Origin: a virus | Strand: one strand, 5' to 3' | Length of the DNA: 36,498 nucleotides | Virus record (IMG/VR): IMGVR_UViG_3300010148_000040 | Coordinates: 1 to 36,498 of that record | Shown here: one piece after another, positions 1 through 36,498 of the stretch | Layout of the letters: each line of letters begins with the position of its first letter | Position numbering within the stretch: position 1 is the stretch's first letter | Position numbers and translations under genes: made by a program | Notes under the pieces: generated by a model | What the model was told of the DNA's origin: nothing | The model's database searches: none | What the model saw: only the letters and a program-made list of their open reading frames with translations

Positions 1-147
1 GGTGGATTATACATAAATGATGGTGGCTGGCAATCAAACACAACAAAGGAACGCTTAAACGGTTTGCCTAATGTTTTTGTTTATCAAAGAAATTTTCAAT
101 GGTATTTGAACGGTGAAGCGTGGACAGGCGATTGGACATTAGTATGA
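1..147 (+). CDS. C-terminal end of an unrecognised protein (5' truncated)
   Basis: An open frame runs from the first base to TGA at 145-147 and gives the last 48 residues of a protein whose start lies outside the window. The visible part is rich in Trp, Gly, Asn and Tyr (for example INDGGWQ and GEAWTGDWTLV at the end), a composition common in beta-rich phage tail fibre or receptor-binding C-termini. That reading is composition-based only. The next gene starts 10 bases downstream behind AAGGTGAT, so the two may be co-transcribed. No family is recognised. Confidence 0.55.
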   Translation, partial: GGLYINDGGWQSNTTKERLNGLPNVFVYQRNFQWYLNGEAWTGDWTLV

Positions 148-157
148 AGGTGATAAA

Positions 158-310
158 ATGGTATGTATAGCAAACAGAATAAGAAAATTAGAAGATAAAG
201 CAGTAGAATTATATTTAAATGAAATAGACTGGCAAAGAATCATTGAAACGCTTCCAAAAGATGAACAGGACGAATACTGGCGTTTAGTTAATGAAAGATG
301 CGGTTTTTAG
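158..310 (+). CDS. small hypothetical protein, 50 aa
   Basis: ATG at 158 follows a good ribosome binding site (AAGGTGATAAA) and the frame closes with TAG at 308-310. The product is short, charged and probably helical. It contains the segment EIDWQRIIETLP in the middle, which weakly resembles the W-x-x-I-I tag seen on many proteins further downstream, but it is internal and lacks the closing Lys, so it may be chance. A GC hairpin follows 6 bases after the stop. No known family is recognised. Confidence 0.55.
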   Translation: MVCIANRIRKLEDKAVELYLNEIDWQRIIETLPKDEQDEYWRLVNERCGF

Positions 311-315
311 GCGAA

Positions 316-331
316 AGCCCCCTTCGGGGTT
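316..331 (+). terminator. GC hairpin after the 50-aa gene, possible terminator
   Basis: CCCC (318-321) pairs with GGGG (326-329) around a CTTC loop, extended by one wobble and one A-T pair. It lies directly after the stop codon at 310. No clear T-run follows, so it may be an RNA-processing or stability element instead. GGTTG (328-332) can alternatively pair with CAACC (342-346), giving a competing fold that includes the adjacent repeat. Confidence 0.4.
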
Positions 332-341
332 GAACAAAGTC

Positions 342-356
342 CAACCATATGCTTTG
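342..356 (+). repeat. 15-bp inverted repeat, left copy (CAACCATATGCTTTG)
   Basis: CAACCATATGCTTTG is present here and its exact reverse complement is at 669-683, so the two copies flank the gene at 393-650. A near copy with one extra G lies at 1579-1594, and a partial copy around 1354-1363. The CATATG centre is palindromic. It could be a regulator-binding site, an RNA element or a recombination site. I noticed no further full copy downstream. Confidence 0.7.
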
Positions 357-392
357 CAAGAATACCATAAACGCCACTATTAGCCATATATC

Positions 393-650
393 ATGCGAGC
401 AACCCTAACAAGCGATTTATTCCAAAGAGGAAGTGAAAAGTTGGTGATTAAAACCTGTGCCGAGATGTTGAATTATATGCCCCGAATTTACGGGTTTATT
501 AAGGATATTGGGGTTGAAGCCAAATTGACTTCAAATATGTATGATGCTACCCTTATAATTAGGGGTGAAAATCTTATGGCTAATATTGACAAAATCGTAA
601 GATTCATTGAAAAATCGGGGTGGTCTAAACGCGACTATTGCGATGAATAG
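393..650 (+). CDS. small hypothetical protein, up to 85 aa
   Basis: The frame is open from ATG 393 to TAG 648-650. ATG 393 has no obvious ribosome binding site. TTG 441 or GTG 444, behind GAGGAAGTGAAAAG, would give a product of about 68 aa and is a reasonable alternative start. The protein alternates helical and strand-like segments (KTCAEMLNYMPRIYGFIK, YDATLIIRGENLM, IDKIVRFIEKSGW) and looks like a small alpha/beta domain. It is flanked by perfect 15-bp inverted repeats (342-356 and 669-683) and followed at once by a GNRA-loop hairpin, so it appears to be its own expression unit. Function unknown. Confidence 0.55.
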   Translation: MRATLTSDLFQRGSEKLVIKTCAEMLNYMPRIYGFIKDIGVEAKLTSNMYDATLIIRGENLMANIDKIVRFIEKSGWSKRDYCDE

Positions 651-661
651 GGCGCAAGCCC
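650..661 (+). terminator. GGGC-GCAA-GCCC hairpin overlapping the stop codon
   Basis: A four-pair GC stem with a GNRA-type loop begins on the last base of the TAG stop at 648-650. It sits where hairpins follow the other two complete small genes in this region. No T-run follows, so it could act as an RNA 3' end stabiliser rather than a terminator. Confidence 0.35.
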
Positions 662-668
662 GCCTTTA

Positions 669-683
669 CAAAGCATATGGTTG
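669..683 (-). repeat. 15-bp inverted repeat, right copy
   Basis: CAAAGCATATGGTTG is the perfect reverse complement of 342-356. Extended by context (ACAACCATATGCTTTGT read on the - strand), it matches the copy at 1579-1594 apart from one extra G there. It overlaps the left arm of the next inverted repeat (679-687). Confidence 0.7.
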
Positions 684-735
684 TAATCGCTTTGCGCTTG
701 TTTAATTACAACCTTATCCGGCATATCAGCCGGAT
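679..735 (+). promoter_or_regulatory. two consecutive hairpins in the leader of the 787-1293 gene
   Basis: GGTTGTAAT (679-687) is a perfect 9-bp inverted match to ATTACAACC (705-713). Immediately after, ATCCGGC (716-722) pairs perfectly with GCCGGAT (729-735) over a 6-base loop. Both would form in a transcript leading to the gene at 787 and end about 50 bases before its start. They could be a structured 5' leader, a terminator of the preceding unit or protein-binding sites. The sequence does not decide between these. Confidence 0.5.
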
Positions 736-786
736 TAGTGCTTTGGGAGGCATTGAAGCATAATTTCTTTATTGGAGGTAATTATT

Positions 787-1293
787 ATGAATGAGAAGAA
801 TTGGATAAAAAACACAAGTGAAGTCAGTTTATGGCTTGAGCGAGAAGATAGAGGGGATAATGGCAAGGCTATTGAATTGTCTATTATGCTCGGAAACAAC
901 AGTAATGACGATGATATGCGTTCAACATATTGGACGGCTATTCGTAGTATTGGGAGCGTTTATGACGATTTCCCGAAAGCCCGCAGGGGACGAGAATCGG
1001 CACTACCGGACGACATAGAGCAAAATGCGGTTTCTGTGAAGAATGCGGTTTACGCTGCTTTTGCGGGTATTACTAATCAAGAAGTGGTTTTGGCTACTGT
1101 TTTGCCTCACGGCAGAACAGGTGGGGCTTATGAGTCTATTGATTCATTGGCTAACCATTATGCTAAACAAGCGTATAATGCGCTTGTAAAGGGCTACAAG
1201 GAAGGTCGTTGGGATGGCACTATGAATGGTGAAATCCCAACAATGACCCCACCTGCGGTTAAATCTGCTGAAGGAGGTCAAGAAGAGGAATGA
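787..1293 (+). CDS. hypothetical protein, 168 aa
   Basis: ATG 787 is chosen because GGAGGT (774-779) lies 7 bases upstream. The frame extends to an upstream TTG at 772, but that codon overlaps the ribosome binding site. The product starts MNEKNWIKNTSEVSLWL, continues through acidic and helical segments, and ends in a Pro/Glu-rich tail (PTMTPPAVKS, EGGQEEE) that looks disordered. No catalytic motif or family is recognised. It has a long structured leader and a strong hairpin with T-run behind it, so it is probably expressed on its own rather than in the late operon. Confidence 0.65.
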   Translation: MNEKNWIKNTSEVSLWLEREDRGDNGKAIELSIMLGNNSNDDDMRSTYWTAIRSIGSVYDDFPKARRGRESALPDDIEQNAVSVKNAVYAAFAGITNQEVVLATVLPHGRTGGAYESIDSLANHYAKQAYNALVKGYKEGRWDGTMNGEIPTMTPPAVKSAEGGQEEE

Positions 1294-1314
1294 TGGCGAA
1301 TATGCCTCCCATCG

Positions 1315-1332
1315 CCCCTTACGGGGGGTTTT
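1315..1332 (+). terminator. intrinsic-terminator-like hairpin
   Basis: CCCC (1315-1318), loop TTAC, GGGG (1323-1326), then GG and TTTTCTC. It lies 21 bases after the stop of the 168-aa gene. The stem followed by a U-rich tract is the clearest terminator in the first 2 kb. Confidence 0.55.
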
Positions 1333-1353
1333 CTCTAAAGATGGCAAAGCCAA

Positions 1354-1363
1354 ACCATATGGT
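1354..1363. repeat. ACCATATGGT palindrome, third CATATG site
   Basis: A perfect 10-bp palindrome preceded by AAAGCCAA. It shares the AACCATATG core with the copies at 342-356, 669-683 and 1579-1594, and an AAAGCC flank like the reversed right-hand copies. It lies about 28 bases after the terminator hairpin, as other copies follow hairpins in this region. Confidence 0.5.
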
Positions 1364-1396
1364 AGTAATAGTGGCTATTGTGAATGTCTTAATAGT

Positions 1397-1411
1397 TATG
1401 CATTGTGCATA
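1397..1411. repeat. TATGCA-TTG-TGCATA palindrome, copy 1
   Basis: A perfect 6+6 inverted repeat with a 3-base centre (one more T/A pair outside it). It has the same arms and spacing as 1554-1568. It looks like a dimeric regulator site or a small hairpin. Confidence 0.6.
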
Positions 1412-1490
1412 ATTACATAATAATGAACAGGGGCATTAATTGTCAAAGATATAGGCTTTATAATTAAATATTGAATAGTTGCGTGATGCC

Positions 1491-1498
1491 TTTTTTTT
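1491..1498 (+). terminator. T8 run, possible archaeal-type terminator
   Basis: Eight consecutive T follow GTGATGCC. The upstream GGCAT near 1433-1437 could pair with ATGCC, but the loop is long. Archaeal RNA polymerase can terminate on T-runs alone. Since no gene runs into it directly, it would end either read-through or a short RNA starting near the TATA-like TTTATAAT at 1457-1464. Confidence 0.25.
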
Positions 1499-1553
1499 CC
1501 GTTTGTTAGCCGCTATAAAGAATCATTCTATAAACTTCAGAATAAATGGCGAT

Positions 1554-1568
1554 TATGCACTTTGCATA
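1554..1568. repeat. TATGCA-CTT-TGCATA palindrome, copy 2
   Basis: Second perfect 6+6 palindrome, 157 bases after the first. It is followed 10 bases later by a CATATGG site, while copy 1 is preceded by one, so the four sites form a roughly mirrored arrangement around the T8 run. Confidence 0.6.
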
Positions 1569-1578
1569 TTCTAATATA

Positions 1579-1594
1579 CAACCATATGGCTTTG
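1579..1594 (+). repeat. CAACCATATGGCTTTG, fourth CATATG site
   Basis: Same as the 15-bp repeat at 342-356 except for one extra G after CATATG. It is in direct orientation relative to the first copy and shares the outer ACA...TGT flanks with the copy at 669-683. Confidence 0.65.
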
Positions 1595-1615
1595 TTTCAA
1601 ATTTTTTTATTTTGT

Positions 1616-1690
1616 CAATTTTAAATAATAAAGCATCAAAGCATCAATTTTAAATCAAAAAGCATTAAATAATCTATTTTAAAGCATTAA
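1616..1690. repeat. 29-bp AT-rich tandem repeat (two units plus a partial)
   Basis: Units begin at 1616, 1645 and 1674, an exact 29-base period. Units 1 and 2 share an identical CAATTTTAAAT start and an AAAGCAT at the same offset (1630 and 1659). Unit 3 begins CTATTTTAAAG and continues into GCATTAA. An additional AAAGCATC sits at 1638. Short AT-rich iterons of this type are known as initiator-binding sites in plasmid and viral origins. That role here is inference. Confidence 0.6.
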
Positions 1691-1720
1691 TTACTTTACT
1701 TTAAAGACTATTCCGGACAT

Positions 1721-1728
1721 ATTATATG
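1721..1728 (+). promoter_or_regulatory. TATA-like box before the 76-aa gene
   Basis: ATTATATG lies 30 bases before the ATG at 1759. In archaea this places the transcript start a few bases before the start codon, giving a near-leaderless mRNA. That agrees with the absence of a clear ribosome binding site in front of the gene. Confidence 0.35.
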
Positions 1729-1758
1729 CTATGACTTCCACCCATTAAGTGATACAGT

Positions 1759-1989
1759 ATGTCTGCCGAGAAACAGGCATTAATCTATTTAGACCAGATA
1801 TTCGCTATAATAAGAGAAACTCTTGAAGATGCTAAACAAAATAGAAAAGATGCAAGACAACTTACTAATGAGGAAAATAAGGCTCTACAACAGATATTAA
1901 GAAAGATTAGGCTTGTTTCAAAGAATTTAGACGAATACCTTAAACAGTTTAGAATACAAACTTCATTATATGATTTTAAACAAGATTAA
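1759..1989 (+). CDS. small helical hypothetical protein, 76 aa
   Basis: ATG 1759 to TAA 1987-1989. The product is charged and predicted by eye to be nearly all helix (LIYLDQIFAIIRETLEDAKQ, LQQILRKIRLVSKNLDEYLK), which suggests a coiled-coil hairpin. There is no membrane segment and no Cys cluster. It sits between the repeat-rich region and the late operon with a TATA-like box upstream and no strong ribosome binding site, so it is likely its own unit. A small regulator or origin-associated protein would fit the location, but nothing in the sequence shows this. Confidence 0.5.
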   Translation: MSAEKQALIYLDQIFAIIRETLEDAKQNRKDARQLTNEENKALQQILRKIRLVSKNLDEYLKQFRIQTSLYDFKQD

Positions 1990-2005
1990 ATACTATAAAC
2001 TAAAC

Positions 2006-2032
2006 TATTATAATTAAATGATATACTTTTTA
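2006..2032 (+). promoter_or_regulatory. candidate promoter of the late operon
   Basis: The 131-base gap between 1989 and 2121 is AT-rich and contains overlapping TATA-like stretches: TATTATAATTAAAT (2006-2019) and GATATACTTTTTA (2020-2032). It is the last sizeable gap before a run of closely spaced genes that continues almost unbroken to the window end, so it is the natural position for the late promoter. Confidence 0.4.
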
Positions 2033-2081
2033 TTCTGGGAATACAAATGAATAGATTTAAATGAGAACGCAAGTGCCAAAT

Positions 2082-2106
2082 AAATTCCACCACATTTTTT
2101 GAGAAA
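2082..2106 (+). repeat. leader repeat, copy 1 (before the 2121 gene)
   Basis: AAATTCCACCACA, a T-run, then GAGAAA. The same pattern recurs at 2384-2410 (AAAATCCGCCACAAA, T-run, GGAGAAA), each ending just before an ATGACA start. The match suggests a duplicated gene start or a shared 5' leader element. The purine-rich end doubles as ribosome binding site. Confidence 0.5.
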
Positions 2107-2120
2107 AAAGAGATGATAAT

Positions 2121-2381
2121 ATGACATGGAAAGAAGAACTAAGAAAACAACAGATAGATATGAATATTGGAAGCACTAATTATGCTAAAGATTTAGGGGA
2201 TAGTGTGCAATTTGGTGAAGGAGAACAATCGGTCACTATTGATAAAGGAACAATACCTCATTTGGTAGGAAAATTTGTAGAACAAGGCGGATATTTCAAA
2301 CCTATTACAAGATTAACACAAATAACAACAAGTAGCGGAACTACTGATAAATTTGTTGAATGGTATAAACAATACCGTTGA
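2121..2381 (+). CDS. tagged small protein, 86 aa (first gene of the late operon)
   Basis: ATG 2121 follows GAGATGATAAT. The N-terminus MTWKEELRK is a variant of the terminal W-x-[DE]-[IV]-[ILV]-K peptide carried by many proteins in this operon. Behind it is a short domain with strand-like segments (DSVQFGEGEQSVTIDKGTIP) and a C-terminal FVEWYKQYR. No family is recognised. If the tag is a capsid-loading signal, this would be a small internal virion protein. The tag is weaker here because Glu-Leu replaces the usual two aliphatic residues. Confidence 0.65.
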   Translation: MTWKEELRKQQIDMNIGSTNYAKDLGDSVQFGEGEQSVTIDKGTIPHLVGKFVEQGGYFKPITRLTQITTSSGTTDKFVEWYKQYR

Positions 2382-2383
2382 AA

Positions 2384-2410
2384 AAAATCCGCCACAAATT
2401 TTTGGAGAAA
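2384..2410 (+). repeat. leader repeat, copy 2 (before the 2416 gene)
   Basis: This copy overlaps the stop region of the 86-aa gene and ends 5 bases before ATG 2416. Shared features with 2082-2106 are a TCC-R-CCACA core, a T5-T6 run and G-[AG]-GAAA. It supports 2416 as the true start of the next gene. Confidence 0.5.
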
Positions 2411-2415
2411 TTAAT

Positions 2416-2535
2416 ATGACAAGATGTAATTATTTAGACGCATGGTTTGATGTTCAATCAAAAAAGGTCGATGAAACAGAAAAAAAGACAAAAAAAGAAT
2501 TTATTACTGGTAATAAAATTAAGAAGGTGAAATAA
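2416..2535 (+). CDS. mini-protein, 39 aa, Lys-rich
   Basis: ATG 2416 is favoured over the upstream in-frame codon at 2353 because TTGGAGAAATTA lies just before it and because it matches the leader repeat. The product is MTRCNYLDAW followed by FDVQSKKV and a highly charged Lys/Glu tail. The AWFDVQSKK segment looks like a displaced, degenerate version of the W-F-[DE]-[IV]-x-x-K tag. The stop TAA at 2533-2535 overlaps the ATG of the next gene by one base. Function unknown. Confidence 0.5.
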   Translation: MTRCNYLDAWFDVQSKKVDETEKKTKKEFITGNKIKKVK

Positions 2536-2909
2536 TGAGTTGGAGAGATATAATAAGAAAAGGACATTGTATGGCATCAAAAATGGACACTCCTTGTGAT
2601 TGTTCTGAATGCATGAAGAAAGCAAAATGCCCGCACTGTGAAGGAAAAGCCCCAAAAAGCGAATGTATTTGCGGTTCTATGGAAAAGGAAGATAAGCCTG
2701 ATTACATTGATATTGATGGTGATGGAAACAAAACCGAATCAATGAAAGAAGCGGCAAAAGACAAGAAAGGAAGAAGAAGAGGAACTGTAAGAGAAAGACT
2801 TGAAAATAGAAAAAAAGCAGAACGCTTAAGAGACAGGGATAGAGCCATAGAGCGTTTAAAGGGAAGAAAAAGAGGAACTGGAAGAAGCGCATTTACATCA
2901 AGGGATTGA
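2535..2909 (+). CDS. tagged Cys-rich / basic protein with EF-hand-like loop, 124 aa
   Basis: Starts MSWRDIIRK, a clear copy of the terminal tag. Residues about 20-50 contain a cluster of Cys in CxC, CxxC and CxxxC spacings (CDCSECMKKAKCPHC, then CICG) that could bind one or two zinc ions. Then comes DYIDIDGDGNKTE, matching the D-x-D-x-D/N-G-x-x-x-E type of calcium loop seen in EF-hands and dockerins, and a C-terminal half dense in Arg/Lys (KGRRRG, RERLENRKKAERLRDRDR). Such a polycationic tail would suit nucleic-acid binding inside a capsid. The DIDGDGN element is one I recall from marine phage proteins of unknown role. The stop overlaps the next gene. Confidence 0.7.
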   Translation: MSWRDIIRKGHCMASKMDTPCDCSECMKKAKCPHCEGKAPKSECICGSMEKEDKPDYIDIDGDGNKTESMKEAAKDKKGRRRGTVRERLENRKKAERLRDRDRAIERLKGRKRGTGRSAFTSRD

Positions 2910-2914
2910 GTATT

Positions 2915-3094
2915 ATGACTTGGCAGGAGGTTGTTAAATTTGATAGGCGAGATGTCGCAAGAAGAGTTCAAAAAACAGGCTATTGTCGTAAATGTCAGCA
3001 AATGGTAACTAAATATCAAAAGTGTCCTCGTAATTTACCTCCACCTTCTGCTGGAATAAAACCTAATTGCCCTATGCGGGGGTTTGAAGATTGA
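2915..3094 (+). CDS. tagged small zinc-finger-like protein, 59 aa
   Basis: ATG 2915 is chosen over the TTG at 2906 because it makes the protein start with the tag MTWQEVVKF. After a basic stretch (DRRDVARRVQK) follow C-R-K-C and two further Cys-Pro sites (KCPRN, NCPMRG), a plausible four-Cys zinc site with knuckle spacing C-x2-C...C...C. It overlaps the following gene by 4 bases (TTGA), so translation is probably coupled. Biochemical role unknown; small tagged virion protein inferred. Confidence 0.65.
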   Translation: MTWQEVVKFDRRDVARRVQKTGYCRKCQQMVTKYQKCPRNLPPPSAGIKPNCPMRGFED

Positions 3095-3966
3095 ATTGGT
3101 TTGAAATATTAAAAGTTGAAGATATTGACTTTGATAGAAACATTCGTTCTTTAGGCTTCTATCAAGAAGGTAATGAAATTAAAAATGATAAAGATATGCG
3201 AGAATTGATGGATAAAATAATGTTTGCTCAATTTAGGCAAGAAATGACAGGAGAACCAATTAAACTTGAGGACATTGTAAACAAAAAGATTAGAATTAAT
3301 CATGCTGCGATATATGCTCATTTAAAAAGAATTTTAGGAAGAAATCCAACAGATAAAGAAACAATTAGATATATTACAAGAGTAATAATGCATGAAGGAA
3401 CTCATGCAGGTATGGGTGAAGAACAGGATTCAATGTCTGTTCAACAAGCCGAATATGGAGCATATACAGGGCAATTCCCCGAAAGCACATATATTAGACT
3501 TAAAGAATATTTAAAACACCCACAAACAAAAAAAATACTTTTCCCTCCCGAAATAGCGGCTGGATTAGGAATTGACCCTGAAACATTTATGAGAACACCC
3601 GACATAATTCAAAAGGTTGGAGAACTAATTGGATATGTTGATGGTGTAACAGAAGAAATGCCTGAAGGAAAAGAAAAAGACGATTTAAAAGAAAAACTTA
3701 CTCGTTTAGAAATGTCAGCAAAAACAAGTGGAAAACCATTAGTACGGGAATGGCCTGTTCAAGAAAGCCCCGAAAAGTTCTATGAATTTTCTTTAAACCG
3801 TTATGGTAGGGAGAATAAAGATGTTGTTGATACATTAGCAAGAATAAATAATATACCTATTCCTGATACAGAAGAAAAGATGGCGGGAGCAGTAACTACC
3901 ACTTCTGCTCCTTCTATGTTTAATAATAAAGTTATTCGCAGAAGAAAAAAGAAAAAGGAGGATTGA
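3091..3966 (+). CDS. tagged putative zinc metalloprotease (HEGTH), 291 aa
   Basis: Starts with TTG at 3091, giving MNWFEILKVED, a clear copy of the terminal tag. The TTG overlaps the previous stop. At residues about 101-106 is MHEGTHAG, the HExxH zinc-binding and catalytic signature, preceded by a hydrophobic helix (IRYITRVI) as in metzincin and gluzincin active-site helices. A candidate third ligand lies about 15-20 residues on (SVQQAEYGAY). The rest is helical and charged, ending in an RRRKKKK tail. The family is not identified. The N-terminal tag suggests the enzyme is packaged in the prohead, where it could act in maturation or after injection. HExxH motifs can occur by chance, but helix context and spacing support it. 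Confidence 0.6.
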   Translation: MNWFEILKVEDIDFDRNIRSLGFYQEGNEIKNDKDMRELMDKIMFAQFRQEMTGEPIKLEDIVNKKIRINHAAIYAHLKRILGRNPTDKETIRYITRVIMHEGTHAGMGEEQDSMSVQQAEYGAYTGQFPESTYIRLKEYLKHPQTKKILFPPEIAAGLGIDPETFMRTPDIIQKVGELIGYVDGVTEEMPEGKEKDDLKEKLTRLEMSAKTSGKPLVREWPVQESPEKFYEFSLNRYGRENKDVVDTLARINNIPIPDTEEKMAGAVTTTSAPSMFNNKVIRRRKKKKED

Positions 3967-3970
3967 ATAA

Positions 3971-5086
3971 ATGGTGAAAGAAAAGAAAAATTTTAACCCC
4001 TATAAGGGAAATAAAGTCAATCAAAAATTAAAGAACTCTAAATTCGTTGAAGAATTTAATACTTGGAGAAGCAATTGTCAAAAGATAACTGATGGTGATT
4101 TATTTACAAAAGAGGTAGGTAATTTGTATTTATTTATGAAAAGACATTTTATTTCTCCTTTTGTTAGAAGAGGTAGTCGTAATAAAGCATTTGAGGGAGA
4201 AGGAGTCAATGAACTATTAACTGTTATTGAAAAGGCAGTTGATGATGATTTATTCACCGTTGGTAATGCAAAGATTATCAAACAGTTAGCCACTGTATTA
4301 AAAGAATATAAAGATACAGGAGAAGATGCTGGCGGAGATGGTATTGCTGCTGACCCCGCATTTATTTTATTTACTGAAAAAGTAACTGGTAGGGGTGGAG
4401 ATAAATTAAGAGATAGACAAATTCAAGGACATTATAATAGAGCCGCACCCGAAGATTGGTTTGCTGGAAATAATGCTCCCCATCAGGCTTTATTTTCAGA
4501 AACTTCAACTAAGTATGCAAAGCCGAGAGGTTTATTGTATATTATGGAAGATGCAACTAAAGACTTTAATAACAATAATACTGATGGTTTTGCTGATAAT
4601 GAAGTTGAAGTGAATACAATACCAGCAGGATTTGATGCAAGTGATTTTGAAGAACTTGGAGCAATTGAACAGTATTTTGATAATGTAGTAAATAATGGAG
4701 CGTTTTGGAATCCTGGAGGTAGATTACTCGTTTCAAAACTAAGACAGGATTTTCAAGCACAATCATTTGTATTAAAAGAAAAAGACCAAGAAATAATTAG
4801 AGAGTTAGCAAACTTGGGTAAAAGAACTGATAACAATGCAGTTGCGGGAAAAATAACTGAAGTTAAAATAGTCGCTACTGCTTTGCCTATACTTACTTTA
4901 GTTGATAGAGCCTTAAAGAGAAAAGGAACTAAAAAAGCCCCTAATGGATTTAGAGCGTGGCAAAATGCAAGAAGAACTGGTTTTGATTACAGAAAGACTC
5001 GTAGAGAAAAATTCGGTGAAGATGCTCAAGGCAACCCTGATGCTAAAGTAATATCTAAATTGTGGCAATCATGGCTTTGGAGATAA
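3971..5086 (+). CDS. hypothetical protein, 371 aa
   Basis: ATG 3971 follows the preceding stop by 4 bases, with AAGGAGGATTGAATAA as ribosome binding site. No terminal tag is present (MVKEKKNFNPYKGN). The protein has helical N- and C-terminal parts and a central stretch rich in Asn and Asp (FNNNNTDGFADNEVEV). The C-terminus is basic and ends KLWQSWLWR. No catalytic motif is recognised. It lies between two tagged genes, so it is probably a virion-associated or assembly protein, but the sequence gives no direct evidence. Confidence 0.6.
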   Translation: MVKEKKNFNPYKGNKVNQKLKNSKFVEEFNTWRSNCQKITDGDLFTKEVGNLYLFMKRHFISPFVRRGSRNKAFEGEGVNELLTVIEKAVDDDLFTVGNAKIIKQLATVLKEYKDTGEDAGGDGIAADPAFILFTEKVTGRGGDKLRDRQIQGHYNRAAPEDWFAGNNAPHQALFSETSTKYAKPRGLLYIMEDATKDFNNNNTDGFADNEVEVNTIPAGFDASDFEELGAIEQYFDNVVNNGAFWNPGGRLLVSKLRQDFQAQSFVLKEKDQEIIRELANLGKRTDNNAVAGKITEVKIVATALPILTLVDRALKRKGTKKAPNGFRAWQNARRTGFDYRKTRREKFGEDAQGNPDAKVISKLWQSWLWR

Positions 5087-5090
5087 AAAT

Positions 5091-5420
5091 ATGTGGAAAA
5101 AAATTCTTAAAATTGATATGGAAGAAGCCCGTAGATTAGGAGATAGATATGCTCCTGACGATATGGAGCAAGCAAGAAAAGACAAATTAAAAACTGTTAT
5201 TACTAAAATAAAACCCACTATTGAGAAAATTTTAGAGATATATGTTGATGAGATTTCTGATGGAAATTCAAATAGATTTAGAAATACTATGGTTCAATTA
5301 ATGAGAAGTTTACCGAATGCTCCCCGCTTATCAAGAAGAACCGATAAAGATTCAAAACTTAGTAATAAGGCTATGATAGAAGATTATTTTGCGGAACTTG
5401 GAGAAATGTATAGAGAGTGA
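5091..5420 (+). CDS. tagged helical protein, 109 aa
   Basis: ATG 5091 behind GGAGATAAAAAT. The start MWKKILKID is the tag with Trp moved to position 2 and the acidic residue replaced by Lys. The remainder is helical and charged (MEEARRLGDRYAPDDMEQARKD, VITKIKPTIEKILEIYVDEI), without Cys clusters or membrane segments. It is followed by the zinc-HTH gene with which it overlaps or abuts. Function unknown; grouped with the tagged set by its N-terminus and position. Confidence 0.6.
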   Translation: MWKKILKIDMEEARRLGDRYAPDDMEQARKDKLKTVITKIKPTIEKILEIYVDEISDGNSNRFRNTMVQLMRSLPNAPRLSRRTDKDSKLSNKAMIEDYFAELGEMYRE

Positions 5421-5425
5421 TTTAC

Positions 5426-6091
5426 ATGACTATTAGCCGTAAAAGATGTGGTATGTGCCAGCATGAAGATAGGGAAGAACTTGAGGCTATGTTGGAAACA
5501 GGCCAAATTACCTGCGATGAATTAGATTCTCGTTATGGTTGGAGAAGTGGAACTGCGGCACAACATCAAAGAAATCATATGGGTAATTACACTAACTCAT
5601 CTAATCCTCGTTGTAATCTATGCACAGACCCAATGAGGAAACACTACGAAGTAGCGATTAAAGAAGGTAATATATCAACGGAGGCTGTTTCTTCTGCCTT
5701 AGATATGTCAAAAACACAGGTGCAAAGACACATGAAACACCACTTAACGCCAATCGTGCAGCAATCCGCAGCCAATATCATAGCGAAAAAGGAAGTAAAT
5801 GAAGTTGAATTACTATCAAACAATGTTGCTAAGTTAGATACACGATTAGAGCAGGTCTTTAACGATTTAGGAAATGATTTAGACCCTAAGATGATTGATG
5901 CCTTAACTAAGTTAGCAAGAGAAATTAGAGAGTCTTTGAAGTATCTTATGGAGTTTAAGGGTAAATTGATTCACAAGCGACAAGATACAATTATTGTTGC
6001 ACAAATGCAAATAGTCCAAGAAGTTCTTGCACAGAATAATCCTGAGATTTGGTTAGACATTAAGAAAAGAATGCAGGAGAAATTACAATGA
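5426..6091 (+). CDS. tandem zinc-HTH DNA-binding protein, possible small terminase subunit
   Basis: ATG 5426 is preferred over GTG 5417, which overlaps the preceding stop and uses the likely GTGAT binding site as codon. Two similar modules of about 50 residues follow each other: CGMC...HQRNH (about residues 8-54) and CNLC...HMKHH (about 62-107). Each has C-x2-C, a helix-turn-helix-like stretch and a closing H-x3-H or HH, a pattern I know from small phage DNA-binding proteins of the form CxxC...RHxxH. The C-terminal 100 residues are helical and could be an oligomerisation domain. DNA-binding N-terminus plus oligomerising C-terminus fits a small terminase, although the large terminase is 7 kb downstream. 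A transcription regulator is the main alternative. Confidence 0.55.
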   Translation: MTISRKRCGMCQHEDREELEAMLETGQITCDELDSRYGWRSGTAAQHQRNHMGNYTNSSNPRCNLCTDPMRKHYEVAIKEGNISTEAVSSALDMSKTQVQRHMKHHLTPIVQQSAANIIAKKEVNEVELLSNNVAKLDTRLEQVFNDLGNDLDPKMIDALTKLAREIRESLKYLMEFKGKLIHKRQDTIIVAQMQIVQEVLAQNNPEIWLDIKKRMQEKLQ

Positions 6092-6525
6092 ATTGGAAAG
6101 ATATTATTAAATCAAGATTTGAACATGACGAAAAAGGCGTTGCTGGCCCAAGTTATTTTGAAGAATCAAACGCATGGAAAGATATGGAAAACCCAAAAGA
6201 AATGAAAGATTTTATGACTAAAGACCAAATAGGAAGCGGTATTCAATATGAATTAAAAGATAAAACTTATGTTGGTGTTGATAAATTTATAACTGCACTA
6301 AAAGAAGTTTCAGGTAAAACCAAATTCAATAGAGGAAGATACGGAGTTTCTAATACTATGTCGGGCGTTCTTATGGAAATCATGGGGCAAGAAGATAACT
6401 TGCCTCAAAGAAAAGCATTATGGAAATTAATTCAAGAATATTTTTTTAATCCTCAATCATGGGAAAGAACAGGCGGAGAAGGCTGGACTACTGATGAAAA
6501 GAATATACCTTCATGGAAAAGATAA
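6088..6525 (+). CDS. tagged hypothetical protein, 145 aa
   Basis: Starts MNWKDIIKS, one of the clearest tag copies. It overlaps the preceding stop by ATGA, so translation is likely coupled. The rest has a mixed composition with strand-like (QYELKDKTYVGVDKFI) and helical (VLMEIMGQ, RKALWKLIQEYFF) parts and a Trp-rich end (SWERTGGEGWTT, IPSWKR). No family is recognised. It is probably a globular accessory protein carried in the prohead if the tag hypothesis is right. Confidence 0.65.
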   Translation: MNWKDIIKSRFEHDEKGVAGPSYFEESNAWKDMENPKEMKDFMTKDQIGSGIQYELKDKTYVGVDKFITALKEVSGKTKFNRGRYGVSNTMSGVLMEIMGQEDNLPQRKALWKLIQEYFFNPQSWERTGGEGWTTDEKNIPSWKR

Positions 6526-6547
6526 ATGCAAGAGATGAGGTATAATT

Positions 6548-8863
6548 ATGTCTAATTGGTTTGATGTTGTTAAAATCATCGGTATTCCGAGAGGTGCAAT
6601 ATTTGTTTCAAATGTTGTAGTTAATAGAGCCGAGTTTGAAAATACATTAGACAAGTTGAGAAACCTCAAAAAAGTTCCTTCAAGCCTTCAAGGAGTATTA
6701 AATCGGACTAAAAAGACTCATAAAGAGTATTATAATGATGGAGTTAATGCCGCAACTACCGAAGTTGATTTAACAGAAGAAGAATCAAAAGAAATGTTTG
6801 ATGAAATGTTGCAAATTATGGCGGAAAAAACAGAAGAATACACTGAAAGAGAATATTTGAGTGAAAAACAGTTAAATTCTCTTCTTTCTGAAGCCATGAA
6901 AGCAAAAAAAGACAACGATAAAGAGAAAATTTCTCAAATTATTTTAGAAATTACTAAAGAAACTCCTAAAAATAGAGAATGGTGGAGCAAAAGAATCCCT
7001 CAAAGAGATAAATTGCAATTTTTACAGGAATTTTTGGAAGGAAATGAAGAAAGGTCGCACCTTGTCTTTGAAGATTCTTCTTCAAATGAAGAAATTTTGC
7101 AAAATTTTGCAGAATTAGTTGAAGGAACAGTGGAAAATGGAAAAATTTTCTTTAATGTCAATAAAATTAAGACTTATAACGACTTTATACGATTTTTACG
7201 ACCAAGTAAAGAAGAACAAAAGAAATTTTTAGAGTATAAAGAGAATAATGATGGAAAAAAGAGTGATGAAGAGAAAGTTTATGATAATCGCTTCAAAATT
7301 TATAATGAAACCATAAGACCGTTGAAGCCTGAGTTTATGGAAGGCGAACAAGCAAAGAAAATTGACCCAAGAGATTTAGCAGCAAAGGAATTAACTATTA
7401 GAGATGCTAAATATGAAATGGCAGGAACATTTAACGAGCGTTCTTTTGAAAGATACATAGAAATTGTTGCAGGATTAAAAGGTTCTTTGAGAATGTGGTT
7501 GCCTAATGAGTTTGAAAACGGAAGTGCTATACCTCAAGGGCTTATTTTTGTACCAAGACAATCAAAAAATAAAAAATCTTTAATTTTGAATCCTTATGCA
7601 TCTATTACAGTGTTGAGTGATTTTTCAGGAGAAAACTGGTTTAATACCTTTTTTGATTCTTTAAGAACTAATGAAGTATTAACAGACGATGAAGTAGAGC
7701 AATTACTTATTGATGATATTTCTAATGCTTTGATAGAAGATAAAGAACAAAGCCGTTTAGGATTTAGAAGCGCAAGTTTTTCAAGAATACAAAAAGTAAG
7801 AAATTTAATTATAAATCCTCCTAAACAACAGAAAAAAAGATTAAATGAAGTTATTAGACAAATTATATCTGAAAGTCAAGGTGAAGGTAATTTAGGTGAA
7901 GAAATTACTCAAAAGAAATTAGATATTAGAAGAGAGCAACTTTCTCTATTACAAAGATACTTTACTATAAAAGAAGGAAAAAAGATTAAGTCTTTATTAG
8001 ATGAACAATATGATGATGATGACATTAAAGTAAAATATTTTGATTCTTCAGGAACACTGATAGAAGAAATTGAAGGAGATGCTGGGGCATATAAAGAAAG
8101 AGTCTTAAATGCTGTTTATGTAGAATTTGAAATGTTTGATGATGAAGATACAGTTGTTAATCAAGAAAACTTTAATGATTGGGTAAATACTAATTTAACT
8201 GAAGTTAAAAAGCCAGTTGGTAAAAACCCAACAAGAGGTTTAGAAATAGCCTTAAAAGAAGTAGAGCAAGCATTAGAAAATCTACCGAATGTTGAAATGG
8301 CTGATGAATTTAGAGTAAAAAGAAAGAAAAAACTTGAAGAAGATATTTCAAGAATTAAACAAAGTATTGAAGATAGAAAAAGTAAACCTGTTTCACAGGA
8401 AGTAACTAATAAAGTTCAAGAGTTAAGAGATTCACTATTAAGACCTACTGACTTTGTTAGTTTTATTCAAGCACTTGGTTCAAAGGAGTCACTAAATGAT
8501 ATAATAGATAAGAAGATTGATTCGGCTAAAGTATTAGACCAAATTACTCCAAAAAACAGTTTATTGTTCTTTGATAAGATGGCTCAACGGGTGTCGGGTG
8601 ATGAGATAGGAGAAGCGTTTAATAAAATAAACGATAACCCCAATTCAGATGAGGCGAAAGCAATCCTTATTGAGTTAGATAAGAAAATGCCTTCATTATT
8701 ACAGACTTGGAAACAAGAAATAGTAAAAGCCTTTGAAATTAGATTAAAGTTCTTTTTGGATAATTATAAACAAAAATTCCAAGACAAAACAAATAAAAAA
8801 CAAGTTTCTCCCGCAATAAATGGATTTTTAAGAGCAGGTATGATACAAGAGGTTAGAACATGA
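6548..8863 (+). CDS. large tagged protein, 771 aa
   Basis: ATG 6548 is placed 6 bases after GAGGT. The N-terminus MSNWFDVVKI is the tag with one extra residue. The protein is long, Lys/Glu/Asp-rich and mostly helical, with a central part that looks more globular (residues about 300-400, containing RMWLPNEF and QGLIFVPRQSKNKKSLILNP) and coiled-coil stretches later (LEEDISRIKQSIEDR). I see no polymerase, nuclease, lysozyme or protease signature. Size, position and tag suggest an internal virion protein, perhaps ejected with the DNA as in podophage core proteins; this is inference. It overlaps the next gene by ATGA. Confidence 0.65.
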   Translation: MSNWFDVVKIIGIPRGAIFVSNVVVNRAEFENTLDKLRNLKKVPSSLQGVLNRTKKTHKEYYNDGVNAATTEVDLTEEESKEMFDEMLQIMAEKTEEYTEREYLSEKQLNSLLSEAMKAKKDNDKEKISQIILEITKETPKNREWWSKRIPQRDKLQFLQEFLEGNEERSHLVFEDSSSNEEILQNFAELVEGTVENGKIFFNVNKIKTYNDFIRFLRPSKEEQKKFLEYKENNDGKKSDEEKVYDNRFKIYNETIRPLKPEFMEGEQAKKIDPRDLAAKELTIRDAKYEMAGTFNERSFERYIEIVAGLKGSLRMWLPNEFENGSAIPQGLIFVPRQSKNKKSLILNPYASITVLSDFSGENWFNTFFDSLRTNEVLTDDEVEQLLIDDISNALIEDKEQSRLGFRSASFSRIQKVRNLIINPPKQQKKRLNEVIRQIISESQGEGNLGEEITQKKLDIRREQLSLLQRYFTIKEGKKIKSLLDEQYDDDDIKVKYFDSSGTLIEEIEGDAGAYKERVLNAVYVEFEMFDDEDTVVNQENFNDWVNTNLTEVKKPVGKNPTRGLEIALKEVEQALENLPNVEMADEFRVKRKKKLEEDISRIKQSIEDRKSKPVSQEVTNKVQELRDSLLRPTDFVSFIQALGSKESLNDIIDKKIDSAKVLDQITPKNSLLFFDKMAQRVSGDEIGEAFNKINDNPNSDEAKAILIELDKKMPSLLQTWKQEIVKAFEIRLKFFLDNYKQKFQDKTNKKQVSPAINGFLRAGMIQEVRT

Positions 8864-11382
8864 CATATACTGATAATGAATTAGATAGAATCATATCTTT
8901 GACTGGAAAAGCATTGGCTGATGCTAAAAAGAAAATAATAGATAGGGAAGTTGATAGACTTACATTAGAAGCACAAAGAAGCGATGATGAAATAAAAGCC
9001 CGTGAACTTATCCCTACTAAAAGAAAAAAATATAAAGATGGATTAAATCAGGCCATTAAAGATAGAAAGAAAGAAACTGGTAAATCAGCAGGACAACTCA
9101 ATGTCTTGGCTAAAATTATTGACATGAATATTTTTCACAACGGTAATCTTATTTCAGCAGCAACTCTCGTTGAAAATGATTTAACTGGTAGAATAGATAT
9201 TAGAAACCCTAAAAAGAATATTTTTGATAGTGGAGCATTCTCAAAAGAATTAGGTGCTTCTGGTAATTTAGGTAAGAATTTAAACAGAATCAAGGATATT
9301 ATTGATGAATTGAATACTGAGGTTAAAGATGTTGAAATAAACAGCACTTTTCCTATTGATAAGTTTTTAGGTTCTGTTGATGCTTCTAAAGGAAAAAACA
9401 GAAAAGAAATTTATTCTTATTGGAAAGAAGTAGCAAACAAATTTACAACATTACAAAAAGATGCAGAAGATTTGATTAAAGCCATTGATGATGATGCTGA
9501 TTTACCCGAAGAATTAAAAAGTGAGTTTAATCGCATAATTGATTTAGATGACTTTAATAGATTACAATATGTTGCACAATTTCCTATTGCTAAAGGAGAA
9601 GTTCTTGAAGCAAGACATCGTTTCTTCAATATTGTAGCCGCATTAATTAATGCTGAAAGATTATTTGATAGGCAAACTGTTTCAGGAAAAGGATTTTCTG
9701 ACGATGATGGGGGAGAAGGAGATGTTAATGCTCAATTAATGCGTGAGCAAGCCGAAGCGATTGAAGCGGCAATAGATGATAATTTAGGATTCAATTCAAA
9801 AGACCCTTCTCAAAATACTACGCCTAAAGGCTGGAATGATGAAATGAATGACCCCCGAATGAAACTATTAGATGATGGCGTTAGTTGGTTAGAAGATGTT
9901 TCAACTTTACAAGCCCAAGCCGACCCATTATTAATGTATGAACATAATAAAGGAAATAAACTCGTTTCTATGACTACTGAAGGGGAAGATGATTTAGTTG
10001 CTCTTTTAGGTGATGCTATTGATGAAATTGAAGAAGCAGAAGAAAGAGATGGAAAAAGAATTACTTCTTTTACTACTTCTTTAGACTTTAAAACAGATAT
10101 TGAAAATTGGTTAGACCAAACAGCAGATACTACTACTTTACCAAATGATATTGAATATTGGCTTCCTATATCAGTTATGCAAAATGCTGACTTTGATGAT
10201 TTATACCCATCGGAAAGATACTTTGATGGTATTAATGGTTATGAATTTGTTCAAGTGTCCGATTTAAAAGAAATAGAGGAATTTTTTGATGAATTATATC
10301 AATTGCTCTCACAAGGAATGATTGCCTTTGCAACAGATATTAGAACCTCAAAAGGCAGAAGAAGAGGAACTGATATGAGAGAAACTCTTCGTGGAGTTAG
10401 AACAAATAGAAATCTTGCAACTGCAAAATTAGTGGGAGCAGCAAAAAGACAATACAGAAAAGTTGATTCAGTAGAATCAAAATTAAAAGAAGATTTACTT
10501 AGTGAAGGAATAAAAGGTGCTTTAGAAAGATTTTTAGAATCTTCTTTAGATTATTTCTTTACTCCTGCATATAGCGGAAGAATGACTATTCAAATACCAA
10601 GTTTTGTAGGTAGTATGGGAGGAAAAGTCATGCAAACTCTTTCTCTTGATTTAGGGCTTGAAACAGTTATGTCGGGACAATATAAAAAATTAATGAGAGG
10701 TTCTGCTGCTTCATTCAAATCTGCTGATTTATCCAATATTGCTGACTTTTTAGAAAAAATCTTTTTGAAATCTATGAAAATTGATATTAGATTAATTACA
10801 GAAGGAGAAAGAGCAGCAAGGTCAATGACTAAAATATTCAAGAAAAAGGAAGAGAATAATAATTATTTTGCTGGTTTAATTCATCACTTTATGGTTGAAA
10901 CTGGAGATAGGAAAAGAGAAAATGCTAAGTTTAATGGTGTTTCTATCAAGGAAAGGGCTGAAAGATTTGATAAAGGATATGCTTCAAGAAAAGCATACCC
11001 TATCTTTGCATTACCTCATTGGTTAGACCTAAATCAAGGTTTAATTACACAAAAGAGTCCTAAATCAAAAAGACAATATAATAGATTAAAAAACATATTT
11101 GAGCAAGTTCAAGAAGATTTACCTGTTCTTATTCATAAAATGTTAAAGGCTCATGATGCTATTCGTGAACAATTAGGATTGCCAGTAGTTCACGGCTTTT
11201 TGCCTTTAAATAATATAGGATATGATACTATTATTAATAAGATGCAAGTAGAAGAAAATCTTGATTTAACTTCTTATGAGATAGAAAGCATTGTTAAAAT
11301 GCTTGACTCTCATCAAAATATTTCAAATGAATTTGGTATTAGTAAAGAACAAGTATATACAATAAAAGCACACTTTAGGTGA
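8860..11382 (+). CDS. very large hypothetical protein, 840 aa
   Basis: ATG 8860 overlaps the stop of the 771-aa gene by 4 bases. There is no terminal tag (MTYTDNELDRIISLTGK). The protein is charged, largely helical and contains low-complexity acidic spans (DDDGGEGDVNAQL, DAIDEIEEAEERDG). A segment near residues 560-600 (FFTPAYSGRMTIQIPSFVGS) looks globular and beta-rich. No known motif is recognised. Coupled translation with the tagged 771-aa protein suggests the two act together, perhaps as a complex in which only one partner carries the tag. Confidence 0.6.
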   Translation: MTYTDNELDRIISLTGKALADAKKKIIDREVDRLTLEAQRSDDEIKARELIPTKRKKYKDGLNQAIKDRKKETGKSAGQLNVLAKIIDMNIFHNGNLISAATLVENDLTGRIDIRNPKKNIFDSGAFSKELGASGNLGKNLNRIKDIIDELNTEVKDVEINSTFPIDKFLGSVDASKGKNRKEIYSYWKEVANKFTTLQKDAEDLIKAIDDDADLPEELKSEFNRIIDLDDFNRLQYVAQFPIAKGEVLEARHRFFNIVAALINAERLFDRQTVSGKGFSDDDGGEGDVNAQLMREQAEAIEAAIDDNLGFNSKDPSQNTTPKGWNDEMNDPRMKLLDDGVSWLEDVSTLQAQADPLLMYEHNKGNKLVSMTTEGEDDLVALLGDAIDEIEEAEERDGKRITSFTTSLDFKTDIENWLDQTADTTTLPNDIEYWLPISVMQNADFDDLYPSERYFDGINGYEFVQVSDLKEIEEFFDELYQLLSQGMIAFATDIRTSKGRRRGTDMRETLRGVRTNRNLATAKLVGAAKRQYRKVDSVESKLKEDLLSEGIKGALERFLESSLDYFFTPAYSGRMTIQIPSFVGSMGGKVMQTLSLDLGLETVMSGQYKKLMRGSAASFKSADLSNIADFLEKIFLKSMKIDIRLITEGERAARSMTKIFKKKEENNNYFAGLIHHFMVETGDRKRENAKFNGVSIKERAERFDKGYASRKAYPIFALPHWLDLNQGLITQKSPKSKRQYNRLKNIFEQVQEDLPVLIHKMLKAHDAIREQLGLPVVHGFLPLNNIGYDTIINKMQVEENLDLTSYEIESIVKMLDSHQNISNEFGISKEQVYTIKAHFR

Positions 11383-11386
11383 TACT

Positions 11387-11764
11387 ATGGATTTGTGGTT
11401 TGAAGAACTAAAGAAGAAAAAGGACGCTTGTTATCACAAAGTCCGTAGTCGCTACAAAAAATGGCCTTCTGCTTATGCTTCCGGTGCTTTAGTTCAATGT
11501 CGTAAAGTTGGTGCAAAAAATTGGGGCAATTCTGTAAAAAAAGGTGGAGATAATTTCAAAAGAGAAAAAGAATCGGGATTACACGGTTGGTTTTCAAGAA
11601 AAGGCGGTGAAGGACAAAAAGGCTGGGTTTCTTGTCAATCTTGTGAAGATGATAAAAAAGGAACAAAACCTTGTGGAAGAAAAGATGCTTCTAAAGGAAC
11701 TAAACAAAGATGTAGGCCGACCTGTGGTGCTTGTAAAACTTATAAAAGGAGGAAAGGAGCATGA
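11387..11764 (+). CDS. tagged Cys-rich basic protein, 125 aa
   Basis: ATG 11387 follows GGTGATACT. MDLWFEELKKKKD is a tag variant with Trp at position 4. Next comes DACYHKVRSRYKKWPSAYAS continuing to GALVQCRKVGAKNWG, a block I recall from many marine virus proteins of unknown role. The C-terminal half has four CxxC-like pairs (SCQSC, PCGRK, RCRPTCGACK) and many Lys/Arg/Gly, so it probably binds zinc and could bind nucleic acid. It overlaps the next gene by ATGA. The biochemical function is not known to me. Confidence 0.65.
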   Translation: MDLWFEELKKKKDACYHKVRSRYKKWPSAYASGALVQCRKVGAKNWGNSVKKGGDNFKREKESGLHGWFSRKGGEGQKGWVSCQSCEDDKKGTKPCGRKDASKGTKQRCRPTCGACKTYKRRKGA

Positions 11765-12162
11765 ACTGGCAAATTATTTTAAAGGAACTTACTTGTCCTA
11801 GAGCAACACAAGACTTGATGCTCAATACTAAAAATAGAGATGCTGCTGTTAAAAACCCCAATATAAAATATGGGCCGCTTAATCTTGCTGATAAAGACTA
11901 CTGGGAAGAATATGCTAAAAGATGGAATACTACTGCGGAAGTAGCAAAGAAATCTAATTGTAGTAATTGTATTGCTTTTGATATTTCACCTAGAATGGAC
12001 GATTGTATGCCATTAACTACTGATGAAGATGGTCGTTTAGGTTATTGTTGGATGCACGATTTCAAATGTCATTCAGCAAGAACTTGTTATACTTGGGCTA
12101 AAGGTGGCCCGATTGATGACGATAAAACATCTAAGGAAAATCAAATGAGGGGAGAAAAATGA
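11761..12162 (+). CDS. tagged Cys/His-rich protein, 133 aa
   Basis: Starts MNWQIILKE (tag copy; Ile in place of the acidic residue) and overlaps the previous stop. The C-terminal 70 residues contain a dense metal-binding pattern: SNCSNC, then MDDCMP, GYCWMHDFKCHSA and RTCYTWAKGG, six Cys plus two His, suggesting two zinc ions or an iron-sulfur cluster. The C-x2-C ... GYC ... C ... TCxxW layout resembles small phage virion-region proteins I have seen but cannot name. It ends overlapping the next gene's ATG. Metal identity and function are unknown. Confidence 0.65.
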   Translation: MNWQIILKELTCPRATQDLMLNTKNRDAAVKNPNIKYGPLNLADKDYWEEYAKRWNTTAEVAKKSNCSNCIAFDISPRMDDCMPLTTDEDGRLGYCWMHDFKCHSARTCYTWAKGGPIDDDKTSKENQMRGEK

Positions 12163-12440
12163 CTTGGCAGGAAATTTTAAAGAAAAAGCCATTCAAGGGC
12201 TATAACAAAAAAATTCATGCAAAGACTGGTGGATTAAGTGCAAAAGGTCGTGCTAAATTTAAAAGGGAAACTGGTGCTAATTTAAAGCGACCTGTTACTA
12301 AAAAACCAAGTAAACTAAAAAGAGGCGGTAAAGCATGGAAAAGAAGAAAATCTTTTTGTTCAAGGTCAAGAGGTTTTAAGAGAGCCGATGGAACTTATAG
12401 CGAAAAAGCAAAAGCAGCCCGAAGAAGGTGGAATTGTTGA
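12159..12440 (+). CDS. tagged highly basic protein, 93 aa
   Basis: Starts MTWQEILKK, a clear tag. The rest is extremely rich in Lys and Arg, containing KTGGLSAKGRAKFKRETGAN, a block recalled from small basic proteins of marine phages, and a Cys/Arg end (KSFCSRSRGFKR, RRRWNC). A polycationic protein with an N-terminal capsid tag is a good candidate for DNA condensation or neutralisation in the head. That role is inference. Translation is coupled to both neighbours by overlaps. Confidence 0.65.
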   Translation: MTWQEILKKKPFKGYNKKIHAKTGGLSAKGRAKFKRETGANLKRPVTKKPSKLKRGGKAWKRRKSFCSRSRGFKRADGTYSEKAKAARRRWNC

Positions 12441-13228
12441 TTAAGGTTCTCCCTGCGGTATTTTCATATGAAGATATGAAAAGAAGATGGAATCAAGATA
12501 ATCCTGATGAACCGTATGGAAGAAAAGATGATTTACAAAATGGAATATATGCAATTGAAAATTGGTTAATTAGAGTTGATGATGAAGATAATGCTATTGC
12601 TACCGGAGGCTGGAAAGAATATCCTACTCATACTGTTGTTGGTGGATTATATGCGGTTAAAAGGGCTGATAGAAACCACCCCAACCATGACCCTAAACTA
12701 AAAGGTAATGCAAGAGCAATACAAGATGCAAGAGAACCGCAATTAAATCAGTCAAAACCTGTTATTGCTTCATTTGCACAACAAAGAGGCGATAATGCCC
12801 GATGGATTGCTACTGCAAAAAAAACACAAGGATTTGTTTTTTCAGACGACCCCGAATGGAAACAAGCAATTAGCGCACTACCAAAAGAAGTTGTAAAAGA
12901 ATGGACAGAAAACTCCGGTAATAGGTGGGGTATTCGTAATATTCTTAGTGCTGATAAACTTGCTAAATGTGTTTATCCCGATGACCCTACTCCACAATGG
13001 TTTATATTAATGAAGGCTGATTATAAAAGACAATTAGGTAAGGCTGGTTTTAATGTCATTAGAACAAGTGATGGTAAAAGAATGAATAATAAAGGGCTTT
13101 CTCGTTCACAGGCTATTCAAATGATTGATGATTTAAATTCAGGAAAAGATGTTAGTCGCTATCAAAATAAAAAGAAAACTATTAGTAGTGGTTGGAAAGC
13201 AGGATTAAGGAGAAATTCTAATGAATGA
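12437..13228 (+). CDS. hypothetical protein, 263 aa, possibly GNAT-like
   Basis: I choose TTG 12437 because GGTG (12427-12430) is the ribosome binding site 6 bases upstream; GTG 12428 overlaps that site. The N-terminal 150 residues have an alternating strand/helix pattern with ENWLIRVDDEDNAIATGGWK, then VVGGLYAVKRADR and PVIASFAQQRGDNARWI, which loosely fits a GNAT acetyltransferase fold (strands 2-4, then the CoA-binding loop). The usual Q/RxxGxG/A loop is not clear. The C-terminus is basic. No tag is present. It immediately precedes the terminase gene, overlapping it by 8 bases. Confidence 0.45.
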   Translation: MIKVLPAVFSYEDMKRRWNQDNPDEPYGRKDDLQNGIYAIENWLIRVDDEDNAIATGGWKEYPTHTVVGGLYAVKRADRNHPNHDPKLKGNARAIQDAREPQLNQSKPVIASFAQQRGDNARWIATAKKTQGFVFSDDPEWKQAISALPKEVVKEWTENSGNRWGIRNILSADKLAKCVYPDDPTPQWFILMKADYKRQLGKAGFNVIRTSDGKRMNNKGLSRSQAIQMIDDLNSGKDVSRYQNKKKTISSGWKAGLRRNSNE

Positions 13229-14654
13229 ATTAGAAGATTTTAATTTTGAGCATCAAATGGATATGGAGTTATCTAAAAACTCTTTCCCTTATTTTTTTCA
13301 AAATGTATTGGGTTTTGATTTTCCTTCATACATACAAGAATGGCATCAATTAATGAACTCTACACAAAGAACTGTAATTATTTGTTCAAGAGACCACGGA
13401 AAATCTGTATTTATGCATTCATGGGTTGTTTGGAAATTAATCTTTGAAGAACCTCCATACCAAATGCTTTATATCTCTTCTAACCAAAAGCAGACTTTAG
13501 TTCATATGAGAGATATTGATAAAATGTTTATGCACCCTATGTTAAAAAAGTTTAAACCCGCAAGAGGTTGGGCTATTGGAAACATTACTTTAACTAATGG
13601 AAATCAAATACTTGAAAGGTCAGTTGGTTCACAGATTCGTGGATTACACCCTCAAGAGATTGTTATTGACGACCCGTTGAAAGAATTTAGTATGACAGGT
13701 ATTCAAAAAGTAACTGATTGGTTTTATGGCGACATGATACCAACGCTTCACCACACGGCTTCATTGAGGGTAATAGGAACTCCTTTTAGTTATACGGATA
13801 TATACCAGCAATTAGCCGAAAACCCTGCATACACGGTTAATACTTATCCATGCCTCAATGCCCTCAATGAACCCTTGTGGCCGGATAGATGGAATTATGA
13901 AGCACTAATGGCGAGAAAGGCTGAAGTTGGTTCTTTAATGTTTACAAGAGAATATATGTGTGTTCCTATATCAACAGGAACTTCTTTATTCAATCCCGAA
14001 TACTTAGATAGTGCTAAGAATAAAGACTTAGTATTAAAGCCAATGAGAAGAGAAGGAATGAAGTATTTTGTTGGAGTAGACCCTGCTATTTCTACTGATG
14101 GAGATTACAATGTAATTACTGTAATAGAGATGGATGAAGATGAAAATAAATCTATTGTTTACATAGATAGAGCAAAGAATGTTCAGTTCCGAGATAATAT
14201 ACAAAAGGTAAAATTGATTGGGCAGTTGTTTAGACCAGAAGTAATTCTATTTGAAACAAATACATTCGCTAAGTCTTTTACACAAGAACTTCGCCAAGTT
14301 GCAGATTTAAATATTCATGACTTTAACACAACAAGAAGAAAGAAACAAGAAGTGATTCTTAACTTACAAATGACTCTTGAAAACGGTAAAATGAACTTTC
14401 CCTATGGTAATGAAGAAAGCCGAAGAGTTACTTCTGTATTAGTTGAAGAACTATCTATGTTTGCTATTACAGACAAAGGTAAGTTTGAGGGAATAGGAGC
14501 GCATGACGATATGGTTATGAGTCTTGCTTTAGCGAATGCGGCTACTTATCAAGCGTCAGAAACCTTCATACTGCTTGATGATTTGGGTTTGTTTGACGAT
14601 GATTCAAATGCCGTAAAACGGCCAGTAAAGAACGCCATAGGTCTTAATTTTTGA
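13221..14654 (+). CDS. terL: terminase large subunit (DNA-packaging ATPase/nuclease)
   Basis: This is the motor that packages viral DNA through the portal and cuts it. ATG 13221 is preceded by AAGGAGAAATTCTA. The ATPase half has a Walker A-like CSRDHGKS at about residues 55-62, with IICS in front, and a Walker B strand EIVIDDP at about 146-152. The nuclease half (RNase H-like) has YFVGVDPAISTDGD around 282-295, FETN at about 344-347 and AHDDMVMSLALA at about 427-438, placing three acidic metal ligands in the expected order. A length of 477 residues is normal for phage TerL. It is followed closely by a LAGLIDADG protein and the portal. It has no N-terminal tag. Confidence 0.93.
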   Translation: MNELEDFNFEHQMDMELSKNSFPYFFQNVLGFDFPSYIQEWHQLMNSTQRTVIICSRDHGKSVFMHSWVVWKLIFEEPPYQMLYISSNQKQTLVHMRDIDKMFMHPMLKKFKPARGWAIGNITLTNGNQILERSVGSQIRGLHPQEIVIDDPLKEFSMTGIQKVTDWFYGDMIPTLHHTASLRVIGTPFSYTDIYQQLAENPAYTVNTYPCLNALNEPLWPDRWNYEALMARKAEVGSLMFTREYMCVPISTGTSLFNPEYLDSAKNKDLVLKPMRREGMKYFVGVDPAISTDGDYNVITVIEMDEDENKSIVYIDRAKNVQFRDNIQKVKLIGQLFRPEVILFETNTFAKSFTQELRQVADLNIHDFNTTRRKKQEVILNLQMTLENGKMNFPYGNEESRRVTSVLVEELSMFAITDKGKFEGIGAHDDMVMSLALANAATYQASETFILLDDLGLFDDDSNAVKRPVKNAIGLNF

Positions 14655-14663
14655 GGTATTTAT

Positions 14664-16025
14664 ATGACAGAAGAAGCAGATAAATACCGCCAAGCGGCTA
14701 CTCAAATGGAAAGATTAGCCGAATTAGATGAAGAAGAAGAGTCAATGAAGGATTCAATTCAAAGTCAATTAGGAATTGAATTAAAGTTCATTTTCAGCGA
14801 AAGTCCTGTTTTATCCGAGCATGAAGAAATATCAAAAATTTCTGAAATATATGGATTGAATGCTACTCAAGCAAGAAAAGAATTAAACTCTTTTCCTGAA
14901 CAATATCTTGTTCAAGACCATACTATTCCTGATTTAGTAAGAAAGATGAGAAAGGCTCGTCGTAAATTAAAAGGAGAACAAAGAGAAAAGATGGCTAAAG
15001 CAATTGATACAATGATTGATGCTTATACAGACCATTTAGGTAAGTGTATTGATTCTATTAGTTGGTTATCAGATTATAGCGTTCCTTTAAAGAAAATGAG
15101 ATACAATGAAAAAGATTTACATAAGTTATACACTATGAAAAGTATTGATGAAAGAAGAGAAGTAGTTGATTCTCTTTGTAAATACTGGGAAGCAGAATTA
15201 AAGCAAAATGATATGGCTTACTGTAAAGAATATAGTGATTTAAATAAAGAGATGAGAGGTGCTAAAAAATTATTTAGAAATGCATTAGCGAAAATTTCAA
15301 ATCAATCTATTACTAAATCTAAAAAAGAAAGACAACAAGATTTTATTCTTAAATCTGTTTGTGAAAATCCAGGAATTAATGCTAAAAGGATTCATGAAAA
15401 AATGCCTACTCCTTTATTCAAGATTTCATCACCTAATTCTATTTCACAAATAATTAAAAAATTAGATATTATTTCATATAAAGGAAATTATTACAAAGCA
15501 CCAACTATGCTAAAGAAAAATATTTGGGCTTACTGTGCTGCTTTTATTGATTCAGATGGTTATATTACACTTGACCGTAATATGAATCCAAGAGTAGGTT
15601 TAGTAGCCACAGGACAAAGAGGTAGGGCATTTATGGAAGAAATGCACAAGTCAATAGGTTTTGGTCGTATGCACTTAGACCAAAAATCACCACAAGATAC
15701 TCGCCTTATTAATAGGTTAAACTTTTATTCTCAAGCAGATGTTACTTCGCTATTAACTAAGTGTTTGCCTCATTTTAGATTAAAAAAAGGTAATGCTAAG
15801 TTATTACTTGAACTTATTCGTATGAAGAAATCTTATAAAAAGGCTGATTGGTATAAGAGCCGTTGTGATGAAATCTTCAAACTAATGAAATGGGAGAACC
15901 ATAAAGACCATGTAGGTTTTGATTGGTTAAAAGAAGGTATTTATCTTGATGATATTCAAAAGTTCAAAGACAACTGTAAAATGTCTGTAATGGATTCTTT
16001 AGAACAAATAGGAACGGTGATGTAA
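14664..16025 (+). CDS. winged-HTH / LAGLIDADG endonuclease-like protein, 453 aa
   Basis: ATG 14664 follows GAGGTATTTAT. Three regions are visible: a helical, charged N-terminal 220 residues; a probable winged helix-turn-helix at about 225-280 (NAKRIHEKMP, SISQIIKKLDIISYKGNYYKA); and a LAGLIDADG-type domain from about 287, with AYCAAFIDSDGYITL as the signature helix and catalytic Asp, followed by strands and FGRMHLDQ. Only one LAGLIDADG motif is seen, so such an enzyme would act as a homodimer. Homing endonucleases often sit next to terminase genes in phages, usually as HNH types. The fused long N-terminus is unusual and could be a packaging function that recruited the domain. Confidence 0.65.
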   Translation: MTEEADKYRQAATQMERLAELDEEEESMKDSIQSQLGIELKFIFSESPVLSEHEEISKISEIYGLNATQARKELNSFPEQYLVQDHTIPDLVRKMRKARRKLKGEQREKMAKAIDTMIDAYTDHLGKCIDSISWLSDYSVPLKKMRYNEKDLHKLYTMKSIDERREVVDSLCKYWEAELKQNDMAYCKEYSDLNKEMRGAKKLFRNALAKISNQSITKSKKERQQDFILKSVCENPGINAKRIHEKMPTPLFKISSPNSISQIIKKLDIISYKGNYYKAPTMLKKNIWAYCAAFIDSDGYITLDRNMNPRVGLVATGQRGRAFMEEMHKSIGFGRMHLDQKSPQDTRLINRLNFYSQADVTSLLTKCLPHFRLKKGNAKLLLELIRMKKSYKKADWYKSRCDEIFKLMKWENHKDHVGFDWLKEGIYLDDIQKFKDNCKMSVMDSLEQIGTVM

Positions 16026-16031
16026 ATTCCC

Positions 16032-16166
16032 ATGTATTGTGGAAAATGTTATTCATCTAAATTATCTTATCCTTTTGGTTTTTGTAAAAAGTGCTGGATA
16101 AAAGCAGGAAAGCCTAAAAGAATGGACGGAACAAAAGACCCAATAAGTGATGATTATGATTATTAA
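16032..16166 (+). CDS. mini zinc-finger protein, 44 aa
   Basis: A short frame from ATG 16032 to TAA 16164-16166 in the gap after the LAGLIDADG gene. The product MYCGKCYSSK continues to FGFCKKCWIKAGKPKR and an acidic end (ISDDYDY). C-x2-C at residues 3-6 and C-x2-C at 18-21 make a compact zinc ribbon. It overlaps the start of the next gene. The paired CxxC motifs and fit in the gap support a real gene despite its size. It may cooperate with the zinc-ribbon portal, but that is speculation. Confidence 0.6.
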   Translation: MYCGKCYSSKLSYPFGFCKKCWIKAGKPKRMDGTKDPISDDYDY

Positions 16167-16401
16167 AGGAACAAGTTGGAGAGAATTTCATCGTGGTATA
16201 GTTAATGATGAATTGCCTCAAGATAGAAGCAGATATGTTCGCTATACTAACCTCGCAAGCATTAACAAAAGAATGGTTCTTTATTATCTTAAAAGAGGAT
16301 ATGAAAGACCCGAACTCCGAAATAAATTATTAAAAGGAATATTAGAAGAAATGCTTCGTTCAAGTAATGCAAGATATGACATTGAAGATGGCGGTAATTA
16401 A
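16156..16401 (+). CDS. small hypothetical protein, 81 aa
   Basis: Possible starts are GTG 16147, ATG 16150 and ATG 16156. I favour 16156 because the GTGAT before it serves as ribosome binding site. The protein begins MIIKGTSWREFHRGIV; the TSWREFHR segment echoes the operon's tag (S-W-x-[DE]-aliphatic-x-K/R) but is displaced by six residues. The rest is helical and basic (INKRMVLYYLKRGYERPELR). It ends about 55 bases before the portal gene; that gap holds a repeated ATAGGC and no other gene. Function unknown. Confidence 0.55.
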   Translation: MIIKGTSWREFHRGIVNDELPQDRSRYVRYTNLASINKRMVLYYLKRGYERPELRNKLLKGILEEMLRSSNARYDIEDGGN

Positions 16402-16456
16402 TGACCGAAGCGTTCATAGGCGAGAATAGCATAGGCAATAAATAGGGGGTGTAAGC

Positions 16457-18094
16457 GTGGCTAATGAAAAAAGAAGATTTTCTTTTACTAACCTCTTTAG
16501 GCGACAAACTCCTAAACCTGCGGATAGAACCGTTTATAATATGGGAATACAAGAAAGAGAAAATCGTCATATGATGACTGGCCCATTATTGTATAATATA
16601 ATGAATCAGTCAGTAATAGGCAGAACTTGTATTACTCAATTAAAACAAGAAGTTTTCCGAAGAGGCTACCTATGGGAAAAATCATATGAAGCAAGGTGTA
16701 AAGATTGTGGAAAAGAACATAAAAGACCTGTTCAAGAATGTTCTCGTTGTAAAAGCACTAATTTAAAAGTTCCTGATGTAAAGCAATTAGAATATGCTGA
16801 GAAGTTTATTGAAGGATATGTAAACAAATCAGAACAATTGTTTATTGATGTTTTACAAGAACTTGAAGATGATTTAAATATCATGGACGATGCTTACATT
16901 GTTATGGTAAAAGAATACTTTTTAGACGGAAATCAAGATATAAGAATGCATAGAATAAAAGAACTGTATAGAGGCGACCCAGTAACTATGTTTATTTATA
17001 CTGATGAATTAGGACAAAGAGGAACAAAAGGATTTACTTGTGTTAATCATCGTAATGTTATTCATACAGAACCCCATAGCAAATGCGACATTTGCGGAGC
17101 AAAAACATTTCCTGTTCATTATGTAAATAGAGCCAATGGTGAAGAACAATATTTTTTGAAAGGAGAAGTCCTTCACTTCAGTAAATATAGTCCTTCTCGT
17201 CTTTATGGTCAATCTCCAGTTGTTACTCTATTTAATGCGATTATGACATTAATTGCTATGGAAAACTATGTTAATTCATCTTATACTAAGAGTCGTATGC
17301 CGAGAGGATTACTTGCAGTTCAAACAAGAAATATGGATTCAATGCGTTCTTTTTGGAGAGGCGTAAAAGAAAAAATGGAAGCAGACCCACATTTTATTCC
17401 TGTTATGGGAATAGAAGCAGAAGGTGGAAAAGGCGCAGTTGAATGGATTAAGTTCATGGATAGCCTAAAAGAAATGGATTATGTTTCTGTTAAAGATGAT
17501 TTGAGAGATAGAATATCAGCATTTTATGGAGTGAGTAAAGTATTCATGGCTGATAATACTACAAGTGGTGGGTTAAACAATGAAGGTATGCAAATACTTG
17601 TTACCAATAGAGCAGTTCAAAAAGCACAGACTGTCTATAATAATTATGTTTTCCCGTTCCTTGTAAAACAATTTGGTATTACAGATTGGAATTTAAAACT
17701 ACCACCAAGCGAAGAAGAAGATGAAATCGCTGTTCTTCGTAAGCGTGAGATTGAAGTTAATATTGCTGCTTCTGTTAAAAATTTAGGATTTGAAGTTGAT
17801 ATGGACGAAGATGGGCAATTTACTTTCAAGAAGCCTGAACCCGAACAACCAAAAGAAGGTGAAAGTAAAGAGGGAGAACAAGTTGATAAAGACCCTTATG
17901 CCGGAACTAATATAGACGCTTCACAATTAGGACAAATGCAAGAACAAGCCCTACAAGGGAAACCGCAAGAAAATCCAGCGACAAGTAGAAATAAGCCTTC
18001 TATGAATCAAGCACCAGACAAGCGACTTACGGGATTACCCTTAGATGCGGGAAATCAAAATAATGACAAAAGAACAGAAAGGAGAGTAGGATAA
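16457..18094 (+). CDS. portal protein with two zinc-ribbon insertions, 545 aa
   Basis: The dodecameric head vertex through which DNA enters. GTG 16457 is chosen because AGGGGGTG precedes it. The portal signature is GEVLHFSKYSPSRLYGQSPV (about residues 236-255), followed by a helical stem-like region and FYGVSKVFMAD with NNEGMQ, typical of phage portals. Unusually, two metal sites interrupt the N-terminal wing: C81-x2-C84...C95-x2-C98, and C195...H...C210-x2-C213. The last 90 residues are Glu/Gln/Pro-rich and probably disordered. Terminase upstream and protease/capsid downstream support the call, though 6 kb of accessory genes separate portal from protease. Confidence 0.88.
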   Translation: MANEKRRFSFTNLFRRQTPKPADRTVYNMGIQERENRHMMTGPLLYNIMNQSVIGRTCITQLKQEVFRRGYLWEKSYEARCKDCGKEHKRPVQECSRCKSTNLKVPDVKQLEYAEKFIEGYVNKSEQLFIDVLQELEDDLNIMDDAYIVMVKEYFLDGNQDIRMHRIKELYRGDPVTMFIYTDELGQRGTKGFTCVNHRNVIHTEPHSKCDICGAKTFPVHYVNRANGEEQYFLKGEVLHFSKYSPSRLYGQSPVVTLFNAIMTLIAMENYVNSSYTKSRMPRGLLAVQTRNMDSMRSFWRGVKEKMEADPHFIPVMGIEAEGGKGAVEWIKFMDSLKEMDYVSVKDDLRDRISAFYGVSKVFMADNTTSGGLNNEGMQILVTNRAVQKAQTVYNNYVFPFLVKQFGITDWNLKLPPSEEEDEIAVLRKREIEVNIAASVKNLGFEVDMDEDGQFTFKKPEPEQPKEGESKEGEQVDKDPYAGTNIDASQLGQMQEQALQGKPQENPATSRNKPSMNQAPDKRLTGLPLDAGNQNNDKRTERRVG

Positions 18095-18408
18095 TGAGTT
18101 GGTTAGATATACTGAAGTTTAAAAGAAATTTTAAAGATTTAAGGCAATTAAGAGAAGAAGGAATTAGAGAAGGAACAAAACAAAGAACGGCAAATAAAGT
18201 TCTTGGAGATATTTCAAGAGAACCAAAAAGTAGTCCGAAGGGTGATTTGATGGATATGCAAGAAGATAGGGATATAGACCAAGACCTTGCTAATATGGCT
18301 AAAGATGATTTGATTGAAGAAGTTATGGATAGAATTGAACAAATGTCAAAAGATGAACTTATTGATATGTTAATTAGAACAAGAGGACAAATGGGGGAAA
18401 GTATATGA
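18094..18408 (+). CDS. tagged helical protein, 104 aa
   Basis: The ATG shares one base with the portal stop. The start MSWLDILKF is a clear tag copy. After a basic helix (KRNFKDLRQLREEGIREGTK) comes an acidic helical C-terminus (DLIEEVMDRIEQMSKDELID and on), which could form a coiled coil. It overlaps the next gene by ATGA. Function unknown; being directly behind the portal it may be a core or scaffold accessory protein. Confidence 0.65.
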   Translation: MSWLDILKFKRNFKDLRQLREEGIREGTKQRTANKVLGDISREPKSSPKGDLMDMQEDRDIDQDLANMAKDDLIEEVMDRIEQMSKDELIDMLIRTRGQMGESI

Positions 18409-18629
18409 CCGAAGATTATAGACAAAAAGAAATCAGATTAAGGAAAGAATTGGCTCAAATAAAAGCCATTAATGCTAATTCCGATGCTAAATTAAAACCA
18501 TCAAGAGATTTTTCTGTGGGTGTTCCTGAAGATACAACAGTAAAAAAGAAACTACATACCGCAGATGTTCCTGATGTAATTACTTTACCACCTAAAGGAA
18601 AGAAAAGGAAAGAAAACATTCCATTTTGA
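18405..18629 (+). CDS. small charged protein, 74 aa
   Basis: Starts by ATGA overlap with the tagged 104-aa gene and ends 9 bases before the 586-aa gene. The first 30 residues form a charged helix (YRQKEIRLRKELAQIKAINA). The rest is Pro/Lys-rich and probably extended (DVITLPPKGKKRKENIPF). No tag, Cys cluster or membrane segment is present. The family is unknown. Confidence 0.55.
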   Translation: MTEDYRQKEIRLRKELAQIKAINANSDAKLKPSRDFSVGVPEDTTVKKKLHTADVPDVITLPPKGKKRKENIPF

Positions 18630-18638
18630 GGCGATTTA

Positions 18639-20399
18639 ATGCTTTTTGAATTATCTAAAGATAAATCCTTATTAGTTACGCTAAGTAAGGCTAATTTAGA
18701 TGAAAATACTGCTAATTTAGTTAAAAGCCAAGCACACCCGACAGATATTAAAAAATCTTTAATAGATAATATTAATTCAAAAAATATAGTTGAGTATAGA
18801 AAATATATTAAAAAGGCAGAAGAAGAAGAAACAACTCTTGAACAAAGAGAAGCAGCAAAAACTTCTGTTTACCAAAGAAGAAAAATATTAAAACTTATTG
18901 CTGAAAGAGATGGTGTTTCAGTACAAGATGTTGATGAAAAAGAAGTGCCTGAACTTAAGGCAGAAGCAACTAAAATGATTAGAGAACTCAATAAAGAGTT
19001 AAAAACAAGAAAGGACATTGGTGTTGATGAAGAAGCAACAGAACCTTCTGAAAAAGAAATAATAACTGATTCTTCTCGTCAAGAAAGATTAACTGCTGCT
19101 AATCAAGAAGAAGAAAGAAGAAAAGAATCTAAAAAGAGAAAAGCAACAAGTTCTCTTAAAAAAGCACAAACATGGCTTACAGAAGTTGAAGATTTAGTTT
19201 CTAAATTAAAAGTCAATGTTACTTCCGATAAAAAGGTTGAAGTCATGCGTATGGCTGAATACCAAAAATTCGGAAACAATATTACAGAATCTAATGAAGT
19301 TATTTCTTTAGTCATGTTTTATGAGAAAGACCCTACTTACTTGAGTAATAAATTTAAAGAATCCTTAGAAGATTACAATTTTGGGAAAGGTTCAACAATA
19401 AGAGATGGTCAGCAAACAAATGTCTTAATGCCTTATAGAGAAACAAAAGACGGTAATCTACTTCCTGTTCCTACTAAAGCAATATTTGTAAATGATTTAG
19501 ATGAAAGATGGGGTAAGGTAATAAAAAGAACTGCATCAACTGGTGCTTCATTATCTGATATTTTAAAAGAAATGCATCGTAAAAGACACGGGCGACAACC
19601 TATTGTTGATAGAAAAGATTCTCAAAGAAAAAATGAACTTGAACGCTTACAAAGATTCATTACCGGAGAGTCGCCAAGAATTGCTACAAGATTCAAAAAA
19701 CTCATAGCAAAAGTCAAAAGTATTTCTAATAAGACTTTTAAAAACAATCAACTTAAAGATAAACTTGAAGAAACAATTAAAGAACTTGAAGGATTATCAA
19801 CTGATGATATTATAGCAAGAAGAATAAGGTCTTTAAACATAGGTATTCAAAATCTAAGTAATGTTTCTGGTGTTGAAGAGGCATTAGCAGAAATTAGAGG
19901 AATACAAGAAAATCCTGAGCCTTATATCAAAGAACTTAGAGAAAAGATAGATAAAGATATTGAAACTGAAAAAGAAAAACTGGAAACAGTTAAAACTGAA
20001 ATAGAAAAACTCAATGTAATTAGACCTCCTTTAAAAAGAGTTCGTGAAGCAATAAAAGATATTCAATTCTTGAGAGAAGATACTGGGAATGAACCCGCAG
20101 GAAAAATAAAAGTAATATTAAGTAGAGTATATACTATAATAGTGCGTCTTGAAAGAATAATAAATAAAATCCAAGAAAAAGGCTTTGATTTAGATGAAAA
20201 ATCAGATGATATTGTTGATAGACTAAAGCGTGGAAATAACATAGATATTACAGGTAATCAGGTTAATTATGCTGGAATTAGTGATATTGACTTTAAATCA
20301 GTAAATACTTTAAGAGAATTAAGACAACAACAAGATGGTTTAATAGAAGAAATTCAGACAATTATGAATGAATATGATGGCTATGTAGGGGGAGATTAA
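18639..20399 (+). CDS. large coiled-coil protein, 586 aa
   Basis: ATG 18639 behind GAGGCGATTTA. It is highly charged with long helical, coiled-coil-prone stretches at about residues 40-190 (Lys/Glu/Ala-rich) and 360-560 (KLRD-like heptads such as DIETEKEKLETVKTEIEKLN). A more globular central section at about 190-320 includes VLMPYRETKDGNLLPVPTKA. No catalytic signature or terminal tag. Long coiled-coil proteins between portal and scaffold are often internal core, scaffold-assisting or tape-measure-like components. No choice can be made from sequence alone. Confidence 0.6.
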   Translation: MLFELSKDKSLLVTLSKANLDENTANLVKSQAHPTDIKKSLIDNINSKNIVEYRKYIKKAEEEETTLEQREAAKTSVYQRRKILKLIAERDGVSVQDVDEKEVPELKAEATKMIRELNKELKTRKDIGVDEEATEPSEKEIITDSSRQERLTAANQEEERRKESKKRKATSSLKKAQTWLTEVEDLVSKLKVNVTSDKKVEVMRMAEYQKFGNNITESNEVISLVMFYEKDPTYLSNKFKESLEDYNFGKGSTIRDGQQTNVLMPYRETKDGNLLPVPTKAIFVNDLDERWGKVIKRTASTGASLSDILKEMHRKRHGRQPIVDRKDSQRKNELERLQRFITGESPRIATRFKKLIAKVKSISNKTFKNNQLKDKLEETIKELEGLSTDDIIARRIRSLNIGIQNLSNVSGVEEALAEIRGIQENPEPYIKELREKIDKDIETEKEKLETVKTEIEKLNVIRPPLKRVREAIKDIQFLREDTGNEPAGKIKVILSRVYTIIVRLERIINKIQEKGFDLDEKSDDIVDRLKRGNNIDITGNQVNYAGISDIDFKSVNTLRELRQQQDGLIEEIQTIMNEYDGYVGGD

Positions 20400-20400
20400 A

Positions 20401-20760
20401 ATGACATGGGATTTTTACGGTGATGGAGAAGGATTTATTCTCAAAGAAAACAAAAAAGATTCCCCTAAAGAACTTTTAGATTCAATGGATTCAAAGCAAA
20501 GAAAGAAATTAAAAAAGACTTTACAGGCTGCCGAACCAACTGAATTTTTTGGTCAAGACTTTACTAAGTTAGGTGAATTAATTTCTGTTTTAAGACAATT
20601 AGACTTAATGAAGTCAGATAAGAAGTTAAATAAAAAGATGAAGTCTATGGACGAGCGCAACATTGATATTGTCGCCACCGCTACCAAACTTCGTAAGGAG
20701 TATGAATTACTCTATCGTCAATTAAGAGATTTAATTTATCCTAAAGGTAAAAAGAAATAA
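20401..20760 (+). CDS. small helical protein, 119 aa
   Basis: ATG 20401 follows the previous stop by one base behind GGGGGAGATTAA. MTWDFYGDGEGFILK begins like a tag (M-T-W-D) but lacks the following Ile-Ile-Lys pattern, so it is at most degenerate. The body is Lys-rich and helical (KQRKKLKKTLQAAEP, ATKLRKEYELLYRQLRDL). No family is recognised. The spacing and operon position support a real gene. Confidence 0.6.
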   Translation: MTWDFYGDGEGFILKENKKDSPKELLDSMDSKQRKKLKKTLQAAEPTEFFGQDFTKLGELISVLRQLDLMKSDKKLNKKMKSMDERNIDIVATATKLRKEYELLYRQLRDLIYPKGKKK

Positions 20761-20770
20761 GGTGTTTATA

Positions 20771-20980
20771 ATGAATTGGTGGAATATAATCAAAGCAAAA
20801 GGAATTGGTGGAGGCGCACCTAAAGATAGAAAAAGAAAACCTCGTTATGGAACAACTACTCCAAGAGGCTCTTATTATGATAGACTCAATAGATTAGTTG
20901 ATGATATGCTTAGAGGTAGAATAACTGAAGCAGAATATAAATCAGCAAAAGAAAGATTAGATGCGGAGATGAAAAGATGA
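20771..20980 (+). CDS. tagged protein with SHOCT-like end, 69 aa
   Basis: ATG 20771 is chosen over GTG 20762 because the GGTG at 20761-20764 is its ribosome binding site and because the protein then begins with the tag MNWWNIIKAKG. A flexible Gly/Lys/Arg stretch follows. The last 30 residues (LNRLVDDMLRGRITEAEYKS onward) resemble the short helical SHOCT pattern L-x2-L-x3-G-x-IT-x2-E[FY]-x3-K. SHOCT modules often serve as oligomerisation or adaptor elements. It overlaps the next gene by ATGA. Confidence 0.62.
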   Translation: MNWWNIIKAKGIGGGAPKDRKRKPRYGTTTPRGSYYDRLNRLVDDMLRGRITEAEYKSAKERLDAEMKR

Positions 20981-21219
20981 GCGATAAAACACTTAATGAA
21001 GAATTACTTGCTATTATTAAAGCACTAACTGATAAAGTTGAAAGCCTTGAAAAAGCAGTTTATAATAAAGACAATCTATTGATGAAATCAGGATTTGTTA
21101 TTGCTGATAGTCCAACACCTGCTATGGTTGGTGTAGTGGGAACTGCTACTAAAACACCTAATAATGCAGGAAATATGGAATGGGCGGATATTCATAAAAT
21201 GGTATCAAGTTTGGAGTGA
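20977..21219 (+). CDS. mini scaffold-like protein with C-terminal tag, 80 aa
   Basis: Starts by ATGA overlap. The first 35 residues are a classic coiled coil (LNEELLAIIKALTDKVESLE and on), followed by a flexible linker rich in Thr, Pro and Gly. It ends NMEWADIHKMVSSLE. That C-terminus is nearly the same as the end of the prohead protease-scaffold (LDWSDIHKMVGGFN), including the distance to the stop. It therefore looks like a miniature scaffold: coiled-coil oligomeriser plus the same capsid-docking peptide. No family is recognised. Confidence 0.7.
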   Translation: MSDKTLNEELLAIIKALTDKVESLEKAVYNKDNLLMKSGFVIADSPTPAMVGVVGTATKTPNNAGNMEWADIHKMVSSLE

Positions 21220-21224
21220 TTTAA

Positions 21225-21743
21225 ATGCCGGAAAGAGTAACAAGAGAAGAACGATTAGTTAGCATGGTTATTGAAAAAGCAAGAGAAGCAAAGGAAATAC
21301 TTTATTCTTCTTTGATGGATAATAATAGGAGTCCGAAAGATGATGTTTCTGAAGTCTATAAATTAAAAAGACCTAAAGCCGAGAACGCTAAAGATTTAGT
21401 GCCTAAAAACCGTAAAGGAGATGGCTACGGTCTTGGGGGACAAATGAGTAATTTTAAGAAAGCAATTGTTTTAATGAAGGCTATTCTTGAAGAAGATTAT
21501 GACGATAATCCAGTTTTTAATGAAGAAAGAAAACAAGAGGCTATTGAAAATCTTGAAGCAACAGAAAAAGAATTAGACGACCTTGTTCAAATGCTTAACG
21601 AAGGTATGAATCAAAAAGACTTTGAACAACAATTTAGTATTATGCTAAGAAGATTAACTGATATGCAACAAATGTTAGGTGAACAACCAAAGAAAGACAC
21701 ACCTGTTCCTATATTATCCAGAAATCCAAATGAATACCGCTAA
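21225..21743 (+). CDS. hypothetical helical protein, 172 aa
   Basis: ATG 21225 follows GAGTGATTTAA. The protein is charged and mostly helical (TREERLVSMVIEKAREAKEI, AIENLEATEKELDDLVQMLN) with a Gly-rich central loop (GDGYGLGGQM) and a Pro-rich end. No tag or catalytic motif. It lies between the mini-scaffold and the DNA ligase, probably in the same transcript. Function unknown. Confidence 0.58.
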   Translation: MPERVTREERLVSMVIEKAREAKEILYSSLMDNNRSPKDDVSEVYKLKRPKAENAKDLVPKNRKGDGYGLGGQMSNFKKAIVLMKAILEEDYDDNPVFNEERKQEAIENLEATEKELDDLVQMLNEGMNQKDFEQQFSIMLRRLTDMQQMLGEQPKKDTPVPILSRNPNEYR

Positions 21744-21757
21744 TCGGGGTGGTATTA

Positions 21758-24271
21758 TTGAAACTCGGTTCTATTGAAAAGGATAGGCAACCTTCTATTG
21801 AGTTGATGCGGCTTTTTGAAAAAACAAGAGTTGCTTATTTATCAGCCGTTCAAGACCCCGATGAGTATTCGGGTCGTTGGCGTAAAGCCGTTGATATGAT
21901 AGAAGAATCCTATGAAGAATTAGATGCCGCAGGTAAAGAGTTAAAGAATTTTATTAGGGAAGAAGAAATAACTGATAATGATGTTAAAGACCCTGAATCT
22001 TCTAAAGCACAGAACCTATACGAAAAAATTAAACTCGTTAGGTATAACTCAAAGATTATTGCTGACCCTTTTGCTGAAATGTTCAAAGGGAATGTTCTTG
22101 AAGAATTATTAGATAATCCTGAAAGTATGGTTAAATTTGTCCATTATGCTATGAGGGAAGATAATAAAGCACTTTCCGATGAAGTTTTAGCCATTAAAGG
22201 TATGCAACCCGACACAATTACGGAGGGTCTTATGGGGCTTGACATAGAAGTGGACGATATACCCCTCTATATTATTGAGCATTACGGTGATGGAAAAGAC
22301 TCAAAAAAGGTTGAAAAGAAAGTAAAGGCTGCTCTTGATATGTTAGAACTTATTTTCTTTTCTCAGCATGAAGAAGAAGAATGGGGAGAACTTAAGGATA
22401 TTGATATGCAAAAGTCCGAAGAAGAAAAGTCCGAAGAAAAGTCCGTTAGTGATTTTATTATTCCTAATAAACCAATGTATCGCATATTTGAAATTAATGA
22501 TATTAATGAATTAAAGGGATTTAGCGGAAATTGGTATATTCAAGAAAAGTATGATGGTATGAGAGTTCAATTGCATAAACTTGATAATAGAGTTAAAGTT
22601 TATTCTTTTAATGAAAAAGACATTACTGATAAGTGTGAAGATATAGTTAAGGAATTAAAAAAGAAAGAATATGGAGATTGTATGTTTGATGCTGAATTAG
22701 TTCTTTTTGATGAAGAAGAACCACTACATCGTGCAGATACTATTGCTCATGTTTTTAAAGGTAAATATAAAGATGCTAAATTAAAGTGTCATGTATTTGA
22801 TATTATGCGACATGAAGCACAGACATTACTTGATGAAGAATTAGAAAATAGAATGACTATTCTATTCAATAATTACGCTGCTAAATCATCTGAATATTTA
22901 AATTTCCCTTCAAAGAAAGATACAAGACAGGCTGATAGTTTAAAAGATTTAGAAGAATATGCAAAACAAATTATGGAAATGCCTACATCTGAAGGAGTTG
23001 TAATTAAAGATGCTACCTCAACATATTATGTTGGAACTAAAAAGAATCCTAAGTGGATTAAATTAAAAAAGTTTGTTGATTTAGATGTTATTGTTTTAGA
23101 CAAGAAAAAGACTAAAAGTAATCTTTATTCTTATAATGTTGGTGTTGGGCCAATTCCTGAAGATATGAACGGTAAAGAAATTGACGGAAGAAAATATCTT
23201 GATGTAGGAAAAGCATTGAATACAAAGGTCGCAGTAGATATTGGCGATATAATTAGAGTAAAGGTTGATGAAGTAAAGAAGAAAGGAGATGGATTTAGTT
23301 TATTCTCCGCTAAAGTAATTGAAATACCTGAAGTAGAATATCCTGATAAATTAGTTACTTTAGAGTTATTGTCAAAAGATACTAAAAAATCTTTAAATTA
23401 TAATGTTGAAGCATTTAAAAAAGGAGTAAAAATTACTGATAATATTCATGGAGAAACTACTGCTATAATTAAATATGATACAAATGGTTTTGTAGTATAT
23501 GGTTTTGAAGAGAATAATTTAATGTCTAAAAATGCTTTAGCAGATTTAGATATGTGGAAGGCTCAAGCAGAAGAAATAATGAAAACAAAGCAAGGAGAAT
23601 TAACTGTTGCTATTTTTAATTATTTACAAGAAAAAGGTGATAAAACTCCTAAAGATGTGCATGATTATCTAAAAAGAGATTTTACTGAATTATATGAAAC
23701 AGTATTAGAATCTAAGCAAAGAAAGTTAGGTAAGTGGGCGCAAGAAAGAGAACACATTAAAATGATTGATGATAAATTACACGCTGACCCTACAATTAAA
23801 TTGGCTGATGGTGAAGAAATTAAAAAAGAGTATAAAACTCCAAAAGAATACAGGAATGGTAAATTCAAAATATATAACCGAGAAGATAATAGAGTTCATT
23901 TAGCCATTAGTATAAACAAAGAGAATCTTAATTGGACTATTGATATAGAAAATGAAGAAGAGTTATTTGATTTATTTGGTGCGGCTGGTAAATATCCAGC
24001 AGAAGTTTCAAAGAATGTTGAAAGAGGAAAAGTAATTGATTCCGGAGATATTGAACTTGGTGTGCAAAAAGACGGTTATCACGAATATTTCTTAAAAGGA
24101 AATAAGTTTGAAACTAAAATGCATATTAGAGTAATTCCTATTGATAATAAACCTATGTGGTTAGCATGGACGGGGTATAAACAAGAACCTGCCGATACTG
24201 AAAACGATAAAGGAAAATGGAATATATACGAAGATAGGTATAATAAATTGTCCATTCCTACCGAAGATTAG
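21758..24271 (+). CDS. ATP-dependent DNA ligase with extra N- and C-terminal domains, 837 aa
   Basis: It joins nicked DNA using ATP. TTG 21758 is favoured since GGGGTGGT (21746-21753) is its ribosome binding site; GTG 21749 lies within that site. Ligase motifs appear in order: motif I EKYDGMR with the nucleophilic Lys at about residue 264, FDAELVLF (motif III) near 310, EGVVIKD (motif IV) near 412 and WIKLKK (motif V) near 433, then an OB-like region (GDIIRVKVDEVKKKG). The first 240 residues are an unrelated helical domain with an acidic repeat (KSEEEKSEEKS). The last 130 residues form a separate domain (HLAISINKENLNWTIDIE, WLAWTGY) that faintly recalls the LigD phosphoesterase fold. Location inside the head gene block is unusual. 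Confidence 0.88.
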   Translation: MKLGSIEKDRQPSIELMRLFEKTRVAYLSAVQDPDEYSGRWRKAVDMIEESYEELDAAGKELKNFIREEEITDNDVKDPESSKAQNLYEKIKLVRYNSKIIADPFAEMFKGNVLEELLDNPESMVKFVHYAMREDNKALSDEVLAIKGMQPDTITEGLMGLDIEVDDIPLYIIEHYGDGKDSKKVEKKVKAALDMLELIFFSQHEEEEWGELKDIDMQKSEEEKSEEKSVSDFIIPNKPMYRIFEINDINELKGFSGNWYIQEKYDGMRVQLHKLDNRVKVYSFNEKDITDKCEDIVKELKKKEYGDCMFDAELVLFDEEEPLHRADTIAHVFKGKYKDAKLKCHVFDIMRHEAQTLLDEELENRMTILFNNYAAKSSEYLNFPSKKDTRQADSLKDLEEYAKQIMEMPTSEGVVIKDATSTYYVGTKKNPKWIKLKKFVDLDVIVLDKKKTKSNLYSYNVGVGPIPEDMNGKEIDGRKYLDVGKALNTKVAVDIGDIIRVKVDEVKKKGDGFSLFSAKVIEIPEVEYPDKLVTLELLSKDTKKSLNYNVEAFKKGVKITDNIHGETTAIIKYDTNGFVVYGFEENNLMSKNALADLDMWKAQAEEIMKTKQGELTVAIFNYLQEKGDKTPKDVHDYLKRDFTELYETVLESKQRKLGKWAQEREHIKMIDDKLHADPTIKLADGEEIKKEYKTPKEYRNGKFKIYNREDNRVHLAISINKENLNWTIDIENEEELFDLFGAAGKYPAEVSKNVERGKVIDSGDIELGVQKDGYHEYFLKGNKFETKMHIRVIPIDNKPMWLAWTGYKQEPADTENDKGKWNIYEDRYNKLSIPTED

Positions 24272-24277
24272 TTGTTC

Positions 24278-24285
24278 TTTATATA
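24278..24285 (+). promoter_or_regulatory. TATA box of the protease-capsid block
   Basis: TTTATATA is a textbook archaeal TATA element. It lies 38 bases before ATG 24316 in one of the few real gaps of the operon (24272-24315). A start about 25 bases downstream would give a short leader with GAGAGGAA as ribosome binding site. This would allow separate strong expression of protease, scaffold and capsid. Confidence 0.5.
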
Positions 24286-24315
24286 CCAGTAAGTAATAAG
24301 AAGGGTTGAGAGGAA

Positions 24316-25521
24316 ATGTCATCTGCGGTAATGTCAAACAATACTCATGATTTCAGGATTCTTAAAAGCGATAACTTGATGATTGGAGGATATGCAAGCA
24401 TTGAAATCGTTGATAAACAAAATGATTTAATCACACTCAAGGCTCTTAATGAAGCAGTAAACAAATATATGGAGAACCCTAAGTTTAGAAATGTAATGAC
24501 TAATCATTCAAATGTTCAAGTTGGGGAAGTAGTAAAATCATATAGAGATAAAACAGGGAGATTATGGAAAACAGAAGTTGATGATGTTGGATTCTTTGTT
24601 GTAATTAAATTAAGAGATGATATTGAAAAAGCCAAAGAAATAAATAGAGGCATCAGAAAAGGTTCATTAAGGTCGTTTAGCATTGGAGGGCAAGCATTAC
24701 AGAAAGTAAAGAAAAACCACCCAGAATTAGGCGAATTTAATGAAATAAGCAAACTTGAACTACATGAGGTAACTATCTGTGAAAAAGGAATTAACCCTGA
24801 AGCAAAGTTTGATATTCTAAAACAAGACAAAACAAAAAATAAGGTGAAAACTATGAGTAAAATTGAGAAAGCATTGGAAGAGTTAGACGCATTAATGGCT
24901 GAAGTTAATACTCTCCGAAAAGAAGATGAAATGACAGATGAAAAGCAAATGCCCGAAGAAGAGAAAATGGGTGGCGAATACATGGACGAAGAAGAAGATA
25001 TGATGCCTGAAGAAGAAAAAGGCGGATATAAGGACATGGAATCAAAAGCCCTTCTTTCAACTCTTGACGGTGCTGGTGTTGAAATCGGTGAACCTGCGGA
25101 TAGAATTGTTATTGACAATGGAAACCCAAAGGCTTCTGATTTGCCAGTAGTTAAGGCATTTAACAACAAAGAATTAGAAACACTTGATTTGAGCGTTGCT
25201 AATATTGAGAAGGCTTACGAGGCTTTCCGCCAAGAACAACTTGAAAAGTTGGCTTACGATAACCTTCAAAAGCAATTTGAAAACCGATTTGCTCATGAAA
25301 GGTCAAACCGTGAGAATGTTCTTGCAAAATCACAATATGACGCACAAAGCGAAATTGTTTCACTTAAAGAAGAATTTACTGCTTTAAGAAAGTCTTTGAC
25401 GGCTGAAAAGGAAACAATCCTAAAAGCACAAGAAGAAGCAAATATTAAACTCCCAACAATGGAACAAATGGCTGAATTAGATTGGTCAGATATTCATAAG
25501 ATGGTTGGAGGATTTAACTGA
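24316..25521 (+). CDS. prohead protease fused to scaffold, 401 aa
   Basis: A protease that matures the procapsid, joined to the scaffold domain. Residues about 10-170 match the S78 (HK97-type) family: GGYASIEIVDKQND at the start, MTNHSN with catalytic His64, SLRSFSIGG with the Ser (120 or 122), and LELHEVTICEKGINPEA, the typical end of the domain. From about 180 the chain is acidic and helical (MPEEEKMGGEYMDEEEDMMP) with a coiled coil, as in delta-domain scaffolds. It ends LDWSDIHKMVGGFN, the same peptide as at the N-terminus of many accessory proteins. An internal start at 24853 with its own binding site probably yields free scaffold. Confidence 0.88.
   Translation: MSSAVMSNNTHDFRILKSDNLMIGGYASIEIVDKQNDLITLKALNEAVNKYMENPKFRNVMTNHSNVQVGEVVKSYRDKTGRLWKTEVDDVGFFVVIKLRDDIEKAKEINRGIRKGSLRSFSIGGQALQKVKKNHPELGEFNEISKLELHEVTICEKGINPEAKFDILKQDKTKNKVKTMSKIEKALEELDALMAEVNTLRKEDEMTDEKQMPEEEKMGGEYMDEEEDMMPEEEKGGYKDMESKALLSTLDGAGVEIGEPADRIVIDNGNPKASDLPVVKAFNNKELETLDLSVANIEKAYEAFRQEQLEKLAYDNLQKQFENRFAHERSNRENVLAKSQYDAQSEIVSLKEEFTALRKSLTAEKETILKAQEEANIKLPTMEQMAELDWSDIHKMVGGFN
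24853..25521 (+). CDS. nested scaffold protein from an internal start, 222 aa
   Basis: Within the protease-scaffold frame, AAGGTGAAAACT directly precedes an in-frame ATG at 24853 (MSKIEKALEELDALM), exactly at the junction between protease and scaffold. This binding site is as good as those of genuine genes in the window. Nested scaffold starts within protease genes are known from phages (for example Nu3 within C of lambda). The product would be an acidic coiled-coil scaffold ending in the WSDIHKMV peptide, made in excess over the fused protease. Inferred, not proven. Confidence 0.65.
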   Translation: MSKIEKALEELDALMAEVNTLRKEDEMTDEKQMPEEEKMGGEYMDEEEDMMPEEEKGGYKDMESKALLSTLDGAGVEIGEPADRIVIDNGNPKASDLPVVKAFNNKELETLDLSVANIEKAYEAFRQEQLEKLAYDNLQKQFENRFAHERSNRENVLAKSQYDAQSEIVSLKEEFTALRKSLTAEKETILKAQEEANIKLPTMEQMAELDWSDIHKMVGGFN

Positions 25522-25532
25522 GGTGATTTATT

Positions 25533-26918
25533 ATGACAGGATATATTAACACAATTGGAGATTTAGAAGCACAAACATACGGATTAACAGGCCATACTGG
25601 TATTAACAACCAATTGCTTAAGCAAGCAGGTTCTATTGCTGGATTGCATACAGGCCATGACGCTGCTTTAGGCGTATCAACTACTAATTCAGCAGGAGCA
25701 GCAAGTTCACTTGGTGCTTTGTATAATCAAGTATATGGACAAAAAGTGTGGTCTATGCTAAACAGGGAATGTAATGCACTTTCCGTTATTTCAAAGAGGC
25801 CATACACTTCAAGCGGTTGGAGAGTATTAAGTGAGCGACCTGCGGGTGGTAGCGGTAATTTCCTTGATTTAACAGGTGTAAATCGTGCTACTGATGCTGA
25901 TTCTATTGGTAGTGGTACAGAAAACAGCCAAGTAGCGGGAACAATGCGACCAGATTTAATTGGTGGTGTTCCTGAAAATGCGGCTCTTTCAACTCCTGCT
26001 GACGGTTTAGCGTCTATTGCTCCAAAATACGAGCAATTGTTCACAAGTCCAAAGATTGTTGCTCATCAATTTGAGTTTAGCGAATTGGCTATGGAAATGG
26101 CGCAAATTGACGATGGAATTGGCGATATTAGAGCGCAAATGAGAGAAGATATGGGTAAACACCATGCTGAAACTCAAAACGCTATGCTTGTTATGCCTCT
26201 TGAAAACTACAATTTATCGGCTACAAACCAAATTGGAAACATTCAAAGAAACTATACTTCTTTGATGAAGGTTGTTTCTTCTAAGAGCGAATTAGACGCT
26301 ATGGCTGCTGGAACTGTTTTAACTGCATCAAACTCAGGTGTTGCTGCTATTGAATCTATTTACGGTAAGGCTCGTAGTGCTTCTTCATTCCTTGATGCAC
26401 AGGTTGATTTTGGCGGAGTTGGATATGGAAGTGCAAATTCTCGTCAATTAACACTAACTGTTCTTAATAAGACTCTTAGAGACTTGAGAGTTGCAGGTGG
26501 TTCACCAAAGGTTATTCTAACTGGATATGATACACTTCAAACTATTTCTGACTTATTGCAAGCACAAGAAAGATTTATGGATAGAAAAGAAATTGTTCCG
26601 ACTGTAAACGGTGTTCGTGGTGTAAAGGGTCAAGAAGTAGGATTTAGAGTTTCAACTTACTATGATATACCTATGATTCCTGTTGCGGCTATGCCTTCAA
26701 CTGGTGCTGATACTTCTTGTATTAGTGATATGCTTTTCCTTGATACAGACCATTTGTGGCTATCTGTTATGAAACCAACTCAATACTTTGAAGATGGTAT
26801 TTCAAACGGAAACCCATTCGGTGTCGGCCATCTTGGAAACAAGGCTCTTTATAGAACAATTGCGGAAGTTGGCTGTTCATACTTTAAAGGTCAAGGTAAA
26901 ATCACAAACTTGCTTTGA
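25533..26918 (+). CDS. major capsid protein (HK97-type by context), 461 aa
   Basis: ATG 25533 follows the strong GAGGTGATTTATT site. It lies directly behind the prohead protease-scaffold, where HK97-fold capsid genes are found, and its length is typical. The sequence is rich in Ala, Gly, Ser and Thr with long mixed segments (VWSMLNRECNALSVISKRPY; MEMAQIDDGIGDIRAQMRED as a candidate spine helix; LWLSVMKPTQYFEDGISNGN near the end). There is more GC-rich, evenly chosen codon use than in neighbours, as expected for the most expressed gene. Fold assignment rests on context plus general appearance. Confidence 0.85.
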   Translation: MTGYINTIGDLEAQTYGLTGHTGINNQLLKQAGSIAGLHTGHDAALGVSTTNSAGAASSLGALYNQVYGQKVWSMLNRECNALSVISKRPYTSSGWRVLSERPAGGSGNFLDLTGVNRATDADSIGSGTENSQVAGTMRPDLIGGVPENAALSTPADGLASIAPKYEQLFTSPKIVAHQFEFSELAMEMAQIDDGIGDIRAQMREDMGKHHAETQNAMLVMPLENYNLSATNQIGNIQRNYTSLMKVVSSKSELDAMAAGTVLTASNSGVAAIESIYGKARSASSFLDAQVDFGGVGYGSANSRQLTLTVLNKTLRDLRVAGGSPKVILTGYDTLQTISDLLQAQERFMDRKEIVPTVNGVRGVKGQEVGFRVSTYYDIPMIPVAAMPSTGADTSCISDMLFLDTDHLWLSVMKPTQYFEDGISNGNPFGVGHLGNKALYRTIAEVGCSYFKGQGKITNLL

Positions 26919-26928
26919 GGTGTTTTAA

Positions 26929-27306
26929 TTGGGATTAGAATATACAATTAGGGCATTACCCGACCATAAAGGGTTTTCAAAACCAAAGGCAATTGGCGAT
27001 GAATACATGGTTGATGTCGCTTTAGACATTACAAAGCATATTGCCGCAGGTGCGGAAATTGACGCTAGTAGAGTAGGATTAAAAACTATTCATGCAGTAT
27101 TGATTACAGGATATGAAGGAAGGACTTTCACCGCAAATGTTCTTATTGGCGCAGGTGGAGCAAATCCTGATGTAGCAGGTAATTATGAATCAGCAACTTC
27201 ATTTAAAGTAGTAGTAACCAATTTAGACGGAACAAACGCTACTGCTGCTGCTAATGATGCAGATGTTGGTTGTGCTTTGCGATTAAGAATTTTTGGCTCA
27301 CTTTGA
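26929..27306 (+). CDS. small capsid-associated protein (decoration-like), 125 aa
   Basis: It uses TTG 26929 behind GAGGTGTTTTAA. The sequence is strand-rich (EYTIRALPDHKG, VDVALDITKHIAAGAEI, TIHAVLITGYEGRTFTANVL) with small residues, like a beta-sandwich virion protein. Placement right after the major capsid protein suggests a head decoration or stabilisation protein. No sequence family is recognised, so the role is from position only. Confidence 0.55.
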   Translation: MGLEYTIRALPDHKGFSKPKAIGDEYMVDVALDITKHIAAGAEIDASRVGLKTIHAVLITGYEGRTFTANVLIGAGGANPDVAGNYESATSFKVVVTNLDGTNATAAANDADVGCALRLRIFGSL

Positions 27307-27315
27307 GGCGATAAA

Positions 27316-27642
27316 ATGGCTTTAGTCACATTATCTGATACAGGCGGGTTTGAACCTTTAAATGTTAGAGGCTACCGTGTTGAAAGAGGGATTCAAACAC
27401 AAATACCTGCTTTACAGGCTCTTTTCCGTTGTAGTGATAAAAACCTAATGTTTACCTTTGAAGAGGCAGATAGGAAAGATTTAGAATCAGTAGATGCTGA
27501 ATTATTTCCTTCTGTTTCTTTGGAGTTAGGAAAAACAATCACTACTAATAAAGAATTAGTTGATTTACTCTTACCTAAGAAAACAACAACAAAGAAGAAA
27601 ACTGCTCCTAAAACGAGTAAATCTTCTTTAGTGAAAGAATGA
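27316..27642 (+). CDS. small virion-region protein with Lys/Thr tail, 108 aa
   Basis: ATG 27316 behind GAGGCGATAAA. The first 80 residues look globular (GFEPLNVRGYRVERGIQTQI, FEEADRKDLESVDAELFP). The last 30 are a low-complexity KKTTTKKKTAPKTSKSS tail, probably disordered and able to contact DNA or acidic surfaces. It is placed between the decoration-like gene and a hairpin-containing gap. It may be a head protein; no family is recognised. Confidence 0.55.
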   Translation: MALVTLSDTGGFEPLNVRGYRVERGIQTQIPALQALFRCSDKNLMFTFEEADRKDLESVDAELFPSVSLELGKTITTNKELVDLLLPKKTTTKKKTAPKTSKSSLVKE

Positions 27643-27648
27643 ACCGAT

Positions 27649-27676
27649 ACGATTAATAGGGTGCGCCCTCAATCGT
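27649..27676 (+). other. intergenic hairpin after the capsid block
   Basis: ACGATT (27649-27654) pairs with AATCGT (27671-27676), and inside them GGG pairs with CCC around TGCG. It occupies one of the few gaps (27643-27697) in the operon. It could attenuate or partly terminate the abundant capsid transcript, or protect its 3' end after processing. There is no T-run directly behind it. Confidence 0.5.
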
Positions 27677-27697
27677 TATTTGGCGGAGAGATGAAGT

Positions 27698-27985
27698 ATG
27701 CCGAGTTGCAGAAGTAGTGGATTATTAACAGAAAATACCCAAGTATTTACCGGACAATGTAAATTAGTTTCTATTCATGTTGTTGCTGATGATGGAAGTA
27801 AAGTCTTAGTGAAGGTTTTTGACGGTACTTCAAACACTGATAAAGAAGTTTGTAGGGTTGCTGTTCCTGCAAATCAATCATTTGAAATGGATTTGCATGG
27901 AATTATTATGTCTAAAGGTATTTATTATGAAGAAATAAAGACTGGCGGTAATGGTGATGCTTCAACCTTCATTAACTTCGCTTGA
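27698..27985 (+). CDS. small beta-rich protein, 95 aa
   Basis: ATG 27698 behind GGCGGAGAGATGAAGT. The protein is strand-rich (CKLVSIHVVADDGSKVLVKV, FEMDLHGIIMSKGIYYEEI) with a Cys-Ser start and ends in TFINFA. It resembles the small beta-barrel or beta-sandwich proteins of phage heads and tails that bind as trimers, but no family can be named. It follows the hairpin gap and precedes the membrane-protein genes. Confidence 0.55.
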   Translation: MPSCRSSGLLTENTQVFTGQCKLVSIHVVADDGSKVLVKVFDGTSNTDKEVCRVAVPANQSFEMDLHGIIMSKGIYYEEIKTGGNGDASTFINFA

Positions 27986-27994
27986 GGTGATATT

Positions 27995-28387
27995 ATGGCG
28001 GCTTTAAATACAGATACACGATTAGTTATGACTATTCTTTTTGTTGGTGCATTAAGTGGAGCAAATGTCTTTGCTTATGCTCAATTCGGAACTGGTTTTC
28101 CTTATGGCCCAATAGCGCATTCAGTCTTATTCGGATTAGGAACAATAGGTGCAATAATGGTAATGAAAGCATTATTTGATTTAGCACTTAATGACAAAAT
28201 AGAGATGTGGCTACTGGATAGAAAAATTGCTGCTTATTGGGAAAGAAAAGCAAGAGATGAACAACAAAGACAAAAAATGCGAGAAAGCGCAAGACAGTTT
28301 GGTGGTTCAACACCTTTCTATCAACCCCAATTGCAGGAAGAAGATTCTAATGCCGTTGGTAGTGAGTTTTTAGCCACACTCCAATAA
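27995..28387 (+). CDS. two-span membrane protein, 130 aa
   Basis: ATG 27995 behind TGAGGTGATATT. Two hydrophobic segments are visible: about residues 10-31 (LVMTILFVGALSGANVFAYA) and 39-63 (GPIAHSVLFGLGTIGAIMVM and on). They are followed by a long charged, soluble C-terminus (IAAYWERKARDEQQRQKMRE). This predicts a hairpin membrane anchor with a cytoplasmic or virion-interior tail. A membrane protein in the middle of a head-tail gene block is unusual unless it acts at the host envelope. It probably functions with the following membrane protein and GTPase. Confidence 0.65.
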   Translation: MAALNTDTRLVMTILFVGALSGANVFAYAQFGTGFPYGPIAHSVLFGLGTIGAIMVMKALFDLALNDKIEMWLLDRKIAAYWERKARDEQQRQKMRESARQFGGSTPFYQPQLQEEDSNAVGSEFLATLQ

Positions 28388-28401
28388 TAGGAGTTGGTTA
28401 A

Positions 28402-28620
28402 ATGGTTTTTGGCGATTTGATGGGTTTTTCCGACTCGGATTACGCTTATAATCAAACAAGGGCGCATTCTGCTGATATTTTCTTTTTGAAAATGAGAGCA
28501 TGGTTTTGGGGTTCTTGTGTAGGATTATCTGCTTTTCTTATTGGTAATATAATGGGTGTTTTTGATATAAACATCATGGGTTGGATTATTAGTGCGGTGA
28601 GTGGTTTATGGGGGCATTAA
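28402..28620 (+). CDS. small membrane protein, 72 aa
   Basis: ATG 28402 behind AGGAGTTGGTTAA. A polar N-terminus (MGFSDSDYAYNQTRAHSADI) is followed by one or two hydrophobic segments, about residues 33-50 (FWGSCVGLSAFLIGNIMG) and 54-70 (INIMGWIISAVSGLWG). The stop codon abuts the ATG of the GTPase gene, so the two are almost certainly co-translated. Likely membrane partner of the GTPase; the family is unknown. It could also be a holin-like protein by size, but the context does not favour lysis genes. Confidence 0.6.
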   Translation: MVFGDLMGFSDSDYAYNQTRAHSADIFFLKMRAWFWGSCVGLSAFLIGNIMGVFDINIMGWIISAVSGLWGH

Positions 28621-29289
28621 ATGTCATTAATGACAGGATTCGCCATATTAGTTGGTGAGGCAGTAATTGGTTTTTGGAAAAAAGTCCATGCGATTAACTT
28701 TGGTGTTTATGGGGCAACAATGGTAGGAAAAACTACATTAAGTCATCAATTAAGAACAAGGGGAGAAGTGCCGACAATACAAGAAAGAACAGTTGGATTA
28801 CATAGAGCCTCAAGAAAAAATGTTAAAATAGATGGAGATTCACATACAATTAAAAGTGCTGATATTGGAGGAGAAGCGATTTACTGGAAAGAATGGGTAA
28901 AAGATATGCAAAAGCGTAAAGTAAGATATATTATTTTTATGATAGACCATAGACATTTAGATAACAATTCAAATTTAGACCATCAAGTAGCATGGAAATT
29001 TTTAGTTGATACGATATGTTCAGATTTTTGGCCTACTGGGAGAAAAAAGAGAGAACCCGATTATCCAATGGCGATAGGAATATGGGCTAATAAATACGAC
29101 ATTTGGGGAGAAAAATATCCATTAGCAGAAGGACAAACCATAGATAAACATGAAATATTTGAACCATTTAAGTATGGAATGAGGCAATTAAATGATAAAG
29201 GAATACCTTGTTTTAAATATATAGTTTCAGCAAAGTCAGACCCCGAAATGGTATATAGAGGCGTAATGACAATGATAAAAGATTACTGA
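28621..29289 (+). CDS. Arf/Ras-like small GTPase with hydrophobic N-terminus, 222 aa
   Basis: All five GTPase motifs are present in order: G1 GATMVGKTT (31-39), a candidate G2 Thr in PTIQERTVG (51-59), G3 ADIGGEAIYW (D81-x-G-G, as in the Arf/SR-beta group rather than the Ras DTAGQ), G4 WANKYD (N157-K-x-D160) and G5 SAK (203-205). The first 20 residues (MSLMTGFAILVGEAVIGFWK) are hydrophobic or amphipathic and could anchor it to a membrane, much as Arf N-termini do. The 34-residue stretch between strand beta-4 and G4 includes a basic insert (GRKKREPD). It lies behind two membrane-protein genes. A GTP-driven switch in a virus late gene block is unusual. Confidence 0.82.
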   Translation: MSLMTGFAILVGEAVIGFWKKVHAINFGVYGATMVGKTTLSHQLRTRGEVPTIQERTVGLHRASRKNVKIDGDSHTIKSADIGGEAIYWKEWVKDMQKRKVRYIIFMIDHRHLDNNSNLDHQVAWKFLVDTICSDFWPTGRKKREPDYPMAIGIWANKYDIWGEKYPLAEGQTIDKHEIFEPFKYGMRQLNDKGIPCFKYIVSAKSDPEMVYRGVMTMIKDY

Positions 29290-29299
29290 GGAATGAAAG

Positions 29300-36498: not shown

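Follow-up and report, generated by a model that had tools for sequence, protein, structure and literature searches.

Does the head of a magrovirus carry, in addition to its maturation protease, a second protease of a different kind, and what would such an enzyme do? The question is raised by the open reading frame at 3091-3966 of the window, as we call the whole stretch of DNA analysed here, a 36.5-kb IMG/VR record (36,498 nucleotides) that is a fragment of a magrovirus. A sequence-only reading had reported in this frame a TTG start, the N-terminal tag MNWFEILKV and an HEGTH motif, all of which we find as claimed, with HEGTH at residues 101-105, and had put the product forward as a candidate metalloprotease packaged with other head proteins. 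The features of the gene are these:

3091..3966, plus strand: gene for the predicted HExxH metalloprotease with its tag (291 aa, starting at TTG)
3091..3117, plus strand: N-terminal tag MNWFEILKV (tag statistics; W3 invariant in 23 homologues)
3391..3405, plus strand: HEGTH at residues 101-105 on helix 88-114, a putative motif for zinc binding and catalysis (H101, E102 and H105 invariant; model)
3451..3453, plus strand: Glu121 on helix 117-128, which may be the third zinc ligand (invariant in 23 sequences)
3871..3963, plus strand: basic C-terminal tail EEKMAGAVTTTSAPSMFNNKVIRRRKKKKED (tail profile search; one gene per genome, whatever the payload)

The gene and its candidate zincin site

The product opens with MNWFEILKVEDIDFD, and its TTG start codon overlaps the stop codon of the upstream gene (TTGA). 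This start is supported by the orthologues in L090, L091 and L096, which use ATG at the same residue. The family is under purifying selection (dN/dS 0.23-0.58). Searches of Pfam, PHROGs and NCBIfam gave no match above cut-off, a single-sequence scan of viral contigs and INPHARED returned no relatives, and none were found in the cellular genomes searched; the relatives used here came from searching the records of terminase relatives.

By chance, about 0.004 HExxH motifs are expected in a protein of 291 aa and 0.17 in the window, and the motif by itself therefore carries little weight. Conservation adds to it. In HEGTH, which M100 precedes and A106-G107 follow, H101, E102, T104 and H105 are kept, together with E121, in nine full-length family members with 40-62% identity to the window protein, and W3, R97, H101, E102, H105, E121, A124, H143 and P144 are invariant in 23 homologues of 20-61% identity. 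The loop between H105 and E121 differs in length among homologues, with E121 retained throughout.

A first AlphaFold model, built from nine close homologues, reached a pLDDT of 62.7 and gave meaningless fold matches; it was superseded by a second, based on the 23-sequence alignment with the tail of the window protein omitted (pLDDT 83.9, pTM 0.72). This model has three short strands (residues 11-14, 22-26 and 65-69), the HExxH helix at 88-114 and E121 on a helix at 117-128. A predicted structure setting the HEGTH residues apart would have counted against the sequence-only reading, and the model does not do so: all of them fall within a single, confidently predicted helix. Among viral folds, the best match in BFVD is an IrrE protein (probability 0.98, E 0.035), and re-alignment to the PDB gives YbeY zinc hydrolases four of the top 16 ranks, with Z values (5.1, 4.6, 4.5 and 3.6) too low to make a shared fold secure; Foldseek searches of the PDB and BFVD gave nothing with E < 0.001. 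In Pfam, the relative L161 matches M78 across the HExxH region with E 0.0012 and 19.1 bits against a curated cut-off of 22, and the window protein itself gives no M78 match. Further sub-threshold Pfam or NCBIfam matches of the window protein or its relatives are to DUF6782 (E 0.0055), archaemetzincin (0.016), M91 (0.027), SprT (0.071), flagellinolysin (0.075) and Zincin_1 (0.096), and none of the zincin-family profile or fold matches is significant alone.

Several other assignments were rejected. The metzincin pattern HExxHxxGxxH lacks its last His at the required position, a Pfam PBS_linker match (E 0.004) lies below cut-off, and a sequence search of solved structures returned no zincin, its match of the C-terminal half to ribosomal bL20 (E 0.0011) being weak and judged to be chance. 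Re-alignments to YbeY (UPF0054) are the best in the PDB and cover residues 1-133, reaching or passing the end of the HExxH helix. The zinc motif of YbeY has three His residues, H-x3-H-x5-H, whereas the window protein has HExxH with a Glu and, in HEGTHAGMGEE, no His six residues past H105. The protein shares with IrrE/ImmA (Pfam M78) the combination of HExxH and a downstream Glu and differs from it in having an N-terminal tag, an insert, a helical C-terminal half and a basic tail.

Considering the conserved HExxH and E121, the good model, and profile and fold matches that are weak but convergent, we regard the product as very probably a gluzincin-like zincin of a new family, which would bind zinc and cleave proteins. 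The proposal of a metalloprotease thus gains from the conserved motif, the downstream Glu, the zincin-like model and the restriction of the tagged set to the head module, and remains that of a candidate with presumed activity.

A tag shared by head-module proteins

The protease gene is one of ten tagged genes in the window, where about 0.16 tagged proteins among 47 would be expected (P ~1e-15). The other nine, with the head genes that bear on the tag, are as follows:

2535..2909, plus strand: tagged protein, MSWRDIIRKG
2915..3094, plus strand: tagged zinc-ribbon-like protein (CRKCQ..), upstream of the protease gene
5091..5420, plus strand: tagged protein, MWKKILKID
6088..6525, plus strand: tagged protein, MNWKDIIKS
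6548..8863, plus strand: tagged 771-aa protein, MSNWFDVVKI
11761..12162, plus strand: tagged protein, MNWQIILKE
12159..12440, plus strand: tagged protein, MTWQEILKK
18094..18408, plus strand: tagged protein, MSWLDILKF
20771..20980, plus strand: tagged protein, MNWWNIIKA
20977..21219, plus strand: 80-aa protein whose C-terminus carries the motif, MEWADIHKMVSSLE (conserved in 16 related genomes)
24316..25521, plus strand: S78-like head maturation protease with a scaffold-like tail ending LDWSDIHKMVGGFN (PHROG head maturation protease; C-terminal motif)
25533..26918, plus strand: major capsid protein, anchor of the head module (PHROG major head protein)

We surveyed the tag, defined as Wxx[ILV][LIV]K within the first 14 residues, in 17 records, namely the window and 16 contigs of 84-97 kb, with genes called by a simple script, so that some tagged genes are doubtful or missed. 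The records hold 267 tagged genes, 7-25 in each, against about 0.2 per genome expected from the internal rate; all relatives come from one order, and these counts are therefore not independent events. Within 45 kb upstream of the capsid gene, 259 of 1137 genes are tagged, compared with 8 of 1076 elsewhere, and every tagged gene lies on the capsid strand; the 1099 genes of the replication strand include none. Many of the tagged products are small and vary from one virus to a close relative. When 111 of them, mostly cluster representatives, were aligned, mean column identity was 4%, and the only consensus was MxWxDILK. Orthologues use different synonymous codons for the Ile and Leu residues of the tag, which marks it as a signal at the protein level and rules out a conserved DNA element. 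By its distribution among predicted genes, then, the tag is a system of the whole lineage, and our literature search by term found no description of such a tag.

The same motif recurs at the other end of the scaffold. In every genome examined, the C-terminus of the S78 protease-scaffold reads [DE]W[SAN][DE]IHKM[VA], with WxDI-K as in the tag, and both this protease and the 80-aa protein end in [DE]W[SANK][DE]IHKM. The simplest reading is that one docking site, most likely inside the shell, serves both scaffold and cargo, the scaffold binding to it through its C-terminus and cargo through the N-terminus. The S78-type gene also bears out the earlier statement that the HEGTH protein is additional to a prohead protease, and we rejected the product of 3091-3966 as the head maturation protease itself, since a separate one is present.

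In L088 (1649-2671), L094 and L095, a homologue of the zinc-ribbon protein encoded just upstream shares one reading frame with the metalloprotease, and each fusion is a protein with two tags. Other genes of the window also merit mention. An 840-aa head-module protein (21749-24271) has no tag at its N-terminus; its residues 255-440 match an ATP-dependent DNA ligase domain (Pfam E 2e-29), which is unusual among virion genes. Directly past the terminase, a 453-aa open reading frame (14664-16025) has a C-terminal part (FIDSDGYITL) resembling LAGLIDADG homing endonucleases, a reading that Pfam does not confirm. Downstream of the capsid gene, 28621-29289 encodes a small-GTPase-like protein with a weak MMR_HSR1/Roc match. 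Among the tagged proteins of 16 magrovirus genomes, PAP2 phosphatase (E 1e-11), pentapeptide repeats (E 8e-11) and DUF6321 (E 9e-14) are each matched by individual members, and these could be further delivered functions.

A cassette with changing payloads

A profile of the last 30-40 residues, searched across the 17 records, found exactly one tagged gene with this C-terminal tail in each genome (17 of 17). It always lies on the capsid strand, with one and the same neighbour gene 1.2-2.7 kb downstream of it. What lies between tag and tail differs. The middle is the metalloprotease in five records (the window, G001, G003, G006 and G012), is empty or a few residues long in six (G008, G018, G022, G023, G030 and G038), and is another small domain in six more (G026, G027, G029, G032, G034 and G042), where about 70-120 aa separate the two ends. 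These last six match the tail profile weakly (E 0.00008-0.006), as does G008 (E 0.0004). A tree built from capsid, terminase and portal requires two changes of the protease state, and in it G018, which has no protease, branches as sister to the group of the window. As judged from these comparisons, the locus is a tag-payload-tail cassette, newly recognised here, whose middle appears to be exchanged between viruses. The protease relatives in L145, L161, L163 and L015 are tagged and tailless; the enzyme therefore occurs both as a free tagged gene and as a fusion to the tail.

The same tag is found on further HExxH families: a 270-aa HEAGH family (L055, L061 and L067), a family B with HEAAH, HESAH or HEYSH (L039, L040 twice, L055 and L064) and a family C with HEETH (L016 and L023). 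A second slot for tagged HExxH genes lies directly 5' of the terminase gene in L016, L023, L039, L040, L055, L061 and L067, and G030, whose cassette is empty, has two tagged HExxH proteins at this slot. In hhalign comparisons, the protease family matches family B at 96% (E 2e-9) and family C at 92%, matches that are partly or wholly driven by the tag and leave common descent of the enzyme domains unproven. HExxH occurs in 9 of 285 tagged and 8 of 1928 untagged genes (P 8e-5), a comparison that ignores relatedness, includes chance motifs and is indicative only.

What the enzyme may do

We favour, with some reserve, the explanation that the gene encodes a gluzincin-like zinc metalloprotease which is accessory cargo of the magrovirus head and acts as a delivered effector. 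The tag, MxWx[DE]I[LI]K, resembling the C-terminus of the S78 protease-scaffold, would dock the protein during prohead assembly, at the inner face of the capsid shell or at the scaffold. The Lys/Arg-rich C-terminal tail might then hold it to packaged DNA or to a fixed partner, and the enzyme could leave the head with the DNA and conceivably cut a host protein, such as a regulator or a defence protein, much as proteases of the ImmA/IrrE type cut repressors. IrrE/ImmA proteins, the nearest by fold, cleave transcriptional repressors, and a host regulator is for this reason a fair first guess at the substrate. We lean only slightly towards a broader proposition, taken as a whole: that an order of marine archaeal viruses loads its head by a peptide code copying its own scaffold end, with some 7-25 changing tagged genes per near-complete genome, several kinds of HExxH metalloprotease among them, and a fixed tag-payload-tail locus whose payload is exchanged between viruses.

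The distribution of the enzyme bears most directly on the alternatives. Tagged HExxH proteases of the families described occur in 6 of the 17 records and are absent from 11, while none of the 17 lacks the S78 protease, the tags or the scaffold motif; this argues against an essential role in maturation or ejection and for an accessory delivered effector. The general role in processing internal proteins or assisting ejection that the sequence-only reading had offered is accordingly unlikely. A predicted protease encoded in the head cluster with the head-module tag is also what one would expect of an additional maturation enzyme active within the prohead beside the S78 protease, trimming tags, scaffold or internal proteins, but a needed step is not expected to be so patchy, nor to be missing from G018, and we hold this quite unlikely. 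We consider it very unlikely that the tag docks the enzyme for assembly and that the enzyme then acts from the virion at entry, opening the envelope or shaping an ejection channel. Such a role would suit magroviruses, whose predicted tail lacks a contractile sheath (PMC10768690), and it has a parallel in P22, where internal head proteins build a channel through which DNA enters (PMC8402733). Against it, the predicted enzyme consists mainly of helices, shows no obvious membrane-spanning stretch and can be dispensed with across the lineage.

Two further alternatives concern the site and the tag rather than the time of action. The HExxH could be a structural or degenerate metal site in a zincin fold without protease activity, in keeping with the lack of an above-cut-off match to any active protease family, and activity is not readable from sequence; yet across 23 sequences Glu102, the catalytic residue, is conserved as strictly as the two His residues, and several other tagged proteins of the lineage also have HExxH, which makes this the least probable of the alternatives. 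Somewhat less improbable, though still unlikely, is that the tag is no packaging signal and serves the head module in another way, recruiting its proteins for co-assembly, for example to a viral chaperone, with tagged proteins not retained in the virion. Tag and head are linked by genomic evidence only, and magroviruses encode a GroEL-like chaperonin, both in keeping with this reading. Against it, the scaffold-protease carries the motif at its opposite end, as expected of docking to the shell, and many tagged proteins are small and variable between close viruses, like the internal proteins of T4. Loading as head cargo for delivery remains the explanation we prefer. If it is right, a readable packaging tag amounts to a parts list of what magroviruses probably deliver, proteases included; the hosts of the window's virus are abundant ocean archaea.

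The comparison that comes closest is with phage T4 and P1. Cargo bearing the T4 capsid-targeting signal (CTS) is injected and counters host enzymes (PMC3012670, PMC9024508). Like the T4 CTS internal proteins and P1 DarB, the magrovirus set combines a short N-terminal signal, common to otherwise unrelated head-module proteins, with a diverse and fast-changing membership. It differs in its motif (MxWxDILK), in belonging to a lineage of archaeal viruses, in the recurrence of the motif at the C-terminus of the protease-scaffold, in its 7-25 genes per near-complete genome with the putative signal, and in including predicted metalloprotease payloads and the tag-payload-tail cassette. The likeness to T4 CTS (PMC3012670) and P1 DarB (PMC9024508) is thus one of working principle, not of sequence, and suggests an archaeal counterpart of T4 effector loading; if so, archaeal viruses came independently to the use of injected accessory proteins. 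Among cellular systems, encapsulins load enzymes into an HK97-fold shell by a short terminal peptide. These cargo-loading peptides are generally C-terminal and of different sequence, whereas the magrovirus tag is mainly N-terminal and occurs in a virus with a maturation protease.

The placement of the virus rests on its relatives. The window's terminase has 196 relatives, of which 80, 82-96% identical and many on contigs of 90-97 kb, were kept. The near relative G001 shows the traits described for Aoguangviridae/Magrovirales (PMC10768690), of which the window itself is only a fragment: a genome type of 90-100 kb with opposite replication and virion clusters, a split family B polymerase and a GroEL-like chaperonin. 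Magroviruses may rank third in abundance among planktonic viruses of the surface ocean (PMC10160649); none has been cultured (PMC10768690), and our literature search found no virion proteome or virion study. Among annotated phages, the portal and head protease are nearest to those of haloviruses HVTV-1, HCTV-1 and HCTV-5, as described for the order. The related, cultured Druskaviridae (HVTV-1, HCTV-1) have neither N-terminal tags on head genes nor the C-terminal motif on the protease, so that the tag cannot be compared with a cultured relative. In these haloviruses, a segment like VYVDSPDEAPEGV recurs in genes 113, 115 and 116 of HVTV-1 (L244) and genes 106 and 109 of HCTV-1 (L245), and is possibly a different shared head-protein domain.

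Follow-up and report, generated by a model that had tools for sequence, protein, structure and literature searches.

The window analyzed here, namely the whole 36.5-kb stretch of DNA (36,498 nucleotides) of IMG/VR record IMGVR_UViG_3300010148_000040, is part of the genome of a Magrovirales-like virus and has a G+C content of 30–38%. Its late genes include a small GTPase gene that is preceded by the genes of two small, putative membrane proteins (referred to as TMa and TMb) and followed by those of a Zn-motif protein and a helical Q-rich protein (Table 1). The three open reading frames at 27995–29289 are as the first-pass annotation described them: TMa and TMb are separated by 14 bases, TMb and the GTPase by 0 bases, and the TAA stop codon of TMb (28618–28620) directly abuts the ATG of the GTPase gene. 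Their placement in a virion gene block likewise holds, the terminase, portal, protease, and SU10-type capsid protein genes being located on the same strand as the GTPase gene. To that annotation we add the two genes at 29300–29965 and 29968–30618, the likely group of hosts, and the change in position of the module among clades.

Table 1. Coordinates of the five-gene module and of late genes around it in the window.
Feature	Position	Strand	Remarks
Prohead serine protease	24316–25521	+	Peptidase_S78, 36.6 bits
HK97-fold (SU10-type) major capsid protein	25533–26918	+	Pfam SU10_MCP, 27 bits
TMa, 130 aa	27995–28387	+	Two predicted TM segments (about 10–28 and 43–61); charged C-terminal tail
TMb, 72 aa	28402–28620	+	About one hydrophobic segment
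Arf/SR-beta-type small GTPase, 222 aa	28621–29289	+	G1–G5 motifs
Zn-motif protein, 221 aa	29300–29965	+	CVVC ... GTYCPKH
Helical Q-rich protein, 216 aa	29968–30618	+	Last gene of the module; homologue in clade 2, same place in clade 3
Head-completion/neck-type protein	32932–34245	+	Downstream of the module; HCTV-1 homologue, E 2e-13

The HCTV-1 homologue of the neck-type gene is located in the block between the capsid and tail genes, and the clade-2 homologue shortly follows the capsid gene. Immediately past the capsid gene, three small genes (26929–27985) evolve much faster than their neighbors (dN/dS 0.38–0.47) and may encode decoration or head-completion proteins. Furthermore, an 840-aa protein with an ATP-dependent DNA ligase domain is encoded between the portal and protease genes (21749–24271), and a protein of 1825 aa occupies the matching position in clade 2.

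Viral Origin of the Window

Relatives of the GTPase were collected by two scans of IMG/VR, of which the first returned 187 confirmed relatives and the second, with an alignment, returned 256; among the matches listed, their identity to the queries was 78–100%. All 15 large records (92–185 kb) of the window's clade, clade 1, carry a PolB split into two pieces and a Cpn60 chaperonin, and the clade-2 records (91–107 kb) carry an unsplit PolB in 10/10 cases. The ICTV profile of the Aoguangviridae (Magrovirales) lists genomes of 90–100 kb with 31.5% G+C, PolB-NTD/CTD, a chaperonin, an ATP-dependent ligase, and an HK97-fold capsid, and gives the Druskaviridae as more distant kin (PMC10768690). Magrovirales were recognized here as tailed archaeal viruses of 90–110 kb with a PolB replication set, a chaperonin, and a DNA ligase; the near-complete relatives agree with this in PolB and, for clade 1, in the chaperonin, and the ligase is found in the window itself, a 36 kb fragment. 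The best named relative of the capsid protein is that of HCTV-1, a haloarchaeal virus of the Druskaviridae (tblastn, E 1e-18). A bacterial phage was ruled out, since the best named kin of the capsid protein are archaeal viruses and the near-complete relatives carry archaeal-virus replication genes. From the literature on Magrovirales, rather than from the window, we infer that the host belongs to the marine Poseidoniales.

Structure and Classification of the GTPase

The first-pass annotation claimed complete G1–G5 motifs, and all five are found in the window protein: G1 GATMVGKTT (31–38), the switch-I Thr57, G3 DIGGE (81–84), G4 NKYD (157–160), and G5 SAK (203–205). Among 207 homologues compared, which fall into two main clades (105 in the window's clade and 102 in clade 2), GxxxxGKTT, the switch-I R-T, DxGG, Trp at D+8 and D+11, and NKxD are kept without exception, but G5 deviates outside the window's clades, where SAK is replaced by AT[RK] in clade 2 and by an SAQ-type sequence in clade 3. 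The invariance of these motifs, the low dN/dS of the gene, and its recovery by pattern search rule out a chance or mis-called open reading frame. The window protein has Trp92, and Glu85 occupies the position of the catalytic Gln; Glu is found there in 105/105 members of the window's clade, and clade 2 has Gln in 83, Glu in 10, Asp in 7, and His in 2. Because the Q61E substitution in Ras raises intrinsic hydrolysis, Glu at this position need not indicate a dead enzyme.

The hydrophobic N-terminus noted in the first-pass annotation is retained in part: a helix at residues 3–22 is predicted (pLDDT 52–61), but it is only moderately hydrophobic, with a Kyte-Doolittle maximum (1.63) below the 95th percentile of shuffled sequences (1.76). 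The helix is G/A-rich and weakly amphipathic (hydrophobic moment 0.15–0.39), and is weaker in clade 2. Membership of the myristoylated Arfs was ruled out by the absence of Gly2, as the window protein starts with M-S and no member of the A5 alignment starts with M-G.

An AF2 model of the GTPase (pLDDT 76.5, pTM 0.76), used in place of an earlier model built from clade 1 alone (pLDDT 52.6), shows the topology of a small GTPase, to which a further helix is added at the N-terminus. The best fold matches are LokiRagO and Arl6, tied at Z 15.3, followed mostly by Arl1, Arf1 (14.8), Arf6, and G-alpha, with SR-beta at 13.9; Arf, G-alpha, and Rag are within 1 of the top and a mimivirus Rab is 1.1 below it. 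As differences in Z under 1 are treated as ties, the fold favors the Arf/G-alpha/SR-beta/Rag side but is not decisive, and Rab33 (5e-9) and Rab1 also rank high when Foldseek matches are sorted by E-value. The A4 profile search placed SR-beta at the top (E 5e-4, over positions 104–182 only, about the strand-4-to-G4 part), followed by 8oun, Rab33, and Arl8/10, and the broader A5 profile placed 8oun at the top (E 5e-4) once RecA concatemers, whose matches reflect repeated P-loops in a fused construct and were ruled out, had been set aside. The 8oun alignment sets DLGGQLHFRNLW opposite the DIGGxxxxWxxW of the family. A Foldseek match, 8oum, is entitled "Arf GTPase from the asgard Gerdarchaea: GerdArfR1," and by our reading of its number and sequence 8oun belongs to the same set.

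Pfam matches to Roc, MMR_HSR1, Ras, SRPRB, and Arf are weak and mixed, and are below the curated cut-offs wherever a score was shown, including Gtr1_RagA at 21.0 bits (cut-off 22) in one clade-3 member and SRPRB at 20.3 bits (cut-off 25) in one clade-1b member. In the PHROG search no family fits the GTPase. An unrelated P-loop ATPase, the outcome that would have spoken against the first-pass annotation, was ruled out, since the weak PHROG matches to Sak4 and guanylate kinase cover the P-loop and the best profile matches are small GTPases instead. The DxGG[QE]-x6-W sequence is a signature of Arf and G-alpha proteins. Signature, profile search, and predicted fold thus agree with the first-pass annotation in supporting a small GTPase of the Arf/SR-beta type, an assignment that is made from these three rather than from a tree and keeps Rab within reach. 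By its anatomy the viral protein is a predicted Arf-type switch, and we classify it no further than as a new family of small GTPases in Magrovirales.

Distribution in Viruses

A profile search found the GTPase in 18/18 near-complete magrovirus-type records, with 17 single genomes each carrying one copy and the record L045 carrying two. This 184,733-bp record, in which not only the GTPase gene but also the chaperonin is present twice and PolB is in four pieces, appears to consist of two joined magrovirus genomes. By the same search the GTPase is absent from HCTV-1, HCTV-2, HGTV-1, and a Methanomassiliicoccales virus, and its absence from these four archaeal tailed viruses argues against a general component of heads or tails. 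Clade 2 was found by the spacing pattern of G1 and G3 (29–35% identity), and a profile scan confirmed 218 members; clades 1b and 3 were added by a DxGG-x4-W-x2-W pattern in DNA, which matched at least 120 stretches and yielded 115 open reading frames, all of them family members.

The first-pass annotation regarded small GTPases as rare in tailed viruses, which is consistent with the database searches: the best 50 matches among viral structures (BFVD) are proteins of giant eukaryotic DNA viruses by name, apart from one unnamed, and neither 50,697 phage records nor plasmids yielded a match. A search of genome collections with clade-1 peptides as the query, with distant homologues outside its reach, returned a single match, on a 12-kb magrovirus-type contig (L082, NZMJ01000024.1) in a metagenome-assembled genome (MAG) labeled Maricaulis sp.; a cellular copy was rejected, the contig being probably mis-binned. 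The literature searched, in which coverage of magrovirus papers is incomplete and an earlier annotation is possible, contains no description that pairs a magrovirus with a GTPase, and the combination of Poseidoniales, virus, and GTPase retrieved only a review of Asgard archaea.

Conservation and Relocation of the Five-Gene Module

The order TMa (two TM segments), TMb (one), GTPase, Zn-motif protein, and helical Q-rich protein is fixed in four clades. In all 94 clade-1 loci with enough flanking sequence, TMa, TMb, and the Zn-motif gene surround the GTPase, and the Q-rich gene is nearly always next; positional counterparts of the TMa–TMb pair are found in clades 1b, 2, and 3, so that the membrane neighbors on which the first-pass annotation relied recur in relatives. 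The TMb stop and the GTPase start overlap or are at most 2 nt apart in most clade-1 genomes, an arrangement as in translational coupling. The order in clade 2 is TMa–TMb–GTPase–(AbrB-like)–Zn–Q-rich, and clades 1b and 3 lack the AbrB-like gene, which in L182 (6752–6976) encodes a small AbrB/MazE-like protein (20.7 bits, below the cut-off). Downstream of the clade-2 module, L182 also encodes a two-TM protein of 82 aa (8588–8836) and a protein that combines a helix-turn-helix with Cys/His motifs (9140–9823), both of which are also found in clade 3.

Comparison of clades 1 and 2 by hhalign links the GTPase (E 1e-32), the Zn-motif protein (2e-8, with a shared GTYCPxH), and the Q-rich protein (1e-4), and the Zn-motif protein is further detected in a near-complete clade-2 genome (hmm E 1e-6). 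The profile link between the TMa proteins is weak (E about 0.003) and profile-profile comparison detected no homology between the TMb proteins of the two clades; therefore, TMa and TMb are matched across these clades only by position, size, and TM content. Transmembrane segments were predicted from hydropathy only. With respect to the membrane segments reported upstream of the GTPase, those of TMa are firm by column shuffles (4/200 and 0/200) and that of TMb is firm in clade 2 (3/200), but in clade 1 the TMb segment does not exceed what composition predicts (26/200).

The module moves as a unit between genome positions. It is located between the capsid and neck genes in the window's clade, and in the clade-2 genome G016, which keeps the terminase–portal–protease–capsid–neck order, it is found at 8.5–12 kb, 7 kb before the terminase gene and more than 20 kb before the capsid gene. 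That the genes were relocated together argues for one function. Among ten late genes, the median dN/dS is lowest for the GTPase (0.078), followed by TMa (0.107), the protease (0.139), the Q-rich protein (0.140), TMb (0.161), the Zn-motif protein (0.173), and the capsid protein (0.209). GTPase distances track those of the protease (Mantel r 0.59) and the capsid protein (0.46), with 0/999 permutations in each case, as expected under mostly vertical inheritance.

Comparison with Known GTPase Systems

The Asgard Arf-related GTPases (8oum, 8oun) and eukaryotic Arf/Arl proteins share with the viral protein the fold, DxGG with Trp at D+11, a GKTT P-loop, and an N-terminal helix before the G domain. 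By contrast, the viral GTPase has only ~15–20% identity to them, lacks Gly2, has Glu for Gln in the window's clade and, in clades 2 and 3, an insertion between switch I and strand 2, and is accompanied by its own membrane-gene partners. SR-beta (5ck3, 7obq) resembles it in the A4 profile ranking, the fold match, and a hydrophobic N-terminus before the G domain, whereas the profile match is partial and the module has no recognized SR-alpha/FtsY partner. The Rag/Gtr proteins are represented by LokiRagO (8yl2) among the tied best fold matches and by the near-cut-off Gtr1_RagA score; unlike them, the viral GTPase has no C-terminal roadblock-type domain, and a Trp at D+11 is not known to be characteristic of Rag proteins.

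The small GTPases of giant viruses are also virus-encoded and include Arf types (L111, L113, L126) and Rab, Ras, and Ran types, whereas they belong to viruses of eukaryotes, have sequences close to cellular families, and to our knowledge are not part of a membrane-gene module. The three Arf proteins L111, L113, and L126 are of the eukaryote type (PTIGFN, DIGGQ) and are encoded on further IMG/VR contigs that probably belong to giant viruses.

ArvA of Haloferax is an Arf-like GTPase with a hydrophobic N-terminal helix; it is needed for vesicle formation and drives the budding of vesicles, and its operon carries ArvB and the Zn-ribbon protein ArvC (PMC10927574). By description, the two systems share an archaeal Arf-like GTPase, a hydrophobic N-terminal helix, a Zn-binding operon partner, and candidacy as membrane remodelers, whereas the viral module has two membrane-protein genes upstream and a different Zn-motif protein, for which no OapC match was found. 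ArvB (OapB, PF09846) and ArvC (OapC, PF09845) were absent from all 21 virus genomes searched with models that were both positive in a Haloferax volcanii control, and membership of ArvABC is thereby ruled out. The viral module may instead be a counterpart, in logic and not in genes, of the ArvA-driven vesiculation of euryarchaea.

Predicted Function of the Module

We favor, with confidence and doubt in about equal measure, a GTP-controlled five-gene membrane module that would act late in infection in egress or membrane-linked assembly. On binding GTP, the switch and interswitch regions and the N-terminal helix would rearrange and the GTPase would dock on TMa and TMb at the cytoplasmic membrane of the host; the membrane-bound GTPase would then recruit the Zn-motif and Q-rich proteins, and the module would deform or organize the membrane for virion egress or for assembly linked to it. 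Hydrolysis of GTP would reset the GTPase, and the Zn-motif protein may act as a regulator that promotes this step. The invariant motifs, the predicted fold, the constant membrane neighbors, the joint relocation, and the functional precedent of ArvA speak for this proposal, and the weak N-terminal helix, the poor match of TMa and TMb between clades 1 and 2, and the absence of ArvB and ArvC speak against it. A bolder form of this proposal, which we put forward only tentatively and consider doubtful, is that Magrovirales possess their own GTP-driven membrane-remodeling machine, independent of ArvABC, by which the virus exits from or assembles on the archaeal membrane through Arf-like vesiculation or a coat, the GTPase being an archaeal-virus branch of the Arf/SR-beta/Rag lineage.

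The late position of the genes is equally compatible with a virion component. In an entry role, TMa and TMb would be packaged or tail-associated and inserted into the host membrane at DNA delivery, with the GTPase loading or orienting them during assembly; the location of the module inside the capsid-to-neck block of the window's clade agrees with this, and small TM proteins together with a Q-rich helical protein may resemble delivered proteins in general make-up. However, the clade-2 module lies upstream of the terminase gene and away from the capsid and tail genes, and the related HCTV-1 makes a tailed virion without the module GTPase, and we consider an entry role unlikely. Control of lysis, with TMa as a holin-like protein, TMb as an auxiliary or anti-holin, and the GTPase timing or localizing the opening of the membrane, is suggested by the two TM segments and charged tail of TMa, the small one-TM TMb, the late operon, and the lack of a recognized classical lysis gene in those window proteins that were scanned. 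Rapid evolution is usual for lysis genes, whereas TMa and the GTPase have the lowest dN/dS of the ten late genes; moreover, no holin system that includes a small GTPase is known to us, which leaves this role quite improbable.

SR-beta-like targeting, in which the GTPase would be a membrane receptor that guides viral membrane proteins during their insertion or offers a docking site to the SRP/FtsY or ribosomes of the host, draws on the SR-beta matches in profile and fold, and is very improbable given that the profile match spans part of the domain, that the module has no recognized SRP-receptor-like partner, and that the signature is that of Arf and G-alpha. Least probable of all is a host-takeover or superinfection-exclusion module at the membrane, which would fit the movable, independent character of the module and its dispensability in related tailed viruses, whereas accessory genes are usually patchy and this GTPase is present in every near-complete magrovirus-type record searched and is subject to stronger purifying selection than the other genes of the block.

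Perspective

In eukaryotic cells, small GTPases have a central role as switches of membrane processes, and the archaeal roots of such switches are a live question in view of the Arf-type GTPases of Asgard archaea and of ArvA. The GTPase described here would be the first of its kind known in tailed viruses, as far as found, and the viruses that carry it appear to infect abundant ocean archaea. A GTP-controlled membrane module of five genes would provide a compact GTPase–membrane system from archaea and a handle on how the viruses of the uncultured Poseidoniales exit from or assemble in their hosts.
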